From Rhizobium skierniewicense (GTDB taxonomy: Bacteria; Pseudomonadota; Alphaproteobacteria; Rhizobiales; Rhizobiaceae): 64,000 nucleotides of DNA. The notes beneath the pieces are model-generated. The model was not told the origin of the DNA. It did not search any database and worked only from the letters and a program-made list of their open reading frames with translations. Made by a program: the position numbers and the translations under genes. This document shows positions 1-64,000 of this stretch, in pieces; positions within the stretch are counted from its first letter, which is position 1; each line of letters begins with the position of its first letter. The stretch is from positions 310,001-374,000 of the forward strand of contig NZ_JACIDV010000001.1 in NCBI RefSeq assembly GCF_014196515.1, read 5' to 3'.

Positions 1-27
1 CATCTCGATTTCGGTAAACGAAACATA

Positions 28-41
28 CCGTTACGTAACTG
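28..41. promoter_or_regulatory. GTTACGTAAC palindrome upstream of Wza-like gene
   Basis: A perfect 10-bp palindrome, GTTACGTAAC (30-39), lies about 130 bp before the start of the export lipoprotein gene. The stretch CCGTTACGTAA recurs in the tssA/clpV divergent region at 20056-20066, and a degenerate copy lies at 20195-20207. It looks like a transcription factor site; the factor is unknown. The rest of 1-168 holds no gene that I can see. Confidence 0.45.
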
Positions 42-168
42 GTTGCCAATTGGCCACACAGGGCGATCCACGTATCACGGCATTTTCAATTTTCGGCTTC
101 AAAGTTGTTGCGACTTAACCTCTTGCTGCTATTCCTGCGTGTAAGCGATTCTTTCATGGGGATATGGG

Positions 169-1305
169 ATGAAGAAGGTTGTTTCGGTTCTTCTGTTGGC
201 TTTGCTGAGCAGTTGTGCAAAGCCGTCTGACGGGCCGACGGCAGGCAATATTCGGTCTGCAAAACTTCCCCAAACCAATGAGCGTATCCGCGTGGTAGAG
301 CTTGCCAATGCTCCGGCGGCGTCCGTGTCGCCATCGCTCGTGGAGAGCGCATCCGGCCCCGGTCTGACGGCACTTCGCAACACCGGCTACAATGCGCAGC
401 GTCTGCGCCGTGGCGATGTCATCGACATCACCGTGCTGGATACGGGTGAAGATGGCCTGTTCTCGTCCACCCAGAGCAAGACACTCAATCTCGGACGCTT
501 CACGGTTGACCAGAGTGGCAGTGTCAACCTGCCTTTCGTGGGCAAGAAACGCGTTATCGATTCTACACCCGAAGGGCTTCAGTCTCAGGTCGTATCCGGT
601 CTCAAGGGCTCGGCAGTCAATCCACAGGCTGTCGTCACCGTGGTCGATAAGCCGACGAGTGCTGTCATGTTGAGCGGTGCGATAAAGACGCCCGGCAAGA
701 TCGCGTTGACGGCCCGCCAGGAGCGTGTGCTCGACGTCATCAATCAGGCCGGTGGTCCAACAGTTGCGCCAAGTGCGGCGACTGTGACCGTTGTGCGTGG
801 CACGCAGCGTGCAAGTGCATCGCTGGATCGCATCACGCGGGAAGACCGCCAGAACATTCGCGTATCGCCTGACGACCAGATCATGATCGACGGCGAAGCA
901 TCGAGCATCACGGCTCTGGGTGCGTTCAAAAGCGCTGGAGAATTCCAGTTCGAAACCGGAAAGCTGACCCTTGCGCAGGCCGTTGGCCGTGCCGGTGGTT
1001 TGCTGGATGATCGCGCAGATGCGCGCAACGTCTACGTCTTCCGCAATGAAATCGTGCAGGTTCCATCGACCGTTGCTGCGGGATCAAAGGGACCTGCGGC
1101 TGTCGCAACGAGCGTCAGGCCGGTCATTTATCACGTCAACATGCGAGACGCGTCCAGCATCGTTCTGATGCAGATGTTCCAGATGCAGAAAGGCGATGTC
1201 CTCTATGCCAGCAACGCACCTCTCGTCGATACGGCAAAGCTGCTGACTGTCTTCCAGAAGAGCGCAGCGACGGCCGCGGCTCCGCAGCCTGGCTCATCCA
1301 ACTGA
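169..1305 (+). CDS. Wza-like polysaccharide export outer-membrane lipoprotein
   Basis: The 378-residue product has a lipoprotein signal peptide ending in a lipobox with Cys16 (LLSSC). It therefore should be processed by signal peptidase II and anchored in the outer membrane. A polysaccharide-export (Poly_export) domain follows at about residues 78-160, beginning RLRRGDVIDI, and then SLBB-type beta-grasp segments (about 165-215 and 245-290). Proteins of this type form the outer-membrane channel for capsule or exopolysaccharide. The long Ala/Pro/Ser-rich tail is not diagnostic. The gene is alone in the visible region and its partners may lie left of the window. The exopolysaccharide cluster at 40-54 kb has no Wza of its own, so this one could serve it, which is inference. 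The start has MKK before a hydrophobic core, as expected for a lipoprotein. Confidence 0.85.
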   Translation: MKKVVSVLLLALLSSCAKPSDGPTAGNIRSAKLPQTNERIRVVELANAPAASVSPSLVESASGPGLTALRNTGYNAQRLRRGDVIDITVLDTGEDGLFSSTQSKTLNLGRFTVDQSGSVNLPFVGKKRVIDSTPEGLQSQVVSGLKGSAVNPQAVVTVVDKPTSAVMLSGAIKTPGKIALTARQERVLDVINQAGGPTVAPSAATVTVVRGTQRASASLDRITREDRQNIRVSPDDQIMIDGEASSITALGAFKSAGEFQFETGKLTLAQAVGRAGGLLDDRADARNVYVFRNEIVQVPSTVAAGSKGPAAVATSVRPVIYHVNMRDASSIVLMQMFQMQKGDVLYASNAPLVDTAKLLTVFQKSAATAAAPQPGSSN

Positions 1306-1310
1306 GACTT

Positions 1311-1323
1311 GCTTGAAGCAAGC
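1311..1323. terminator. Small hairpin between convergent genes
   Basis: GCTTG-AAG-CAAGC forms a 5-bp stem just after the stop of the export lipoprotein gene and before the end of ppkA on the other strand. There is no T-run. It may be a weak bidirectional end signal. Confidence 0.25.
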
Positions 1324-1340
1324 CATATAGCGAGAAACGC

Positions 1341-2255
1341 TTAACGATCGTCGTTGAGAAGGTTCAATGCTTCATCGGCACTTTGAGGCCGCTGTGCAGC
1401 GTTTTCATGTGTGCAGGTGTCTCTGAACACGGTCAACACCGGACAATTGTCGCTGCGCTGATCTGCCATGAGGCGTGTGGCCAGTCGGCCCACGGCGTAG
1501 ATATCCTGAACCGGGTGGGCTGGGGCTCCGGCGAGTTGTTCTGGCGCTGAGAACTCCGGTGAACCGGCAATGGCAAGTCCAAGATCGCGATGCCGCTCTC
1601 CGGTTCGCAGTGTTATGCCGAAATCTCCAAGCCTGGCTTTCGCCAGATCCTCTTCGGGCATCATGATATTGCCTGCGGTGACGTCGCAGTGGACGTAACC
1701 TGCGCCGTGCAGGAATGAGAGGGCCTGCAAAATCGTATGGAGAAGGCCCAGTATTTCCTCCGGTCGAAGGTTCCGGGTCTTCAAAAGCGAGGCGAGAGAA
1801 ACGGGAGCCCAAGGTTGTAACAAGCCCGGGCGACCATCGCGCAGCCGCAGGAGCGCGGAGGTTTCCTGCACCGCAGGATGGCGCAGACCAAGGCCGATTT
1901 TAGCTTCGCGCCTTAGCCTCTGGGCGAGGAGCTGGTCATCTCGCTTTCCAGGCGGCATTGTTTTGATTGCGAAACAATCGCCCAGGTCGCGTTGTGTGAC
2001 CCGCAATATTTGTGTCGTCCCGCTTTCATATAAAACGTCATCGACCGCAAAACTTCCCTCGATGAATACGGCACCTCCGTCCGATAGACGTTCCGTTCTG
2101 CGATCAAGGGCGTCACGAATGCGGTCAGTCATATCCTGTGGGTCGTGTGATGCGCGGATCGCGGTCAGAAGCTGCGAAAAACGCTCTGAAACATCACGAT
2201 CGTTACCCGCGTCGTTCAAGCCGGTCTCCGATAACGATGGCACTGATGTTTTCAC
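1341..2255 (-). CDS. ppkA: T6SS serine/threonine protein kinase PpkA
   Basis: This is a 304-residue Hanks-type kinase. Visible motifs are FAIK with Lys98, the catalytic loop HCDVTAGN with Asp191 and Asn196, DFG at 211-213, and a SAPE motif. The loop has HCD rather than HRD, so this is a non-RD kinase, which are usually not switched on by activation-loop phosphorylation. No transmembrane segment or extracellular sensor is seen, unlike the longer PpkA of Pseudomonas. In A. tumefaciens, PpkA phosphorylates TssL and so recruits Fha. This is the last gene of the imp operon. The GTG start at 2255 overlaps the end of tagF-pppA by 53 bp; an ATG at 2132 is the alternative but would cut only the N-terminal extension. 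Confidence 0.85.
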   Translation of the reverse strand: MKTSVPSLSETGLNDAGNDRDVSERFSQLLTAIRASHDPQDMTDRIRDALDRRTERLSDGGAVFIEGSFAVDDVLYESGTTQILRVTQRDLGDCFAIKTMPPGKRDDQLLAQRLRREAKIGLGLRHPAVQETSALLRLRDGRPGLLQPWAPVSLASLLKTRNLRPEEILGLLHTILQALSFLHGAGYVHCDVTAGNIMMPEEDLAKARLGDFGITLRTGERHRDLGLAIAGSPEFSAPEQLAGAPAHPVQDIYAVGRLATRLMADQRSDNCPVLTVFRDTCTHENAAQRPQSADEALNLLNDDR

Positions 2256-3624
2256 GCACGTTCTCGATCAATGCTTCCTGCATCAAGGCATTTGCGCAAT
2301 CGTTGATCGGCGTGTCGTGCAGGATTTCGGCGACCACCCGTTCCTTGAGTGCCTGCATGAGCGGATAACTGCACAATAAAAGCCTGTCATTCGTCCCGAA
2401 TTCCTCACTGACGTTGCTGGGCCTGAACTGCTGTGCGTGACCAACGCATTGGGAAAGCTGTTTTTTCATGCCAACGATGACATGATCGCGTGAGAGGAGG
2501 TGCATCGTCCCGTCGCGCAACAGGTAGGCCCGGGTGTCACCGGACCAGAGAACGGTGAGCGTCCGGCCAACGATGGACGCGACGACCACACTTGCCAATG
2601 GCCTCGTTGTTTCTGCCGAAATCTGACGCGACAGGAGCAGACTGTTGACCGTACCCAACTTGCCCTTGATGTCCTGCGCCGTGCTGTCTGCATGGTCGCT
2701 ATCAGCAACATCGGTCAGCGCGTTTGTCGTCAGTCTCGCGGCTTCCACGGCGGGGTTGCCGTCTCCGATGCCGTCAGCAACGGCAAACAGTGTTGGAGAT
2801 TTGGAGACGAAAAGGGCGTCGGCATTGACGCTGAGCCGCGTTCCTGGATGCGTCGCATAGCTATAGACAATATCCGGTGCAGGTGTGTGTCTTGGCTTCG
2901 GCTCCTGTGCCACTGCACTCTGCGGGACGATGGTGGGTCGCTGGCTCTTGGGGGATAGATCTGGTTCTGTTTTGGCCGCAGATGTGTTTTCCTCCGGTGC
3001 CGATGTTCTGAACAGCCGGACGAAATCTGTCGTGGTCGGCCGGCCATCGATCTTGATTCCACGGGGCCTGCGGCTTTCAGGGTCGATGTGCCACCAGAGG
3101 CTGGTCGGCTGACCGGACGTAGGGGCGGGGAGAGTATCGTCATCCTCACGTGGTTTCGGCATGCGCAGGCGCTTCACGGACATCGTAAATCGGGCCATAT
3201 CGAAATCCGCCGTCAGGGAGGTTTCCGCGAGCGCTTCGGCTGCCATGAACCAGGTCTCGTCAAGATAGAGCGCCTTTGGGTGGTCTTTGAAATCTCCAAG
3301 TTGGGCCAGAATGACGAGTGGGTATTTACGGCCCACACGGTCTCTGCTCGGCATGAGCACGCCGGTATAGGCGTGGCGGCCCCAAACGCCGCGCTCTATG
3401 ATGAAGCGGATGGGTGGGAATGTGGAAAACACCGCGCTCCAGCGATCGACAAAGACATCGGCGCAGGCATGCATGCCAGCGCGAAGCCAGCCGTCAATGG
3501 CGCTGATCAACTCGCGGTCCAGCCCTTCGGAGATGAAATCACCGTGACTGGGAATTTTTCCGAAAAAGCCGATCCGGTCTGTCTCGACCGCGGCTTTGAC
3601 GGGTTTTGCAACCGGCTTGGCCAT
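2203..3624 (-). CDS. tagF-pppA: TagF-PppA fusion: T6SS repressor domain joined to PP2C phosphatase
   Basis: The 473-residue protein joins two T6SS regulators. The N-terminal part (about 15-215, starting RIGFFGKIPSHGDF) is a TagF/ImpM domain; the C-terminal part (about 270-470) is a PP2C-type phosphatase with metal-site motifs VADGIGDG and WSGDTRAYL. The usual terminal DN motif reads EN (ENISAIV), a conservative change. In A. tumefaciens the same fusion represses T6SS, and PppA opposes PpkA. The ATG at 3624 overlaps, as TGATG, the stop of a 15-codon leader ORF that carries the only good Shine-Dalgarno sequence, so translation is probably coupled. An upstream in-frame extension would run into the end of tssM and is not used here. 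Confidence 0.88.
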   Translation of the reverse strand: MAKPVAKPVKAAVETDRIGFFGKIPSHGDFISEGLDRELISAIDGWLRAGMHACADVFVDRWSAVFSTFPPIRFIIERGVWGRHAYTGVLMPSRDRVGRKYPLVILAQLGDFKDHPKALYLDETWFMAAEALAETSLTADFDMARFTMSVKRLRMPKPREDDDTLPAPTSGQPTSLWWHIDPESRRPRGIKIDGRPTTTDFVRLFRTSAPEENTSAAKTEPDLSPKSQRPTIVPQSAVAQEPKPRHTPAPDIVYSYATHPGTRLSVNADALFVSKSPTLFAVADGIGDGNPAVEAARLTTNALTDVADSDHADSTAQDIKGKLGTVNSLLLSRQISAETTRPLASVVVASIVGRTLTVLWSGDTRAYLLRDGTMHLLSRDHVIVGMKKQLSQCVGHAQQFRPSNVSEEFGTNDRLLLCSYPLMQALKERVVAEILHDTPINDCANALMQEALIENVRENISAIVIGDRLERRG

Positions 3625-3671
3625 CAGCCCGGCAAAGCGGTTTCGGAATGGGTTTGTTTTGCTACCTTCAT
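3624..3671 (-). CDS. 15-codon leader ORF in front of tagF-pppA
   Basis: An ATG at 3671 sits 5 nt after a strong GGAGG and opens a 15-codon frame (MKVAKQTHSETALPG) that stops at TGA 3626-3624. The A of that stop is the first base of the tagF-pppA ATG. No Shine-Dalgarno is visible directly in front of the main ATG. The simplest reading is a short translated leader that loads ribosomes for the regulator. The alternative is a frameshift that split an originally longer N-terminus. Confidence 0.5.
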   Translation of the reverse strand: MKVAKQTHSETALPG

Positions 3672-3703
3672 TGTGTCCTCCATTGAATTTTTTGACCCAG
3701 TTT

Positions 3704-6700
3704 CTAGAACTGGACCGGGCAAGAAAAATTGGCGAGCGCATCCAGTTTGAATGGATTGAGCACCGAGCCGAATTGTATGTCGAATTCGGCTGTCTGCTCG
3801 CCATTCTCAAAACGGGCTCTCAGCATGTCGCCCGACTGCGTTTCTATCTTGGCGTCGTCAAACAGGCGGAAGGGCGACCAGTCGCCATTCTCCGTCTTGG
3901 CCTGCTGCCATCCGCCAGGTTGGAAGGCGATGCGCGACAGGTTCGCCGAGTTGCTCGTGGAAGGCCAGGTGATCGATTTCGCCTGGACGGGGCCGTGGTA
4001 ATACACCACACGTTCCCCCTCGATCTCGAGCATGACTGCGCTCGACGCTTCTGTCAGGGAGACGGGCTTCACGTTGATCGATACGGCAGGGGTCTCGCTT
4101 CCATTCGGGAAGAACGCTCTGAAAATCTTATCCGCATTCTCGAACTGCGCGATGGCTTCGCTGGACATTCCTTCAGCGCCGAATGTTCCTTTCCAACCCC
4201 AAGGGCTCGCCGTCTTGTCAACAAAGGGCTCCATGCGTTGCTTGAAGAACGTCTGGAAGGTGCCGGTTGGCCCGAACAAGCGCGTGAAATCCGCCATCGC
4301 GACATCCCGGGTTGACGACCTGTCGAACGGATAGCGACCGGTGACGATGGATGAGCAGAGTGAGGAACCTTCGGCACCCCAGAGATCGGCAATCTTCGTT
4401 CTGGCGGATTTGACGGCAAGAGAGCCAACATCCGCTGCAAGCCCTGCGACCCAGACATCCAGTGGTGCAGGCAGCTGTCGTGCCTCCTGGAGGAGATCCT
4501 GATTGGCTTTCGTCAACTGGCTGTCGACGTCAAACACCTTTGCCACTTCGTCCGAGGTGGTTGAGGAGCGTGCCAATTGTTCATGCAGGGCCTTGATGTT
4601 TGCCAAGAGCTGTTCGGATGGTGAGCCAGCCTGCTTCCCACCATTTGCCTGATTTGAGGTATCCGTCTGGGCAGGACCTTTGGCGGCCAGCATTTCGCGA
4701 AGGCGGGCGTAGGGGTCGGCCGCATCCACGGTGGCTGAAAGGATGGTGGCGGTCGTATCGCCATCGTCTGTGGCAGCCAACGTCGTCAGGCTCGCCCCTG
4801 CATTTGGCCTCAGATCCGTGGCCTCGGCGATCGACTTGGCCGCTTCGATGGTGATGTTGCGGTCATTGGCGAGGATGCGGGTCGTCTCGACCGCATCGCC
4901 CAAGCTCTGGGATGGTTTCACACGAACGTCGGTCAGAACCTCGTTCCAGCGCTTCTCGAAACGGTCAAAGTAGATCTGCAGGGCTGATTGCGCGACACTT
5001 TCGACGGTGGTGCCGCGGATCGCCTCATCTGAGCCGCGCACCCATGCCTCCGAGAGTGCGACACGGGACGCATAAGCGACCTGCGGGATGACGACGGCAC
5101 GATATCCGTTCGCCGTGAACAGACCTTCGATACCATCCAGCAAGGGGGCTTTGCTTTTTCGTTCTATCGCGCGGTCGCCCAATGCTCCGAAGGCACCTGA
5201 CGGGCTCCATTCGGGCAATGCACGGGCTTGCGGAAGACCCGCGAGAATATCGTAGGCGCGTGCGCCGACCGCTTGGTCGCGAATGGTCTGCCGCGCCTTG
5301 GCAATCAGGCGGGTGTCGAGTTCGATCGGCGCCAGAACGCCTCCGGCCAGTGCGAGTGCATGCTGATGCAGCGCCTCGCGTGCCGCAGCGCGACCATCTC
5401 CCGGGTAGAGCGACGCAAACATATCCTGCGACTGTACATCGAGAAAGTCACGGTCGAGCGTGCCCAGTCCACCCAGCATGCCGTAGAGCTTGAGAGAGTT
5501 GAATGTTCGGGTGACGTCGTTTTGATCGTCCAGCTGCTTTTGAAGCTGCACGATCATGCGTGGCAGCAACAGCGCATTCAGCGCACGCTGATAGGCATCG
5601 CGTTGACGCCCGGCGATCTTCTCTTCCTGATCGAGCCCGAACCCGACTTTCCAGACGCGACCTTCCGAGAAACCGGAATTCACGTCACGCAGATTGTCGA
5701 GTGCCGGAAGAATGCGAAGGAAATCCGCATCCGATACGTTCCGGACGTCTATGCCTTGAACGAGTTGTTGATAGGCGTTGAGTTTGCGGTCGGCTTCCGC
5801 CAGCGCTTGCGTATTGGAAAAATACGTGAAAATCCAACCCGTGAAAACAATGGCGACCACGGCGGCCGACAGACCGTAAGCCACACGCCGGACCAGCAAC
5901 TGTCTGCCTGACAGACGCTTGTCGCGCATGACCAAGGCTGCTTCAGGAAAGATGACCTCTTTGAACAGCCGTGCGAGGAAGTAGCTGCGGCGAGCACGCG
6001 GCGCGGACGTGCCTGCTTCTTCCTGGGTTCCTGACGCGAGATAAACGCCGCGCATCAGGGGGGCTTCGACCAGCGGGGAACTGGCGCACAGCTCTGTCAG
6101 CGCTTCATGCAGCCTGTCTTTCAGTTTGGCGAGTTCTGCGGGGAAGCGGAAAATGCGGCCACGGATTTCCGCATTCTGCTCCTGTTGCAGACGCTCAATC
6201 AGCATGGCATCGACGCGCTGTTGAAGGAGTTCGAATTCTTCGAGGAACCGTTGCGGCAATTCCTGCGACGTGTAGCTCTCGTCCAGTTTGAACGTCGTTC
6301 CCCAGACCTGATGACGATCCGTCTTGTTGAAGCCATCGAAAAACTCAACGAAGCCATCCAGAAGATCGGCCTTGGTCAGAACGACATAGACTGGAACGCG
6401 CGCACGAAGATACTCATCCAGTTCCGACATGCGTTGACGGATGGCACGTAGCTCCTGACGCTGCTCCTCCGGATCGCGACTGAGCAGATCAGGGATGGAC
6501 AAGGTCACCAGTGCGCCGTTGATCGGCTGTGAACGCCTGTAACGAAGCAAAAGGTTGAGAAAGCCTTCCCAACCAGCCTTGGACGCGCCATCCAGATCAT
6601 CCTGGGTGGTGTAGCGACCCGCGGTGTCGATCAGGATCGCCTCATCCGTGAACCACCAGTTACAATTTCGCGTTCCGCCAACGCCTTTGACAGCATTTTC

Positions 6701-7189
6701 ACCCAATGCATCGCCCAAGGGAAATTGCAGTCCGGAATTGGTCAGTGCCGTTGTCTTGCCCGAACCGGGCGCGCCAAAGATGACATACCAAGGCAGATCG
6801 TAAATATAGCCGAAACGCTTCTTGGTGATGCGTCGCAGAAGCGCCAGCGCTTCCTTGAGGCGTGTCTGGATTTCTCCAATTTCTGCCTGTCGATTGGCCA
6901 GCGCTTCCTGCTCGAGACTGTCGACAAGTTCCTTATCCTGTTTGCGCGCTCTGTAGAGCGAGATGCCAATATAGACAACCCAGACCAGCAGGATGACGCA
7001 AATAGCGATGATGCGAGCCTGCGTCGTTCCGAAGGGTTTGAACGACCCGAAGGCGACCAGATACCCGTAGAACCAGATGACGACGCACAGTGCGACCGCC
7101 CAGATGAGCGAGACGAAGCGACGGCCGACAAGCGCTGCATAGCTATCGACATAAGACCGGATTGTATAAAAATAACTCAGCGGATTCAT
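3704..7189 (-). CDS. tssM: T6SS inner-membrane core protein TssM (IcmF/ImpL)
   Basis: The 1161-residue protein has two N-terminal membrane segments (about 27-46 and 58-78), a cytoplasmic NTPase domain with Walker A GAPGSGKT at 139-146 and a DTAG motif at 188-191, a third membrane segment near 440-460, and a large periplasmic IcmF/DUF1215-type region to the end. It spans the envelope and joins TssL to form the membrane complex that anchors the sheath and baseplate. The intact Walker motifs agree with the ATP-hydrolysing TssM of A. tumefaciens. The start overlaps the tssL stop by 4 nt (ATGA). No tssJ lipoprotein gene is present in the locus, as is also true of Agrobacterium. Confidence 0.96.
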   Translation of the reverse strand: MNPLSYFYTIRSYVDSYAALVGRRFVSLIWAVALCVVIWFYGYLVAFGSFKPFGTTQARIIAICVILLVWVVYIGISLYRARKQDKELVDSLEQEALANRQAEIGEIQTRLKEALALLRRITKKRFGYIYDLPWYVIFGAPGSGKTTALTNSGLQFPLGDALGENAVKGVGGTRNCNWWFTDEAILIDTAGRYTTQDDLDGASKAGWEGFLNLLLRYRRSQPINGALVTLSIPDLLSRDPEEQRQELRAIRQRMSELDEYLRARVPVYVVLTKADLLDGFVEFFDGFNKTDRHQVWGTTFKLDESYTSQELPQRFLEEFELLQQRVDAMLIERLQQEQNAEIRGRIFRFPAELAKLKDRLHEALTELCASSPLVEAPLMRGVYLASGTQEEAGTSAPRARRSYFLARLFKEVIFPEAALVMRDKRLSGRQLLVRRVAYGLSAAVVAIVFTGWIFTYFSNTQALAEADRKLNAYQQLVQGIDVRNVSDADFLRILPALDNLRDVNSGFSEGRVWKVGFGLDQEEKIAGRQRDAYQRALNALLLPRMIVQLQKQLDDQNDVTRTFNSLKLYGMLGGLGTLDRDFLDVQSQDMFASLYPGDGRAAAREALHQHALALAGGVLAPIELDTRLIAKARQTIRDQAVGARAYDILAGLPQARALPEWSPSGAFGALGDRAIERKSKAPLLDGIEGLFTANGYRAVVIPQVAYASRVALSEAWVRGSDEAIRGTTVESVAQSALQIYFDRFEKRWNEVLTDVRVKPSQSLGDAVETTRILANDRNITIEAAKSIAEATDLRPNAGASLTTLAATDDGDTTATILSATVDAADPYARLREMLAAKGPAQTDTSNQANGGKQAGSPSEQLLANIKALHEQLARSSTTSDEVAKVFDVDSQLTKANQDLLQEARQLPAPLDVWVAGLAADVGSLAVKSARTKIADLWGAEGSSLCSSIVTGRYPFDRSSTRDVAMADFTRLFGPTGTFQTFFKQRMEPFVDKTASPWGWKGTFGAEGMSSEAIAQFENADKIFRAFFPNGSETPAVSINVKPVSLTEASSAVMLEIEGERVVYYHGPVQAKSITWPSTSNSANLSRIAFQPGGWQQAKTENGDWSPFRLFDDAKIETQSGDMLRARFENGEQTAEFDIQFGSVLNPFKLDALANFSCPVQF

Positions 7190-8697
7190 TGCTGGGTTTC
7201 TCCTGCTGGCTGTCCGGTTGTCGTTGTGACCGTTGGAGACAGGATGCCGGCCTCGCTGAGTTTTTCGTCAGGGTTGGTCAAAACCATGATTTCCGTTCGG
7301 CGGTTTTTCTCGCGGCCCTCAGGCGTGCTGTTGTCCGCGATCGGGTCGCTGTCTGCACGCCCTTCCGTCAGGATCGCATCCTCACCAGCAAAAGTGGAGA
7401 GGATATCGCCAACCGCTTTGGCGCGCGCTTCTGAAAGATGCCAGTTGGATGGAAACTGGACGGTCTTGATCGGCACATTGTCGGTGTAACCAATGACCAC
7501 AGCACGGAAGTTTTCAGCCGCAAGCGCACCGCCGATACGCTGGATCAGATCCCGAAACTGCGGGCTGACATCGGCGCTACCGACTTCAAACAGGCCAGAG
7601 TTATTGATGCGAACGCGCAGGCGTCCATTGACATTGGCCAGTGTCACCAGATTTCTTTGAACTTCGGGCTGGAGAAACGCCAAGAGATTATCCAGTCGTG
7701 TAGGCTCCGGTGGCCTCGCCGGTGGGGGAACCTCGACGACCGGAGGCTTTTCTTCCGCTTGGACAGGCGGCGCTTCCGGCGGCGGTGCCGCAATCAGCAC
7801 GCTCGGCGTCTCGTTGGGTGGTAGCGATGCCAGGCGCTCGAAGGTCGAGTCCGAGGCGTTGTTCAACGTGAGCGTAAAGAACAGGTAGCCCAAGGCGAAT
7901 GCCAGGGCGATCAGGGACAGGAGCGTCCAGAGAGCCGCCATGGTACGAAGCGGCGTGTGCCGTGCCTCCACACCTTTCCAGTGGGGGGATAGTTCACGCT
8001 CGAACACACCGTACTGGCCGATCAGCGTTTTATAGAGGCTGTCGCGGATGCGTGAAAGCTCGAGTGCGCCCTTGGCAGAGACGCGTGTCCGCCCCTCGAA
8101 GGCCAGCGACAGCGACAGATAGATCAGCAGCAGCAGGTCCTTGTTGGCGCCGGGCGATTGGTGGAAATGGTCGAGAATATCGAAAACGCGGTCGCCGCCC
8201 GTCACGTCATTGTGGAACGTGGAAACCAGCCCGGAGCGAGCCCAGCCCGCGCGAACGCCCCAGGGTTTGCTCAAAATGACGTCGTCCACCGTGGCGCAGA
8301 CAACGTAATGGGCTGCTCGTGCCCGCTCCGGGCTTATGCGGGCCGATGCCAAATCCCGCTCGTAGCGAGTGATCGCTTCCACGCAGGCACGGCGAAGATG
8401 GTCGGGGCTCGGTTGAGCGTCGCTGAACCGTAAGACATGCGCGAGGTTGAGAAGGGGGGCTGCCGACTGGACCAGCGTTGGTACCTCTTCGCCACCAAAG
8501 CGGAAGCTGGTGAGAAGCGCATCGATGGGCAGGCCACCATCCCCGCTGGATGTGCGTGCAGGGGCATCCTCACCTTCGATGATGTCATCGAGGATGGCCG
8601 CCATGTTACGGGCGCTTTGATTGCGCGCACGGCTTTCGTCGGTGATTTCCACGACCGTCGGTAAATCTTGCCAGGAGGAGGGCTTTTCGGTGCTCAT
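7186..8697 (-). CDS. tssL: T6SS membrane protein TssL with C-terminal OmpA-like domain
   Basis: The 503-residue product has an N-terminal cytoplasmic DotU domain, one membrane segment (about 265-287), a Pro/Glu-rich periplasmic linker, and a C-terminal OmpA-like peptidoglycan-binding domain (about 365-480, with GYTDNVP and a final NRRTEI). I chose ATG 8697, which overlaps the tssK stop as ATGA. This start puts a threonine at position 14 in LPTVVEIT. In A. tumefaciens, to my knowledge, PpkA phosphorylates TssL at Thr14 and this is read by Fha, so the start choice and the phospho-switch support each other. TssL links TssM to the cell wall and baseplate. Confidence 0.95.
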   Translation of the reverse strand: MSTEKPSSWQDLPTVVEITDESRARNQSARNMAAILDDIIEGEDAPARTSSGDGGLPIDALLTSFRFGGEEVPTLVQSAAPLLNLAHVLRFSDAQPSPDHLRRACVEAITRYERDLASARISPERARAAHYVVCATVDDVILSKPWGVRAGWARSGLVSTFHNDVTGGDRVFDILDHFHQSPGANKDLLLLIYLSLSLAFEGRTRVSAKGALELSRIRDSLYKTLIGQYGVFERELSPHWKGVEARHTPLRTMAALWTLLSLIALAFALGYLFFTLTLNNASDSTFERLASLPPNETPSVLIAAPPPEAPPVQAEEKPPVVEVPPPARPPEPTRLDNLLAFLQPEVQRNLVTLANVNGRLRVRINNSGLFEVGSADVSPQFRDLIQRIGGALAAENFRAVVIGYTDNVPIKTVQFPSNWHLSEARAKAVGDILSTFAGEDAILTEGRADSDPIADNSTPEGREKNRRTEIMVLTNPDEKLSEAGILSPTVTTTTGQPAGETQQ

Positions 8698-10034
8698 TCG
8701 CGTAATGCCCACATTTCCATCTCGAGGCCCGGAAACTCGCCGGCGAGATGCAGCGCTATGGCGCCTGAGGTTTCAAGCTGCTTCCAAAGAGGGGTTTTCG
8801 TATCGATTTCAAAGTAGATCGTGCCTGAACGGTAAGGCAACTGGCGTGGCAACACGGGCAACGAGCGAACCGGGATGCCCGGAAGTGCTACGTTGACGAG
8901 CTCGGAAATACGCTCCACCGGACCCACCTTGATCTGGGCGGGAAGCTTGCGACGGATGTCCTCTGCCGACATATCCGCACGCACTGCCAGCACGAAGCCT
9001 GCGTCACGCAGCAACGTCCTGTCGTGGATGGTGCCGACGCGTACGCCATGTCTGCGCTCCACAAGCTCGATGGCCACTGCCGATTGCTCCAGCACGGCCG
9101 ACAGTGAGGTGCGCAGGTCATCAAACACCGCTGCGAAACTGGCCTTTAGGTCATCATGCCTGTAGGGCGGGAATTCCGTCGCACGCTTCCTCTCGGTGGT
9201 GAAGGTTGCCAGCTCACCAGCCAGTTGAATGCAATCCTCGTAAAATCTGATGGGGTGGAAGCGCGTCGCATTCGCGGAAAAATGGGCAAGCAGGGGGTCA
9301 GCGCGATTGAGGATTTGCAGCAGGAAATAATCGCCGACTTCGGCAGTCCCGCGGATTGTCGGATCGCCGATGCGCTCGGAAATAGCCTGCGCACGATGAC
9401 GGACAATGCCCAGCAATTCCGTCAGAAGTTCACCCAGCCGCGAGGAGGCGGCGCAGTTCAAGGATGGAGGAATGAAGTCAGGATCGAGAATAACCGCCCG
9501 ATCCGATCGGACCTCGATAACCTTTGCGAGACCAATCAGATCATAGCCGGAAAGATCGTCGCCCGTCTTCAGGAAGCGCAGGCTGAGGCGCCCTACGTCG
9601 ATCGGCGCCACAAAATCGGTGTCGACGTTGGCGTCCGAGGCTTCGTATGTCGTCGCAACGACCCGCACACTGTTTGTGTTGGCAATGTTGCCGCTGGACA
9701 TATCTGCCTTGCCCGGCTGGCGTGCGGGCAGCGCCAGATACACGATGGCATTCTTGACGCCCTCATCCAGATCCAGTGGCGGAGGCAGGTCAGAATCCTC
9801 GGGAGCCTCGAAAGGTGTACCGTCAGGCAAGATACCGCGTAGGTTTGAGAGGGCAAACTGACCGATTGCCAGGGCGCTGCGGTCAATACCGATTTCCGCT
9901 ATGCCCCAGGGGTAAGGGGACAAGTTGCGTGTGGTATTGCGCACGAGCCGTTCTGTCCAACGGTCCGATTGCTGAAAATGTTGAACACGAAGGAACATGC
10001 CTTCGCTCCAGGCAACGCGGTTTTCATGCCTCAT
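8694..10034 (-). CDS. tssK: T6SS baseplate adaptor TssK (ImpJ)
   Basis: The 446-residue protein begins with the typical TssK N-terminus (MRHENRVAWSEGMFLRVQHF), in which the first two beta-rich domains resemble phage receptor-binding proteins. TssK connects the baseplate wedge (TssE/F/G) to TssL and TssM in the inner membrane. Length and start match the family. The ATG overlaps the end of fha by 11 nt and the stop overlaps tssL, consistent with one translationally coupled operon. Confidence 0.95.
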   Translation of the reverse strand: MRHENRVAWSEGMFLRVQHFQQSDRWTERLVRNTTRNLSPYPWGIAEIGIDRSALAIGQFALSNLRGILPDGTPFEAPEDSDLPPPLDLDEGVKNAIVYLALPARQPGKADMSSGNIANTNSVRVVATTYEASDANVDTDFVAPIDVGRLSLRFLKTGDDLSGYDLIGLAKVIEVRSDRAVILDPDFIPPSLNCAASSRLGELLTELLGIVRHRAQAISERIGDPTIRGTAEVGDYFLLQILNRADPLLAHFSANATRFHPIRFYEDCIQLAGELATFTTERKRATEFPPYRHDDLKASFAAVFDDLRTSLSAVLEQSAVAIELVERRHGVRVGTIHDRTLLRDAGFVLAVRADMSAEDIRRKLPAQIKVGPVERISELVNVALPGIPVRSLPVLPRQLPYRSGTIYFEIDTKTPLWKQLETSGAIALHLAGEFPGLEMEMWALRE

Positions 10035-11226
10035 CTTGTCTGCTTACCCCCTTGGTATCTGTTTCGTGATTGGAAGCTGCTTCTTCCTGCGTCACATCGC
10101 CCTGTGCTGCGCGCTGGAGAAACTGCCGGACGGACAATTGCCGGCCTTCCTGTTCAAATTGCTGCTTATATGCGGACCAGTAGTCGGTGCGCTTGATCAC
10201 GGAGCGCCATTCCTTACGCTCTATCTTGGCTCGCCAGTCGTTCTGCGCATCTGCCATGGCCTCGACTAGCCTCGGTTCAAGCTTGCGGGTACACGTCTGG
10301 ATCAGCGTCTCAAGTGTCGATGCTAGGAGGCGCTGCTGGCGGATAAGGCCCTCTATCCGTCCGCGTGCAGTGTCGTCGCTCGGTTCGATATCGATTGCGG
10401 TGTAGTCGATATCCAAAACGGCAAGACTTTCGGCAGTTTCCTTTTCCAGCTGGACCAGAAGATCGTCAATGGCGTCCTGCGTTGGAGAAAAGACAGGGAG
10501 TTGCGGCTCCTCGATTTCGAACGTGTCGTTCGCATCCGTAAAAACGGCATCGAAATCTTCCGGCGCAGCCTTCGTCTTTGGCCGCGTGACCATGACCGGG
10601 ATATTCAACGCATCCGTATGTTCGTGTTTGCTGCTCTCATCCGGTTCCTTATCCCAGTCATTGGGCAGAACGACGCCGATACCGGATGTCGCAGGCGGGG
10701 CGTTCCAGCCGATCTCCACATTGCGCGAGATGGATTTGCTTTTCTTGCCCGATTGATTGGCGACAGCTTCGGGCCACTCATCGTTGGTGGCGCCGCCTGC
10801 AATCACGCCGCGCGCTGAACGGCCGTTTGGGGCGATGTCCGCAAGGATGGCCGAGATCGTCATACTCTCGTCGCTGATCCGAAGAGACGTGTCGGGGTCG
10901 CCGAAATCCATTTCGGCTTCACCCGTGATGACCGCTTCGAAAACCTGCCCACCGATGCCGATCTGCGATCCATTGTTCAATCGTGCCGTCTGGCCCTCCA
11001 GAAGCAGGCGCCCATCCACCTGTGTTCCGTTTGCACTACGGTCGAGGATCGTGAAGCCTTCGCGATCACGGTTGAGCGTGCAATGAATTTTCGATACACG
11101 CCTGGCATCGTCATTGACCTGCCAGTCGCAGTCACTCGACCGCCCTATGACCCGGCAGCCGTGTTCAAAACTCCATAGCGTGGGCTTTCCAACACCCGCG
11201 TTTTTCTCTTTCAGCACAAGCTTCAT
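10024..11226 (-). CDS. fha: Fha, FHA-domain T6SS activator (ImpI/TagH type)
   Basis: The 400-residue protein has an N-terminal forkhead-associated domain (about 1-100) with GCRVIGRSSDCDW and later SKIHC and NGTQVDGR, the usual phosphothreonine-binding loop residues. The rest is a long acidic linker and a helical C-terminal region with several Glu/Arg-rich stretches (about 280-385). In A. tumefaciens, Fha binds phosphorylated TssL and activates secretion. The ATG at 11226 has GAGGA 7 nt upstream and lies 10 nt after the tssG stop; an earlier in-frame ATG at 11262 lies inside tssG and gives a non-conserved N-terminus, so it was rejected. Confidence 0.92.
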   Translation of the reverse strand: MKLVLKEKNAGVGKPTLWSFEHGCRVIGRSSDCDWQVNDDARRVSKIHCTLNRDREGFTILDRSANGTQVDGRLLLEGQTARLNNGSQIGIGGQVFEAVITGEAEMDFGDPDTSLRISDESMTISAILADIAPNGRSARGVIAGGATNDEWPEAVANQSGKKSKSISRNVEIGWNAPPATSGIGVVLPNDWDKEPDESSKHEHTDALNIPVMVTRPKTKAAPEDFDAVFTDANDTFEIEEPQLPVFSPTQDAIDDLLVQLEKETAESLAVLDIDYTAIDIEPSDDTARGRIEGLIRQQRLLASTLETLIQTCTRKLEPRLVEAMADAQNDWRAKIERKEWRSVIKRTDYWSAYKQQFEQEGRQLSVRQFLQRAAQGDVTQEEAASNHETDTKGVSRQDEA

Positions 11227-11236
11227 CGTTTCGTCC

Positions 11237-12241
11237 TCATGCAGACAGCGCCGAGCCTTCACGCTCGGTCACGATGGCGTCGGTACTATCCTTTTGGGCG
11301 GGCGCAACACGCGCCCAGCTGTTCCAGCCAAGCCTGGCGGGGGCGTCCGGTTGTCCCAACCGGCAAAACGGCACATCCTCTTTTTTCAAAATGACCTGAA
11401 CATCAAAATCAAAGGCACTGCCGACGAAAAGGCGTGTGACTGCGCAAATTTCCGCGAGGCGTTTCGATCCAGGCGTCAGCGCGAGATAGTCGGCATAGCC
11501 GACAGGGCCAACCACGATGCGAAAGCCACCGCTGAAATCCTGAACAGCGCTTCCTGCTGAGACGTTCCGCCCGAGCGACAGGCCGCCCGGCTGACCGAGC
11601 TGGCTTTGTTCGTGGACGGGAAGCGGAACCCAGCGCTTGCGAAACTGTTCGACGGCGACATCGAGCCCGGTAAACTCGCAAAGCATAGCGGTGAGTGCGG
11701 TCGCATTGCGGTTGCGGTTTGCCAGAAGTCCGCTGAAGCGGAGCAATACGTCATCCTTGACGCCAACTTTTTCACTGAGACCTGCCGTACCAAAGCCCGT
11801 AAGTGACAGCAGGGTCTTTCGGAACGCATTGCTCTCCATGTCATTTGACCAACGCAGACCCCGAGCGAGCCTGTATTTCTCGGTAGCAGCAACGAAAAGC
11901 TCGCTGAAACGGCCCGCGAACAGACTGAAAAAACTGCCCAGTGCCTTTGATCGATTGCGCTCTTCCCTTTGCAGCATCTCGCCATAGACGGGTGGCAGCG
12001 AGCCGAGTGGACCCATGATCGGCGCGAAAGCCGAGCGTAACTCTGCTTTGCCGTCTTTTCGTCGAAAGCTGCCGATGGCGACAGGCGTCAGACGCGACCC
12101 ATTATGCGCGCCAATCGTCAGCTCCTCGTTCTCAGCCAAATGCTGTGCGACACGAAAGGCCGTTGCAGGCTCGAACGCGCCGGGGTCCCGCCCCAGTCGC
12201 TCCTCTTGCTGTTCCCGCATATCCCTGGCTGTCTCTGGCAT
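11237..12241 (-). CDS. tssG: T6SS baseplate wedge protein TssG (ImpH)
   Basis: The 334-residue protein belongs to the TssG/VasB family; recognisable parts are FRVAQHLAENEEL near the N-terminus, FFSLFAGRFSELF in the middle, and a C-terminal region ending ARLGWNSWARV. TssG joins two TssF copies and TssE in the baseplate wedge, comparable with phage gp53/gp7. The ATG follows AGGAGG at 4-5 nt, one of the best ribosome sites in this operon. It begins 9 nt after tssF ends. Confidence 0.93.
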   Translation of the reverse strand: MPETARDMREQQEERLGRDPGAFEPATAFRVAQHLAENEELTIGAHNGSRLTPVAIGSFRRKDGKAELRSAFAPIMGPLGSLPPVYGEMLQREERNRSKALGSFFSLFAGRFSELFVAATEKYRLARGLRWSNDMESNAFRKTLLSLTGFGTAGLSEKVGVKDDVLLRFSGLLANRNRNATALTAMLCEFTGLDVAVEQFRKRWVPLPVHEQSQLGQPGGLSLGRNVSAGSAVQDFSGGFRIVVGPVGYADYLALTPGSKRLAEICAVTRLFVGSAFDFDVQVILKKEDVPFCRLGQPDAPARLGWNSWARVAPAQKDSTDAIVTEREGSALSA

Positions 12242-12250
12242 CTAGACCTC

Positions 12251-14035
12251 CTAAAGTAGCGGGCGGTCCGCCGCACGGGCAGGCCACTTGGCAAGAGGTT
12301 CGGATTGACCGCGCATGGTTGCGATCAGGCGCGTGAAGCTGTTGATGGATGTGTAAAGACCAAAGAAATGGTTCAGCACGCTCGCAAACACAAAGGCGGC
12401 GGAGCGGTCGATCATCGCCGGATCAAACTCCAGAGTGATGTCTGTTCCCGGGACCATGGCCGAACCGATCCTGGCGTGGGAATTGCTGGCTTCCACCGAC
12501 GTGATCGCTTCTACCAGTTGACGTGTTTCCGGCGTATCGCGGAAGGCGTAGAGCGACAGGATGTCCTTGAGCGGTGCGCCACCATTGTCAAAGAGCGAGA
12601 GATGGTTGAGCAACAGGTGGGAGACCAGCCTCCATTCTCGTGCGGATCGTTCGGTCATTCGCACGGCCGGCGTCGGCGGCAACAGGGCATGGATGGACTC
12701 GATCGCCTCGTTTCCAGCCGATAGCTGAAGGAAGGGGTGCCCTCCACCAAAAGGAAGCTGGCTGGGAAGCTCGCGGTTGATACACAGCGTTTCCACGCTG
12801 GCGACAACATCGAGCGGCCCCAATGGCCCACGCTGCTGGTCAACGAAGGCTATATCCGTGTCGGATGAACCATCGTCATCGTCGAAACGCCGGTAGGATT
12901 GCCAGAACACATTGGACCCATTGCTTCTCTGGGTTCGGCCAAAGAATGGCGACGTCGTTTCGATATGACCGGAGCGGTTTGTCAGATGGACACCTTCGAC
13001 CCCGTAGATCTCTCGTGTTCGCTGGCGCCGTGCATCCGGTAGCAGCCGGTACTCCGTTCGGGTGCCGTCCAGATTGATCGGCTCACAGGATTGCTGGAAA
13101 AGGTTGATGACGGGCGATGCGTTGAGCACGAAGTCCTTTGCCGAGACCATCCGCTCAAGGCGCGCATCAGCTGCGTCAAGATAAATATAAAGTTCGCAGT
13201 CACCGCCTGTCCACTGGTTCATGCCGTCAATGTCGAGAAACAGAAACTTGTGCGGAAGCGCAAAAAACTCAGTCAGCAGCCGGTAACCGTCGAAGCTGTT
13301 TGCAGGGTAGGGCAGCATGGCCTGGTCGCGCGCAAAGCCCGATGTTTTCAGGTTCTTTGCGGGAAGAAACACGGCGTTCTTGTCTTCGGAATGCTGGGCA
13401 AGTGCCACTCCGACACAATGGTTCGCCAGCAACTCGTAAAGGGCTGTTGCCTGCTGCCATGCCGACGATATGAAAATCTGCAGCGAACTCAGCCCCATCT
13501 CCCGGAATGTCGTGGGACGTGGCGCTGTGGTGCGCAGAGAGAGCTTCAGGCAGCTGGCGGCACCCGCACTGCTTGCCGAAAACGGCGCGTCGATGGGCTG
13601 GCTAACGAGCGATGCGCCAGAGATTTCCAGCGGAACGATGTCGGTGTCCTGTGCGGTCCGGAACCGGCAGCTCTCCCCGCCAATCGGTTCAGCCAGAATT
13701 TCGCTATGACGCTCCAGCCTCTGAACGGTCGTAAGAGCGGCGCTTGGCTTGAAATGCACGACGCTCATCGAGGGCAGGGGCGCCAGATAATGGGGATAGA
13801 GCGTCTCGAGCAGGCTGTCCGAGAGTTCGGGAAATTCATCATCGAGCTTCAGACGCACGCGAGCAGCGGAGTATGCAAAGCTCTGGATCAAACGTTCGAC
13901 ATGCGGGTCATCGGCAACGTCACCGGTCATCCGCAGCCGTCCGGCGATCTTTGGGAACGCCTTGGCAAAGCGGGACGCACGCTTTCTCAGCGCAAACAGT
14001 TCGTCGTTGTATTTTTCCAGAAAGCCGTCAGGCAT
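12251..14035 (-). CDS. tssF: T6SS baseplate wedge protein TssF (ImpG)
   Basis: The 594-residue protein has the standard TssF N-terminus (YNDELFALRKRASRFAKAFP, then SFAYSAARVRLKLDDEFPE) and normal family length. It forms the wing of the baseplate wedge with TssG and TssE, analogous to phage gp6. Its ATG overlaps the tssE stop by 8 nt. No missing region or frame disruption is seen. Confidence 0.95.
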   Translation of the reverse strand: MPDGFLEKYNDELFALRKRASRFAKAFPKIAGRLRMTGDVADDPHVERLIQSFAYSAARVRLKLDDEFPELSDSLLETLYPHYLAPLPSMSVVHFKPSAALTTVQRLERHSEILAEPIGGESCRFRTAQDTDIVPLEISGASLVSQPIDAPFSASSAGAASCLKLSLRTTAPRPTTFREMGLSSLQIFISSAWQQATALYELLANHCVGVALAQHSEDKNAVFLPAKNLKTSGFARDQAMLPYPANSFDGYRLLTEFFALPHKFLFLDIDGMNQWTGGDCELYIYLDAADARLERMVSAKDFVLNASPVINLFQQSCEPINLDGTRTEYRLLPDARRQRTREIYGVEGVHLTNRSGHIETTSPFFGRTQRSNGSNVFWQSYRRFDDDDGSSDTDIAFVDQQRGPLGPLDVVASVETLCINRELPSQLPFGGGHPFLQLSAGNEAIESIHALLPPTPAVRMTERSAREWRLVSHLLLNHLSLFDNGGAPLKDILSLYAFRDTPETRQLVEAITSVEASNSHARIGSAMVPGTDITLEFDPAMIDRSAAFVFASVLNHFFGLYTSINSFTRLIATMRGQSEPLAKWPARAADRPLL

Positions 14036-14537
14036 TTCCCGCCTCCACCAGAAAGCGTTGGGTAGAAGGGTCTATCTTGGATTCAAAACTGATCGGCGGC
14101 ATGCCCTCATGCAGGCGGAACGTTGCCTGAATGCGCATTCTCAGCGCCCGGTCACCGTCCACCCTGTTGCGCAAAATGGTGACCCGAACATCTGAAAGCC
14201 GTGTTTCAAACATGCTGATGCGACGCTCGATCGTCTGCGCGAGCTTTGCCTTGGAAGCATCGGTGACGAGGTTCGCGGAGAGTATGCCATCGACACCGTA
14301 GCTCACCAGCGCGTCTGGCAGTTCTTTGAGATCGGCAGACGGCCCCGCAGGATTGCGCCGCGTGTTCAGCAGGGCTTCCAGATCGCGGCGAATAACCTCC
14401 CGCATTTCACGAACCTGATCAGCGAGGCTGGCGGGTGGATCATTTTCCGCATCCGGTGCATCATCCAGCAGTCGGTCGAAAACCGACCGAGACAACGTCC
14501 GCTGCTTGGGTCTGTATTGCTCGAGCGGATCAACCAC
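14028..14537 (-). CDS. tssE: T6SS gp25-like baseplate protein TssE (ImpF)
   Basis: This is a gp25-like lysozyme-fold protein without catalytic activity. The core runs from SRSVFDRLLDD to the C-terminal ISFESKID. It initiates sheath polymerisation at the baseplate. I chose GTG 14537 (169 residues), whose GTGGTTGA overlaps the tagJ stop. The longer ATG start at 14612 would overlap tagJ by 83 nt and add a basic, non-conserved leader. The start is the uncertain part, not the identity. Confidence 0.88.
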   Translation of the reverse strand: MVDPLEQYRPKQRTLSRSVFDRLLDDAPDAENDPPASLADQVREMREVIRRDLEALLNTRRNPAGPSADLKELPDALVSYGVDGILSANLVTDASKAKLAQTIERRISMFETRLSDVRVTILRNRVDGDRALRMRIQATFRLHEGMPPISFESKIDPSTQRFLVEAGNA

Positions 14538-15354
14538 GCGCAGTCTGCCTTTCTTGCGTTTCAGCAGTAGAGGACAGAGTGGATATTTCGTGGAATGGCA
14601 CGAGATCATCACCGATCAACAGGCAACGTTGGCCTTCTCCGGTGACGAGCGGACCGGCATCGTTCCAGATTGTTTCGCGACCCAGCAACATTGTCGGGCT
14701 ACCAGTTTCGCTGTGGTACAGCGACGGCACCAAGACCGACGCCATGGCGCCGTCACGCAGAGATAACTCTGCCTGGCGGAAGGCGATGTCGCGCGGGCGC
14801 TTCATCGGCTCTATCGTCAGCGACTCGATCCTGGCGTAATCGATCCAAAGATAGCGACCTCCGTCCGTCAACACTTCGAGGGCGTGTGGAATACGGTCAT
14901 CGAGGTCGCGAATATCTCCAGCGGGTTTGCCGTTGCAGACAATGGAGAGCTCGCCGCGCTGTGCCTCGAGTTCCGCGAGCGCGCCCGTGGCCGCTTCCGC
15001 GTCGCCTGCGCGCGCCGCAATATTTGCCTTGATCGCAAGCTGATCGAGTTCGGAAGGACCGTTTGCAAAATCGGGGACGGCACCGTCCACGAACCAGGCA
15101 TTACGTGCTGCCATAGCACGCAAATGGTGGCGGATGATGGAAAAGCCGACAGCATCCTGTGGGGCAAATGTGGCGGCAAGGTTGCACTGCGCATCCGCTT
15201 TTTCGAACTCGCCGGCTAGGATGAGCAGGTCGACGTAAAGATTGCGGCCTTCCTTATCAGACGGCTTTACCTTCACATGTTCTTTTGCGGCGCCAATGGC
15301 CTCCTGGAGCTGATCGCCGTCGAGCAGGCGGGAGATGTCTTCGCGCAGTGTCAT
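14530..15354 (-). CDS. tagJ: T6SS accessory protein TagJ (ImpE)
   Basis: The 274-residue protein has the ImpE architecture: an N-terminal TPR-like helical half (DGDQLQEAIGAAKEHVKVKP, then RNLYVDLLILAGEFEKADAQ) and a C-terminal beta-rich half (YLWIDYARIESL). In other bacteria TagJ binds the TssB N-terminus and modulates sheath handling by ClpV. The ATG overlaps the tssC40 stop as ATGA. TagJ occurs only in some T6SS subtypes, among them the Agrobacterium type. Confidence 0.93.
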   Translation of the reverse strand: MTLREDISRLLDGDQLQEAIGAAKEHVKVKPSDKEGRNLYVDLLILAGEFEKADAQCNLAATFAPQDAVGFSIIRHHLRAMAARNAWFVDGAVPDFANGPSELDQLAIKANIAARAGDAEAATGALAELEAQRGELSIVCNGKPAGDIRDLDDRIPHALEVLTDGGRYLWIDYARIESLTIEPMKRPRDIAFRQAELSLRDGAMASVLVPSLYHSETGSPTMLLGRETIWNDAGPLVTGEGQRCLLIGDDLVPFHEISTLSSTAETQERQTARG

Positions 15355-16742
15355 GCGGTAATCCTTTGCGGTTCGGGGGCTGCCCCGCTGCGGACAATGG
15401 GAGTTGTCGTTTCGGCAATAAGGTGAAAGCTGGTCGAGACGTCATCCAGCTGAAAGTGGGGCTGGAGACGAACGGTACACGAGAAGCTGCCCGGTTTTCC
15501 CGGAATTTCGAAGACCTCTATGCCCGCGGAACGCAGGGGATAGCGTGCTCTCAGAGTGGCCTCGGCGTCGTCATTGCCGAGCGTATAGGACGCCAGCCAT
15601 GTTTCCAGCTTGCGTTCAATCGTGCGCGCATCGCTCAGTGCACCAATGTCGTCACGCATGATAACCTTGAGGTAGTGCGAAAAGCGGGAAGCGCAGAGTA
15701 CATATTGCAGCATCGCAGCCAGTCTGGCGTTTTGTCGTGCGCTCTCGCCGGAATAATGGCCCGGAGCATGAAGCGACTGATTTGCGTTGAAAATTGCCAT
15801 GCTGGACAAATAGGTCGTAGAGACCGGCACGATGCCAAGGTCGGAGAACTGTTGTTCCTGGCCAGTGGTGAGTTGTGCCTCGACGGGCGGCTGTGCTGAA
15901 AGTCCGTCGCTTTCAAGGCCCAAGTCGAGTGGGGGTAACTGCGCGGGCGACAGCATGCCGCCATCCACAGCATCCTGCGTTACGCCACGAATATCGGCAA
16001 ACCAGCCGCTCTCGTTGAAATTCCTGACGACGACGGCCCCAAAGGCAAAGGCGGCATTTCCCCACAGCAATGTTTCCCCGTCCTCCGACACGTGTTCACG
16101 GAAGGGGAAAGGATCTTCGCGCCTGCGCGAATATGGTTTGTGTGGTGAGCGTAAAAGGATGCGGGGGGCGACAAGACCAACAAACCGGCTGTCATCACGC
16201 GCACGCAGCGCATTCCATCGCAGCCGCGACTTTTCCTGCTTCAACCATGAAAAGTCGTGAACGCGGTTCAGTTCGGAAAAATCCTCAAGGCCGACCGTCA
16301 TGGGGGACGCTGCCGCGACGAATGGGCAAAACGCGGCCGCAGCAACCATGCCGATCTGTGAAAGAGCGGTTATGGAATCAATGCCCTCCAAGTCATCAGG
16401 CGAAAACGTGTAGTCGCCAATCAACAGACCGACAGGCTCGCCGCCCGGCATTCCGAATTCGCGGCTATAGATAATCTCGAAAAGGTGGCTTTGGTCAAAA
16501 TCCGTCGCCCGCTCCATGCTGCGGGCCAGTTCACGCCAACTTGCGTTCAGCAACTTGATCTTGACGTCGGGGCCTCGGCTTGCCTCGCGCACCACCATGG
16601 CAAGCCCTCGCCATCTCGCTTCCATCGCCTGAAAATCAGGATGGTGCAAAATGGCGTTGACCTGCGCGTTCAACGCCTCGTCTATGAGTGCGATGAGCAG
16701 GTCGGCCTGACTGCGGGTGTCCGAAACGGACCGTGGCTTCAT
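15351..16742 (-). CDS. tssC40: TssC-family sheath protein, second copy (TssC40/ImpD type)
   Basis: This 463-residue protein is a TssC/EvpB paralogue of the next gene. Shared landmarks are the start of the domain (NAILHHPDFQAMEARWRGL), the GMPGGEPVGLLIGDY segment, SRFVGLVAPRIL, and ASRFSHYLKVIMRDDIG. It differs in a C-terminal region richer in Pro/Ala and in a shorter N-terminus. A. tumefaciens also has two TssC-like proteins (TssC40 and TssC41), both reported as needed for secretion. It is separated from tssC41 by 55 nt containing a GC-rich hairpin. Confidence 0.92.
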   Translation of the reverse strand: MKPRSVSDTRSQADLLIALIDEALNAQVNAILHHPDFQAMEARWRGLAMVVREASRGPDVKIKLLNASWRELARSMERATDFDQSHLFEIIYSREFGMPGGEPVGLLIGDYTFSPDDLEGIDSITALSQIGMVAAAAFCPFVAAASPMTVGLEDFSELNRVHDFSWLKQEKSRLRWNALRARDDSRFVGLVAPRILLRSPHKPYSRRREDPFPFREHVSEDGETLLWGNAAFAFGAVVVRNFNESGWFADIRGVTQDAVDGGMLSPAQLPPLDLGLESDGLSAQPPVEAQLTTGQEQQFSDLGIVPVSTTYLSSMAIFNANQSLHAPGHYSGESARQNARLAAMLQYVLCASRFSHYLKVIMRDDIGALSDARTIERKLETWLASYTLGNDDAEATLRARYPLRSAGIEVFEIPGKPGSFSCTVRLQPHFQLDDVSTSFHLIAETTTPIVRSGAAPEPQRITA

Positions 16743-16771
16743 GGATGGGCTCCAGGCGCAAATGCGAGAAG

Positions 16772-16789
16772 AGGGGCACTGCTGCCCCT
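16772..16789 (-). terminator. GC-rich hairpin between tssC41 and tssC40
   Basis: AGGGGCA (16772-16778) and TGCCCCT (16783-16789) form a perfect 7-bp stem with a 4-nt loop. On the transcribed strand the stem is followed by TCTTCTC, not a clean U-run. It could act as a leaky terminator or an RNA-processing and stabilising element. Confidence 0.5.
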
Positions 16790-16797
16790 TTTCATCT

Positions 16798-18279
16798 TCA
16801 GTTCTTGGTTGGAATACGGGCGACCATACGCAGCGACGTCGTCAGCTCTTCCATCTGCAACCATGGACGCATCCAGGCAACGGCGTTGTATGCGCCAGGC
16901 TTGCCAGGAATTTCCTGAACGGTGACCTTGGCGTCGCGAAGAGGATATTTCGCCCTGGACTCCTCGCCTGCCTCGTCGTTGGCGTTGACATAGTTGGAAA
17001 TCCAGCGATTGAGCCAGACTTCGCAATCCGATGCCTCCATGAACGAGCCAATCTTATCGCGGCCCATGACCTTCAGGTAATGGGCAAACCGGGACGTCGC
17101 CATCATGTAGGGCAGGCGGGCGGACACTGCTGCGTTTGCTGTCGCTTCCGGCCGGTCGTACAGCTTGGGCTTGTGGGCCGTCTGCGCGCCGAAGAAGACG
17201 GCGTAATCTGTGTTCTTGTAGTGGCACAGTGGGAGAAAGCCGAGCTTGCCGAGTTCCGCATCGCGACGGTCAGTGATTCCGACCTCAGTCGGGCACTTTA
17301 AATCCAGATCACCATCGTCACTGGAGAAGACATGCATTGGGAGATTTTCGACCTTGCCGCCGTTTTCGGCACCACGGATCGCCGTGCACCAGCCATTTTT
17401 GGCGAAGGCGTCCGTCAGCTTCGTCCCCATAACGTATGCCGCATTCATCCAGCAATATTCGTCATGATCGAGATCGTTGTTCACGGAACCCTTGGTCTCA
17501 TCATAGGCAAATTCGTCGATCGGATTGGTCTTCGGGCCATACGGCATCCGTGCGAGAACGCGGGGCAGGGCGAGCGTGACGAAGCGGGAATCGTCGCTCT
17601 CGCGGAAGCTGCGCCATTTTGCGTATTCGACAGTGTCGAAAATCTTCTCAAGGTCGCGTGGGCGCGCCAGATCGCGGTAGTCGTCAAAGCCGAACATGCG
17701 GGGGCTTGCAGCGGAAATGAATGGCGCAAAGGCAGCCGCCGCGATCGAAGAGACGCCCTGCAACAACTGAACGTCTTCGAACGAGTTATCGAACTCGTAG
17801 TCGCCGATAATGGCGCCCATGGGTTCACCGCCGGGAGTGCCGAATTCGTCTTCATAAATCGATTTGAACAGGCGGGATTGATCGAACTCGACGGCCTTTT
17901 CAAGATCGCGGCTGACTTCACGCTTGGTGGCGTTCAGAACGCGGATCTTGAGGTTGACGCTCGTCTCGGAGTTCTTGACCAGATAGTTCAGTCCGCGCCA
18001 CGTGCCCTCCAGTTTCGTGAACTCAGGCGCCTGCATGACGGCGGCGAGCTGAACGGAAATCGCCCGATCAAGGTCGGCAATCGCCTGATTAAGGGTAACT
18101 GTGAGGTTGCGGTCATATTTGACGGTACCCTTGAGGGCTTGATCCGTCAGCGTGCGCAGAAGATTTTGAGCACGGTCGGGTTCGGTCTGGCGTGTTGCGG
18201 CAACCACCTTGGCCAGAAGGCCATTTTCTTCGGTCGTCGTTGCCTGTGCGTCATTTTTCAGCAGGCTATCAGCGCTCAT
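16798..18279 (-). CDS. tssC41: T6SS contractile sheath large subunit TssC (TssC41/ImpC)
   Basis: The 493-residue protein is the canonical large sheath subunit. Landmarks are APEFTKLEGTWRGLNYLV, GTPGGEPMGAIIGDYEFD, SRFVTLALPRVLARMPYG and TSRFAHYLKVMGRDKIGS. It polymerises with TssB into the cytoplasmic contractile sheath around the Hcp tube. It follows tssB by 98 nt, an unusually long gap in an otherwise overlapping operon; the gap holds a hairpin with a GCAA tetraloop on the transcribed strand. Length and motifs look complete. Confidence 0.97.
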   Translation of the reverse strand: MSADSLLKNDAQATTTEENGLLAKVVAATRQTEPDRAQNLLRTLTDQALKGTVKYDRNLTVTLNQAIADLDRAISVQLAAVMQAPEFTKLEGTWRGLNYLVKNSETSVNLKIRVLNATKREVSRDLEKAVEFDQSRLFKSIYEDEFGTPGGEPMGAIIGDYEFDNSFEDVQLLQGVSSIAAAAFAPFISAASPRMFGFDDYRDLARPRDLEKIFDTVEYAKWRSFRESDDSRFVTLALPRVLARMPYGPKTNPIDEFAYDETKGSVNNDLDHDEYCWMNAAYVMGTKLTDAFAKNGWCTAIRGAENGGKVENLPMHVFSSDDGDLDLKCPTEVGITDRRDAELGKLGFLPLCHYKNTDYAVFFGAQTAHKPKLYDRPEATANAAVSARLPYMMATSRFAHYLKVMGRDKIGSFMEASDCEVWLNRWISNYVNANDEAGEESRAKYPLRDAKVTVQEIPGKPGAYNAVAWMRPWLQMEELTTSLRMVARIPTKN

Positions 18280-18330
18280 GTCTCAATCCTTCCAAATGCG
18301 GCTTTCTTGTCTGCCGCTAGAACCGGGGAA

Positions 18331-18346
18331 GCCCCGTTGCCGGGGC
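18331..18346 (-). terminator. Intercistronic hairpin with GNRA loop between tssB and tssC41
   Basis: On the transcribed strand the sequence reads GCCCCG-GCAA-CGGGGC: a perfect 6-bp GC stem closed by a GCAA (GNRA) tetraloop, which is exceptionally stable in RNA. There is no U-run after it. This suggests an mRNA stabiliser or processing site rather than a terminator. Confidence 0.5.
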
Positions 18347-18377
18347 GTCTCAACGAAGCAATGCTAATGCAGCGAAG

Positions 18378-18887
18378 CTATTTGCCTTCGCCGTTCTTCT
18401 CTTTCAGCTCAGATACAAGCGTTCCCAGATCAGTCTTGTTCTGCAGAATATCTTCCAGCAATCGCTCCAGGTCTTCCGAACGGTCCGCTTTGGAAAGCAG
18501 GTCGCGCAGTTCGTTGCGCGCATCGAGAAGGGCCTTGAGTGCCGGAACTTGCTCCACCACCGCGCCGGGCAGGAAATCGTCCATGCTTTCGAATTTGAGG
18601 TTGATCTGCAAATCCGTTCCGTCATCCTGGAGCGTGTTGGGAACGCTCATGTTCAGACCAGGCGTCATGCGTCGCATGACTTCATCGAAATTGTCCCGGT
18701 CGATCTGGACGAACTTGCGTTCACCAAAAGGTTTCAATGGCTGGGTGGGGTTGCCGGAGAAATCACCAAGCACGCCAACGACAAATGGCAGTTCCTTGAC
18801 CACCATGGCGCCTTCGGTTTCCACTTCGTATTTGATGTGAACGCGAGGTTTGCGAACACGCTCCAGCTTCTCATGTACACTTGGCAT
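18378..18887 (-). CDS. tssB: T6SS contractile sheath small subunit TssB (ImpB)
   Basis: The 169-residue protein matches TssB/Vip[16 protein letters not shown] near the start, [11 protein letters not shown], and [12 protein letters not shown]-like spacing (here [16 protein letters not shown]). It pairs with TssC41 to build the sheath and its N-terminal region is the usual contact for TagJ. The ATG follows AAGGAGG at about 6 nt. The gene is flanked on both sides by gaps (62 and 98 nt) that contain short GC hairpins. Confidence 0.96.
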
Positions 18888-18925
18888 TGGAACCTCCTTG
18901 ACGCTTTAAAAGCATTGCTGACTTT

Positions 18926-18940
18926 GGGGAGCACGCCCCC
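18926..18940 (-). other. Short GC hairpin between tssA and tssB
   Basis: GGGG (18926-18929) and CCCC (within 18936-18940) can pair around a 6-nt loop in the 62-nt tssA/tssB gap. It is the weakest of the junction hairpins in this operon. Confidence 0.25.
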
Positions 18941-18949
18941 GTGATTTCA

Positions 18950-20008
18950 CTATTTCCCGGCATCTTCGCCACCCGGCTTTATGCCCGCTGCCGTCAATAC
19001 CGCATTGCGCACTTGCGCCTCGGGCAACAGCTCGGCAAGTAGCTCTGAAAAATCCATGCGCCCCCTGCGGACCAATGTTTCGATAGCCAACGAAATCGGA
19101 GAATGCGGTTCCGTTCGGCGAAAGTAACGCGCAACTGCGAGAAGAGTTTCAAATGCGTCGTCACGTGAAGCGATTTCTTCCGGGTTCGAAGTTAAGTTTT
19201 TCTGAACTTCTGGCTGCGCAGGCGCATTTTCCTCATCCGTTATGCGTGTATTCTGTGGAGGCGGCGGTGGTGCGCCATCTTTTCCACCCAGGGCGCGGAT
19301 TGCGGCAGCTGTTTCGATGAGGATATTTCTGATGTTGGAACTCGCGGGTGCGTTGGGCCCACACCGTTCCGATAGAATTGCGCTGATCGCGTCAAACATT
19401 TCGAGGCAGGCGTTCACGTCGGCCAATTGTGCGGACATCGCTGCGACACCGACTTCGGACGCCGCCTGATACAAATCTTCACGGCGCTTGGTTTCAGCAG
19501 GTCTCTGCGCCAACTGAAAGTCCCAGAGTGTCCGTTCTCCGAATTTCCCGCCAGGAATGAGCGAGCTCAGTCTCAAGGGCTGAACAAGCGTTCCTTCGCT
19601 TCCCACACCGTTCAATCCGGCAAACGGAGAAAATTTTTCTTCGTCATCATCGTCGCTGATCGACTTGATCGAGTCCCACTGGTTGCACAAAATGTCATGG
19701 GTCAAGCGGTAGATTTCGAGTAAGCCGGTGTAGCCCCGCAACCTAAGTTCTGCTTCGGCAAGCCATGCCAATATTTCGATATCACGACTTTCAGAATATA
19801 TAATCTGCAATCCGAGATTGCTAACCTCTGTCCAGTTATTGGAAACCCTGAGAACTTCCTGTGGGGAAACAGAGCGCTCTTCTGCCCGAGCTTGGTTTCT
19901 TTCATCCTTAATTCTATAGTAAAGTTCGCGAGTTCTTTGATTGCCTCGAATATTTTCTCCGCAATCTCCAAGATATTCTATATTGCTTGTGACTTCTTGC
20001 GCACTCAA
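18950..20008 (-). CDS. tssA: T6SS cap/initiation protein TssA (ImpA)
   Basis: This 352-residue protein has the ImpA N-terminal domain (about 1-130, with NWTEVSNLGLQIIYSESRDIEILAWLAEAELRL). A proline-rich linker (GGKDGAPPPPPQN) follows, and a short C-terminal part with the ETLVRRGRMDFSELLAELLP motif. TssA guides tube and sheath assembly. It is the first gene of the leftward imp operon. The start at 20008 follows a 220-bp divergent promoter region shared with clpV. Local base composition at the 5' end is more AT-rich than in the rest of the operon. Confidence 0.93.
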   Translation of the reverse strand: MSAQEVTSNIEYLGDCGENIRGNQRTRELYYRIKDERNQARAEERSVSPQEVLRVSNNWTEVSNLGLQIIYSESRDIEILAWLAEAELRLRGYTGLLEIYRLTHDILCNQWDSIKSISDDDDEEKFSPFAGLNGVGSEGTLVQPLRLSSLIPGGKFGERTLWDFQLAQRPAETKRREDLYQAASEVGVAAMSAQLADVNACLEMFDAISAILSERCGPNAPASSNIRNILIETAAAIRALGGKDGAPPPPPQNTRITDEENAPAQPEVQKNLTSNPEEIASRDDAFETLLAVARYFRRTEPHSPISLAIETLVRRGRMDFSELLAELLPEAQVRNAVLTAAGIKPGGEDAGK

Positions 20009-20228
20009 TATCAGTCTATCCCTCTTAAAGTATGATGTTTCCGTGACGGTTACTTCCGTTACGTAATGTAAGTCACCAACCAGACTTATGGAAAATAAGG
20101 CGAAATTGTGGTGACTTCATTTTAAACTCGTCAAATAAAAAACGCAACTTTTGGCTGGACAAGTGAGTTTCACCCACCTAACTATGCCACGTCACGTTGT
20201 GTAATGTCGCAAATCGGAGGCCCGCTGC
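20009..20228. promoter_or_regulatory. Divergent T6SS promoter region with repeated CGTTRYGTAATGT sites
   Basis: This 220-bp region must carry the promoters of the imp operon (left) and the clpV-hcp operon (right). CGTTACGTAATGT lies at 20057-20069, about 50 bp from tssA, and CGTTGTGTAATGT (11/13 identical) at 20195-20207, just before the clpV ribosome site GGAGG. A GTTAC-N4-GTTAC direct repeat (20049-20062) overlaps the first site. The same core occurs upstream of the Wza-like gene at 29-41. In A. tumefaciens the acid-responsive ChvG/ChvI system controls T6SS; whether it binds these sites cannot be judged here. Confidence 0.5.
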
Positions 20229-22898
20229 ATGTCGCACATAGATCTCAATCGCCTGATCGAAGCGCTTGAGCCAGACCTGCGGGTGTCGCTGGAGGCTGCC
20301 GCATCGGTCGCTGCCCGGCGTAACCATCGGTATGTGGATATTGCCCACTGGTTGTGTGCGGTTGTGGAAAACGACAAGCATGCTGACATTTTGGCTCAAC
20401 TGAAAATTCCGGTCGATAATCTGCGCGCCGAGATCGATAGAGCTTTGGACGATGCGGCAATCGGCGATGGCGAAGCGCTTTCCCTGTCGCAGAACGTCTT
20501 GACGACTGGTCGCGAGGCATGGCTTCTCGCATCATTACAGGACGGTCGCAGCCACGTCGATCTCGTTCATCTCATTCTCGCCCTTGATGAGGAGGCCTCG
20601 CTCCGCAGTCTCGTGCGGGCAGCGTTCCCCTCGCTCAAACTGGTGGATCGCGTTGCTTTGCAAGCTTTGCGTGAGGAGCAGGCGTTGCAGCCGGAGAGCG
20701 GCTCTAGGAACGAACAGGGTTCGCCTCTGTCGGGGCAGGGCAAAGACCAAAACGATTTTCTTCGGCTTTACACACAGGACATGACTGAAGATGCCCGTCA
20801 GGGCAAGGTCGATCCGGTCATCGGACGCGACGAAGAGTTGCGACAGATGATCGATATCCTGACCCGGCGGCGGCAGAACAACCCCATTCTCGTTGGTGAG
20901 GCTGGTGTTGGGAAAACGGCAGTTGCGGAAGCATTGGCCCTGGAAATCGTTTCCGGGAACGTACCGGAAAAGCTGAGAGACGTGCGACTTCTCAGTCTCG
21001 ATCTGTCTCTTTTGCAGGCAGGCGCAGGCGTGAAGGGTGAATTCGAGCGACGTCTCCATGGTGTTATCGACGCGGTGAAGCGTTCGGTTGATCCCATTAT
21101 TCTCTTCATTGACGAGGCGCATGGGCTTGTCGGTGCGGGCGGTGCCGCAGGGCAGGGAGATGCCGCAAATATTCTTAAGCCTGCGCTGGCCCGCGGTGAG
21201 GTCCGGACAGTGGCCGCGACGACCTGGAGCGAATACAAGAAATATTTCGAAAAAGATGCTGCGTTAACGCGCAGGTTCCAGCCAGTTCACATCCGCGAAC
21301 CTGATGAGACGACAGCCATTCGGATGCTCCGGGGTATCGCAGATACCTTTATCAAGCATCATGGTGTTACGATACGCGACGAGGCGATCGTCGCCGCCGT
21401 GCAATTGTCTGCACGCTATATGCCCGCACGACAGCTGCCCGACAAGGCTGTCAGCTTGCTGGATACGGCCGCTGCTGCCGTTTCGCTCGCACGCCAGACG
21501 CTTCCGGAAAAGCTTCGTAACATGGAGAGCGAGAAGCGTCTTCTGGCGACCGAGCTTGAGTGGCTGTCGCGCGAAAGCTCTGACGAGGAAATGACCAAGC
21601 GGATCGAAGCGATCAAGAGTGAGATCGAAAGTCTCGAAGCATCGATAGACGATGTGCGCACGCGATACGATGCAGAAATTCTCGATCTTTCACAAGCGGA
21701 CGATGCCTCGACCTCGACAATCGAGGCATCGAACATCGCACCTTTGAGACCTGTTGCCGCCCGGTCCGATGGACATGACGAAAGACTGGTGCCGTTGGTG
21801 GTAGACCGGGAGATGATTGCGGCCGTCGTATCGCGATGGACTGGCATTCCGCTCGGAAAACTCCTGGCAGACCAGATCGAAAGCGCCAAGACGCTCGATG
21901 AGCGCATGAAGCAGCGCGTCATCGGGCAGGATTGGGCCATCGATCGCATTGCGGATGCGATGCGTACGGCGAGAGCCGGCCTATCGGATCCTCGCCGTCC
22001 ACCTGCCGTTTTCATGCTTGTCGGCATGTCTGGCACCGGCAAGACAGAAACCGCTCTCTCCCTCGCCGACTTGCTCTATGGCGGGAACGGTCATCTAACG
22101 ACAATCAATATGTCCGAGTTCAAGGAGGAACATAAGGTTTCCCTGCTTCTCGGCTCACCGCCAGGCTATGTCGGTTATGGCGAGGGTGGCGTTTTGACGG
22201 AAGCGGTGCGTCGTCGTCCGTTTGGCGTTCTGCTGCTGGACGAAATCGATAAGGCGCATCCGGGCGTTCAGGATATTTTCTATCAGGTCTTCGACAAGGG
22301 AATGTTGAAAGACGGCGAAGGTCGTGACATCGACTTCAAGAATACGACGATCTTCATGACGGCCAATACCGGATCAGAACTCCTGTCCGCTCTGTCGGCT
22401 GATCCCGACACGATGCCAGAGGGTGAGGCCCTTGAGGCACTGTTGATGCCGGAACTGACAAAGCAGTTCAAGCCAGCGTTCCTCGGTCGAACCGTCATCC
22501 TGCCTTTCATGCCACTGGGACCTGAGCAACTTTCCCGGATTGTAGACATCCAAATTGATAAAATAGCCGAGCGGGTGCGCTCATCTTATGGAACCGAACT
22601 GGAACTTTCGGCAGCGGCGCGTGAAGCGCTCGTCGGACGTGCCGGTTCGAGCGAAATCGGCGCTCGCGCCATCGAAATCATGATTGGCAGAGACCTCCTG
22701 CCGCCTTTGTCCAGCTTCTTCCTCGAGAAGGTCATCGCTGGCGACAAGGTGAGGCGTGTGACTGTCGATTTTGATGATACCGGGTTCGGCATCCGTGCCG
22801 ATGCGGTTGGGAATATGGACGAATTCGCGGCGGCTCCAGCAGCTGCTGCGGATAAAGTTGCCGCGTCGGATGGGGTTTCTCGACGCATGCGGCATTAG
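20229..22898 (+). CDS. clpV: T6SS AAA+ ATPase ClpV (TssH)
   Basis: The 889-residue ClpB/ClpV-family unfoldase has an N-terminal Clp repeat domain (about 1-150), a first AAA+ module with Walker A GEAGVGKTA near 223 and FIDEAHGLVGAGG, a coiled-coil middle domain (about 410-500), and a second AAA+ module with GMSGTGKTE near 598 and LLLDEIDKAHP. It disassembles contracted sheath. A low-complexity Ala-rich tail follows the C-terminal domain. It is the first gene of the rightward operon with hcp and the effector pair. Confidence 0.97.
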   Translation: MSHIDLNRLIEALEPDLRVSLEAAASVAARRNHRYVDIAHWLCAVVENDKHADILAQLKIPVDNLRAEIDRALDDAAIGDGEALSLSQNVLTTGREAWLLASLQDGRSHVDLVHLILALDEEASLRSLVRAAFPSLKLVDRVALQALREEQALQPESGSRNEQGSPLSGQGKDQNDFLRLYTQDMTEDARQGKVDPVIGRDEELRQMIDILTRRRQNNPILVGEAGVGKTAVAEALALEIVSGNVPEKLRDVRLLSLDLSLLQAGAGVKGEFERRLHGVIDAVKRSVDPIILFIDEAHGLVGAGGAAGQGDAANILKPALARGEVRTVAATTWSEYKKYFEKDAALTRRFQPVHIREPDETTAIRMLRGIADTFIKHHGVTIRDEAIVAAVQLSARYMPARQLPDKAVSLLDTAAAAVSLARQTLPEKLRNMESEKRLLATELEWLSRESSDEEMTKRIEAIKSEIESLEASIDDVRTRYDAEILDLSQADDASTSTIEASNIAPLRPVAARSDGHDERLVPLVVDREMIAAVVSRWTGIPLGKLLADQIESAKTLDERMKQRVIGQDWAIDRIADAMRTARAGLSDPRRPPAVFMLVGMSGTGKTETALSLADLLYGGNGHLTTINMSEFKEEHKVSLLLGSPPGYVGYGEGGVLTEAVRRRPFGVLLLDEIDKAHPGVQDIFYQVFDKGMLKDGEGRDIDFKNTTIFMTANTGSELLSALSADPDTMPEGEALEALLMPELTKQFKPAFLGRTVILPFMPLGPEQLSRIVDIQIDKIAERVRSSYGTELELSAAAREALVGRAGSSEIGARAIEIMIGRDLLPPLSSFFLEKVIAGDKVRRVTVDFDDTGFGIRADAVGNMDEFAAAPAAAADKVAASDGVSRRMRH

Positions 22899-22912
22899 AC
22901 GAAAGGTAACCC

Positions 22913-22931
22913 GACCTCGAAGCAAGAGGTC
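22913..22931 (+). other. Hairpin in the clpV-hcp gap
   Basis: GACCTC (22913-22918) and GAGGTC (22926-22931) pair perfectly around a 7-nt loop, in the 59-nt gap upstream of hcp. Together with the strong hairpin after hcp, it brackets the hcp message. Confidence 0.4.
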
Positions 22932-22957
22932 TATCAATCAATACAGGAGCTTACAGT

Positions 22958-23434
22958 ATGCCAATTTATCTGCAGTTGGACGGCATTCAGGGTGATGCAA
23001 CCCATGAGGAACACCGTAAGTGGATGGATATCGAAGCCCTTCACTGGAACGTCGCTCGTAACATGAATACCTCTGCTGGTTCTGCGGCGAACCGCGAAGC
23101 CTCCGAGCCGACAATCTCGGAAGTGATCCTCACAAAGGTCAGCGACTCATCCTCCACCAAGCTTTTTGGTGAAGCATGCGCCGGTCGCACCGGCAAGCAG
23201 GCGACGATCCACCTCGTCACGACCGGTAACCCCGGCAACACCTATATCGAGTACCTGCTAACCAATACTCTGATTGCCAGCTACTCCGTCGATTCCAGCG
23301 GTGACCGTCCTGTTGAGACTATCAAGCTCAACTTCACCAAAATGGAAGTGAAGTACACACCGTTCGACGATCAGAACAACCCGCAGTCGCCAATGATCTC
23401 GTCCTACGATCTGGCGACGACAAAGGCTGCCTAA
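22958..23434 (+). CDS. hcp: T6SS tube protein Hcp (TssD)
   Basis: The 158-residue protein matches Hcp1-type tube proteins: MPIYLQLDGIQGDATHEEH, then ISEVILTKVSDSSSTKLF, and IKLNFTKMEVKYTPFD. It forms hexameric rings that stack into the secreted inner tube. The ATG follows CAGGAGC. The gene lies between two stem-loops (22913-22931 and 23445-23473), which fits the need for far more Hcp than the flanking ClpV or effector, although that consequence is inference. Confidence 0.97.
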   Translation: MPIYLQLDGIQGDATHEEHRKWMDIEALHWNVARNMNTSAGSAANREASEPTISEVILTKVSDSSSTKLFGEACAGRTGKQATIHLVTTGNPGNTYIEYLLTNTLIASYSVDSSGDRPVETIKLNFTKMEVKYTPFDDQNNPQSPMISSYDLATTKAA

Positions 23435-23444
23435 TCGCCCTGGC

Positions 23445-23473
23445 CTCCGGTGCGGGACCTTCTCGCACCGGAG
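23445..23473 (+). terminator. Strong hairpin after hcp
   Basis: CTCCGGTGCG (23445-23454) and CGCACCGGAG (23464-23473) form a perfect 10-bp stem with a 9-nt loop directly after the hcp stop. No T-run follows (ATTGTC), so it is more likely an mRNA 3' stabiliser or leaky attenuator than a full terminator ahead of tai and tae4. Confidence 0.6.
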
Positions 23474-23499
23474 ATTGTCAAGCGAGCTGTTCCGTTGCC

Positions 23500-23925
23500 G
23501 TGACGTTTCCGTCTCGCGTTTCGATTGGTCAACAAATGTTCGGCATGTATCCAGCGCTCGTCTTGACAACATTCCTGTCGTGGGTGGGCTTTGCATTGCC
23601 ATCGGAAGCGGCAGATCGGACCTGGATATACTCCGGTTCCGAGTTGAAGCAGGCAATCGAGGGCAAGCTTTCACCTGAAGTTTCCGACCCGGAACTCCGC
23701 CGTTTGGTTTCCGTCGCCAAAAGTAGCGCTTATATCGCAGCCGTAGCAGATTTGACGGCAAACGCGCACTGGTGTGGTGCCGGTGATATTGCACCGCACG
23801 AAATCACAGACCGCGTCTACACCTATCTGGTCGATATACCCTCCGAAAAACTTGCCGAACCGGCAGCCGCTTTGGTCGAAGAAGCGCTCGTCATCGCATT
23901 TCCGTGTGAACCTAAAAAAAACTGA
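23500..23925 (+). CDS. tai: Rap1a/Tai-family T6SS immunity protein
   Basis: This periplasmic immunity protein has a signal peptide ending around ALPSEA, then the Rap1a/Tai pattern: SAYIAAVADLTANAHWC, a VYTYLVDIPSE stretch, LVEEAL, and a terminal FPC, giving two cysteines likely to form a disulfide. Tai proteins bind and block the paired Tae amidase in the periplasm. The gene precedes tae4 by 12 nt, the order also found in A. tumefaciens. The start is uncertain: GTG 23500 (141 residues, with an Arg in the n-region) or ATG 23536 (129 residues). Confidence 0.85.
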   Translation: MTFPSRVSIGQQMFGMYPALVLTTFLSWVGFALPSEAADRTWIYSGSELKQAIEGKLSPEVSDPELRRLVSVAKSSAYIAAVADLTANAHWCGAGDIAPHEITDRVYTYLVDIPSEKLAEPAAALVEEALVIAFPCEPKKN

Positions 23926-23937
23926 TCGGACATCGTC

Positions 23938-24438
23938 ATGCGCATTGATTTCGATACACTTTATGCAAATTATCCAAGCAGCGAAGTATCGCGCGGCAAC
24001 TATGTCAGTCAGAAAGACTTGTTCACCGAAATTGGATGGGACGATTTTATCGGTAATCCGAGCTACAATAACACGTGTGCCATTCGTGTCAGCCTTGCGT
24101 TCGTCAAATCTGGCATCAACGTCGTGCCTGGTTCCCATAAAATCCTGAAAGGTCCCTTCACAGGGAAGGGCGTTGAAGTCTCGATGAGACGGCTTGCCGA
24201 TCTGCTCGCCCGAAACAATTACCTTGGCCGTTATGAGCCCTACACGCCTGCCACGGCCCAGAATGGTATTGGCGCCCGCAAAGGCGTTGTCGCTTTCAAC
24301 AATATTCCCGGATATCGCGGCGGTGGCCACATCGATCTGGTGTTGGGCGGAACTGACGCCACACAGTGCGGCTCAAGTTGCTACTACAATTCCGAAACGA
24401 TCTGGTTCTGGCCGCTGCAGTCCAACCGAGTTTCCTGA
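23938..24438 (+). CDS. tae4: Tae4-family T6SS peptidoglycan amidase effector
   Basis: The 166-residue protein fits the Tae4 NlpC/P60-like fold: the catalytic cysteine motif NNTCAIRVS with Cys47, the catalytic histidine motif GGHIDLV with His131, and the C-terminal Cys144/Cys148 loop followed by ETIWFWPL. Tae4 enzymes are DL-endopeptidases that cleave peptide stems in the target cell wall. It has no signal peptide, as expected for a T6SS cargo. It is the last T6SS gene in the window; the vgrG and PAAR genes that follow it in some agrobacteria are missing here. Confidence 0.92.
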   Translation: MRIDFDTLYANYPSSEVSRGNYVSQKDLFTEIGWDDFIGNPSYNNTCAIRVSLAFVKSGINVVPGSHKILKGPFTGKGVEVSMRRLADLLARNNYLGRYEPYTPATAQNGIGARKGVVAFNNIPGYRGGGHIDLVLGGTDATQCGSSCYYNSETIWFWPLQSNRVS

Positions 24439-24890
24439 TTGGATATTTCGATTGCGACGCGCTTCCGCTTACCATTGAGAGGTTCTCCCAAGGGCAAGTA
24501 AAGACGCTTGCGCAGCGTGGCGCTTTGAGACCGCTGGTTTGACTTCGACTGTGCAACCGGAATTGTTGATCAGCGCGTCGGAAACTTCGGTGACTCGGCG
24601 CATCTTAACGCAGCATGATGTGGCCACGCATTAGCTCACGTATCGCACACCTGGATTTGACCCCATTGAAACTCGACCCGGATCGGGTCTTCGCCGATCT
24701 CCGGCGAGATTGCGTCGCCTCAGACGTTGAATCTCGCGGCCTGGTGCGCCGCTCCCGCCCAAATTCGTTAAAAGCAGGCGGGTCTCATGGGCGGCTTATG
24801 TTAGGTCTATAACGCTCCCGTAGAATCTGTCTTCCTCAGCGCTGCTGATGGACGGGTTTGCTGGATATTTGCTTTTAGAGGAGGCCAGAC
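24439..24890. other. 452-bp gene-free region with nested inverted repeats
   Basis: No convincing gene is seen. Short perfect stems cluster at 24675-24689 (GACCCG-GAT-CGGGTC) and 24692-24706 (CGCCG-ATCTC-CGGCG). They could be part of a palindromic intergenic element or a structured RNA. The region sits exactly where vgrG-type cargo would be expected after tae4, but no VgrG, PAAR or transposase remnant could be recognised. The last 20 bp hold GAGGAGG for the next gene. Confidence 0.4.
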
Positions 24891-25784
24891 ATGACCAAGC
24901 GTATCATTTTTACAGGTGGCACAGGCAAGGCCGGACGCCATGCCGTTCCCAAGCTGTTGGAAAAGGGTTATTCCGTTTTGAATGTCGATTTAAAACCCTT
25001 GGATTTGCCAGGGGTCAACACGTTGATTGCGGATATCACCGATAGCGGCCAGGTTTTTAATGCGCTGACGACACATTTCGGGTTCGATGGTTTTGAAAAA
25101 GGTGAACCTCCTTCCGCACCTGATGCTGTCGTGCATTTTGCGGCTATTCCCCGTGTGTTGATCGAGCCTGACAACAAGACCTTCGAAGCGAACGTGGTCG
25201 GCACATACAATGTGATCGAAGCAGCGATGAAGCTGGGTGTTCGCAAGGTCATCATCGCCTCGAGCGAGACGACCTACGGCGTCTGCTTTGCGGAAGGTGA
25301 AAAGGATTTTCACGCCTTTCCACTGGATGAGAGTTATGATTCCGATCCCATGGACAGTTATGGCTTGTCGAAGCTTGTCAATGAAAAGACGGCACGGGCT
25401 TTTGCCATGCGGTACAAGGCAGATATCTATGCGCTGCGCATCGCCAATGTCATCGAGCCGCATGAATACTCCAACTTTCCAGCCTTTCTCGATGATCCCA
25501 TGTCGCGAAAACGCAACGCCTGGAGCTACATCGATGCGCGGGATCTTGGCACTCTCGTTCATCTCTGCATCGAAAAAGACGGGCTTGGGTATCAGGTTTT
25601 CAACGCCGTCAATGATACGATCACGGCCGATCTGCCAACGGCCGAATTTCTTGCCAAATACTGCCCCAACACCCCGATCCTGCGGGAAATGGGGCCGGAC
25701 GAGGCGCCACTCTCCAACCGGAAGGCGCGTGAAATCCTGGGCTTCAAGGAAGAGCATCCCTGGAAGCGGTATGTTGCGCGGTAA
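24891..25784 (+). CDS. NAD(P)-dependent epimerase/dehydratase (extended SDR)
   Basis: The 297-residue protein is an extended short-chain dehydrogenase: nucleotide-binding TGGTGKAGRH at the N-terminus, IIASSETTYG with the catalytic serine/threonine region, and the YGLSK (YxxxK) catalytic motif near residue 158. It probably acts on a nucleotide sugar or sugar acid; uronate dehydrogenase-like and UDP-sugar epimerase-like enzymes share this layout, and I cannot choose. It stands alone between two promoter-bearing gaps and ends in a strong terminator, so it is its own transcription unit. The start follows GAGGAGG. Confidence 0.85.
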   Translation: MTKRIIFTGGTGKAGRHAVPKLLEKGYSVLNVDLKPLDLPGVNTLIADITDSGQVFNALTTHFGFDGFEKGEPPSAPDAVVHFAAIPRVLIEPDNKTFEANVVGTYNVIEAAMKLGVRKVIIASSETTYGVCFAEGEKDFHAFPLDESYDSDPMDSYGLSKLVNEKTARAFAMRYKADIYALRIANVIEPHEYSNFPAFLDDPMSRKRNAWSYIDARDLGTLVHLCIEKDGLGYQVFNAVNDTITADLPTAEFLAKYCPNTPILREMGPDEAPLSNRKAREILGFKEEHPWKRYVAR

Positions 25785-25824
25785 GGCTTGAGCTCCGTCA
25801 ACAAACTCTACCGATGGAGAAGCG

Positions 25825-25862
25825 GGGGGTGGGCCATACCGGCCTGCCTCCTTTTCTTTTTT
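25825..25862 (+). terminator. Rho-independent terminator after the epimerase gene
   Basis: An 11-bp stem (25825-25835 with 25841-25851, three G-U pairs), a 5-nt loop, and then TTTTCTTTTTT (25852-25862). This is the clearest intrinsic terminator in the window. Confidence 0.85.
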
Positions 25863-25965
25863 CAGGATCTGCCCATTTCTTAGCGCTCGCCGTGGCGCAC
25901 AAGAGGCAATTGCACAGACAGAATGCGTCTTTGCAAAAGACATCTTAGGAGTTTCCGAAAGAGGC

Positions 25966-25993
25966 TTTACAAATGATATAAAGTGATAACAAT
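25966..25993 (+). promoter_or_regulatory. Promoter and probable GntR operator of the catabolic operon
   Basis: TTACAAATGATATAAA (25967-25982) matches at 15 of 16 positions a sequence in front of the GntR regulator gene (40121-40136, opposite strand). It overlaps a possible promoter with -35 TTTACA (25966) and a -10 near TAACAAT (25987-25993). The arrangement suggests repression by steric block, which is inference. Confidence 0.55.
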
Positions 25994-26076
25994 AGGAAGT
26001 ATAAAGCGACCCCTTGGTGAGGGAAATGGCGACTGAAATCAGTCGTGCAGGGAGGTCGCATGTCCTGGAGGTCATC

Positions 26077-26754
26077 ATGGAAACTTCATCGCTCACCGCG
26101 CGTCAGATTTACGAGCAGGCCAAGGCAAATCCCACACGTAAACGGTTCGGGTTCGGTCGCAAGCCGATGTTGATCAACATCGATCTGCAATGTGCCTATA
26201 CTTCTCTTGGCGAATTCGTGTCTGCCTACGAGACTGATCCGAGGCAGCTCGATTACGTCAATACACTGTCGAACCTTGCCCGCGACAAGAAGCTTCCCGT
26301 GACCTGGACCTATGTCGCCTACATGGAGTCGGGCGAAGATTGCGGTGTCTGGGGGACCCGAACCAACACGCCGGACTCACTTCAGAACATCAAGGTTGGT
26401 TCGCGCAGGGCAGAGTTCGATCCGCGTCTGCAGATTGATCACGTCAAGGACATCATCATCAACAAGCGCATGGCGTCTCCGTTTCACGAGACGAATCTTC
26501 AGTCCCTGATGGTCTGGCACCAGTGCGATACCGTGGTTCTGACGGGTGGTTCTACATCTGGCTGCGTCCGCGCCTGCGTCGTCGATTCCATTTCGCGCGG
26601 TTATCGGGTTATCGTTCCCGAGGAATGTGTCGCGGACAAGCATGAGAGCCCACACTTCGCCAACCTCTACGACATCGCGGTGAAATACGGCGACGTAATC
26701 CCCGTGGCGGATGCCATTGCCTGGTACGAGGCCTACCAGCCGGAGGAGCGTTAA
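26077..26754 (+). CDS. Isochorismatase-family amidohydrolase (half-amidase-like)
   Basis: The 225-residue protein has the complete cysteine-hydrolase triad of the N-carbamoylsarcosine amidase/maleamate amidase group: Asp36 in NIDLQ, Lys130 in INKRM, and Cys163 in GGSTSGCVRA. Such enzymes hydrolyse terminal amides or carbamoyl groups. I chose ATG 26077, which has GGAGGT 5 nt upstream, rather than the in-frame ATG/GTG codons earlier. It is the first gene of a 14-gene operon. Next to PuuE-type ring-opening hydrolases, a role as half-amidase (half-amide to dicarboxylate plus ammonia) is plausible but unproven. Confidence 0.85.
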   Translation: METSSLTARQIYEQAKANPTRKRFGFGRKPMLINIDLQCAYTSLGEFVSAYETDPRQLDYVNTLSNLARDKKLPVTWTYVAYMESGEDCGVWGTRTNTPDSLQNIKVGSRRAEFDPRLQIDHVKDIIINKRMASPFHETNLQSLMVWHQCDTVVLTGGSTSGCVRACVVDSISRGYRVIVPEECVADKHESPHFANLYDIAVKYGDVIPVADAIAWYEAYQPEER

Positions 26755-26755
26755 A

Positions 26756-27703
26756 ATGGCTGCCGAGGGAACCGCGATGAAGTCGGATCTGGGGCTTTAT
26801 GATTACCTGCCTTGGCCGAACCGTCCCAAGATCGTCTGGCCCGGCAACAAGAAGATCGCCGTCTGGATCGCGCCCAACATCGAGTTCTACGAATACAATC
26901 CGCCGAACAATCCGACCCGCACGCCGTGGGCGCGACCGAACCCGGATGTCCTGCAATATTCCCACCGCGATTACGGCAACCGGGCCGGTTGGCAGCGGAT
27001 GATGGCGGCGATGGACAAGGCCGGGTTTCGCGGTTCCGTCTCTTTGAACGTTGCGCTGTGCGACCACCACCCTGAAATCATCAAGGCCTGCGCTGATCGT
27101 GGCTGGGAGTTCTTTTCCCACGGTATCTACAACACCCGTTATGTCTATAATCTCGATATCGAGCAGGAACGCGCCGTTATTCGCGATGCTTTCGATACGG
27201 TCCGCAAACACACCGGTCAGGAATTGGCCGGGTGGCTCTCGCCCGCGCTCTCCAACAATTTCTGGACGATGGATATTCTGTCGGAAGCCGGTATTCAGTA
27301 TACCTGCGATATGTTCCACGACGACCAGCCGATGCCGGTCAAGGTCAACACAGGCAAGCTGATCTCGATGCCTTACTCGCTCGAGATGAACGACGTCATC
27401 GTCTACAACAGCCAGAAGGTCACATCGCGCCATTACGGCGAAATCATCAAACGGCAGTTCGATCAGCTCTACAAGGAAGGCGACGAAAGCGGCACTGTCA
27501 TGTGCATTCCGCTACACCCATACCTTGTAGGGCAGCCGCACCGCATCGACGCGTTTGCCGAAGCTATTGAATATATCGCCAGCCATGATGGCGTGTGGCA
27601 AACGACAGGCCGCGAGATTGCCGCCGCCTACTATTCCACCGGTGCCTATGACGCCATGAGCGCTGCTATGGCTGCCCAAAAAATCGGGAAAGGTGCGCGC
27701 TGA
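26756..27703 (+). CDS. Polysaccharide-deacetylase-fold hydrolase, PuuE-like, copy 1
   Basis: This 315-residue NodB-fold protein resembles the PuuE (cofactor-independent allantoinase) and cyclic-imidase subgroup rather than true chitin deacetylases: it has no signal peptide, reads FFSHGIYN where deacetylases have a HxxxH metal site, and has GWLSPALSNN and a C-terminal PLHPYLVGQPHR segment. These relatives open cyclic ureides or imides. The ATG is 1 nt after the isochorismatase stop, with GGAGGAG upstream. ATG 26777 is an alternative start. A homologous second copy follows immediately. Confidence 0.8.
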   Translation: MAAEGTAMKSDLGLYDYLPWPNRPKIVWPGNKKIAVWIAPNIEFYEYNPPNNPTRTPWARPNPDVLQYSHRDYGNRAGWQRMMAAMDKAGFRGSVSLNVALCDHHPEIIKACADRGWEFFSHGIYNTRYVYNLDIEQERAVIRDAFDTVRKHTGQELAGWLSPALSNNFWTMDILSEAGIQYTCDMFHDDQPMPVKVNTGKLISMPYSLEMNDVIVYNSQKVTSRHYGEIIKRQFDQLYKEGDESGTVMCIPLHPYLVGQPHRIDAFAEAIEYIASHDGVWQTTGREIAAAYYSTGAYDAMSAAMAAQKIGKGAR

Positions 27704-28626
27704 TGTCAATGCCTGAAGACTATCTCAACTATCCCGCCCGTCGTTATGGCATGGACCATGACCGCTATGCGTGGAGCAATCTTTTCACTCGCAAGCCGAT
27801 CGCATGGCCGGATGGCGCGCGTGTTGCGCTCTCCATCGTCACCCATGTCCAGCATTTTCCACTGGATATGCCATCCAAGCCATTCAAGGCGCCAGGTGCC
27901 TTGTCCATGCCGTACCCGGACTTTCGATATTATACGAACCGTGACTACGGAAATCGGATCGGCATTTTCCGCATTCTCAAGCTTCTGGCGGAAAAGGAGC
28001 TGGAAACCAGCTTTGCCATCAATGGTGTGATTGCAGCGCGGTATCCGGCACTGATCGAAGCCGTCGTAAGAGGCGGGCATGAGATTATCGCCCACGGTCT
28101 GGATATGGGCAAGGTCCACCATTCCGGGTTGGGTGAAGACGAAGAAAATGCCATCATCGTCGAGGCCTTGAAACTGCTTCGTGAAGCGAGCGGACAGAAG
28201 GTCGAGGGCTGGCTGTCGCCGGGTCGGGCGCAGGGTTTCAATACGCCCGATCTTTTGGCGTGCAACGGTGTCGCTTACAGTCTGGATTGGGCAAACGACG
28301 ACTTGCCTTATGAGATGCAGACGAAAAACGGTGCACTCCTCGCCGTTCCCATGGCCTACGAGACTGACGACCGTGTGGTTGCCGAGGAGTATTTCCACTC
28401 CGAAGCGGAATGGGTGCAGCAGGTCAAGGACCGCTTCGACGTTCTCTATCGTGAAAGCGCGGACTATGGCGGCCGCATCATGAGCCTTCCCCTGCATAGC
28501 TGGGTCTCCGGCATGCCTTACCGCATCGAATATCTGCGTGAGGCGCTCGATTACATTCTGTCGCATGACGGCGTGTGGAATGCGCCCGCAGGCGACATTT
28601 GCGAAGCGTTCCGTGCTGCGCGCTAA
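27703..28626 (+). CDS. Polysaccharide-deacetylase-fold hydrolase, PuuE-like, copy 2
   Basis: The 307-residue protein is a paralogue of the preceding gene: shared are FRYYTNRDYGNR, GHEIIAHGLD, GWLSPGRAQGFN, PLHSWVSGMPYR and YILSHDGVW. Its ATG overlaps the previous stop as TGATG. Two adjacent diverged copies suggest either a hetero-oligomer or two related ring substrates. As with copy 1, the metal-binding HxxxH of deacetylases is not evident, supporting a PuuE/imidase-like activity. The exact substrate is unknown. Confidence 0.8.
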   Translation: MSMPEDYLNYPARRYGMDHDRYAWSNLFTRKPIAWPDGARVALSIVTHVQHFPLDMPSKPFKAPGALSMPYPDFRYYTNRDYGNRIGIFRILKLLAEKELETSFAINGVIAARYPALIEAVVRGGHEIIAHGLDMGKVHHSGLGEDEENAIIVEALKLLREASGQKVEGWLSPGRAQGFNTPDLLACNGVAYSLDWANDDLPYEMQTKNGALLAVPMAYETDDRVVAEEYFHSEAEWVQQVKDRFDVLYRESADYGGRIMSLPLHSWVSGMPYRIEYLREALDYILSHDGVWNAPAGDICEAFRAAR

Positions 28627-28662
28627 AGCCGAACCTCGAACTGATAACAGGAAGACAAGGTC

Positions 28663-30069
28663 ATGGCGCAAGCAGTCGCACCGCGCACAATGTTGGGCAA
28701 GATCTGGGATGAGCATGAGATATTGCGACATCCCGCCGGGCCATCGCTGCTTTATATCGACCGCGATATGATCCATGAAGGCAGTTTTCATGCCTTTGCG
28801 GATTTGAAACGGCGTGGCCTGAAGCCACGGCGTCCACAGCAAATCTTCGGTGTCGCCGATCACTATGTCCCGACACGGGGGCGAACATCGCGTGATGCGG
28901 CAAGTCCCGCCATTGCCCACATGATCGATACGTTCGATGAAAACATGGAATGGGGCGGTATGCGCCATTTCGGAATAACGAGCCGTGAGCAGGGCATCGT
29001 CCACGTCGTGGCACCGGAGCAGGGTATTACGCTTCCCGGCCTCACCATCGTCTGTTCCGACAGCCATACCTCGACCCAGGGCGCGCTGGGCGCAATCGCT
29101 TTCGGCATCGGTCAATCCGAAAACGCCCATGTTCTGGCCACCCAGACGCTGTGGCAGTCACGTCCCAAAACCATGCGGATCACGATCGATGGAAAGCTTG
29201 GACAGGGCGTCACGGCCAAGGACGTGATGCTGGCGCTGATCGCGAAGATCGGCGCAGCAGGCGCTGGGGGGCATGCCATCGAATTCGCCGGGCAGGTTGT
29301 TCGAGACCTTTCCATTGAGGGGCGGTTGACGCTGTGTAACATGTCGATCGAGGCTGCTGCCCGTTTCGGTATGGTTGCTGCAGACGAGACGACTTTCGCT
29401 TACGTCAGAGGCCGCAATTTCGCGCCATCGGAGCAGGAATGGGAGGGCGCGGTTGCGCATTGGCGCACGCTCTCCAGCGATCCGGAGGCTTTTTTCGACG
29501 CGGAAATGTCGTTGGATGGTGCCGATATTGCGCCGATGGTGACATGGGGCACGAGCCCGGAAGATGCCGTTTCGATCGACGGACGCGTTCCTGACCCATC
29601 AAGTTTCGACAGTTCTGACAAGCGCAAGGCCGCAACGAAATCACTTGAATATATGGAGCTCACCCCTGGCACGCCTCTGGACGGCTTGAAACTGGACAAG
29701 GTCTTTATCGGTTCCTGCACCAACAGCCGGATCGAGGATTTACGGGCTGCCGCCTCCATACTCAAAGGCCGCAGGGCAATGATACCGGCCATAGTCGTGC
29801 CAGGTTCGACGCAGGTAAAAGAGCAGGCAGAAGCTGAGGGCATTGCCCGTACCTTCCGCGACGCGGGTTTCGAATGGCGCGACTCCGGCTGTTCCATGTG
29901 CGCGGCGATGAATGGCGATGTGGTTGGCCCCGGTGAACGCTGTGCCTCCACCTCAAATCGTAACTTCGTCGGCCGCCAGGGCCCGGGTGCCCGCACCCAT
30001 CTGGTTAGTCCCGCAATGGCTGCTGCCGCTGCCATCCGCGGCTGTCTGACCGACGTGCGCGGGATGTGA
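28663..30069 (+). CDS. Aconitase-superfamily hydratase large subunit (LeuC-like)
   Basis: The 468-residue protein is a complete LeuC homologue: VCSDSHTSTQGALG carries the first conserved site, SCTNSR and GCSMC carry the three cysteines (about 351, 409, 412) that hold a 4Fe-4S cluster. Members of this group include 3-isopropylmalate dehydratase, citraconate/maleate hydratase and dimethylmaleate hydratase. The setting, between ring-opening hydrolases and an ABC importer with no leuA or leuB, argues for a catabolic maleate-type hydratase instead of leucine synthesis. It forms a pair with the small subunit 7 nt downstream. Confidence 0.88.
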   Translation: MAQAVAPRTMLGKIWDEHEILRHPAGPSLLYIDRDMIHEGSFHAFADLKRRGLKPRRPQQIFGVADHYVPTRGRTSRDAASPAIAHMIDTFDENMEWGGMRHFGITSREQGIVHVVAPEQGITLPGLTIVCSDSHTSTQGALGAIAFGIGQSENAHVLATQTLWQSRPKTMRITIDGKLGQGVTAKDVMLALIAKIGAAGAGGHAIEFAGQVVRDLSIEGRLTLCNMSIEAAARFGMVAADETTFAYVRGRNFAPSEQEWEGAVAHWRTLSSDPEAFFDAEMSLDGADIAPMVTWGTSPEDAVSIDGRVPDPSSFDSSDKRKAATKSLEYMELTPGTPLDGLKLDKVFIGSCTNSRIEDLRAAASILKGRRAMIPAIVVPGSTQVKEQAEAEGIARTFRDAGFEWRDSGCSMCAAMNGDVVGPGERCASTSNRNFVGRQGPGARTHLVSPAMAAAAAIRGCLTDVRGM

Positions 30070-30076
30070 GGACACG

Positions 30077-30694
30077 ATGATGAAAGCCTTTATTCGTGAA
30101 ACATCTACGGCAATATCTATACCCGGCGTCAACTGCGACACGGACCAGATCATTCCCGGCCGTTTTCTCAAGGAAGATCGCGCGCAGGGCTATGGGCAGT
30201 TCCTGTTTCACGATATCCGGCGCAATGAAAAAGGTGACCTCGATCCGGTCTTTCCACTGAACAAGCCGGGTGCCGATGCCGCGACCATCCTTCTGGTCGA
30301 AGATAATTTCGGTTGCGGATCGTCCCGTGAGGGCGCCGTTTACGCTTTGGTCGATCATGGCATCCGGGCGCTCATCGCACCGAGCTTCGGCGATATCTTC
30401 TTCAACAATGCCCTGAAAAACGGGCTCGTGCCTGTCCGCCTGGCCGCTGAACACTGCGAGGCGCTCGCGGATCATCTCAACCGTTTTCCGGATGCCGAGG
30501 TTACGGTCGATCTGGAGGGCGCACAACTGGTGCTGCCGGGTAATCTCGGCACGCACCCCATCACGATCGATCCCTTCGCGCGTGACTGTATTTTACGCGG
30601 TCTGGACGAGATCGAGATGACGTTCACATTCATGGAGCAGATCACCGCCTTCGAAACCGATCGAATGGCGTCACATTCCTGGCTGGGCCGTTGA
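30077..30694 (+). CDS. Aconitase-superfamily hydratase small subunit (LeuD-like)
   Basis: The 205-residue swivelling-domain subunit has NCDTDQIIPGRFLK near the N-terminus and the substrate-recognition motif GCGSSREGAVYAL, both typical of LeuD-like proteins. With the upstream LeuC-like subunit it should form a hydro-lyase acting on an unsaturated dicarboxylate. GAGGA precedes two adjacent ATG codons (30077 and 30080); either may be used. Confidence 0.88.
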   Translation: MMKAFIRETSTAISIPGVNCDTDQIIPGRFLKEDRAQGYGQFLFHDIRRNEKGDLDPVFPLNKPGADAATILLVEDNFGCGSSREGAVYALVDHGIRALIAPSFGDIFFNNALKNGLVPVRLAAEHCEALADHLNRFPDAEVTVDLEGAQLVLPGNLGTHPITIDPFARDCILRGLDEIEMTFTFMEQITAFETDRMASHSWLGR

Positions 30695-30749
30695 CGGGCG
30701 GACCAGCGAGTTTCTTTTGCCGTCTCATAAAAAAACTGGGAGCATAACA

Positions 30750-31967
30750 ATGACATTTGAAATTCACAGACGCAGCCTTCTAAAAGCATCCGGCGCCCTG
30801 GCCGTCGGTTTCGCCGCACCGTCCATCCTGCGCGCGCAGACACCGACCATAAAGGTTGGTGTCATCGAACCGCTGACGGGTAACCTTGCCTACAACGGCA
30901 CGCAAAGTGCAGCCGGCGCAAAGTTCGCAGCCGAAGCCATCAATGCCGCAGGCGGCATCAAGTCCATGGGCGGCGCGAAAATTGAGCTCGTCGTGGTCGA
31001 TGCGCAGAGCCGCCCGGAAGCCGCAGCTGCTGCTGTCGATACTCTCATTCAGGCCGATGCCTGTGCGTTTACTGGCGCGACCGCCTCTGCGCTTGGGCTT
31101 GCCTCTTCACAGGCTGCAGCAAAATACAATCTCGCGCAGGTCTTTTCCATCGGTACAGCGGAAACGGTTGTCCAACGTGGCCTGCCGAATGTCTTCCGCT
31201 TTACCCCCGGCGTTAACAAGTGCACCAGCGTCGCGCTCGAAAACCTGAAGCTTCTGAATGAGAGCACGGGCAGTACGGTCAAGACTGCGGCAATCGTCCA
31301 TGAAGACGGGCCTTTCGGCTCCAACATGGCAAAAATTCTGGCCGAGCAATTGCCAAAGCAGGGCATTGAGGTCGTTGAGACCATTTCCCATCCAACGCCC
31401 CAGCGTGACTTCTCCAACATCGCGCTGCGCGTCAAGGCGTCCAAGGCCGATATTCTCATTCCTTCGAACTACATCAACGAATATACGCTGATGGCGCGCG
31501 CTCTCAGCCAGCAACGCGTAGAACTGAAGGCGATCTATTCGATCCTTGGCGGTGCGGCGTCGAACATCAAGTTCGTCCGCGAAAACAACAAGGTCGCGCA
31601 GTACGTCATGGACTGCAATCACTGGTACGATCCGTCCAAGGACTTGTCCAAGGCGCTCGCCGCCAGCGTTGCCGCTGCCAATCTGGATATGACCTATGAC
31701 GTCATGGTGTCCTACGCGACGATCCAGGTTATTGCCGACGCGCTGGAGCGTAGCGGTTCCGCCGACCGCCAGAAGATGATCGAGGCTTTGGCTGCATCCA
31801 CCTTCGATCAGTCGATCATGCCTTACGGCCCGATAAAGTTCGTCAATGGCGACAATGTCAATTCTCGGCCGGTGAACACGCAGATTCGTGGTGAAAAGAT
31901 CGAACTGGTCTTTCCAAAGGAATATGCCACCGCAGAAGCGGTCTTCCCGATCCCTGCTCAAAACTGA
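30750..31967 (+). CDS. Branched-chain-amino-acid-type ABC transporter substrate-binding protein
   Basis: The 405-residue periplasmic protein has a leader of twin-arginine style (RRSLLKASGALAVGF) cleaved near ILRAQ, then a type I periplasmic binding fold: KVGVIEPLTGNLAYNG, GGAKIELVVVDAQ, DILIPSNYIN. LivJ/AmiC-like proteins bind amino acids, amides, urea or aromatic acids. Together with the next four genes it forms a complete HAAT importer. The start at 30750 has GGGAG upstream. Export by Tat rather than Sec is inferred from the RR motif alone. Confidence 0.9.
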   Translation: MTFEIHRRSLLKASGALAVGFAAPSILRAQTPTIKVGVIEPLTGNLAYNGTQSAAGAKFAAEAINAAGGIKSMGGAKIELVVVDAQSRPEAAAAAVDTLIQADACAFTGATASALGLASSQAAAKYNLAQVFSIGTAETVVQRGLPNVFRFTPGVNKCTSVALENLKLLNESTGSTVKTAAIVHEDGPFGSNMAKILAEQLPKQGIEVVETISHPTPQRDFSNIALRVKASKADILIPSNYINEYTLMARALSQQRVELKAIYSILGGAASNIKFVRENNKVAQYVMDCNHWYDPSKDLSKALAASVAAANLDMTYDVMVSYATIQVIADALERSGSADRQKMIEALAASTFDQSIMPYGPIKFVNGDNVNSRPVNTQIRGEKIELVFPKEYATAEAVFPIPAQN

Positions 31968-31976
31968 CGCGGTCTC

Positions 31977-32006
31977 GCCCCCATGGTCGTGAATGTCTGT
32001 GGGGGC
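31977..32006 (+). other. Hairpin between binding-protein and permease genes
   Basis: GCCCCCA (31977-31983) and TGGGGGC (32000-32006) form a perfect 7-bp stem with a 16-nt loop. Such stems after a binding-protein gene often protect its mRNA and give it higher expression than the permeases; that role is inferred. Confidence 0.5.
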
Positions 32007-32036
32007 ACTCTTCAAACGACAGAGAGGCGAGCCCTT

Positions 32037-32906
32037 ATGTCAAGTCTGATCTTACCTGCCGTGTTGAGCGGCCTGATGATGGGAGCCGTCTATGCGCTGG
32101 TGGCGCTGGGCTTGACCCTGATTTATGGCGTGCTCCACATCATCAACTTCGCGCATGGCAGCCTGTTGATGCTGGCGCTCTATGCCGTCTACTTTCTGTA
32201 TTTCCATTTCGGCATCGATCCGTATCTCGCCATTCCGATCGTTCTTCCGGCCTTCTTCGCGTTGGGTTACGTGCTGCAACGGTTCCTGATCGCGCCAATG
32301 AGCAGCGGATCGGAACAGAACGTCCTGCTCATCACGCTTGCGGTGTCGATGATCATCGACAATCTGGCGCTCTACTTCTGGACGTCCAATACGCGCACGG
32401 CCGATATCGCCTATGCCTATGATACGGTCGAAGTGCTGGGCGCCTATCTGCCGCTCGGGCGCGTGATTGCTTTTGGTGCCGCGCTCGCCGTCGCGCCGCT
32501 GCTTTGGTGCTTCATGGCCTATACCCGCACAGGCTCGGCGATCCGCGCCGTGGCGATTGAAAAGCGCGGTGCCGAACTCGTCGGTATCGATGTCAACCAC
32601 ACCTATGCGGTTTGTTTTGGCATCGGCACGGCCTGCGTGGCACTTGCCGCTTGCCTGCTGTTGCCAACCTTCTACATCACCCCACAGGTTGGCTATACCT
32701 TCGTGCTCGTTGCCTTCACCACGGTGGTCTTGGGCGGAATGGGCAGTCTGCTGGGTGCCTTGGTCGCCGGTCTGCTTCTGGGTGTCATCGAGTCCCTCTG
32801 CGGTCTCTTCCTTGGCGAAAGCCTCGGTCAGATCGGCATCTTTCTAGCCTTCATTCTCATCCTTCTCTTCAAACCGTCAGGGCTACTCGGGAGGGCAAAG
32901 ACATGA
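32037..32906 (+). CDS. ABC transporter permease, LivH type
   Basis: The 289-residue integral membrane protein has about eight hydrophobic segments and the LivH-type N-terminus (LSGLMMGAVYALVALGLTLI, YGVLHIINFAHG) and TTVVLGGMGSLLGALVAG near the C-terminus. It forms the channel with the LivM-type permease. ATG 32037 follows GAGAGGCGAG. Its stop overlaps the next ATG by 4 nt. Confidence 0.93.
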   Translation: MSSLILPAVLSGLMMGAVYALVALGLTLIYGVLHIINFAHGSLLMLALYAVYFLYFHFGIDPYLAIPIVLPAFFALGYVLQRFLIAPMSSGSEQNVLLITLAVSMIIDNLALYFWTSNTRTADIAYAYDTVEVLGAYLPLGRVIAFGAALAVAPLLWCFMAYTRTGSAIRAVAIEKRGAELVGIDVNHTYAVCFGIGTACVALAACLLLPTFYITPQVGYTFVLVAFTTVVLGGMGSLLGALVAGLLLGVIESLCGLFLGESLGQIGIFLAFILILLFKPSGLLGRAKT

Positions 32907-33880
32907 GACCTCAATCCATCGGGCAAATTGCCCTTATTGCGGCGGCTCTCGCCTATCTCTTCGGGGTCTATTTCGCGTCGTCGCCAGTGTGGATGGGCTT
33001 TACCATCAATGCGTTGATTGTCGCCGTCGTTGCCCTGTCATGGAATATCACCGGCGGTTTTGGCGGCATGTCCTCCTTCGGTCACGCAGCACTTTATGGC
33101 ACTGGTGCCTATGCATCGGCCATCCTTCAGGTGCAATATGGTGTCAATGCGTGGGTTGGCTTCGGCGCGGGCATTCTTGCAGGTGCTATCATGGGTGCCT
33201 TCATTGGCGCGCTTGCTTTCCGTTACGGTTTGAGAGGCTCCTACTTCGCGCTCGTTACCTTGGCCTTTGCAGAAGTGCTGCGCATCTGCGCGTCTTCCTT
33301 CGATTTCACCGGCGGTGGTAGCGGATTGCAATTGAAGCTGGCACCCGGCGTTGGCAATCTGCAATTCAACGACCGTGTCATTGCTTACACCGCTCTGTTG
33401 GTCGTGGTCGCGTTGGTCATGGCGCTGACGGCTCTCATCAAATATTCCCGTTTCGGTGCTTATCTGATCGCCGTTAGGGAAAATGAAGATGCAGCGCGTG
33501 CACTCGGCATCGACACCTACAAGATCAAGGTGCAGGCGATGGCGATCTCCGGCGCATTCGGCGGTCTGGCCGGTGTGCTGTATCTCCAACTGTGGCTCTT
33601 CATCGACAGCAACGTCGTCTATGGCAGCGCGGTCTCTATCGAAGCTCTGATCGGCCCGATTATCGGCGGTGCGGGCACGATTTGGGGTCCACTTCTCGGC
33701 ACGCTCGGCCTGCACCTGCTCGGAGAAGGTGCCAAACATCTGCTGCCCAATGCGCCGGGTCTGAACTTCGTGCTCTACGCGATTGTGCTGATCTGCGCGC
33801 TGCGCTTCCTGCCGAACGGCCTTGTCGGCCTTGCGGGCAAGCTTGGTGCCTTCAAGAAGAAGGAGGACGACAATGCTTGA
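32903..33880 (+). CDS. ABC transporter permease, LivM type
   Basis: The 325-residue membrane protein has the LivM pattern: LSWNITGGFGGMSSFGHAAL, YGLRGSYFALVTLAFAEVLR, and AVRENEDAARALGIDT, the cytoplasmic loop that contacts the ATPases. The start at 32903 overlaps the livH-type stop as ATGA; a longer frame starting inside the previous gene was rejected. It partners the LivH-type permease in the importer. Confidence 0.93.
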   Translation: MRPQSIGQIALIAAALAYLFGVYFASSPVWMGFTINALIVAVVALSWNITGGFGGMSSFGHAALYGTGAYASAILQVQYGVNAWVGFGAGILAGAIMGAFIGALAFRYGLRGSYFALVTLAFAEVLRICASSFDFTGGGSGLQLKLAPGVGNLQFNDRVIAYTALLVVVALVMALTALIKYSRFGAYLIAVRENEDAARALGIDTYKIKVQAMAISGAFGGLAGVLYLQLWLFIDSNVVYGSAVSIEALIGPIIGGAGTIWGPLLGTLGLHLLGEGAKHLLPNAPGLNFVLYAIVLICALRFLPNGLVGLAGKLGAFKKKEDDNA

Positions 33881-34613
33881 GGTCCGAAATCTTTCCAAAA
33901 GCTTCGGCGGCTTGAAAGCCGTCACGGATGCTTCGCTCGATGTACCCGAGGGTTCCATCGTCGGACTGCTGGGCCCCAACGGTGCTGGCAAGACAACCTG
34001 CTTCACCATGATTGCCGGTTTTACCAAGCCGGACGAAGGCACCGTCCGCTTTCAGGGCAAGGACATCACCGGCGTTGCGCCGCACAGCATCTGCGCACTT
34101 GGGATGATCCGCACCTTCCAGATCGTCCAGCCCTTCGCAGGCCTGACGGTTCAGGAAAACATCGCTGTTGGTGCCTATCTTCACCACCATGACCGTCGCG
34201 AAGCGATGTCGGTGGCGCGGGATGTGGGAAAACGGCTCGGCATGGGAGCGATGCTTGATCGCCCCGCATCGTCGCTGACGATTGCGGGACGCAAGCGGCT
34301 GGAGCTTGCACGTGCGCTGGCAACAGGTGCCAAGCTGCTGCTGCTGGATGAGGTCATGGCGGGGCTGATCCCGTCCGAGATCACCGAGATCGTCGGCATT
34401 ATCAGAACGATCCGCGACGAAGGGCACACCTTCCTGATGATCGAACATGTCATGCAGGCGGTCATGCAGCTTGCCGAAACGGCTTATGTGCTGAACCAGG
34501 GCAAGATGATTGCCCACGGAACGCCGCGTGAACTCGTCAAGGACCCATCCGTGGTGGAAGCCTATCTGGGCCATGGTGCGGCCGCACGTCTGCAGGAGGA
34601 AAACCATGCTTGA
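33873..34613 (+). CDS. ABC transporter ATPase, LivG type
   Basis: The 246-residue ATPase has Walker A GPNGAGKTT, a Q-loop near MIRTFQIVQPF, and Walker B LLLLDEVMAGL. The signature region reads LTIAGRKRLELARAL, where LivG proteins more often show LSYGQQR or similar, so the canonical LSGGQ is weak; this deviation recurs in some LivG relatives. The H-loop histidine is in LMIEHVM. ATG 33873 overlaps the end of the LivM-type gene. Confidence 0.92.
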   Translation: MLEVRNLSKSFGGLKAVTDASLDVPEGSIVGLLGPNGAGKTTCFTMIAGFTKPDEGTVRFQGKDITGVAPHSICALGMIRTFQIVQPFAGLTVQENIAVGAYLHHHDRREAMSVARDVGKRLGMGAMLDRPASSLTIAGRKRLELARALATGAKLLLLDEVMAGLIPSEITEIVGIIRTIRDEGHTFLMIEHVMQAVMQLAETAYVLNQGKMIAHGTPRELVKDPSVVEAYLGHGAAARLQEENHA

Positions 34614-35307
34614 TATCAAGGGTATCCGCGCAGGCTATGGCTCGATGAGCGTGCTGCGAGGCATCGATATGAGCGTCGAAAACGGCGAAATCGTTGCCCT
34701 GTTGGGGTCCAACGGCGTTGGCAAGACGACGCTCAACAACGTCATATCGGGCTTCATCAAACCAAGCGCCGGATCGATCTCCTTCAAGGGCGTGACGATA
34801 ACAGGCAAAAACGCGCGTGACATCGTGGCGCTCGGCATCGCCCATGTGCCGGAGGGCCGAAAGGTTTTTCCCAATCTGTCGGTTGGAGAAAATCTGAAGC
34901 TTGGTGCGTTTCGCCGTGCCAGCAAAAACACCAAGCAGAATTTCGAGCGCATCTGCGAAATCTTCCCGAGGCTTCGTGAACGAATAACCCAGCTTGCGGG
35001 TACTCTTTCTGGCGGTGAGCAGCAAATGCTGGCGATCGGTCGGGGCATGATGTCGGAGCCGGAACTGCTTATTCTGGACGAGCCCTCGCTCGGTCTGTCG
35101 CCCATCATGGTCGAGGAGATGTTTGGTCTGATCACGAAGATCAATGCGGATGGCGTGGCTGTATTGCTGGTGGAGCAGAACGTGATGCAGTCGTTGAGTG
35201 TCGCAAAGCGCGCCTATGTCATCGAGCAGGGGCGTTTTGTCATGCAGGGAGAGGCCGCCACACTGCTGGCGGATCCGCAGCTGCGCCAAGCCTATCTCGG
35301 AATGTGA
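34606..35307 (+). CDS. ABC transporter ATPase, LivF type
   Basis: The 233-residue ATPase has Walker A GSNGVGKTT, signature LSGGEQQMLAIGRG, Walker B LLILDEPSLGLSP and an H-loop-equivalent VLLVEQN. VPEGRKVFPNLSV is typical of LivF. It pairs with the LivG-type ATPase. The start ATG 34606 overlaps the previous stop. This completes the five-part importer in the middle of the catabolic operon. Confidence 0.94.
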   Translation: MLDIKGIRAGYGSMSVLRGIDMSVENGEIVALLGSNGVGKTTLNNVISGFIKPSAGSISFKGVTITGKNARDIVALGIAHVPEGRKVFPNLSVGENLKLGAFRRASKNTKQNFERICEIFPRLRERITQLAGTLSGGEQQMLAIGRGMMSEPELLILDEPSLGLSPIMVEEMFGLITKINADGVAVLLVEQNVMQSLSVAKRAYVIEQGRFVMQGEAATLLADPQLRQAYLGM

Positions 35308-35363
35308 GATGCTGCCCCGGATGGAGTAAGCCGGGGCCAATTTACGGAGAAATGGAGAATACA

Positions 35364-36257
35364 ATGTCCCTTACACGTACCCAGCGTCTGCGGCAGCTGC
35401 TCGCAGGCGAACGAGCCCTCATGGCGCCCGGTGTGGTCGATGCCATGTATGCCCGCCTCGTAACCGAAGCCGGTTTTGACGCCATGTATATGACGGGCGC
35501 TGGCACATCCGCCACGCGTCTCGGCTACCCGGATGTCGGCCTGCTGACCATGACCGAGATGGTCGATAATGCCACGCGTATTGCCGACGCCTCCGACATT
35601 CCGCTGATTGCCGATGCTGATAATGGTTTCGGCGGTCCGCTGAACGTCCGCCGTGCCATTCAGCTTTATGAGCGTGGCGGCGTCGCTGCGGTACATCTGG
35701 AGGACCAGGTTCTGCCAAAGCGCTGCGGCCATCTGGCGGGTAAGCAGATTGTTCCAGTCGAAGATATGGTGGCGAAGGTGAAGGCCGCCGTGGATGCACG
35801 GATCGACCAGAACTTTGTCGTCATCGCCCGCACGGATGCTCTGGCGCTGCATGGTCGAAACGCCGCCTTTGACCGAGCCGAGATGTACCGCGAAGCCGGT
35901 GCTGACATCATCTTCATCGAAAGCCCCGGCCCGGATGATTTAGCCCACATCGCCCCGCGCTTTCCCGGCATTCCGCTGCTCTACAATATGGCGACCTCGG
36001 GCAAGACGCCGTTTCTGACGCGGTCGGAAATCGAAGCGCTAGGTTTCAAGCTCATCATCTACCCCAACTGGCTGCTGCTTTCCGCCTGCGAAGCCGCGCG
36101 CAAGACGCTTCAGGTCTTGAAGACCGAGGAGACCATCGCTTCGGTTGCTCCCAACGTCATGAACTTCCAGGAGTTCTTTGACATGGCGCGGATGCCTGAA
36201 ATTCAGGAACTGGAAGCCCGCTACGGCACACCCGAAGCAAACCGCACCAGCTATTGA
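35364..36257 (+). CDS. Isocitrate-lyase/PEP-mutase superfamily C-C lyase
   Basis: The 297-residue TIM-barrel protein has the superfamily's metal-binding DADNGFGG (Asp84, Asp86), Glu113 in HLEDQ, and the lyase loop KRCGH with the catalytic Cys121. That cysteine marks 2-methylisocitrate-lyase-like, dimethylmalate-lyase-like and alkylmalate-lyase-like members rather than phosphonopyruvate enzymes. Such lyases split a substituted malate into pyruvate (or glyoxylate) and a short acid. Following a LeuCD-like hydratase in the same operon, a hydration-then-cleavage pair is likely. ATG 35364 has GGAGA 5 nt upstream. Confidence 0.85.
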   Translation: MSLTRTQRLRQLLAGERALMAPGVVDAMYARLVTEAGFDAMYMTGAGTSATRLGYPDVGLLTMTEMVDNATRIADASDIPLIADADNGFGGPLNVRRAIQLYERGGVAAVHLEDQVLPKRCGHLAGKQIVPVEDMVAKVKAAVDARIDQNFVVIARTDALALHGRNAAFDRAEMYREAGADIIFIESPGPDDLAHIAPRFPGIPLLYNMATSGKTPFLTRSEIEALGFKLIIYPNWLLLSACEAARKTLQVLKTEETIASVAPNVMNFQEFFDMARMPEIQELEARYGTPEANRTSY

Positions 36258-36273
36258 GCAGGAGATTTGAGCC

Positions 36274-37674
36274 ATGGCAGTGCTATCTGCGGAAGGCGTG
36301 ACGTTCGATTTTGAAGTGCCGGTCGTCGTCGTGGGGGCAGGGGCATGCGGTCTCGTCGCAGCCCTTGCGGCACACGATGTGGGGCAAGAGGTGATGGTGC
36401 TGGAGCGGGACGAGAACCCGACGGGCTCTACCTCGCTGTCCGCTGGTCTCATTCCGGCACCGTGCACCCGATTGCAGAAGGAAGCCGGTATCGAGGACAG
36501 CCCCGAACTTTTTGCGAAAGACCTCGTAGCCAAGACCCATGACCATACGCCGCACGATATGGCGCTGGTTGCGGCGCAAGCCGCAGGTCCTATGATCGAC
36601 TGGCTGATGGATACGCATAAGGTGGAGTTCGAACTGGTGACGGGGTTCATCTATCCCGGTCATTCGCGCCTTCGCATGCACGGCCCGAAAAGTCGTACCG
36701 GTGCGGATCTGGAGCAGGCGCTTCTTGCCGCTGTGTCCAACGCCGATATCGATGTCGTCACAAATGCGTCCGTCGAAGATCTCTATGTGGATACCACTGG
36801 TCGCGTCACCGGCGTGCGGTTTCGGCGGCCCGATGGCGCGCTGGAAATGCTGGGCTGCAAGGCGCTCGTTCTGGCCTCCTGCGGCTTTGCTGGCGATGTT
36901 GCCTTGGTGCAGAAATACATCCCCGAAATTGCGGACGCAGAATGCTGCGGTCACCTTTCCAATACCGGCGATGCGGTGAAATGGGGACTGGAAATTGGTG
37001 CCGCGCTCGCAGATATGGGTGGCTATCAGGGCCATGGTTCTGTCGCTCACCCCCACGGATTACCACTAACCTGGGCCGTTATCACCAAGGGCGGCATTCT
37101 TTTGAACGCCGAGGGCCAGCGCTTTTCCAACGAGATGCGCGGCTATTCCGAACATGCCGCAGAAGTCGCAGCGCAGCCCGACCACATCGCCTGGGATATC
37201 TATGATTCCAGAGGAGATGAGGCGGGCATGGGCTTTTACGATTACCGGGAAATCCGCAAGCTGGGCGCCATCAAGACAGCAAACAGCCTGGAAGAACTGG
37301 CGGCTGTAACAGGCCTGCCGCTTGCAGATATCCGGGAAGAATTCGAGGCCATCGATACATCCGCACGCACCGGCACGCCGGATCGGTTTGGTCGGACGTT
37401 CACGCAGGATGATGTGCTCAGCGCGCCCTATCATGCCGTGAAAGTCAACGGCGCGCTGTTCCACACCCAAGGCGGGTTGGTGATCAACGCCGAGGCGCGA
37501 GTGCTACGCGAGGATGGCACAGCCTTGCCGAACCTGCTGGCAGGTGGGGGCGCGGCGCGCGGTGTCTCGGGAGATTCCAATTACGGCTACCTGTCCGGCA
37601 ACGGCCTTTTGACGGCAACCAGCTTCGGTCGGTTGGCGGGCATGACCGCCGCGCGGATTGCTGCCGAAAGCTGA
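36274..37674 (+). CDS. FAD-dependent dehydrogenase/reductase of the fumarate-reductase flavoprotein family
   Basis: The 466-residue flavoprotein has an N-terminal dinucleotide-binding VVGAGACGLVAALAA followed by a glutamate in VLERDE, GGILLNAEGQRFSNE, and HTQGGLVINAEARV near the C-terminus, all typical of fumarate reductase, tricarballylate dehydrogenase and ketosteroid dehydrogenase relatives. It could introduce or remove a C=C bond next to a carboxylate or carbonyl. No signal peptide or heme-binding domain is present, so it is cytoplasmic. It follows the lyase gene by 16 nt. Confidence 0.85.
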   Translation: MAVLSAEGVTFDFEVPVVVVGAGACGLVAALAAHDVGQEVMVLERDENPTGSTSLSAGLIPAPCTRLQKEAGIEDSPELFAKDLVAKTHDHTPHDMALVAAQAAGPMIDWLMDTHKVEFELVTGFIYPGHSRLRMHGPKSRTGADLEQALLAAVSNADIDVVTNASVEDLYVDTTGRVTGVRFRRPDGALEMLGCKALVLASCGFAGDVALVQKYIPEIADAECCGHLSNTGDAVKWGLEIGAALADMGGYQGHGSVAHPHGLPLTWAVITKGGILLNAEGQRFSNEMRGYSEHAAEVAAQPDHIAWDIYDSRGDEAGMGFYDYREIRKLGAIKTANSLEELAAVTGLPLADIREEFEAIDTSARTGTPDRFGRTFTQDDVLSAPYHAVKVNGALFHTQGGLVINAEARVLREDGTALPNLLAGGGAARGVSGDSNYGYLSGNGLLTATSFGRLAGMTAARIAAES

Positions 37675-37691
37675 AACAGGAGGAGAGCTTG

Positions 37692-38465
37692 ATGAAGAAG
37701 GTTATGGTCATCGTACCGTTTGCCATGGGGCAGGATGACATCACCCGCAGGCAAGCGCAGATGGATGCGGTCGATCTCGGCCCAGGCATCGAGTTTCACT
37801 ATCGATCCGTTCGGATGGGTCCGAAGAACTATTCGAGCCAGCACGACATGGCCCTTGCTGACGTCTCGATCCTCGATGCAGGTCTAGACGCGGAGAAAGA
37901 CGGCTTCGATGCCATCTGCATCGACACCATGTCCGATAGCGGCATGTCGATGCTCCGCTCGGTGCTCACCATACCGGTTATCGCTCCGGGCCGTCATTCC
38001 ATGCTGATGGCGCAGATGCTGGGTGACAAGTTCTCCATCCTCATGATGTGGGATCGCTGGAAAATGCTCTACACCAAAACGCTGGGCGAGCTTGGGATGG
38101 AGCATAAATGTGCCTCCATGCGATCCATCGGCGTAACGCCTGATAATAAAAGCCTGCTGGCTGGCAAGGAAGACGAGGTGTTCCCGCTTCTGCTGGCTGC
38201 CGCGAAAAAATGCGTCGAAGAGGATGGCGCGCAGGTGCTGATCCTGGGATCCACGACCATGCATGAGGCGCATTCCTGGCTGTCTGCCCGCATCGGCGTT
38301 CCCGTCATCAATCCCGGACCGCTGACCTACAAGCTGGCATCCATCGCACTCGACCTGAAGCTCACCCACAGCAAGGCGACATGGCCGACGCCCCTATCGC
38401 CAAAGCACGACATGATCCGCGCCATCGGCGCTGCCGGAGCGGCCTATCTGGAGAGCAACCAATGA
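37692..38465 (+). CDS. Asp/Glu/hydantoin racemase superfamily protein, copy 1, atypical catalytic sites
   Basis: The 257-residue protein has the two-lobed racemase-superfamily fold (VMVIVPF at the start, INPGPLTYKLA near the end). The first catalytic loop reads CIDTMSDSGM (Cys76, Thr79) and the second LGSTTMHE, with Ser187 where racemases have LGC. So the second cysteine is missing and the first is shifted or replaced. A two-base racemase mechanism is therefore unlikely; a maleate-isomerase-like, decarboxylase-like or hydrolase-like role is open. An upstream TTG at 37689 is a less likely start than ATG 37692, which follows AGGAGAG. Confidence 0.8.
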   Translation: MKKVMVIVPFAMGQDDITRRQAQMDAVDLGPGIEFHYRSVRMGPKNYSSQHDMALADVSILDAGLDAEKDGFDAICIDTMSDSGMSMLRSVLTIPVIAPGRHSMLMAQMLGDKFSILMMWDRWKMLYTKTLGELGMEHKCASMRSIGVTPDNKSLLAGKEDEVFPLLLAAAKKCVEEDGAQVLILGSTTMHEAHSWLSARIGVPVINPGPLTYKLASIALDLKLTHSKATWPTPLSPKHDMIRAIGAAGAAYLESNQ

Positions 38466-39232
38466 TCCGCATTCTCGTCATCGTTCCCTTCGCACTGGAT
38501 GCCGAGGGTGTGCGCAATCGTCAGGCGCAGTCGCAATATGTACCGCTACCTGCGGATTGGGAACTGACCTATCGCCCCGTCACCTGCGGCCCGACATCCT
38601 TCATGTCTCCGCACGACTGGGGGCTGATGGACCTCGCCATCTTCGAGGCCGGGTGCAAGGCGCAGGATGAAGGGTTTGACGCCGTCTGCATCGACACGAT
38701 GTCGGATAGCGGCATGGTCATGCTCCGCTCCGTCCTCTCCATTCCCGTCATCGGCGCAGGCAAGGCTTCGATGCTCTATGCGCTGACGCTCGGTGGCAAG
38801 TTTTCCGTGCTTGCGCAATGGGAGCCAGCGCTGCCACGTTATCGCAAGGCTATCAGAGAATATGGTTTCGACCGCCAATGCGCCTCTGTGCGCAGTTTCG
38901 ATCAGCCGCCTGATTTCTCGAACTTGCTGGGCGGCAAGGAGGACAGTGTGTTTCCACGGATGCGCGATGTTGCCATGCGCTGTATCGAAGACGATGGTGC
39001 AGAGGTCATTTGCCTGGGATCGACAACCATGCATCAGGCCGGAGAGTATCTGGCTGCGAACCTGCCTGTCCCCGTCGTCAATCCCGGACCCCTGACTTAC
39101 AAGCTGGTCGAGACCTTTCTGGCGCTTGGCCTCACCCACGGCAGGGACGTTTATCCACCGCCTGTCGAACCGAGGCTCGACATGCTGCACGCCATGATGA
39201 AAGCTGGAGCTGAAGCAGAAGCGAAGGCCTAA
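38462..39232 (+). CDS. Asp/Glu/hydantoin racemase superfamily protein, copy 2, atypical catalytic sites
   Basis: The 256-residue protein is a paralogue of the preceding one with the same two substitutions at the same positions: CIDTMSDSGM (Cys76, Thr79) and LGSTTMHQ (Ser187). Its ATG overlaps the previous stop as ATGA. The parallel conservation of a non-standard active site in both copies suggests a shared, specific chemistry and perhaps a heteromer. It is the last gene of the operon; the regulator gene converges on it 28 bp away. Confidence 0.8.
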   Translation: MIRILVIVPFALDAEGVRNRQAQSQYVPLPADWELTYRPVTCGPTSFMSPHDWGLMDLAIFEAGCKAQDEGFDAVCIDTMSDSGMVMLRSVLSIPVIGAGKASMLYALTLGGKFSVLAQWEPALPRYRKAIREYGFDRQCASVRSFDQPPDFSNLLGGKEDSVFPRMRDVAMRCIEDDGAEVICLGSTTMHQAGEYLAANLPVPVVNPGPLTYKLVETFLALGLTHGRDVYPPPVEPRLDMLHAMMKAGAEAEAKA

Positions 39233-39260
39233 GGCAAGGGGAGTTCCTTGGGCCGTGTCA

Positions 39261-40040
39261 TCAATTGCCGAGCGAGAAATCCTTACCATCTTCTCGCTTC
39301 AGCGACACGCGGTATTCATAGCGGTCGGCCCGGTAGAAGATTTCAGCGGCGTAGAACGGCGTGAGCTCGGCGTCGAAAAACAGTCTGTTGACCAGCATCA
39401 GCGGCGCGCCGATTGGAATTTCCAGATGTTTGGCAGCGTAATCATCTGCCAGTGTGGCTGTCAGTGTTTGTTCGACCTTCTCGACCACGGCGCCAGCTTT
39501 TTGGACAAGGTCAATCATGTTGGTTGTCGCCAAGTCCTGACGTCTGAGCGTCCCTCCGATCTCCGGCAGCAAATAGGCAATGGAGAGGGAGTAGGGTCGA
39601 CGATCCAGTGAGCGGACGCGCACCGCGCGAACCAGTTGGGTGGTCGGTGCCACTCCCATCTGCTCGCAGATCCGAGGCGGCGCCTCGCCAAGGTCGAGAC
39701 TGACCGCCTTCAGTCGCGTGCTTTTACCCACCGCGTTGAGATAGCTGAACAGGCCATTGATATTCGACACCACTGCGCGGTTGAGTTTGTTCTCTTTCGA
39801 GCGGTCCGTGACATAAGTGCCCCGCCCGCGCGTTCGGGTCACGAGCCCCTCTGCCGTCAACATTTCCATTGCTTTGCGGATCGTAATGCGGCTGACGGAA
39901 AAACTTTCAGACAGTTCAGCTTCGCTGGGAACGGCGACTTCGCTGGGGTAGTAACCTTTCAAGATGCGCTCTCGCATGACCGCATAAACCCGATGATAAA
40001 GAGGGGTCGGAGAATGAGTGTCGCGCATCAATGGTGACAT
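39261..40040 (-). CDS. GntR-family transcriptional regulator with UTRA effector domain
   Basis: The 259-residue protein has a GntR winged helix-turn-helix (about 12-80: PLYHRVYAVMRERILKGYYP, SVSRITIRKAMEMLTAEGLV) and a UTRA ligand domain (about 100-250, ending YRADRYEYRVSLKR). It most likely controls the convergent catabolic operon. A 16-bp element before that operon is nearly repeated before this gene, and CATAC-N6-GTATG lies even closer to its start. ATG 40040 or 40028 is the start; an earlier ATG at 40076 would give a hydrophobic, non-family leader. Confidence 0.88.
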   Translation of the reverse strand: MSPLMRDTHSPTPLYHRVYAVMRERILKGYYPSEVAVPSEAELSESFSVSRITIRKAMEMLTAEGLVTRTRGRGTYVTDRSKENKLNRAVVSNINGLFSYLNAVGKSTRLKAVSLDLGEAPPRICEQMGVAPTTQLVRAVRVRSLDRRPYSLSIAYLLPEIGGTLRRQDLATTNMIDLVQKAGAVVEKVEQTLTATLADDYAAKHLEIPIGAPLMLVNRLFFDAELTPFYAAEIFYRADRYEYRVSLKREDGKDFSLGN

Positions 40041-40073
40041 CCTGACAATGAATAAAACTGCACAAAATAATTG

Positions 40074-40089
40074 CATACGAGACTGTATG
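40074..40089. promoter_or_regulatory. CATAC-N6-GTATG inverted repeat before the GntR gene
   Basis: CATAC (40074-40078) and GTATG (40085-40089) form a perfect inverted repeat with 6-nt spacing, 34 bp upstream of the regulator start. It is suitable for a dimeric regulator; autoregulation is inferred. Confidence 0.4.
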
Positions 40090-40114
40090 GTGCAAACTAA
40101 AAGATTATAACATT

Positions 40115-40136
40115 ATGTCATTTATACCATTTGTAA
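40115..40136 (-). promoter_or_regulatory. Second copy of the catabolic-operon operator-like element
   Basis: On the minus strand 40136-40121 reads TTACAAATGGTATAAA, 15/16 identical to 25967-25982. It is extended here by an ATG-N10-CAT symmetry (40115-40130). A TATAAT hexamer follows at 40109-40104 on the same strand and may be the -10 of the regulator gene. Confidence 0.55.
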
Positions 40137-40294
40137 CGAGGCTGATGCCATGAAATCATCGGGCCGACTGCTCCGTTTTTAAGAGTTGCCAACGGGTTCA
40201 GGTTGCAGGATGGTAACGATAATGCGGAAATAACACGTTCGGCGTTAGGCATTTAAGCTTTCGCATATATACGTTTCGATAGGGATGTGTATCC
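40137..40294. other. Spacer between regulator and exopolysaccharide cluster
   Basis: No gene is seen. The region must hold the promoter of the first exopolysaccharide glycosyltransferase gene; no clear consensus could be picked out. Confidence 0.3.
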
Positions 40295-41323
40295 TTGGGG
40301 CATTGTTATCAGTTGTCGGATGCGAATTTGAAACTAACGGTCATTCTCAAAACGCTGAACGAGGAAAAGCGTATCGGCGCTGCTATCGAAAGCGTCATGG
40401 CTGCATTGGTGGGTATTGAGGGCGAAATCATCGTGGCCGATAGCGGGTCGCGCGATAAAACCGTCGAGATCGCATCACAATATCCGGTCATCATCGCCCA
40501 GATTGAAGCGCCTGCCAAAGCCAGTTGCGGCATTGGCCCACAACTGGGTTATCAGTACAGCAAGGGTGAGTTCATTTGCCTGATGGACGGCGATATGCTG
40601 CTGGATCCGACATTTTTGCCTGCGGCACTTGACTACATGGATAAGAACCCGCGCGTCGCGGGCGTTAGCGGCCATGTCAACGAGGTCAATCTCGATAATC
40701 TGGAGTTTACCCGGCGGGTGCAGAGACATGCACCGGAAAACCTGACCGGTGTTCTTGACCGGCTGAATGGGGGTGGCCTTTATCGCCGAGCGGCTATCGA
40801 AGCCGTCGGTTATTTTTCAGACCGGAATCTGCACGGTTACGAAGAGTTCGATCTTGGACAGCGCCTTCGGTTGCGTGGGTGGACGCTTTATCGCCTCGAC
40901 AGGCGGTTCGTGGACCACTTCGGCCATAGCATCAATTCCTATGTGCTGCTCACACGCCGCTGGTCGTCGAAATATCTTCGTGGCGTGGGCGAGCTGTTGC
41001 GTGCCGGGTCCGAACAGTCTCGTTTAGGAGATTTGACCAGCGAGCTTTCCGAAATTCGACTGTGGCTGGGTGTCTATGCATGGTGGGTGATCCTGTTGGT
41101 CTGCCTTATCGCAGGCTTCTTCAACGGATATGGCTTTATCGTATTTGGGGTTGCACTCGTCGCGCCGGTCGCCTTGATGAGCATCCGGCAACACAGTCTG
41201 TCGTTGGGGTTTTATGCCGTCGTCGCTTGGTGTTTCCACGCCGCTGCACTGCCTCTCGGTTTCCTGAGCGCGCGCCAGCCGCCCGAGAGGTGGGTTGAAA
41301 GCAAACTTTTGAAGTCGCAATGA
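40295..41323 (+). CDS. Glycosyltransferase family 2, membrane-associated
   Basis: The 342-residue protein is a GT-A enzyme: VILKTLNEEKRIGAAIESV, GEIIVADSGSRDKT, and the metal-binding DGD in ICLMDGDMLLDP. Two hydrophobic segments at about 250-275 and 280-300 should attach it to the inner membrane. It probably adds a sugar to a lipid-linked exopolysaccharide precursor. The start is uncertain: the frame opens with TTG 40295 after AGGGATG, and no in-frame ATG precedes the first conserved strand. It overlaps the next gene by 4 nt. Confidence 0.85.
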   Translation: MGHCYQLSDANLKLTVILKTLNEEKRIGAAIESVMAALVGIEGEIIVADSGSRDKTVEIASQYPVIIAQIEAPAKASCGIGPQLGYQYSKGEFICLMDGDMLLDPTFLPAALDYMDKNPRVAGVSGHVNEVNLDNLEFTRRVQRHAPENLTGVLDRLNGGGLYRRAAIEAVGYFSDRNLHGYEEFDLGQRLRLRGWTLYRLDRRFVDHFGHSINSYVLLTRRWSSKYLRGVGELLRAGSEQSRLGDLTSELSEIRLWLGVYAWWVILLVCLIAGFFNGYGFIVFGVALVAPVALMSIRQHSLSLGFYAVVAWCFHAAALPLGFLSARQPPERWVESKLLKSQ

Positions 41324-43500
41324 AAACACTCGTTCGCGTCAGTCTGATTGCGTGCCTGTCGGTCGGCCAACCAGCCATCGCGGATGATTGGCTCCCGGTT
41401 CGCGAACAGTCACTGGAAATTCAGCCGGGCAGCCCACTGGATTTCTCTCGCATGCTTCCGAATGGCACCATCAATGATGCCTCCAGGATCGTGATCAATT
41501 CCGCTGGCAAGCTGGCGAAGGCCAACAATACCGAAACACCACAGCGTTTTCTGTGCGCTTCGCTTGCCTGGAGCCCGGCGTCTGGCGGGTTTCCGGATCA
41601 CGCGATGGCGGATCGGTATGCCGCACAGTTAAAAGTGCACGGCTACAACATCGCCCGTTTCCATTATGTGGATGCAGCTTTGATGGAGGGACGTACGACC
41701 GATTTCGATTTCAATCCGCAGGTTCTTGACCGTGTTCACTACCTGATGGCTGCACTGAAACGAAATGGCATCTCCTGGATTCTAGACGGGCTTACCTCTT
41801 CCAGAGGTGCTTACGGTGGTTTTGGCGATCGGTGGGAGGTTAAAGGTGATCTGAAACTTGGTGCGCAGATCGACGAGACTGATTTCGGCCACTGGCTTAA
41901 ATTCCAGGAATTGTTTCTCGCCAAGGTCAATCCTTACACGAGCATGACGCCGGTTCACGATCCGGCACTGGTCGCAATCGTCCCTTTCAACGAGAACGGT
42001 CTGGAATTCGATTCCATGATGCAGGAGGCGACGCGGGGAACTGTATTTTCCGAACGTCTCAAGCCATTGTTCAACGAATGGCTTTTGAAAAAATATGGTT
42101 CGATGCAAGCGCTCGCTCAAAAATGGGGCCGGTGGGTGATGGAAGGCGACTTGTCCAATCGCTCCATTGCGTTGCCAACCAACCGTTACGAGCGCAGCGA
42201 GCGGATGCGTGACCTGCAATCTTTCTTTATCGATGTAGAGCAGGGCGCAACAGTCAAGATGACGAGCGCCCTGCGTCAACTTGGCTTCAAGGGTATCATC
42301 TTGCCCTACAACAACTGGCCGACGGTTCAGACAGGCATGACCCGCGCCAGTCAAGACGCAGTAGCGATGAACACCTATCAGGACTGGGTGGATTCCTATG
42401 CGCCCGGCACCAGCATTCAGGGCAAAAGTTCGCTGGAGGACGGGCTGCTTTATCTGCGGACAATCGGGCTTGCGCGCTGGCTGGGTCGCCCGTTCTTCGT
42501 CACCGAATATGACCATCTCTTCTGGAGCCCGTTCCGATACGAGGCGGGGCTTGCAGCACCCGCATTTGCCGCCATGCAAGGGTGGGACGTGCTGTGTCGG
42601 CATGCCCATGGCCCCATCGTTCTCGCCTATGGCGAAGATTTTCCGCATAAGAAGCAGATGCTGCCCTACGCCATTGCGCTCGACCCGGTGGCGCGCGCGG
42701 GTGAGACGCTGAGTGCCCTCGTTTTCCGTCGTGGCGACGTAAAATCCTCCTCGCTTCGCATACCGTTTCTCGTCGAAGGGCAATCTGGTCTGCCCGATGG
42801 TGTCAACGATATGGAGCCTGAGGCGCTCACGCGGTTGGGATTGATCGGTGCCGTTGGACTTCAGTCATCATCCACAGGTAGCGCTGTCGCTGTCGCATCG
42901 TCGCGCGCGGGCCAGACGGCGATGGGCATTGTTGCGAAGTTGAAAGAGCAAGGACTGCTGGCCGGCGCCCACACGGCCGATCTGGACCAAGGCCATGTCT
43001 TCAGCGAGACCGGGGAATTGCAGTTGAATGCGCCGGAAAAAAGTATGGCTGTACGATCGCTTCTGACGGAGGCTCTCGCTTTCGATGTGCTGAACACGCC
43101 AGTCGATCTCGGTTTTGTGACAGTGCAATCGGCAGATGGAAGAGGACTGTTTTCACTGTCATCGCTTGACGGCTTGCAGCTTGAGAAAAGCCAGAAACAG
43201 CTCCTCATTCTCGCGTCTGACGCGCAGAACACCGATATGAGGTTTCGGGATGCGGAAGAGCGAATCATCGACAATTTCGGGCAATTGCCGGTGAAGATCC
43301 GCCGCATGCAGATCGCCCTTCGCTTGCGCAATGACAGTGCCTTAACGATCTCCCCCGTCGGGCTTGATGGGCGTGTGTATCCCCCGGTCCTAAATGCCGG
43401 TGCAGGTGAAACGATCACGCTGAGCAACGACACGCCTCAGGGACCAACGACCTATTTTCTGGTCGAAACGACGATCAAACAGCCATCATTACCTCAATAG
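41320..43500 (+). CDS. Secreted clan GH-A-type glycoside hydrolase
   Basis: The 726-residue protein has a Sec signal peptide (cleavage near AIA/DDW, residue 21), a TIM-barrel region (about 60-450) and a beta-rich C-terminal part. Likely catalytic acid/base and nucleophile are Glu225 in PFNENGLE and Glu396 in VTEYDHLFW, placed as in GH5/GH42-like enzymes. In an exopolysaccharide operon such an enzyme may trim or release the polymer in the periplasm. I cannot give the GH family with certainty. Its stop overlaps the end of the convergent gene by 7 nt. Confidence 0.75.
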   Translation: MKTLVRVSLIACLSVGQPAIADDWLPVREQSLEIQPGSPLDFSRMLPNGTINDASRIVINSAGKLAKANNTETPQRFLCASLAWSPASGGFPDHAMADRYAAQLKVHGYNIARFHYVDAALMEGRTTDFDFNPQVLDRVHYLMAALKRNGISWILDGLTSSRGAYGGFGDRWEVKGDLKLGAQIDETDFGHWLKFQELFLAKVNPYTSMTPVHDPALVAIVPFNENGLEFDSMMQEATRGTVFSERLKPLFNEWLLKKYGSMQALAQKWGRWVMEGDLSNRSIALPTNRYERSERMRDLQSFFIDVEQGATVKMTSALRQLGFKGIILPYNNWPTVQTGMTRASQDAVAMNTYQDWVDSYAPGTSIQGKSSLEDGLLYLRTIGLARWLGRPFFVTEYDHLFWSPFRYEAGLAAPAFAAMQGWDVLCRHAHGPIVLAYGEDFPHKKQMLPYAIALDPVARAGETLSALVFRRGDVKSSSLRIPFLVEGQSGLPDGVNDMEPEALTRLGLIGAVGLQSSSTGSAVAVASSRAGQTAMGIVAKLKEQGLLAGAHTADLDQGHVFSETGELQLNAPEKSMAVRSLLTEALAFDVLNTPVDLGFVTVQSADGRGLFSLSSLDGLQLEKSQKQLLILASDAQNTDMRFRDAEERIIDNFGQLPVKIRRMQIALRLRNDSALTISPVGLDGRVYPPVLNAGAGETITLSNDTPQGPTTYFLVETTIKQPSLPQ

Positions 43501-44582
43501 AAATCGTGGACCAGGCGGCTCCAGCTTTCGCCAGCAACACCGCCGATATAGGCCTGACCGCTTTGCATGGCCTGCTTGAACTCAGGCGATCTGGAGGCGG
43601 CGGACACGCCTGTGACATGTCGATACCAGATGCCCTTCTGCTTCGATAATGCCGGTATGATCTCAGGCCGAACCTGTGCCGAGGCGAAGGCAAAGCCTGC
43701 TTCTTTCAGGGAAGTAAAAACAGTGTCGACGACGGCTTCCTGCTTGCCGGTCTGCCATAACAAATCGAGAATCTGCGCTTCGCCGCCTCTGGCTCGAACA
43801 AAAGAGAAAACGCCGTTCACAACGCCATTGCCGTCCTGCACCTGAGCAAGGACCAGGCGACCTTGGCCCAATGCGTCACTGGATGCCTTGATGGTCCAGT
43901 CGAGATCTGGCGCGGAGTAGACCGGCGCGACCGTATAGTTCGCCAGGAACTGGTTGGCGTATTGTGCATACATGTCCACATCGACCGGGCTAGCGCTGAA
44001 CCCGGAGGCTGTCCTGCTTCCACTCATGGACGCTGGGAGAGGTAAGGAGCCCTGGTGGAGGAGTGCTGGATATTTTTGAGAGACGCGCCGCCTGACATAA
44101 CCGGTGGCCGCGGGCAGGGGCTTGAAAACCTTGTACCAGCGCAAGCTTTGGACCGGCAGTTCGACGCCGCCGATGGCTTTGAGATGAGACACGCTGACGG
44201 GTGCGGCGCTATCGGAGAAGCTGATCTGGTTGACCCGGGGGCGCAGTTGAAAGATCAAAGCGGCGATGCTGCGTGGGTTTGCGTCGTCTGCCGCCATGAA
44301 GGCGCACGCCAGCCGTGCCGTGACCGGTTCCTCCCCAATTCGGTACGTCATGGGCAAAATAATCAGAACGCTTTTGACGTTTCCGGTCCCATCGACTGAC
44401 ACGATACTCCCATTGTCCGGTGTGTAATTCGGGTGGGAAAACATCAGTTGGGTGAGATAGGTGTTCAATTCGGTTTTGTTCGGCTTCGACCGACCCCGAA
44501 ACACGGACGCGAAGAGGTCCGCGATTTGCGCGACGTCAGCAGGTTCGGCAGGTCGCACCCTGGTCGCACGTTCCAATGTCAT
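43494..44582 (-). CDS. GNAT-like N-acyltransferase of the exopolysaccharide cluster
   Basis: The 362-residue protein begins with a GNAT-style segment (TRVRPAEPADVAQIADLFASVF), and a second GNAT-like half seems present (LVLAQVQDGNGVVNGVFSFV, then EAGFAFASAQVRPEI). Substrate is unknown; acylation of an amino sugar or polymer unit is possible. The ATG at 44582 overlaps the flippase stop as ATGA, so the two form one leftward unit inside an otherwise rightward cluster. Upstream in-frame starts inside the flippase gene were rejected. Confidence 0.65.
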   Translation of the reverse strand: MTLERATRVRPAEPADVAQIADLFASVFRGRSKPNKTELNTYLTQLMFSHPNYTPDNGSIVSVDGTGNVKSVLIILPMTYRIGEEPVTARLACAFMAADDANPRSIAALIFQLRPRVNQISFSDSAAPVSVSHLKAIGGVELPVQSLRWYKVFKPLPAATGYVRRRVSQKYPALLHQGSLPLPASMSGSRTASGFSASPVDVDMYAQYANQFLANYTVAPVYSAPDLDWTIKASSDALGQGRLVLAQVQDGNGVVNGVFSFVRARGGEAQILDLLWQTGKQEAVVDTVFTSLKEAGFAFASAQVRPEIIPALSKQKGIWYRHVTGVSAASRSPEFKQAMQSGQAYIGGVAGESWSRLVHDFY

Positions 44583-45883
44583 ACTGCGACCTCCCGAGCT
44601 TCTTTCAACGACCGCGTGACATGAAGCCTCACCACGATCCACGCTGCCAAAACGATGCTGATTTCGATTGCGTAGCCTGCGATGAAAATGCCGTAGGGCG
44701 GCCATGCCCATGCCGCGAGGCCAATCACCAATGCGCCAATGCCATTCGAGAGGTTCAATACCCAAGCCCGCGATGCGTGTTCACCGGCAGCGCCGAGCAG
44801 ATCGACCGCGATGGACCATATCGCGACGAAAACGATGAGCCAGGCCATGATCCGCAAAAACTGCGGCAGAGACACGTATTCGGGTCCGAAAATCAAAGGC
44901 ATGAACGAAGCGGCGACAAAGATCACGATGGCTGCGATCAAACCCAGAGCAAAGGCAAGGCCCAGAATACGGATGGTCAACCGAAAGGCATTGTGGATGC
45001 CCGACATGCTGGCAACGGCGAGACGGGGGTAAACAAGCCGGTTCAGCGCATCGATGGCCATGTAGCTGCTATCGGTAATGCGTCTGGCGACACCATAACT
45101 TCCCACGACCTCCGCTCCGGCCACAAAACCCAACACCAGCAAATCGACGTTTTGGCGAATGGCCCTGAAGATGAAGGGCGTGGCAAAGAGCAGTCCAAGC
45201 CGAACTTCATCCCTTTCGATAACGAATTTTGGGCGGCCGATGCGCAGGGCGAAACCGGCATAGAGAACGAGTGTCAAGAGATGGGCGCCGAGCTGCCATG
45301 TTGCCCAACTCTGGACGGTCGACACCTGGAAGGCGAAGCACGCCAATGCCGCCGTCACGGTGCGGACGAAGGCAAAGCCGACGACGGATGCATTGGCAGC
45401 ACCATATCGGGAGTGCGCGAGAAAAATACTTTCACCCAGCATGATCAATCGAACGAGGACGACGTTGGTCAACACCAGTTGAAATGTGGTCAGGACGCTT
45501 TGCCCGGACGTTTCGCCGAAGCTGATGAACTGCGGCAAAAGCACGGTGCCGAGGACGACCAGAGTGGCTCCGCTGACACATGTCAGAATAAGGTTGTGGC
45601 CGAATATCCGTGGGAAGCATTGGGGGTCTTGGGGCACGCGGCGCACGAGGCACTCAGAGGCGCCCAGTCCACACAGATGGACAGCGATGCTGGTAATGGC
45701 CATGAAGGAGACGTAGCGGCCAAATTCCTCCGCACCGAACGAACGGGCCAGGATTGCGAATGTGATGAGCTGCGCGGCGTTGGCAATCAACAGGCTCGCT
45801 GACGATGCGCTGTAGGACAGCAGCATACTGATCAACCGTGGCTTGTCTTTTTTGTCGCTGCTTATCATCTCGTTCATATCCAT
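44579..45883 (-). CDS. Polysaccharide flippase (Wzx-like, MOP superfamily)
   Basis: The 434-residue protein has about 12 hydrophobic segments and the Wzx-type N-terminus (ASLLIANAAQLITFAILARS, then FGAEEFGRYVSFMAITSIAV). It likely moves the lipid-linked repeat unit across the inner membrane. It is transcribed away from the Wzz/Wzy genes from a shared 111-bp promoter region. Confidence 0.88.
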   Translation of the reverse strand: MDMNEMISSDKKDKPRLISMLLSYSASSASLLIANAAQLITFAILARSFGAEEFGRYVSFMAITSIAVHLCGLGASECLVRRVPQDPQCFPRIFGHNLILTCVSGATLVVLGTVLLPQFISFGETSGQSVLTTFQLVLTNVVLVRLIMLGESIFLAHSRYGAANASVVGFAFVRTVTAALACFAFQVSTVQSWATWQLGAHLLTLVLYAGFALRIGRPKFVIERDEVRLGLLFATPFIFRAIRQNVDLLVLGFVAGAEVVGSYGVARRITDSSYMAIDALNRLVYPRLAVASMSGIHNAFRLTIRILGLAFALGLIAAIVIFVAASFMPLIFGPEYVSLPQFLRIMAWLIVFVAIWSIAVDLLGAAGEHASRAWVLNLSNGIGALVIGLAAWAWPPYGIFIAGYAIEISIVLAAWIVVRLHVTRSLKEAREVAV

Positions 45884-45994
45884 GCCGCAAAAACAGATGC
45901 GCTGTAAACGATTTATCAGCGGACTCTATGATTTAGTAAGTCTGTATATAAAGAAAATGTTTCGTTTTGATTGATGTAGAGGTTACGGTGAGGC
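45884..45994. promoter_or_regulatory. Divergent promoter region between flippase and Wzz-like genes
   Basis: This 111-bp AT-rich gap separates two divergent exopolysaccharide units. TATATAAAG (about 45952-45960) resembles a -10 region. No operator could be named. Confidence 0.4.
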
Positions 45995-47461
45995 ATGTAC
46001 GAGTACCCAACCGAAAAGCGCACCAGGCCGGTCTTTGACGATCCCGTGCCTCGTGCGACCGTCCATTCGAAGGGTTCGACGCCTGTCGAGCCCATGGTAA
46101 CAGTTGCGATTTTACTCGCCTGGCTGCGTCGCGGCCTGTTTTTCATCGTTATTTTTGCACTTTTGGGTGGTGCCTTGGCTGTGGGTTTCGGGCTTGCCGT
46201 GAAGCCACGCTACACATCCAGCATGGACATTCTGTTGCCGCCGCCGACCGGTCAGGTCGTGCCAAACGAACTCACAACGCCAAACATCCAGAGTGACGCG
46301 CAGATACTCGATATTTCGAGCAAGCTGCTTTTGATCACGTCGGGCAATGTGTTGCGGAGGACGGTCGAGCAGCAGAAGCTTCAGAACGTGCCGGAATTCA
46401 ATTCCGCCGCCGACACGCAAGAAGGTCTGTTCAGCTGGTTGAAAATGCCAAACGCGACGCCATCGGATGATGGCGTTGTTATCGCGATGCGAAACCTTGC
46501 CAAGCGCATCAAAGTCGCACGCCAGGGCGGGACCTATCTCGTCTCGATAAGCCTGTGGACGCGTGACGCCGATCGGTCGGTGGCGGTGCTTTCGACACTG
46601 GCGCAATCGTTTCGCGAAGAACTCGAGGCGACCCAGACCGATCTCGCAAAGAACGCCAGTGCCGCACTGTCCAATCGTCTGGAAGAACTGAGACTTGCTG
46701 CCACACAGGCTGCCAACGACGTGATGCAGTTTCGTCAGGATAACAATCTCCAAAATCTCGGCGGCGGCTCCGTCAATACGCAAAGCGTGTCGCAGCTGAA
46801 CACGCTGCTGAATGAAGCATCCTCTCGATTATCGGACGTTCAATCGCGTTACAAACGGCTAAGCCAACCGGCAACCGATGGCATCGTGCCTACGGATACG
46901 CTGGATTCTCCGACGCTCATTGCGCTGCGCTCGCAATACAGTGTCCTCAAACAGCAGTACGAAGAACTGGCGCTGACCTATGGTACGCGCTACCCAAAAC
47001 TTGTGACGGCACGCGCGCAGCTTGGAACGCTTCGTGCAGAGATGGCGCGGGAGACAGAACGCTCGCTACAGACCATTCAGGTTGATATGGATCAGGCGGA
47101 AAACTCCGTTGCCACCTTGCGCGCCCAACTGGAAAATGCCCAAAAACGTGTGTCCACCGATGATACGGCTCAAGTCCAGCTCCAGGAGCTGGAGCGTAAC
47201 AGTCAGGCAAAATCTGCCCTCTATGACACCTTTTTGAAACGGGTTGGTGAAACCAGCGAGCAGCAGCAGATCAGTGTCTCCAACCTGCGGATCGTCACAG
47301 AACCGGTGCCGCCGGAAAAACGCAGTTGGCCGCCACCAACCGTACTCCTGGCAATTGGCGGCGTTCTGGCGGGGCTGATACTGGGTGTCATTTCCGTTCT
47401 GGCAACCCGTCTATTCGTCCTTCTTCGAGACAACAACTGGCGCTACGAACGGGGAAGCTGA
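45995..47461 (+). CDS. Wzz/PCP-family chain-length and export protein without kinase domain
   Basis: The 488-residue protein has a membrane segment at about 47-67, a large periplasmic coiled-coil region (about 190-400: SNRLEELRLAATQAANDVMQ and later EMARETERSLQTIQVDMDQ), and a second membrane segment near 447-470 preceded by the Pro-rich EPVPPEKRSWPPP motif. These are marks of polysaccharide co-polymerases. It ends shortly after the second membrane segment and so lacks the tyrosine-kinase domain of many exopolysaccharide Wzc proteins. Confidence 0.9.
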   Translation: MYEYPTEKRTRPVFDDPVPRATVHSKGSTPVEPMVTVAILLAWLRRGLFFIVIFALLGGALAVGFGLAVKPRYTSSMDILLPPPTGQVVPNELTTPNIQSDAQILDISSKLLLITSGNVLRRTVEQQKLQNVPEFNSAADTQEGLFSWLKMPNATPSDDGVVIAMRNLAKRIKVARQGGTYLVSISLWTRDADRSVAVLSTLAQSFREELEATQTDLAKNASAALSNRLEELRLAATQAANDVMQFRQDNNLQNLGGGSVNTQSVSQLNTLLNEASSRLSDVQSRYKRLSQPATDGIVPTDTLDSPTLIALRSQYSVLKQQYEELALTYGTRYPKLVTARAQLGTLRAEMARETERSLQTIQVDMDQAENSVATLRAQLENAQKRVSTDDTAQVQLQELERNSQAKSALYDTFLKRVGETSEQQQISVSNLRIVTEPVPPEKRSWPPPTVLLAIGGVLAGLILGVISVLATRLFVLLRDNNWRYERGS

Positions 47462-48792
47462 TGCAAATAGTCTCGGGCCTGAAAGAATACGCCGGTTTTC
47501 AAGGCAAGATCAGGTCTTTGGTCTTTATGGGGCTGTTCCTGTTTTTCTGGATCACGACAAATCCCTTTGTGGATCTCACCAGTGTCGAGGTCAGCGGATC
47601 GAACGCCACCGGCGGATCCAATCTCTTAAACCAGCTGGTTTTTCTGGTTTTGACTGTCGTCACACTCTATGCAGCCCTGACCCATCCGCTGCGGTCTCGC
47701 ATCTGTCAGCCGCAGATTCTTGTTATCGCGCTGTTTTCGTGGTTTCTCATCTCGTCCGTTCTTTCGAACTATCCTGTCGACGCGATCAAACGAACCATTC
47801 TGGCGATACTGACCTGCCTCAATGCCGGGATGTTTCTGCTGCTTGCGCGTTCGGAACAACAGTTTGCGCGTCTGATGCTCTATGGGACGGCGATTACGCT
47901 GGGTATAGCCTATTTCGGTGTTATCTTTCTGCCGATGCTGGCTATCCATCAGCCAACCGAGCTGATCGAGCCAATGAATGCGGGCTTCTGGAGGGGGCAG
48001 TATTCCCACAAGAATCTGGCTGCGGCCGTGATGCTTTTGGCTGCGTTTTTCGGGCTCTATTTTCGCAGCGTGGGTTGGAAGAAAAGCGGGCTGGCTGTTG
48101 TCATCCTGTCCGTTGTCTTCCTCATCCAGACCGGCGGAAAATCCTCCACTGCCATGTTGCCGCTGATACTTGTTCTCCAGTGGATATTCGAGAAGTTTCG
48201 CTGGAGCCGTTGGCCGATTGCGGTCGGTGGCATCGCTGCGTTCAATCTTCTGGCATTGGGGGCCGCACTTTCGGAAGGTTTTCGCGGCCTCATCGCATCA
48301 CTGGGTGTTGACCCTACCTTCACCAACAGGACCGATATCTGGAAGATTGCATTCGACGCGATCACCCAGTCACCCATTTTTGGCTACGGCTTTCAAGGTT
48401 TCTGGCAGACCGCCGACATCACGCAGAGCTCGGCAGGACTTGAGACCTGGGCCGTGAAGGCCTTTAACGGGCACAATGCCTATGTCGATGCCTTGCTGAC
48501 GACCGGAATTCCCGGCTTCATCCTCACCATAGCCCTCGTTATCTTTGTGCCTTTGCGGGCCGTCGGGCGTCTGGGCAAAGGTTCCAACAGCCCCGCACTG
48601 TCGCGCCTTTTTATGCGGGTATGGCTCTATGTGATCTACGCCGGCTGCCTCGAAGTGATCTTCTTTCAAAGCGGTAGCCCGATCTGTTTTTTCATGTTGG
48701 TCTCCATATTCGGACTGGAAATGCAATCTCGCATGACCCTCGTCAGCGACAAGAAACCCGTCTGGGAGGGGAAAAATGCCGTTGCTGTCTAA
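47461..48792 (+). CDS. O-antigen ligase/polymerase family protein (Wzy-like)
   Basis: The 443-residue protein has at least ten membrane segments and the Wzy_C/O-antigen ligase signature region (WRGQYSHKNLAAAVMLLAA; later NGHNAYVDALLTTGIPGF with the conserved histidine). In this context polymerisation of exopolysaccharide repeat units is more likely than LPS ligation. The ATG overlaps the previous stop by one base (TGATG); the stop lies 17 bp inside the next gene. Confidence 0.87.
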   Translation: MQIVSGLKEYAGFQGKIRSLVFMGLFLFFWITTNPFVDLTSVEVSGSNATGGSNLLNQLVFLVLTVVTLYAALTHPLRSRICQPQILVIALFSWFLISSVLSNYPVDAIKRTILAILTCLNAGMFLLLARSEQQFARLMLYGTAITLGIAYFGVIFLPMLAIHQPTELIEPMNAGFWRGQYSHKNLAAAVMLLAAFFGLYFRSVGWKKSGLAVVILSVVFLIQTGGKSSTAMLPLILVLQWIFEKFRWSRWPIAVGGIAAFNLLALGAALSEGFRGLIASLGVDPTFTNRTDIWKIAFDAITQSPIFGYGFQGFWQTADITQSSAGLETWAVKAFNGHNAYVDALLTTGIPGFILTIALVIFVPLRAVGRLGKGSNSPALSRLFMRVWLYVIYAGCLEVIFFQSGSPICFFMLVSIFGLEMQSRMTLVSDKKPVWEGKNAVAV

Positions 48793-49546
48793 GGCGAGAT
48801 ATGTCGGTGAGCGTATTGCCGAAAGGGCCGTTCGGGCATTGCCCGTGTCGACGCTGAATGTGACATGCCAGCGTCCAATCGTGTCGTTCACCTTTGATGA
48901 TGTGCCGGACACCGCATATACGGAAGGTGCGCGGATATTGGAAGAAAACGGTGTCCGCGGCACGTTCTACATTGCGGGAAGTCTGATCGGGACCGCAGAA
49001 CCCGACCGCAACCTGATCTCCGCAGAAGAATGCCGGTCACTTGCCCAATCCGGTCATGAGATCGGCTGCCACACATTCGCGCACAAGCCCGTCAGCACGT
49101 TGAGCGGCTCGGAGCTGGCACGCGATCTCAATGGCAATGCCGAGGTTCTCGACGGCTTCGATCACGCAGGAGGGCTCAGGAATTTTGCCTATCCCTATAA
49201 TCAGGGTTCGCTCCGGCATCGGCATGCTTTTTCCAAGCGCTACGCAACGGCCCGTGCCGGTGGAGATCGCATCAACCGTGGCAAGGTCAATCGGTCCTAT
49301 CTCTGGGGAATGGAAATCAGGCAGCCGGACGTGGCTGCACGGGCTTTGACCCGTCAGATCGATGCGGTTGTGGCGGAGCCGGGCTGGCTCATTTTCTTCA
49401 CCCATGACATCAGCAATGACCCGACGCCCTATGGCTGTACGCCCGAGACCTTCTCATCTCTGGTTCGCCATGCCGTCTCAACCGGATGTCTTGTGCTGCC
49501 CGTGCGCGACGCCCTCGGTCACATTGGGGAAGTGGGGCCGGGCTGA
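48776..49546 (+). CDS. Polysaccharide deacetylase (NodB fold, metal-binding)
   Basis: The 256-residue protein keeps the full NodB metal site: TFDD with Asp41/Asp42 and the HxxxH His99/His103 in GCHTFAHKP, plus IFFTHDISN near the C-terminus. It has no evident signal peptide, so it may act on cytoplasmic or membrane-linked intermediates. It contrasts with the PuuE-like pair at 26.8-28.6 kb, which lack the HxxxH site. It overlaps the polymerase gene by 17 bp and is directly followed by a glycosyltransferase gene (TGA then ATG). Confidence 0.88.
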   Translation: MPLLSKARYVGERIAERAVRALPVSTLNVTCQRPIVSFTFDDVPDTAYTEGARILEENGVRGTFYIAGSLIGTAEPDRNLISAEECRSLAQSGHEIGCHTFAHKPVSTLSGSELARDLNGNAEVLDGFDHAGGLRNFAYPYNQGSLRHRHAFSKRYATARAGGDRINRGKVNRSYLWGMEIRQPDVAARALTRQIDAVVAEPGWLIFFTHDISNDPTPYGCTPETFSSLVRHAVSTGCLVLPVRDALGHIGEVGPG

Positions 49547-50779
49547 ATGGGACGCACGTTGCTTGCAATCAACAACTATTTCTATCGGCGCGGCGGCGCG
49601 GAGGCGATATTTCTCGATCAGATCGAGATGTTTGAGCGGGCCGGCTGGCGCGCAGTGCCGTTTTCGATGCAGCATCCGAACAATCTCCCATCCCCTTGGT
49701 CGTCCCATTTCATTCCAGAGATAGAATTCGGTCGTCAATCCGGCCTTTTGACCAAGATCGAGCACAGTCTGGAGGTCATCTATTCTCGCAAAGCCCGGAC
49801 CCATCTCAGCCGTCTTATCGATCAGGTTCGTCCCGATATCGCCCACGCCCATAACGTTTATCACCATATGTCACCCTCGATTTTCCCTCTCCTGAAGAAA
49901 CGGGGAGTTCCGACGGTTCTGACGGCCCACGACCTGAAGCTCGCCTGTCCCGCATACAAGATGCTCTCGCCTCAGGGGATCTGTGAAAAGTGCAAGGGCG
50001 GCCGCATCCATAATGTCTTGACGAACAGATGCATGAAGGAATCGGTCGCGCTGAGTGGCCTCGTCATGGTTGAAACCGCCGTTCACCGCACGTTCGGGCT
50101 TTACCGAAACTACGTCGATCGCATCATCGTGCCGAGCCTGTTCTATCAGGCCAAGCTCATCGAGTGGGGCTGGCCGAGCGAGCAACTCATTCATATCCCG
50201 AATTTTGTCGACCAGTCGATCACTGACAATCCTCTTGTGTCGGAAGAGGGAGATTATTTTCTCTTTGCCGGCCGTTTGGCGCCCGAAAAAGGCATCGCGA
50301 CGTTGATCAGGGCAACCGGCCTTTCAGGGCTACGGCTGCGCATCGCAGGAACCGGACCCGATGAAGCGTCACTTCGTGCACTTGCGCAGGATGTCGGTGC
50401 CAATGTCGAGTTCTTAGGCTATTTGACCGGAGGCGCTCTTCACGCTGCTATCGCCGGTGCCAAAGCGCTCGTGCTGCCATCCGAGTGGTACGAAAACGCA
50501 CCGGTCAGCCTGCTGGAAGCCTATGCTCTCGGACGTCCGGTGATTGGAACAGACATTGGCGGAATACCCGAACTCATCAAAGACGGGGAGACGGGCTTGA
50601 TCGCGCGATCGCTGGATGCCGAAAACCTCGCCGAGGTTCTGACTACTATGAACAGCCTGCCTAAGCCGGCTCGCCAAGATATGGGCGAGCGTGGCCGAGG
50701 CTGGGTCAACAGCGAGTTTTCGCAAGGGGCATATCTGGAACGCACGACGGCACTCTATAGGGACCTTGGCGTTCGCTGA
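49547..50779 (+). CDS. Glycosyltransferase family 4
   Basis: The 410-residue GT-B enzyme has an N-terminal acceptor domain with NYFYRRGGAEAIF and a cysteine group (CPAY, CEKCKGG, NRC). The C-terminal donor domain shows GRLAPEKGI and the E-x7-E-type motif EWYENAPVSLLEA with GIPELI. It likely transfers a hexose to the exopolysaccharide lipid intermediate. It starts immediately after the deacetylase stop and ends the rightward run begun at 45995. Confidence 0.9.
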   Translation: MGRTLLAINNYFYRRGGAEAIFLDQIEMFERAGWRAVPFSMQHPNNLPSPWSSHFIPEIEFGRQSGLLTKIEHSLEVIYSRKARTHLSRLIDQVRPDIAHAHNVYHHMSPSIFPLLKKRGVPTVLTAHDLKLACPAYKMLSPQGICEKCKGGRIHNVLTNRCMKESVALSGLVMVETAVHRTFGLYRNYVDRIIVPSLFYQAKLIEWGWPSEQLIHIPNFVDQSITDNPLVSEEGDYFLFAGRLAPEKGIATLIRATGLSGLRLRIAGTGPDEASLRALAQDVGANVEFLGYLTGGALHAAIAGAKALVLPSEWYENAPVSLLEAYALGRPVIGTDIGGIPELIKDGETGLIARSLDAENLAEVLTTMNSLPKPARQDMGERGRGWVNSEFSQGAYLERTTALYRDLGVR

Positions 50780-50790
50780 CGGTGCGGCCG

Positions 50791-51684
50791 TCATGGATAT
50801 CGGCTGATAATCACCGCATCCAGAATATGCATGTCCATGTCGGGACGTTTGAAGTCTTCAGCGAGACCTGACGCCAGTTTCTCCTTCGAATCTTTTGGTA
50901 TGGATTTGGCCGCGATGACCCTGATGTCGGCCCAGCCGTTACGCTCGAACGCCCTGACATAATCGATCGGTCGCTTTCTGTTCGGCTGGCCTGGAAAAGC
51001 GAAGCGAGAATAGAACCGGTTCGAAAATCGGTAGATATTATTGGGATCACGCTGCCGAAGCGCATTCGTGTGGGTCTGGAGATCGACAATATGAAGGCTG
51101 ATGCAGCCGCTTTGTGCCACTCGCGTTAGTCCGTCAATGGTGGTTTCCACGGCATCGAAATGCTCGAATGCCGCACAACTGAGGATGAGATCGAACTTTT
51201 TGCCTTTGCTGAGGGCGGGTATATCGAATGCGGGGTCCACATCGTATTGGAGGCCTGAAGGGTCTTTCAGGGTCTGGAGCGCGACCTCAACATCCTCTGT
51301 CTGCAACTCGCAAGGGTAACGCGCGATGGCTTCGAGACGGAACTCCTGCGTTTCATCGGCTGCCAGTCTGAAGGCATCGACCGCCGTGTAGGATTTAGCC
51401 CCATGTGCCAGAAGCAAGGCGCCCGTCGCCAGAGATGATCCCGGTCCTAACTCAAGGACCGAGCGTTCCCTCACGGAAACATCGGGTGGCAAAAACTTCA
51501 ACCAGGACTGAATGACGTCGTGGACGTAGGCGATCCGCGCGTTTCTGTCGTCTGCCCTGACTGTGTTCGGTTTTCGGTAGCCCATCAATTTGTGCTTGGT
51601 CCAGACGCCAATCAAAATGGCTGCGCCAATCAGCTTAAATAGACTATTTCGTAAGACAATCGGCATTTCCGCCTCATCCGCCAT
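50791..51684 (-). CDS. SAM-dependent methyltransferase
   Basis: The 297-residue protein has a class I methyltransferase core: motif I LELGPGSSLATG (about 88-99), an acidic AVDAF strand end, and LILSCAAFEHFD (motif IV-like). An N-terminal hydrophobic stretch (LFKLIGAAILIGVW) may touch the membrane. It probably methylates a sugar or a reducing end during exopolysaccharide synthesis, judging only from context. ATG 51684 or the internal ATG 51666, which has a better GAGGCGGAA ribosome site, may be used. It converges on the GT4 gene 12 bp away. Confidence 0.75.
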   Translation of the reverse strand: MADEAEMPIVLRNSLFKLIGAAILIGVWTKHKLMGYRKPNTVRADDRNARIAYVHDVIQSWLKFLPPDVSVRERSVLELGPGSSLATGALLLAHGAKSYTAVDAFRLAADETQEFRLEAIARYPCELQTEDVEVALQTLKDPSGLQYDVDPAFDIPALSKGKKFDLILSCAAFEHFDAVETTIDGLTRVAQSGCISLHIVDLQTHTNALRQRDPNNIYRFSNRFYSRFAFPGQPNRKRPIDYVRAFERNGWADIRVIAAKSIPKDSKEKLASGLAEDFKRPDMDMHILDAVIISRYP

Positions 51685-51836
51685 TGCGTTCGTTCAGGTT
51701 CGACATTGACGCATGAGTTCTGCATGCAACGTCAACTCCGAACAGTCTTAGAGATGAATTAGTTATTTTAGAATTCACTACTTTAAATTAAATTTCATGT
51801 CATGGTTGACTTGGTCTGGTCGAGAGGTGTGGTTTG
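51685..51836. other. AT-rich divergent spacer
   Basis: 152 bp between the methyltransferase and acyltransferase genes. It is visibly AT-rich (TTAGTTATTTTAGAATTC, TTTAAATTAAATTTC) and should hold both promoters; no confident consensus was found. Confidence 0.35.
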
Positions 51837-52991
51837 ATGCATTCGCCTGATAATTCTGCACTGAGCAAAGCATTGTCGACTGCAGCCGTCGCCCAACTCG
51901 GTGGACAACGAAAAACGAGCCGTCGCTACGAGAACATCGATGCTCTCAGAGCAATAGCGGCTCTCTCCGTCGTCATCCAACATTTCTTCGGGGACAGTCT
52001 GCGTGAGGCGACGCACCATGATGGCATCGCGTTTCGGATCGCTGCAGCCAGTATTGCTCATTTTGATGCCGGGCGCTTCGGCGTTGTCTTGTTCTTTTTG
52101 ATCAGCGGCTTTGTCGTGCCCTTCAGCATAAGGGGCAGCCATCCGCTCCACCGATTCGCAGTCTCGCGTTTTTTTCGTCTTTTTCCCGCAATGTGGTTGG
52201 CGCTGTTTTTCCTTTGGATTGCCTCGGCGATGCACGGCCAAATTCCTCCCGTGTCGACATTGATCGCGAATATGACGATGATGCCCTCTTTATTTCGACA
52301 GCCTTGGATGTCAGGCGCCTATTGGACACTGACGATCGAGATCGTGTTTTACGTTCTGTCGGCCGGTCTGTTCGCACTCGGTATTCTTTACCGTCCTCTT
52401 GTCATTGCATCCTTCGCAATTCTGCTCGCCTCGGCCACGGCCGCTCCTATTTTCCTTCGGGCAGGCGGATGGGTGTTGCCCGTGCAGTACATTAGTTTGC
52501 ACGTCTCTTTTCTTTATCTTGGTCTGTTGTTGCGCATGGCGCTTGTGGACAATCTTGCGGGTGCGTGGATCGGGGCCACCTGCGTCTTGCTCATCCAGAC
52601 CATCGTGCTTCTCAGCATCGGCGACTTTTCGCTCTCCCGGCAGGATGGCTTTTTTCTTGTTGCGAAATTTCCCATTCTCGCAAGCTATTTCGCAGCACTA
52701 TGCGCCTTTGTATTTTCGGTGAGAACAGAGCTTCCCCAACATCCGTTTCTCTCGTGGCTGGGTGCGCTCAGTTACTCGATCTACCTTTTTCACGGGATTG
52801 TCGCGCTCATGGTTTTTTCACTCCTTCCACTCACAGGCACGGGGGCTGATCTGTTGACTGCGCTCGCCTGGCTAGGTCTCACGCTCGCCCTGTCAGTGTT
52901 CGTCTATGAGTATTTGGAGAAGCCAATGATCAACCTTGGGTATAGGTTTCTCAGGCGAGAAAACAACGCGGAATCGAAGATTTCGGTCTAG
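51837..52991 (+). CDS. Acyltransferase family 3 membrane protein
   Basis: The 384-residue protein has about ten membrane segments and the acyltransferase-3 N-terminal signature YENIDALRAIAALSVVIQHF with the conserved histidine. RFFRLFPAMW and SWLGALSYSIYLFHG are also typical. Such proteins add acetyl or succinyl groups to surface polysaccharides. ATG 51837 follows GAGAGGTG. It appears to be a single-gene unit between two promoter-bearing gaps. Confidence 0.9.
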   Translation: MHSPDNSALSKALSTAAVAQLGGQRKTSRRYENIDALRAIAALSVVIQHFFGDSLREATHHDGIAFRIAAASIAHFDAGRFGVVLFFLISGFVVPFSIRGSHPLHRFAVSRFFRLFPAMWLALFFLWIASAMHGQIPPVSTLIANMTMMPSLFRQPWMSGAYWTLTIEIVFYVLSAGLFALGILYRPLVIASFAILLASATAAPIFLRAGGWVLPVQYISLHVSFLYLGLLLRMALVDNLAGAWIGATCVLLIQTIVLLSIGDFSLSRQDGFFLVAKFPILASYFAALCAFVFSVRTELPQHPFLSWLGALSYSIYLFHGIVALMVFSLLPLTGTGADLLTALAWLGLTLALSVFVYEYLEKPMINLGYRFLRRENNAESKISV

Positions 52992-53122
52992 TGTTCGGAT
53001 TTGTGCAGCCCCGCCGTTTACTATACCTGCGGGATCAATCTTGTGTTTGTCAGAACCTACTAGCCTATTCCAGATTTTAAGTTATTATATCCTAATGTTC
53101 TAATGTGAACTAGGAGCGGGCT

Positions 53123-54373
53123 ATGGATCATGTTGAGACACTGGAGCGACGACCTGCATTTGAGGCGACGAGCCTGGCGTATTCGGAAGACAATGCCAAC
53201 TTCCTGGATTCCATGCGTATCTGCATGATCGGACTGCGGGGTATTCCCAATGTCCAGGGCGGCGTTGAAACCCACGTCGAGCAACTCGTGTCGAATCTGG
53301 TTGATCTGGGTGCGGATGTCCATGTCTTTGCGCGCAAGAACTACGTCGCCGACACGAAGGCCTATGTGTGGCGCGGCATCACCGTGCATCCCTTGTGGGC
53401 ACCCCGCAGCGCGCGGCTGGAGGCGATCTTCCATACGGCATTTGCTCTTTTTAAAGCACGGCTCCTGAACCCGGATATTGTCCACATCCATGCCGTTGGC
53501 CCATCTCTGGTCGCGCCGCTGGCCCGGCTTCTGGGTTTGCGTGTGGTTTTCACGCATCATGGCTATGATTACGACCGTGAGAAGTGGAACCCCATCGAGA
53601 AACGAATTCTGCAACTGGGCGAGTGGGCAGGAATGCGCTTTTCTCACGCGCGCATCGCGATTGCAAAGCACATTGCCGAGCGCATGCAACAGAACTTTCA
53701 TTCGCCGGTCCACTTCATTCCAAATGGCGTGAAGGTGGACACCAAGAACCTGGAAGACGGCATACTGGAAGAGTTCGGGTTGAAAAAAGGTCGATACGTC
53801 CTCCTCGTTGCTCGCTTGGTTGCGGAAAAACGCCAGCTCGATCTCATCGATGCTTTCGGCCGGACGAAACTGAAAGACATCAAGCTTGTCTTGGTGGGCG
53901 GGGGAGATGCGGACAGTAGCTATGTCACTGAACTGCATGCTCGTGCGAAAACCAATCAGAACGTCGTTCTGACAGGCGTCCAGTCTGGCAAGAAGCTCGC
54001 AAGCCTCTTTGCCAATGCTGGCCTCTTCGTTCTTCCATCGAGCCATGAGGGTATGCCAATTGCTCTCTTGGAAGCCATGGCGCATGGCCTGCCGGTGCTG
54101 GCGAGCGATATAGAAGCAAACCTTGCTCTCGCTCTCGAAGATAGTTGCTACTTCCCGCTCGGCGATATCTCCGCGTTATCCGCAGCCCTCCAGAGCAAGA
54201 TCGACAGTGCATCGACGGCCACCGTTCGACAGAACGGCTCCAAGGTTATGGCAAAGTATGATTGGCGGGCCATCGGTATGAGGACCGCAGAAATCTACCG
54301 ATCGATTTCAAAGACGGCCCCAGCCAGATCATATCGCCAACCGAAGCGAAACATTGCCCCTATAGCGCGCTAA
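53123..54373 (+). CDS. Glycosyltransferase family 4
   Basis: The 416-residue GT-B enzyme has GLRGIPNVQGGVETHVEQLV at the N-terminal acceptor side, GYDYDREKW, LLVARLVAEKRQLDLIDAF, and donor-side PSSHEGMPIALLEAMAHG. The first about 30 residues precede the fold and are not conserved, but ATG 53123 has a good GGAGCGGG site and no better downstream site is seen. It is separated from the rest of the cluster by its own 131-bp promoter gap (52992-53122). Its stop overlaps the anti-sigma factor stop on the other strand. Confidence 0.88.
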   Translation: MDHVETLERRPAFEATSLAYSEDNANFLDSMRICMIGLRGIPNVQGGVETHVEQLVSNLVDLGADVHVFARKNYVADTKAYVWRGITVHPLWAPRSARLEAIFHTAFALFKARLLNPDIVHIHAVGPSLVAPLARLLGLRVVFTHHGYDYDREKWNPIEKRILQLGEWAGMRFSHARIAIAKHIAERMQQNFHSPVHFIPNGVKVDTKNLEDGILEEFGLKKGRYVLLVARLVAEKRQLDLIDAFGRTKLKDIKLVLVGGGDADSSYVTELHARAKTNQNVVLTGVQSGKKLASLFANAGLFVLPSSHEGMPIALLEAMAHGLPVLASDIEANLALALEDSCYFPLGDISALSAALQSKIDSASTATVRQNGSKVMAKYDWRAIGMRTAEIYRSISKTAPARSYRQPKRNIAPIAR

Positions 54374-55086
54374 CGTGGGAAGCGGGCAAATCCTTTTGCC
54401 AGTATAGCGCCTGTCGGTCGGCCGGTCGGAGATCCGCCTGCCTGTTCAAGCGTGATTTCGTAGAGTTGGTCGCCGCGCGGGGCGGGCAAGGCCGGTCCGG
54501 TGAGCTTGGTCGAACGAACACCCTCAAGCAACCCAAGCGAAACAGGTCCCATCTCCTGAGAGGGAAGGGTCCAAACCTGGATCGATTTTTCCTTGGGCAC
54601 GTTGAAGTCCGCCAGGAGTCTAACCGTTGCATTGTCGTTTCCGAAGTCTTCCACGACCGCTTGCACGTCCCCGGCTTCGTTGAGGAGAACTGCGACAACC
54701 ATGGGGTCTACCGAACGCATCAGGCTGAAGGTCAACCCGACGGCGAGCAGCAAACTCGCCGCAATGGCCGATACTGCGGTCACGCGCCATAGACCCGACC
54801 GGTTATCGTTGGCGACAGGGGTCTCCCCGCTTGGTCTTGATGACTGTGGAGAGTGCCGTTGAGGCGGAAGATGAGTTTCGATGCGTTGCCAAAGGCTGTC
54901 ATCGACGTCGAGCGGTTCCATACCGGTGTCCAATGGAAGAAACCGCTCACGACTGGCGTCGATTGCTGCCCGCAATTGTTCGTTCTCTTCCATCTCGATT
55001 TCAATTCTGGCCGCCTCTGCATCATCCATCAGGCCCAAAACATATTCATCGGCGATGTCGGCAATGTTGTCTTGCGCCGCTCTCAT
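54370..55086 (-). CDS. RskA-like anti-sigma factor
   Basis: The 238-residue protein has a short N-terminal anti-sigma region (ADIADEYVLGLMDDAEAARI) without the H-x3-C-x2-C zinc motif, one membrane segment at about 100-122, and a periplasmic RskA-type domain (VVAVLLNEAGDVQAVVEDFG, SIQVWTLP). Such proteins hold an ECF sigma factor at the membrane until proteolysis. The ATG at 55086 overlaps the sigma factor stop (ATGA), so the two are co-expressed. Confidence 0.88.
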   Translation of the reverse strand: MRAAQDNIADIADEYVLGLMDDAEAARIEIEMEENEQLRAAIDASRERFLPLDTGMEPLDVDDSLWQRIETHLPPQRHSPQSSRPSGETPVANDNRSGLWRVTAVSAIAASLLLAVGLTFSLMRSVDPMVVAVLLNEAGDVQAVVEDFGNDNATVRLLADFNVPKEKSIQVWTLPSQEMGPVSLGLLEGVRSTKLTGPALPAPRGDQLYEITLEQAGGSPTGRPTGAILAKGFARFPR

Positions 55087-55634
55087 GCCATGCACTCCCT
55101 CAGCGTCGACAGTCCGCGGCGAATCCAGGATTTGACCGTGCCAAGTGGCATCTGTAATCGACCAGCGATTTCACCATGCGTGTAGCCGTTGATGTAGGCC
55201 ATCAGGATACCGCGCCGCTTGGTCTCGTCCAGATTGCTCAAACAATCGTAAAGGCGCGAATTCCGATCCAGCTTCTGCCACACGGCAATAATCTCATCAG
55301 CCTGATCGCTCTCTTTCATCGATTCGATCTCTGCGACCGTGTGTTCACGCTTGCCGTCGCGAAGAAGGTTGAGGGCTCTGTTGCGAACAATCGCGTAAAT
55401 CCAACCGCGTGCAGATCCTCGGTCGGCGCTGTACTGGTGCGCGTGGGTCCAGATTCGAATGAAGGCCTCCTGCACGACCTCTTCAGCCAAATCGCGTCGA
55501 CGCACAATGCGTTGCGCCACGGCAGTCAATTGGCCTGCCTCACGATCAAAAATGCGCCGAAGCGCGCTCTTGTCGCCCTTGGCACATGCTGAAAGAGCAA
55601 TGTTCAGATCATCATGCGCAACGCCCATCGGCAT
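55083..55634 (-). CDS. ECF-family RNA polymerase sigma factor
   Basis: The 183-residue protein has sigma region 2 (AEEVVQEAFIRIWTHAHQYS, GWIYAIVRNRALNLLRDG) and region 4 (YINGYTHGEIAGRLQMPLGT, then VKSWIRRGLSTLRE). Pairing with an RskA-like anti-sigma factor places it among SigK-like ECF factors. The divergent DUF4394 gene is a natural candidate target. ATG 55634 or ATG 55628 may be used; both lie close to AAAAGGACAGG. Confidence 0.92.
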   Translation of the reverse strand: MPMGVAHDDLNIALSACAKGDKSALRRIFDREAGQLTAVAQRIVRRRDLAEEVVQEAFIRIWTHAHQYSADRGSARGWIYAIVRNRALNLLRDGKREHTVAEIESMKESDQADEIIAVWQKLDRNSRLYDCLSNLDETKRRGILMAYINGYTHGEIAGRLQMPLGTVKSWIRRGLSTLRECMA

Positions 55635-55701
55635 CCTGTCCTTTTCAACGTCCTAATCGCGACTAGCATCGCATATGATTCCACTACCCGCAGACGGAAT
55701 A

Positions 55702-55742
55702 TTTGGATGCAGCAAAAAATAATTTAACCGACTGCATCCAAA
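55702..55742. repeat. 11-bp inverted repeat between sigma factor and DUF4394 genes
   Basis: TTTGGATGCAG (55702-55712) and CTGCATCCAAA (55732-55742) are perfect inverted copies 19 nt apart. A third partial copy, GCATCCAAA, follows at 55774-55782. They may be operator half-sites or form an RNA stem in the DUF4394 leader. The rest of 55635-55830 shows no gene. Confidence 0.6.
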
Positions 55743-55830
55743 ACAACTGGTTGGCGTGTCTTAGCCTACAGAAGCATCCAAAGCCGAGTGCGGGATGACT
55801 TCCAAACGGAAAAACGTACGGGAGAAAGAT

Positions 55831-56619
55831 ATGAACACCATTCGCCTCGCTCTGATCGCGTCCACTGTATTCGTAACAGCCGCTGGAACAAGCATCGCTG
55901 CTCCTGTCCTGGGGCTGACAGGTGACAAAACGCTCGTCATGTTCGACACACAAAAGCCAAGTGTCAGTAAAACAATGGATGTTACCGGCGTCGATAAACT
56001 TGTTGGTATCGATTTCCGACCTTCAAACAAGACCGTCATCGGGGTGACACCGGACTTCCGGATCGTTTCCATCAATCTCGAGACAGGTGCCGCAACCGAT
56101 ATCGCCAAGATGGACAAGACGCTGACAATCACGCAAGCGCCCTTGGTCGTCGATTTCAACCCGATGGCTGACCGCCTCCGCTTCATGAGTGGCACCACGA
56201 ACCACCGTGTTCATCCTGACACTGGTGCTGTCACTGTCGATGGTACGCTCGCCTTCGAAGGGACTGATATGCACAAGGGTGAGACGCCCAATATCGTCGC
56301 TGCCGCCTATACGAACTCAATCGGCAAGCCTGAAAAAACAGCGATGTACAACATCGACGCCACCATTGGCGCTTTGATCCAGCAGACCAAGCCGAACGAT
56401 GGCACATTGAAGTCTATCGGCAAGCTCGGCTTGAAGGAAATGCCAGCGACCTACGCCTTCGACATTCAAGGTATGGAAGGCGGCAAGAACACCGCATATC
56501 TGGCAGCAGGCAAAATGTTGTACACCGTCAATCTCGAAACCGGGGCGGCCACCGAAGTGGGCGCTATCGCCGGTAGTGAGGCCGAAATCCGCGATATCGC
56601 CGTTCTGCCCGCTATGTAA
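55831..56619 (+). CDS. Secreted DUF4394-domain protein
   Basis: The 262-residue protein has a Sec signal peptide (cleavage near SIAAP, about residue 23) and a DUF4394 domain with beta-propeller-like repeats: LVGIDFRPSNKTVIGVT, VVDFNPMADRLRFMSG and TVNLETGAATEVG recurring. Function is unknown. DUF4394 genes often lie next to ECF sigma/anti-sigma pairs, as here, which suggests an extracytoplasmic stress link. ATG 55831 was chosen because the signal peptide starts there; an upstream in-frame ATG at 55795 adds a charged leader. Confidence 0.82.
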   Translation: MNTIRLALIASTVFVTAAGTSIAAPVLGLTGDKTLVMFDTQKPSVSKTMDVTGVDKLVGIDFRPSNKTVIGVTPDFRIVSINLETGAATDIAKMDKTLTITQAPLVVDFNPMADRLRFMSGTTNHRVHPDTGAVTVDGTLAFEGTDMHKGETPNIVAAAYTNSIGKPEKTAMYNIDATIGALIQQTKPNDGTLKSIGKLGLKEMPATYAFDIQGMEGGKNTAYLAAGKMLYTVNLETGAATEVGAIAGSEAEIRDIAVLPAM

Positions 56620-56646
56620 GCAGCGGCTGGAATTGGAATAGACGGG

Positions 56647-56675
56647 TGGCCCCGATGGTGTGCGGGGCCATTTCT
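56647..56675 (+). terminator. Terminator after the DUF4394 gene
   Basis: TGGCCCC (56647-56653) and GGGGCCA (56664-56670) form a 7-bp GC stem with a 10-nt loop, followed by TTTCT. The remaining 56676-56827 up to the convergent nagA shows nothing recognisable. Confidence 0.6.
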
Positions 56676-56827
56676 ATGGCGTGGAGCGCCCGGAAATGCG
56701 CTCTTCAGCTAAGACACCTTTGCTTTTCTCAAACGTGCAGGCGATCAAAGACCAACCTGCCGAACCGATGATAAATCGACATGACACCGAAGCGTCAGGC
56801 AGACGAACGGCAAAACAGTCGGCATCG

Positions 56828-57985
56828 TTACGCCGCCGCGTGGAATACAGGGCTCCCAGCGATCCATGTCGACTTCATGGAGAGATCGCGGTTCAAGATT
56901 ACGAAATCCGCATCATATCCCGCCAGAAGGCTGCCTTTTGTCTCTGCCTTGATGGCCTGTGCGGGGTACATCGACGCCATGCGCAGGGCTTCCTCCAACG
57001 GAAGGCCAATGCGTTCGTGAGCAAAACGGATGCAGGAGAGCATGTCGATATCGGCGCCTGCAAGCGTTCCATCCGCAAGGGTCAATCGCCCGTCTTTCCG
57101 GTAAACATGTCGTCCGTTCAGTTCCAGCCCAGTGTCATCGGTGCCGATGGTCGACATGGCATCGGTCACGAGAAAAATGCGACCAGGCTGATTTTTTGCT
57201 TTCAGCGCTAGAGCCATCGAGACCGGATCGACGTGGAAGCCATCGGCAATCATGCCGCAATGAAACCTGTTGTCATGGAGCCCGGCGCCAACAAGACCAG
57301 GTTCACGGTTGCCAAGCTGGCTCATGGCGTTGAAAAGATGGGTCACCATCGAAGCGCCTGCGTCAGCGTAATGTGCGGCCGTCACGTATGTCGCATCGCT
57401 ATGCCCGAGGCTGACAATGATGCCCGCCTGAGCGAGCGATGTGACCTGCGCTGTGCTTACGCTTTCCGGGGCTATGGTCGTCAGAATATGGGAAAGTCTC
57501 TGCTTACAGCTCAGAAGCAGGTGCAGGTCTTTTTCTTCCATCGGTCGGATCAATGCCGGATCATGCGTACCTTTGCGAGCCGAAGACAGATGCGGACCTT
57601 CAAGATGGAGACCGAGGAACCCCGGCACGTCGGTTTCCTGCGCCGCTATCCCAGCTTCAACCGCTTTCACGGTGATGTCAGGACTATCCGTGATCAGTGT
57701 CACCATCAGGGCAGTCGTGCCGAACCTGGCGTGCGCTGCGCAAATCCGGGTGATGCCATCCACATCTGGCCGGTTGTTGAACATCACGCCGCCGCCGCCA
57801 TTGACCTGAACATCGACGAAGCCCGGCACGATGAGCAGTCCAGTTGCGTCGATGGTTTCGGCATCGTCATGAGCGGATGCCGAGATGGCGGTGACTTTCC
57901 CATGCTGGACAACAAGTGATTTGCCGTCGTGCCACATCTCGCCGTCGAAGATGCGCGCGCCGCTGATGATCTTGGCATCGGTCAT
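56828..57985 (-). CDS. nagA: N-acetylglucosamine-6-phosphate deacetylase
   Basis: The 385-residue amidohydrolase has the NagA markers: VPGFVDVQVNGGGG near the N-terminus, HLEGPHLS with the metal-binding glutamate, SLGHSDA with a metal histidine, HLFNAMSQ, and the catalytic aspartate in LVTDAMS. It converts GlcNAc-6-P to GlcN-6-P and acetate in the cytoplasm. The ATG overlaps the SIS-gene stop by 4 nt. The C-terminus (STWIAGSPVFHA) is complete. Confidence 0.95.
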   Translation of the reverse strand: MTDAKIISGARIFDGEMWHDGKSLVVQHGKVTAISASAHDDAETIDATGLLIVPGFVDVQVNGGGGVMFNNRPDVDGITRICAAHARFGTTALMVTLITDSPDITVKAVEAGIAAQETDVPGFLGLHLEGPHLSSARKGTHDPALIRPMEEKDLHLLLSCKQRLSHILTTIAPESVSTAQVTSLAQAGIIVSLGHSDATYVTAAHYADAGASMVTHLFNAMSQLGNREPGLVGAGLHDNRFHCGMIADGFHVDPVSMALALKAKNQPGRIFLVTDAMSTIGTDDTGLELNGRHVYRKDGRLTLADGTLAGADIDMLSCIRFAHERIGLPLEEALRMASMYPAQAIKAETKGSLLAGYDADFVILNRDLSMKSTWIAGSPVFHAAA

Positions 57986-59004
57986 CGTGTCTGCGTTACC
58001 TTGTTCAGAGCAACGGGCGCATCGGGATTGAAGCCACGCGCGCGCGACAGCGCTTCGATGAAGCCGTAGAAGGGTGCGATCAGCAGAAGCGCGTCGGTGA
58101 GCGGGTGGTTGGTTTCGACGAAGGGCAAGGCTGTGGCCGATGTCGCTTTGGCTGACGTGAGGAAAACATTCGCGCCTTTTGCCGCAAGACCGTTGGCTGT
58201 TTCAGCAACCGATGCTTCGGCACGATCACGTGCCGCAAAAGCAATGATTGGAAACCGTGGTGCGACCAACGAAACCGGGCCATGCATGACCTCGGCCGAC
58301 GAGTAGGCCTCAGCGTGAAGTTCACATGTTTCCTTGCATTTCAGGGCTGCTTCGGACGCAATGGCAAGGGCAGGGCCACGGCCAAGCATGTAGAGAGAAT
58401 CTTCGCCCTTGATAGCCTGGGCGATTTCGCTCCAGTCAAGTTCGATGGCTTTTGCAAAGTTTGCGGGCAGTGCCGCGATGGCTTTGACCAAAAGTTGGTC
58501 TTCCGTTGCTGCCGCAAGAATGGATAGGCCCGCGACAATGGAATTCACAAAGGATTTCGTCGCGGCGACAGCTTTTTCTGGCCCGGCCTGAATGTCGATA
58601 GCCTGCGTGGAGGCGTCTGCCAACGGTGAGGAGAGTGTATTGACCAGGGCAAAGGTGAGCGCGCCGCCACGCTTTACATTGCGGGCAAGTGCAACAATAT
58701 CCGGGCTTTTGCCGGATTGGGAAATCGCTAGTGCCGCAGCCCGTTCCAGCTTAAGAGGTGCATCGTAGATGGAGGCAAGCGACGGCCCCAGCGATGCGAC
58801 GGGCAGGCCAGTCTGGAGTTCAATGGCGTATTTCATAAAATGTGCGGCGTGGTCCGAAGAGCCACGAGCGATGGTCACGATCACCGCCGGATCTTGTGCT
58901 TTCAGATTGCGTCCTGCCTCCTCCAGCATTGGCAAAGATGTTTCCAACAGCCGGGCAACGGCATCTGGAATCTCATCAATTTCCTGTCGCATTAAAGTCG
59001 TCAT
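57982..59004 (-). CDS. Double SIS-domain sugar-phosphate isomerase/deaminase (NagB-II/AgaS type)
   Basis: The 340-residue protein has two SIS domains: TIARGSSDHAAHF and ISQSGKSPD in the first, LGRGPALAIASEAALKCKET and SAEVMHGPVSL in the second. It resembles the isomerase half of GlmS without the glutaminase half. Next to nagA, it likely acts as glucosamine-6-phosphate deaminase, giving fructose-6-phosphate and ammonia; the classical NagB is absent. It is the middle gene of the leftward amino-sugar operon. Confidence 0.88.
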   Translation of the reverse strand: MTTLMRQEIDEIPDAVARLLETSLPMLEEAGRNLKAQDPAVIVTIARGSSDHAAHFMKYAIELQTGLPVASLGPSLASIYDAPLKLERAAALAISQSGKSPDIVALARNVKRGGALTFALVNTLSSPLADASTQAIDIQAGPEKAVAATKSFVNSIVAGLSILAAATEDQLLVKAIAALPANFAKAIELDWSEIAQAIKGEDSLYMLGRGPALAIASEAALKCKETCELHAEAYSSAEVMHGPVSLVAPRFPIIAFAARDRAEASVAETANGLAAKGANVFLTSAKATSATALPFVETNHPLTDALLLIAPFYGFIEALSRARGFNPDAPVALNKVTQTR

Positions 59005-59028
59005 GTCACAGTCTTCCTGATTGTATGG

Positions 59029-59781
59029 TTACTCTGAACCCATGGTCAGTTCGGCAACCAGATCATAGGCATCGCTCCGATACAGTGCCTTGGAAACCTC
59101 CATGATGCGTCCGCTTTCCAGATAGGCCATGCGCTGAACAGACAAAGCCGCAGAGCCGGGCGGCACGCCCAAAAGTACGGTCTCGTCATCGGTCAGATTG
59201 CGCGCAGAAATGCGCTGGATGGCACGGATGGGCCGTATGCCACTTTTTTTCAATACCATGTAAAGGGAGTTTTCGACCGATTGCGGGTCTTTGAGAATAT
59301 CGTCCGGGAGGCTCGTGACCTCCAGCGCAATCGGCTGCTCGTTGGCAAGGCGTAACCGGGTCAACCGGGCCACCTGTGACGAGGACGACAGGCCGAGCGC
59401 CATTCGTTCGTCAGGAGTTGGATAATACAGACCCCTGTCCAGCCAACGGGTGCTGGCGGTCATGCCTCTGCGGCGCATGTCTTCTGTAAATGACGTCAGC
59501 CGTGTCAGCGGTTGCTGCATGCGGGCTAGAGGCTTGACGACGAAGGTGCCGGAACCGTGACGACGGACGAGAAGACCGTCACGCGCCAGATCGTCTATCG
59601 CTTTGCGAACAGTGACGCGGCTGACCGCCGCTTCCTCTGCCATGTCCCGTTCCGGTGGTAGGGCATCGCCATGCTTCAGTCGTCCTGCCTGTATGGCATC
59701 CTCAATGGCCTGTCGCAGCTTGAGGTAAAGCGGCCCACCTGATGCTGACTGTAACCGGTCAAGCTCCAGAACATCCGCCAT
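59029..59781 (-). CDS. GntR-family regulator with UTRA domain (NagR/DasR-like)
   Basis: The 250-residue protein has a GntR winged helix (PLYLKLRQAIEDAIQAGRLK, EAAVSRVTVRKAIDDLARDG) and a UTRA domain ending YRSDAYDLVAELTMG. NagR/DasR/YvoA proteins respond to GlcN-6-P or GlcNAc-6-P. As first gene of the nagA operon it likely regulates both this operon and the divergent transporter unit. The ATG follows GGAGAGG. Possible sites are the TTGGTAT repeats in the adjoining region. Confidence 0.88.
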   Translation of the reverse strand: MADVLELDRLQSASGGPLYLKLRQAIEDAIQAGRLKHGDALPPERDMAEEAAVSRVTVRKAIDDLARDGLLVRRHGSGTFVVKPLARMQQPLTRLTSFTEDMRRRGMTASTRWLDRGLYYPTPDERMALGLSSSSQVARLTRLRLANEQPIALEVTSLPDDILKDPQSVENSLYMVLKKSGIRPIRAIQRISARNLTDDETVLLGVPPGSAALSVQRMAYLESGRIMEVSKALYRSDAYDLVAELTMGSE

Positions 59782-60245
59782 AAATACCTCTCCAAGATTT
59801 TTTCGCTCGTGCTTTTATCAATTCTGCCTCGCTTTTGGCTATAGCACAGACCGGTCGATGAGCAATACCAAAATCAAACCACATGCGCGTCTAACGAGAA
59901 ATTCCAGTTCGGCCCCCTTCGTTAAGAGCCTGATTTTATCAGCGTTCTCGTGGATTGACTCGCATTTCCTAATTAATTCTAAATTGCTGGGACGATTGGT
60001 ATAGACGGGTGGCATTTTTTTGGTATTGTTTTGGTGCTGGTTCGAAATATGCTCTTTTTCGAAGTCTGGGCATCGGATCAATATTTTTTTAGAAGGGGCT
60101 TTCATAACGCGACGAAGTTTGCCAATTTCTGAAAATAAATTTCAGAAATGAAAGCGCTCAACGCAAATAACGTAGCCTTCAGAAGAAATGGCGCGTAATT
60201 TGCGAAAAAGAATTACGGGAACAAAAAACAGGGAACGATAAGATC
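59782..60245. promoter_or_regulatory. 464-bp divergent control region of the amino-sugar locus
   Basis: TTGGTAT occurs three times: in ATTGGTATAGAC (59995-60006), TTTTGGTATTG (60018-60028), and inverted CAATACCAAAA (59863-59873), the last two being a perfect 11-bp inverted pair. ATTGGTATAGAC resembles the TGGTCTAGACC core of DasR/YvoA-type GntR sites. Nearer the dehydrogenase gene lie a 10-bp palindrome (60125-60149) and a LacI-operator-like sequence. An 88-codon minus-strand frame here (59839-60105) has no ribosome site or family resemblance and was left out. Confidence 0.45.
60125..60160. promoter_or_regulatory. Perfect palindrome adjoining a LacI-type operator
   Basis: ATTTCTGAAA (60125-60134) and TTTCAGAAAT (60140-60149) form a perfect 10-bp inverted repeat with a 5-nt spacer. 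It abuts TGAAAGCGCTCA (60149-60160), which contains the AGCGCT core of LacI/GalR-family operators. No LacI-type gene is in the window. Confidence 0.45.
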
Positions 60246-61427
60246 ATGAAAGTGGGAATCGTCGGGCTTGGATTTCGTCTGGGATATCTCGGTTACGTTT
60301 TCAGTGAAATCGACAAGGATTTCGAGATCGTTGGATATGTCGACCCTGCGCCGGCCGGATTGCCCGGCTTGCAGGAGAAAGGCATTTCCGTCGGCACGGC
60401 GTACGAAACGCCGCAGGCGCTTTTCGACAATGAAGAGTTCGATCTTTTGATGATCGGTTCACCCAACCACATGCATCTCGATCACATCCGGCAGGGACTT
60501 GAGGCGGGATATACGATATTCACCGAAAAGCCGATTGTGGTCAGCATCGAAGAAAGCTTTGAGCTGGCCCGGCTGCTCAACATCCATGGCCACGAGCGAC
60601 TGATGGTCGGTCTCGTCCTGCGGTACTCGCCACTCTACCGCGATCTGCGGCAGGCGCAGGCAGACGGCAAGCTGGGCGAGGTGGTTTCCATCGAGGCATC
60701 GGAACATATTCCGCCCTATCATGGTGCGTTTTTCATGCGCGACTGGCGGCGTTATGAGCATTATTCCGGCTCCTTCATGCTGGAAAAATGCTGCCACGAT
60801 CTGGACTTGTACAATGGGGTCGTCGGCGCACGTCCGCGCTACGTCTCCAGCTTTGGTGGACGCAAAAGCTTCACGCTGGCTAATGCCCCGCAAAATGACG
60901 GCATCAACGATATGGAAGTCTACCATCGCAAGCCGAGCGGCTGGATGGGGTCCGACAAGGTTTTCGACAGCGATGGCGACATTATCGATTATCAGACGGC
61001 TATCGTGGAATATGAGAACGGCGCGTCGTTGGCGTTCCATACCAATCTGAACGTGCCAGACGACTTTCGTCGCTTCTGCGTGATGGGTGCCAAGGGTATG
61101 GCCGAGGGCGATTTTGTTCGCGGTTTCCTCAATGTGCACAATGCCCGCACCAATGAGAAGACCGTCTCAAACACTTACTCGGCCTCCAATTTGTCGCAGC
61201 ACTACGGCGCGGATGAGCAAATGGCAGCCGATGTCATCGCTCACGTGGTGTCGGGAGTACCGCTGCCGGTTTCGGCTCTGGATGCCATTGAGGCCGGTAT
61301 TTTGGCGCTGGCCATGGACGAGGCACGGCGCGGCCGCAAGGTCATTGACCTGCAATCTGTTTGGGAAACGTATGACGCCGCCCTGCACGGGTCCGTGTCT
61401 GCCGCTCCAGATGCAAAAACAGCGTGA
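60246..61427 (+). CDS. Gfo/Idh/MocA-family oxidoreductase
   Basis: The 393-residue protein has an N-terminal Rossmann fold (GIVGLGFRLGYLG, then GYVDPAPAG), the EKPIVV segment with the family's conserved Lys, and a C-terminal alpha/beta domain with MLEKCCHDLDLYNG, where CHDLD carries the usual catalytic-region His/Asp. It likely oxidises a sugar or sugar derivative with NAD(P). It leads the transporter operon, which suggests that its substrate is what the importer brings in. Confidence 0.88.
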   Translation: MKVGIVGLGFRLGYLGYVFSEIDKDFEIVGYVDPAPAGLPGLQEKGISVGTAYETPQALFDNEEFDLLMIGSPNHMHLDHIRQGLEAGYTIFTEKPIVVSIEESFELARLLNIHGHERLMVGLVLRYSPLYRDLRQAQADGKLGEVVSIEASEHIPPYHGAFFMRDWRRYEHYSGSFMLEKCCHDLDLYNGVVGARPRYVSSFGGRKSFTLANAPQNDGINDMEVYHRKPSGWMGSDKVFDSDGDIIDYQTAIVEYENGASLAFHTNLNVPDDFRRFCVMGAKGMAEGDFVRGFLNVHNARTNEKTVSNTYSASNLSQHYGADEQMAADVIAHVVSGVPLPVSALDAIEAGILALAMDEARRGRKVIDLQSVWETYDAALHGSVSAAPDAKTA

Positions 61428-61438
61428 GGGAGGCGACG

Positions 61439-62323
61439 GTGGACGCAAAACGCAGCACAGTCATCTTCGCCTGGCTCCTTCTTCTCCCCGCCATTCTCTA
61501 TATCACGGTCATCGTCGCCTATCCCTTGGTTGATACGTTCATTCTGTCCTTCACCGATGCTTCGTTGAAGCGGACAACGGAATGGGTGGGATGGGCCAAT
61601 TATACCAAGATTTTCAACGCGACTTTCGCAGAAGTTATTCTACGCACCTTCATTTGGACCTTCTTCTCCGTTTCGTTCAAAATGATCATCGGAATTTTCG
61701 GTGCCTGCATGCTGAATGCAGCCGTTCCCGGAAGAACGATTTTCCGTATGCTGACCATGCCTCCATGGATCGTGCCGATGGCGATTGGCATCTTCATGTG
61801 GGGCTGGATGTATAATGGCCAGTTCGGCATGATCTCCGGAATGCTGCAGCGTTTTGGTCTCGTGGATGGGCCGATTGCTTTCCTCGCAAACGGCTCCACA
61901 GCTTTCTGGGCAACCATCATCACCGATGTGTGGATCGGTGTGCCATTGGTAACGCTCTATATGCTGGCCGCGATGCAATCCATTCCGCAGGATCTGTATG
62001 AGGCTGCATGGACCGACGGCGCAGGGCGTTTTTACCGCTTCCGTCGCATCACGCTGCCGCTTCTGGTCCCTTCGGTGATCACCATGTCGATGCTGTCGTT
62101 GATTGCCACATTCAATTCCTTCGACATCATCTGGATTCTGACCCGTGGTGGACCGAGCGGCGAGACGACGACGATGATCATCGACACTTATCGCACTGCC
62201 ATCGGCTCTAATAAATATGGTGAGGGTGCTGCCCGAGCGGTCCTGATCTGCATATTCCTGTCGATCTTCTGCGTCTGCTACTTCCGCGTAACCAGCCGCC
62301 TATCTGCCGGAGACAAGCGATGA
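61439..62323 (+). CDS. Sugar ABC transporter permease, MalF type
   Basis: The 294-residue protein has six hydrophobic segments and the EAA loop EAAWTDGAG about 90 residues from the end. I chose GTG 61439 with GGGAGG 5 nt upstream; an in-frame GTG at 61424 overlaps the dehydrogenase stop. With the next gene it forms a CUT1-type carbohydrate importer channel. The ATPase gene is not in the window. Confidence 0.9.
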   Translation: MDAKRSTVIFAWLLLLPAILYITVIVAYPLVDTFILSFTDASLKRTTEWVGWANYTKIFNATFAEVILRTFIWTFFSVSFKMIIGIFGACMLNAAVPGRTIFRMLTMPPWIVPMAIGIFMWGWMYNGQFGMISGMLQRFGLVDGPIAFLANGSTAFWATIITDVWIGVPLVTLYMLAAMQSIPQDLYEAAWTDGAGRFYRFRRITLPLLVPSVITMSMLSLIATFNSFDIIWILTRGGPSGETTTMIIDTYRTAIGSNKYGEGAARAVLICIFLSIFCVCYFRVTSRLSAGDKR

Positions 62324-63180
62324 GACAACCACCTGCTTTGATCAATCGCTACAGCTGGTACGAACTGATCGGCATCTATGCCGGGATCGCCGTGTTCCTG
62401 ATTTTCATTCTATCGCCTTTCGTGGAAGGCTTTCTGGTATCATTGAAGCCGCTTAGCCAGCTGTTTTCCTCACCTTACCGTTTCATTCCAGAAAACGGTT
62501 CGTTCGAGGCCTACCGCACCATGTGGATCAGAATTCCCGGTTTCGCGCGCTATATCTTCAACTCTTTCCTGATTTCGATCGTGGTCACAACCGTTGTGCT
62601 GATCCTGGTCGTCCCGGCGTCCTATGCGCTGGCACGGTTCGAGTTCAAAGGCTCAGGAACGCTTTTAGGGGCATTTCTCGCGGTCAACATGTTCTCAGGC
62701 GCCGTTCTTTTGATTCCGCTGTTTCGCTTGATGCGCTCGCTGGGCGTTTTGAACACCTACTTTGCCATGATCGTGCCGGGTGTCGCATTTCTCATTCCGT
62801 CGGCTATCTGGCTGCTGCGAACCTACATGATGCGCATTCCAAGGGAACTGGATGAGGCGGCGTTCGTGGACGGTGCAAGCCATCTCTATACCTTGCGACG
62901 CGTCATCGTGCCGATCGCGATGCCGGGTATCATGGTCGTTGCAATCACCACCTTCATCGGGTCTTACGCGCAGCAGTTCATCTTCGCGCTGACCTTCAAT
63001 TCGAAAACGGAATATGCGCCTCTGCCGGTCGGTCTGTTTGCATATTTCGGCAAACAGGAAGTGATCTGGAACGAATTGATGGCGGCAAGCTTCGTCGGCA
63101 TTGCGCCAGCAACCATCGTGATCTTCTTTCTTCAACGCTATCTCGTCAGCGGCCTGACCGCGGGCGCGGTGAAACAATAA
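62320..63180 (+). CDS. Sugar ABC transporter permease, MalG type
   Basis: The 286-residue protein has six membrane segments and the EAA motif DEAAFVDGAS at about 185-194. It is the partner of the MalF-type permease; ATG 62320 overlaps that gene's stop as ATGA. Placing both permeases before the binding-protein gene is unusual but not rare. Confidence 0.9.
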   Translation: MRQPPALINRYSWYELIGIYAGIAVFLIFILSPFVEGFLVSLKPLSQLFSSPYRFIPENGSFEAYRTMWIRIPGFARYIFNSFLISIVVTTVVLILVVPASYALARFEFKGSGTLLGAFLAVNMFSGAVLLIPLFRLMRSLGVLNTYFAMIVPGVAFLIPSAIWLLRTYMMRIPRELDEAAFVDGASHLYTLRRVIVPIAMPGIMVVAITTFIGSYAQQFIFALTFNSKTEYAPLPVGLFAYFGKQEVIWNELMAASFVGIAPATIVIFFLQRYLVSGLTAGAVKQ

Positions 63181-63211
63181 GCCAACCACCAGAGAAAACG
63201 GGAGCTAAAAC

Positions 63212-64000
63212 GTGACAGTTCATCTCAAAACCGGGCTTTTCGCCCTGGCCATGCTCGGCTCCACCGCGCTTGGCGCCATGACTGCAAATGCTGCGGATCA
63301 AGAAATCAGCTGGATCTATTGCGGCGACAAGATTGACCCGGTGCATGAAAAATACATCAAGGAATGGGAAGGCAAGAACCTCGGATGGAAGGTCGCTCCG
63401 GAAGTGGTCGGCTGGGAACAGTGCCAGGATAAAGCAACAACGCTTGCCGCCGCCGGCACCCCTGTCGCCATGGCTTATGTCGGTTCGCGCACACTGAAGG
63501 AATTTGCCGAGAACGACCTCATCGTTCCCGTGCCGATGACGGCTGACGAAAAGAAGGGCTACTATCCATTCATTCCCGATACGGTCACCTTCGATGACCA
63601 GCAGTGGGGCGTGCCCGTCGCCTTCTCGACGAAGGCCCTTTACTGGAACAAGGACCTGTTCAAGCAGGCCGGTCTCGATCCTGAGAAGCCACCGACAACC
63701 TGGGCTGAAGAGATTGAATACGCCAAGATCATCAAGGAAAAGACAGGGATTGCCGGGTACGGCATGCCTGCCAAGACCTTCGATAACACCATGCACCAGT
63801 TCCTGCATTGGGTTTATACCAACAATGGCAAGGTGACCGATGCCGAAGGCAATGTGACGCTTGACAGCCCGGAAATTCTGGCAGCCTTGCAGGCCTACAA
63901 GGACATCACGCCTTACTCTGTCGAAGGGGCAACGGCCTACGAACAGAACGAAATCCGTGCCATCTTCCTCGATGGCAAGGCCGGCATGATCCAGAACAGC
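63212..64000 (+). CDS. Extracellular solute-binding protein, CUT1 sugar type (partial, 3' end outside window)
   Basis: A GTG at 63212 follows GGGAGC and opens a frame of 263 codons that is still open at the window edge. The product has a Sec signal peptide (MTVHLKTGLFALAMLGSTAL, cleavage near ANAAD) and a family 1 solute-binding fold: WGVPVAFSTKALYWNKDLF and QAGLDPEKPPTTWAE. It should deliver an oligosaccharide or amino sugar to the two permeases. Only the N-terminal two-thirds or so is visible, compared with the usual 410-430 residues. Confidence 0.9.
   Translation, partial: MTVHLKTGLFALAMLGSTALGAMTANAADQEISWIYCGDKIDPVHEKYIKEWEGKNLGWKVAPEVVGWEQCQDKATTLAAAGTPVAMAYVGSRTLKEFAENDLIVPVPMTADEKKGYYPFIPDTVTFDDQQWGVPVAFSTKALYWNKDLFKQAGLDPEKPPTTWAEEIEYAKIIKEKTGIAGYGMPAKTFDNTMHQFLHWVYTNNGKVTDAEGNVTLDSPEILAALQAYKDITPYSVEGATAYEQNEIRAIFLDGKAGMIQNS

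What the first reader, a model, noticed from the sequence alone, without database searches (positions are those of the whole stretch)
26077..39232. Possible cyclic-imide / alkylmaleate degradation operon not matching a pathway I know
One 14-gene operon combines two PuuE-type ring-opening hydrolases (allantoinase/cyclic-imidase subgroup), an N-carbamoylsarcosine/maleamate-amidase-like enzyme with full triad, two Asp/Glu-racemase-superfamily proteins (the superfamily that includes maleate isomerase), a LeuCD-like hydratase (relatives hydrate citraconate, maleate or dimethylmaleate), an isocitrate-lyase-family lyase with its catalytic Cys (relatives cleave alkylmalates), a fumarate-reductase-type flavoprotein and a HAAT importer. 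Read in order this gives: imide, half-amide, unsaturated dicarboxylate, substituted malate, pyruvate plus a short acid. Substituted maleimides such as those released from tetrapyrrole breakdown are one speculative natural substrate for a plant-associated bacterium. The family assignments are from motifs; the pathway is inference.
Basis: partly seen in the sequence, partly recalled or inferred. Interest (0 to 1): 0.85.

Follow-up and report, generated by a model that had tools for sequence, protein, structure and literature searches.

The report
Unexplained cyclic-amide breakdown gene cluster
A run of 14 bacterial genes, kept together in related soil, plant and water bacteria, looks like an undescribed route for importing a small ring-shaped nitrogen compound, opening the ring and cutting what is left into ordinary metabolites; which compound it is remains unknown.

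Summary
The 14-gene operon (26077-39232) is real and looks like one regulated catabolic unit. An operator-like motif occurs only twice in the 4.8 Mb genome: before the first operon gene and before the adjoining GntR gene. The amidase gene lies just ahead of the cluster in 22 of 22 relatives tested. Across AG1-bearing loci, unrelated enzymes stand in for each other at two steps: PuuE-type hydrolases versus HyuAB or dihydropyrimidinase-type enzymes, and LeuCD versus MmgE/PrpD. This supports cyclic-amide opening, then (de)hydration and isocitrate-lyase-type cleavage. Separate LeuC, aconitase and true allantoinase genes exist elsewhere. Substrate and alkylmaleate step are unproven; tetrapyrrole maleimides remain speculation. 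Ten open-library searches found no description. Verdict: new variant of a known kind (cyclic-amide catabolism), with one truly odd enzyme pair.

The parts
25971..25988 (+). operator-like site upstream of the first operon gene; it overlaps a TTTACA-16-AACAAT promoter-like match (25966-25993) of a kind found as often in shuffles
   Evidence: one of only two whole-genome matches, control 0; in 7 of 7 window-type upstream regions read, window included
26077..26754 (+). CSH: isochorismatase-family amidase (N-carbamoylsarcosine / maleamate amidase-like)
   Evidence: PF00857; best PDB 4l07, then an N-carbamoylsarcosine amidohydrolase; triad segments conserved
26777..27703 (+). PE1: PuuE-like cyclic-amide hydrolase (alternative start 26756)
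   Evidence: TIGR03212 126.6 bits, cut-off 424.6; best PDB PuuE allantoinase 3cl6
27703..28626 (+). PE2: second PuuE-like hydrolase, 32% identical to PE1
   Evidence: TIGR03212 127.3 bits; PDB 1z7a, 3cl6
28663..30069 (+). LeuC-like hydratase large subunit, extra copy
   Evidence: PF00330; GSCTN and GCSMC motifs conserved; another LeuC (54% identical) and an aconitase in the genome
30077..30694 (+). LeuD-like hydratase small subunit
   Evidence: PF00694, TIGR00171
30750..31967 (+). HAAT substrate-binding protein
   Evidence: PF13458; LivJ/K-type PDB relatives
32037..32906 (+). LivH-type permease
   Evidence: conserved in place in relatives; not scanned
32903..33880 (+). LivM-type permease
   Evidence: conserved in place in relatives; not scanned
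33873..34613 (+). LivG-type ATPase
   Evidence: conserved in place in relatives; not scanned
34606..35307 (+). LivF-type ATPase
   Evidence: conserved in place in relatives; not scanned
35364..36257 (+). isocitrate-lyase/PEP-mutase-family lyase, KRCGH catalytic Cys at residue 121
   Evidence: PF13714, best PDB 2,3-dimethylmalate lyase 3fa3; under the prpB cut-off (275.1 < 354.4)
36274..37674 (+). FAD_binding_2 flavoprotein of fumarate/urocanate-reductase fold, probably a dehydrogenase
   Evidence: PF00890; model pLDDT 91.9; best fold urocanate reductase 6t86; active-site changes
37692..38465 (+). AG1: hydantoin/allantoin-racemase-fold protein without either catalytic Cys (alternative start 37689)
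   Evidence: PF01177; model pLDDT 92.8; best fold allantoin racemases, TM 0.80-0.84
38462..39232 (+). AG2: paralogue of AG1 (51%), also without catalytic Cys
   Evidence: PF01177; degenerate in clusters L034-L036
39261..40076 (-). GntR-family (UTRA/HutC type) regulator, convergent with the operon
   Evidence: PF07702 + PF00392; in the same place in many window-type relatives
40116..40132 (-). operator-like site upstream of the GntR gene
   Evidence: second of the only two whole-genome matches

Best explanation
This is an inducible catabolic operon for a small cyclic amide, most simply an alkyl-substituted cyclic imide. Proposed order: the HAAT transporter imports it; the PuuE-like pair opens the ring; the cysteine amidase removes ammonia from the half-amide, leaving a substituted succinate/maleate-type diacid; the flavoprotein inserts or shifts a C=C next to a carbonyl; LeuCD adds water to give an alkylmalate; the ICL-family lyase cuts it into a 2-oxo acid, probably pyruvate, and a short carboxylic acid. 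AG1/AG2 probably isomerise or epimerise an intermediate by chemistry that does not use the usual cysteine pair. GntR represses the operon and its own gene until an intermediate binds. Shown here: gene content, conservation of the cluster, the unique pair of operator-like sites, unrelated enzymes at the same two steps in sister clusters, loss of the racemase cysteines and of reductase residues. Inferred: every reaction, the order, the substrate, repression.
For: Amidase gene just upstream on the same strand in 22 of 22 window-type genomes. In 46 AG1 loci longer than 17 kb: a ring-opening hydrolase in 38 (PuuE-type 30, HyuAB 11, dihydropyrimidinase-type 3, overlapping), LeuC and/or MmgE/PrpD in 39, ICL family in 34, flavoprotein in 31 (family names rest on scanned representatives). 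On the AG1 tree PuuE versus HyuAB needs one change and LeuCD versus MmgE/PrpD two, mixed and empty loci left out. HyuAB of L034 match caprolactamase subunits best, under the cut-off. No aminotransferase or ammonia lyase appears among the recurring families that were identified (25 of 33), which favours an imide over a hydantoin. Amidase and lyase best PDB hits 4l07 and 3fa3. Separate LeuC, aconitase and true PuuE elsewhere in the genome. Two operator-like sites genome-wide, control 0 (the pattern was drawn from these two sites).
Against: No substrate, product or induction is known. NCBIfam would call the operon LeuC a 3-isopropylmalate dehydratase (637.7 against cut-off 560.25). AG1/AG2, HyuAB, dihydropyrimidinase and the carbamoylsarcosine-hydrolase-like amidase are all also classes used on hydantoins. 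Variovorax cluster L036 has the PuuE pair, amidase and AG pair without LeuCD or MmgE/PrpD, and an amino-acid-type ABC transporter. L065 (lyase, LeuCD, AG pair, flavoprotein) and Tistrella L035 have no recognised ring-opener in the cluster, so the halves can occur apart; 8 of 46 loci have no ring-opener and 7 no hydratase. Eight of 33 recurring families were not identified. The 80 loci are the best 80 of 518 hits and lean towards window-like ones.
Confidence: 0.45

Rival explanations
1. A substituted-hydantoin (ureide) route: PuuE pair, HyuAB or dihydropyrimidinase open a 5-substituted hydantoin, the amidase acts as N-carbamoylase, AG1/AG2 act on the stereocentre, and the carbon skeleton then passes through LeuCD and the lyase.
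For: AG1 folds like allantoin/hydantoin racemases; the amidase is close to N-carbamoylsarcosine amidohydrolase; HyuAB, and in L081 a D-hydantoinase/dihydropyrimidinase over its cut-off, occur in sister clusters.
Against: AG1/AG2 lack both racemase cysteines; no transaminase or ammonia lyase among the 25 of 33 recurring families identified; the flavoprotein matches FAD_binding_2 far better than DAO.
Confidence: 0.2
2. A lactam or partly reduced N-heterocycle is the substrate; the ring-openers are lactamases and the diacid forms only after oxidation.
For: HyuAB of L034 match caprolactamase subunits best (497.8 and 326.9 bits, cut-off 1000); an old-yellow-enzyme-family gene adjoins cluster L034 and a gene annotated tRNA-dihydrouridine synthase stands in the same place in L035; the 3HCDH-family gene of some relatives has a pyridine-pathway dehydrogenase as second PDB hit.
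Against: No ring oxygenase or aldehyde dehydrogenase in the window operon; PuuE itself acts on a small cyclic imide (PMC3084791, passages).
Confidence: 0.15
3. Two joined but independent functions: nitrogen scavenging from amides (CSH, PE1, PE2) and catabolism of an alkyl-dicarboxylate or alkyl-citrate (LeuCD, lyase, flavoprotein, AG pair).
For: The halves occur apart in L036, L035 and L065.
Against: CSH stands beside the rest in 22 of 22 window-type genomes; operator-like sites only before CSH and GntR; unrelated ring-openers beside the same acid genes in sister clusters.
Confidence: 0.12
4. The natural substrates are methylethyl- or methylvinylmaleimide or hematinic acid from tetrapyrrole breakdown.
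For: Hydration plus lyase of the derived alkylmaleates would give pyruvate and a short acid; I recall that the petal death protein, second PDB hit of the lyase, cleaves an ethyl-methylmalate. Some hosts are plant-associated or aquatic by record title.
Against: Nothing in the sequences points to this ring; one search on bacterial use listed two papers, on heme taphonomy and on leaf Raman spectra (listing only).
Confidence: 0.08

Closest known systems
Cyclic-imide catabolism (imidase, half-amidase; Blastobacter, Pseudomonas putida YZ-26; recalled)
   Same: ring-opening hydrolase followed by an amidase
   Different: adds LeuCD, an alkylmalate-type lyase, a flavoprotein, a racemase-fold pair and a HAAT importer; the relation of PE1/PE2 to that imidase was not tested
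Nicotinate fermentation via 2,3-dimethylmaleate (Eubacterium barkeri; recalled)
   Same: LeuCD-type hydratase plus ICL-family lyase giving pyruvate and a short acid
   Different: no B12 mutase, methylitaconate isomerase or enamidase among the 14 genes
Hydantoin utilisation (HyuE racemase, hydantoinase, carbamoylase)
   Same: racemase fold, cyclic-amide hydrolase, carbamoylase-like amidase
   Different: racemase cysteines absent; PuuE-type ring openers; C-C lyase module
2-Methylcitrate cycle (PrpB, PrpC, PrpD, AcnD)
   Same: ICL-family lyase, with MmgE/PrpD in sister clusters
   Different: no citrate synthase among the 14 genes; lyase and two PrpD representatives under the curated cut-offs
Maleamate/maleate branch of nicotinate and nicotine degradation
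   Same: CSH best PDB hit 4l07, recalled as a maleamate amidase
   Different: AG pair is not maleate-isomerase-like (TM 0.58-0.60 against 0.80-0.84 for allantoin racemases, no Cys)

Membership tests
Allantoinase PuuE | score over the curated TIGR03212 cut-off (424.6 bits) | tested here: not met
   126.6 and 127.3 bits; the genome's own true PuuE scores 524.4 at C4
Hydantoin/allantoin racemase | fold of the subfamily | tested here: met
   AG1 model: allantoin racemases top, TM 0.80-0.84
Hydantoin/allantoin racemase | two catalytic cysteines | tested here: not met
   Thr79 and Ser187 stand in their places; Cys-to-Ser removes nearly all OpaE activity (PMC12661438, passages)
Maleate cis-trans isomerase | nearest fold and catalytic Cys | tested here: not met
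   TM 0.58-0.60 to 2xed, 4fq5, 4fq7; no Cys at either place
Arylmalonate decarboxylase | Cys188 and Gly74 with the Thr75/Ser76 dioxyanion hole | tested here: not met
   Ser at the Cys188 place, Thr at Gly74; only Ser76 matches (motifs from PMC4996985, passages, aligned by eye)
Fumarate/urocanate reductase | fold | tested here: met
   flavoprotein model, TM 0.80-0.87 to urocanate reductase and flavocytochrome c entries
Fumarate reductase | active-site H365, E378, R381, R402, H504, R544 (roles recalled; several are named as mutated in PDB titles) | tested here: not met
   read off the alignment to 1d4c: H365 kept; E378, R381, R402, H504 and the Arg at 545 are W, I, Y, F, N; the neighbouring H505 is kept
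2,3-Dimethylmalate / alkylmalate lyase | ICL/PEPM family with catalytic Cys in KRCGH | tested here: met
2,3-Dimethylmalate / alkylmalate lyase | activity on alkylmalates | not testable with these tools
   no assay
LeuCD leucine biosynthesis | sole LeuC copy of the genome | tested here: not met
   higher-scoring LeuC at C6:201358, 54% identical; but the operon LeuC is over the leuC model cut-off
Cyclic imide hydrolase (PuuE-type imidase) | hydrolysis of succinimide or maleimide | not testable with these tools
   no assay; reference sequence not held
2-Methylcitrate cycle | methylisocitrate lyase over the curated cut-off | tested here: not met
   275.1 against 354.4

The most novel reading that the evidence does not exclude
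The operon is a previously undescribed aerobic pathway that turns substituted cyclic imides, including tetrapyrrole-derived maleimides, into pyruvate and a short acid, and AG1/AG2 form a heteromeric racemase-fold enzyme that works with threonine, serine and aspartate in place of the two cysteines: a new chemistry for that superfamily.
Probability: 0.1. Interest if true: 0.85.

Novelty: new variant of a known kind. Interest (0 to 1): 0.55.

Why it matters
If right, it names a gene set with which plant, soil and freshwater bacteria use a class of nitrogen ring compounds for which I know no complete aerobic pathway, gives testable candidates for the fate of maleimides and other imides, and identifies a conserved racemase-fold family that has lost its catalytic cysteines yet keeps an invariant active-site region, so its reaction should be new.

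Tried and rejected
Maleate isomerase role for AG1/AG2: rejected (fold ranking and missing Cys). Standard racemase role: unlikely for the same reason. Allantoin route: rejected, true PuuE elsewhere and operon PuuE-like genes far under the cut-off. Leucine biosynthesis or TCA role of LeuCD: unlikely, other copies exist. Fumarate reductase reaction: unlikely. Methylcitrate cycle: no citrate synthase among the 14 genes, lyase under the cut-off. Transporter specificity: PDB relatives of the binding protein are mostly LivJ/K-type and uninformative. Minimal clusters with LeuCD and AG1 (L094, L104, L107): three neighbours in L107 gave an EamA transporter and two proteins without a Pfam hit. Sigma-70 and terminator scans were at the level of shuffles (6 against 6.7; 13 against 13.0). 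Literature: 10 counted searches gave no paper on the cluster; the library holds open-licence papers only.

The operator-like motif was not found on the regulator side of most relatives: by the script (a slightly looser pattern) only in L040, L044 and L047, in the last two before a 3HCDH gene that stands ahead of GntR; in L046 a near form is visible in the alignment; L041, L043 and L057 lack it there. The six distant upstream regions in the same alignment (L086, L111, L105, L096, L118, L065) lack it too.

Full report
Observation. The window is G000:C1:310001-374000. The region 26077-39232 holds 14 same-strand genes with gaps of -8 to +69 nt, in the order amidase (CSH), PE1, PE2, LeuC, LeuD, HAAT binding protein, LivH, LivM, LivG, LivF, ICL-family lyase, flavoprotein, AG1, AG2, then a convergent GntR gene. 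Pfam and NCBIfam confirm the family calls for the ten proteins scanned; the four other transporter genes were placed by conservation. The AG1 position of the Agrobacterium rubi TR3 locus L040 equals that of G596, listed as same genus as the window, so the genome is probably an Agrobacterium; this is an inference.

A conserved, accessory unit. AG1 at E <= 1e-60 is found in 9 of 247 genomes of the family, own included, and in 2 of the 4 genus members searched; at E <= 1e-40 in 17 of 385 of the class, own included. Of the 80 best named loci (of 518 hits), 25 (L040-L063 and L089) show the window-type gene set and order as far as their contigs reach, with the lyase behind AG2 in L062 and the flavoprotein ahead of the transporter in L089. 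The amidase gene was sought in 22 of those genomes and found in 22, same strand, -3 to 1087 nt from the locus edge; the gap leaves room for PE1, which was itself seen only in L062, L038 and L039. R. rhizoryzae L038 and Neorhizobium SOG26 L039 show the operon from CSH to AG2. Several relatives have one more gene after AG2, of the MmgE/PrpD group (L038, L040, L043-L045, L054, L055, L060, L063), absent from the window. Nine of the 80 loci have a 3HCDH-family gene, seven of them next to GntR (family from scans of L038 and L044).

Regulation. GntR has a UTRA domain. The motif AAATGRTATAAAN{0,1}TGAYA, drawn from the two sites themselves, occurs twice in the whole genome (reversed control 0): 25971-25988 before the operon and 40116-40132 before GntR. 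It is in 7 of 7 window-type upstream regions that I read, window included (L038, L039, L127-L130). On the regulator side it was found by script in only three relatives (L040, L044, L047), in two of them before the 3HCDH gene. This supports one regulon that starts at CSH; it does not show binding.

Pathway logic from replacement. In the 46 loci longer than 17 kb (AG1 called in 45), a PuuE-type hydrolase is present in 30, HyuA in 11, a dihydropyrimidinase-type enzyme in 3, at least one of these in 38; LeuC in 24, MmgE/PrpD in 26, at least one in 39; the ICL family in 34; the flavoprotein in 31; AG2 in 32; a CSH-type amidase in 16, an undercount because the 10 kb flank ends inside PE2 in window-type loci. 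Eight of 46 have no ring-opener and seven no hydratase. These labels come from sequence clustering with representatives scanned. On the AG1 tree (51 rows, quick method, L108 dropped) PuuE versus HyuAB needs one change and LeuCD versus MmgE/PrpD two, mixed and empty loci not counted. So the replacements are few and deep, not frequent, but they put unrelated cyclic-amide hydrolases and unrelated (de)hydratases in the same genetic places. Sister clusters L034 and L035 are annotated, the Variovorax cluster.

Enzyme by enzyme. CSH: best PDB 4l07, then N-carbamoylsarcosine amidohydrolase. PE1/PE2: related to PuuE, 126.6 and 127.3 bits against a cut-off of 424.6, while the genome has a true PuuE at C4 (524.4 bits); they are 32% identical to each other and adjacent in the window, L038, L039 and L062. 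LeuCD: an extra copy, 54% to the other LeuC, although NCBIfam would still name it LeuC (637.7 against 560.25). Lyase: KRCGH Cys at residue 121, best PDB 2,3-dimethylmalate lyase, then petal death protein. The Phe two residues before the active-site Glu, where isocitrate lyases carry Trp (recalled), suggests pyruvate rather than glyoxylate as the oxo product. Flavoprotein: model pLDDT 91.9, best fold urocanate reductase. In the alignment to 1d4c H365 is kept, while E378, R381, R402, H504 and Arg545 (recalled as R544 of S. frigidimarina) are W, I, Y, F and N; H505 is kept (roles recalled). A reductase of dicarboxylates is unlikely; a desaturase next to a carbonyl is my guess.

The odd pair. AG1 and AG2 (51% identical) are of the Asp/Glu/hydantoin racemase family. 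The AG1 model (pLDDT 92.8) is nearest to allantoin racemases (TM 0.80-0.84) and far from maleate isomerases (0.58-0.60) and arylmalonate decarboxylases (0.52-0.59). Both catalytic Cys positions are Thr79 and Ser187; in the 29 sequences D78, T79, S81, D82 and the GSTTMH block are invariant; in the 22 position 79 is Thr or Ser, and Ser187 and Thr188 are invariant. In OpaE the C199S and the double Cys-to-Ser variants keep 0.3% activity or less (PMC12661438, passages). AG2 is degenerate in L034-L036, which suggests a heteromer with AG1 as the working subunit. Their reaction is unknown.

What is known. Papers seen: passages of PMC3084791, PMC4996985, PMC12661438 and PMC7609661; all other papers only as search listings. 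None describes this cluster in the 10 counted searches. Statements on imidases, nicotinate fermentation, lyase specificity and fumarate-reductase residue roles rest on recall.

Verdict.

Noticed in passing
window 3707-24438: Type VI secretion island: IcmF/TssM, TssF, VipB, ClpV-type ATPase, Hcp, and a Rap1a-type immunity gene beside a Tae4 amidase effector.
   Followed up: no
window 41320-43500: 726-aa protein without a Pfam match at E 0.001, beside a glycosyltransferase in a polysaccharide gene region.
   Followed up: no
L034 829-1797; L035 5118-6095: Genes directly ahead of the regulator of two sister clusters: in L034 Oxidored_FMN (old yellow enzyme family), though annotated nitronate monooxygenase; in L035 annotated tRNA-dihydrouridine synthase, not scanned.
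   Followed up: partly
L105 10783-12029; L114, L112, L088: Some Burkholderiales and other clusters have a PhyH-type dioxygenase and a SnoaL-like protein near AG1, hinting at an extra oxidation step.
   Followed up: partly
L034 14111-14599: Small protein with a weak tautomerase-like start and a DUF4440-like rest (both under the Pfam cut-offs) between amidase and flavoprotein in cluster B.
   Followed up: partly
G000:C1:546924-547604 and C1:204980-205642: Two further PuuE-like genes in the same genome, under the allantoinase cut-off.
   Followed up: no
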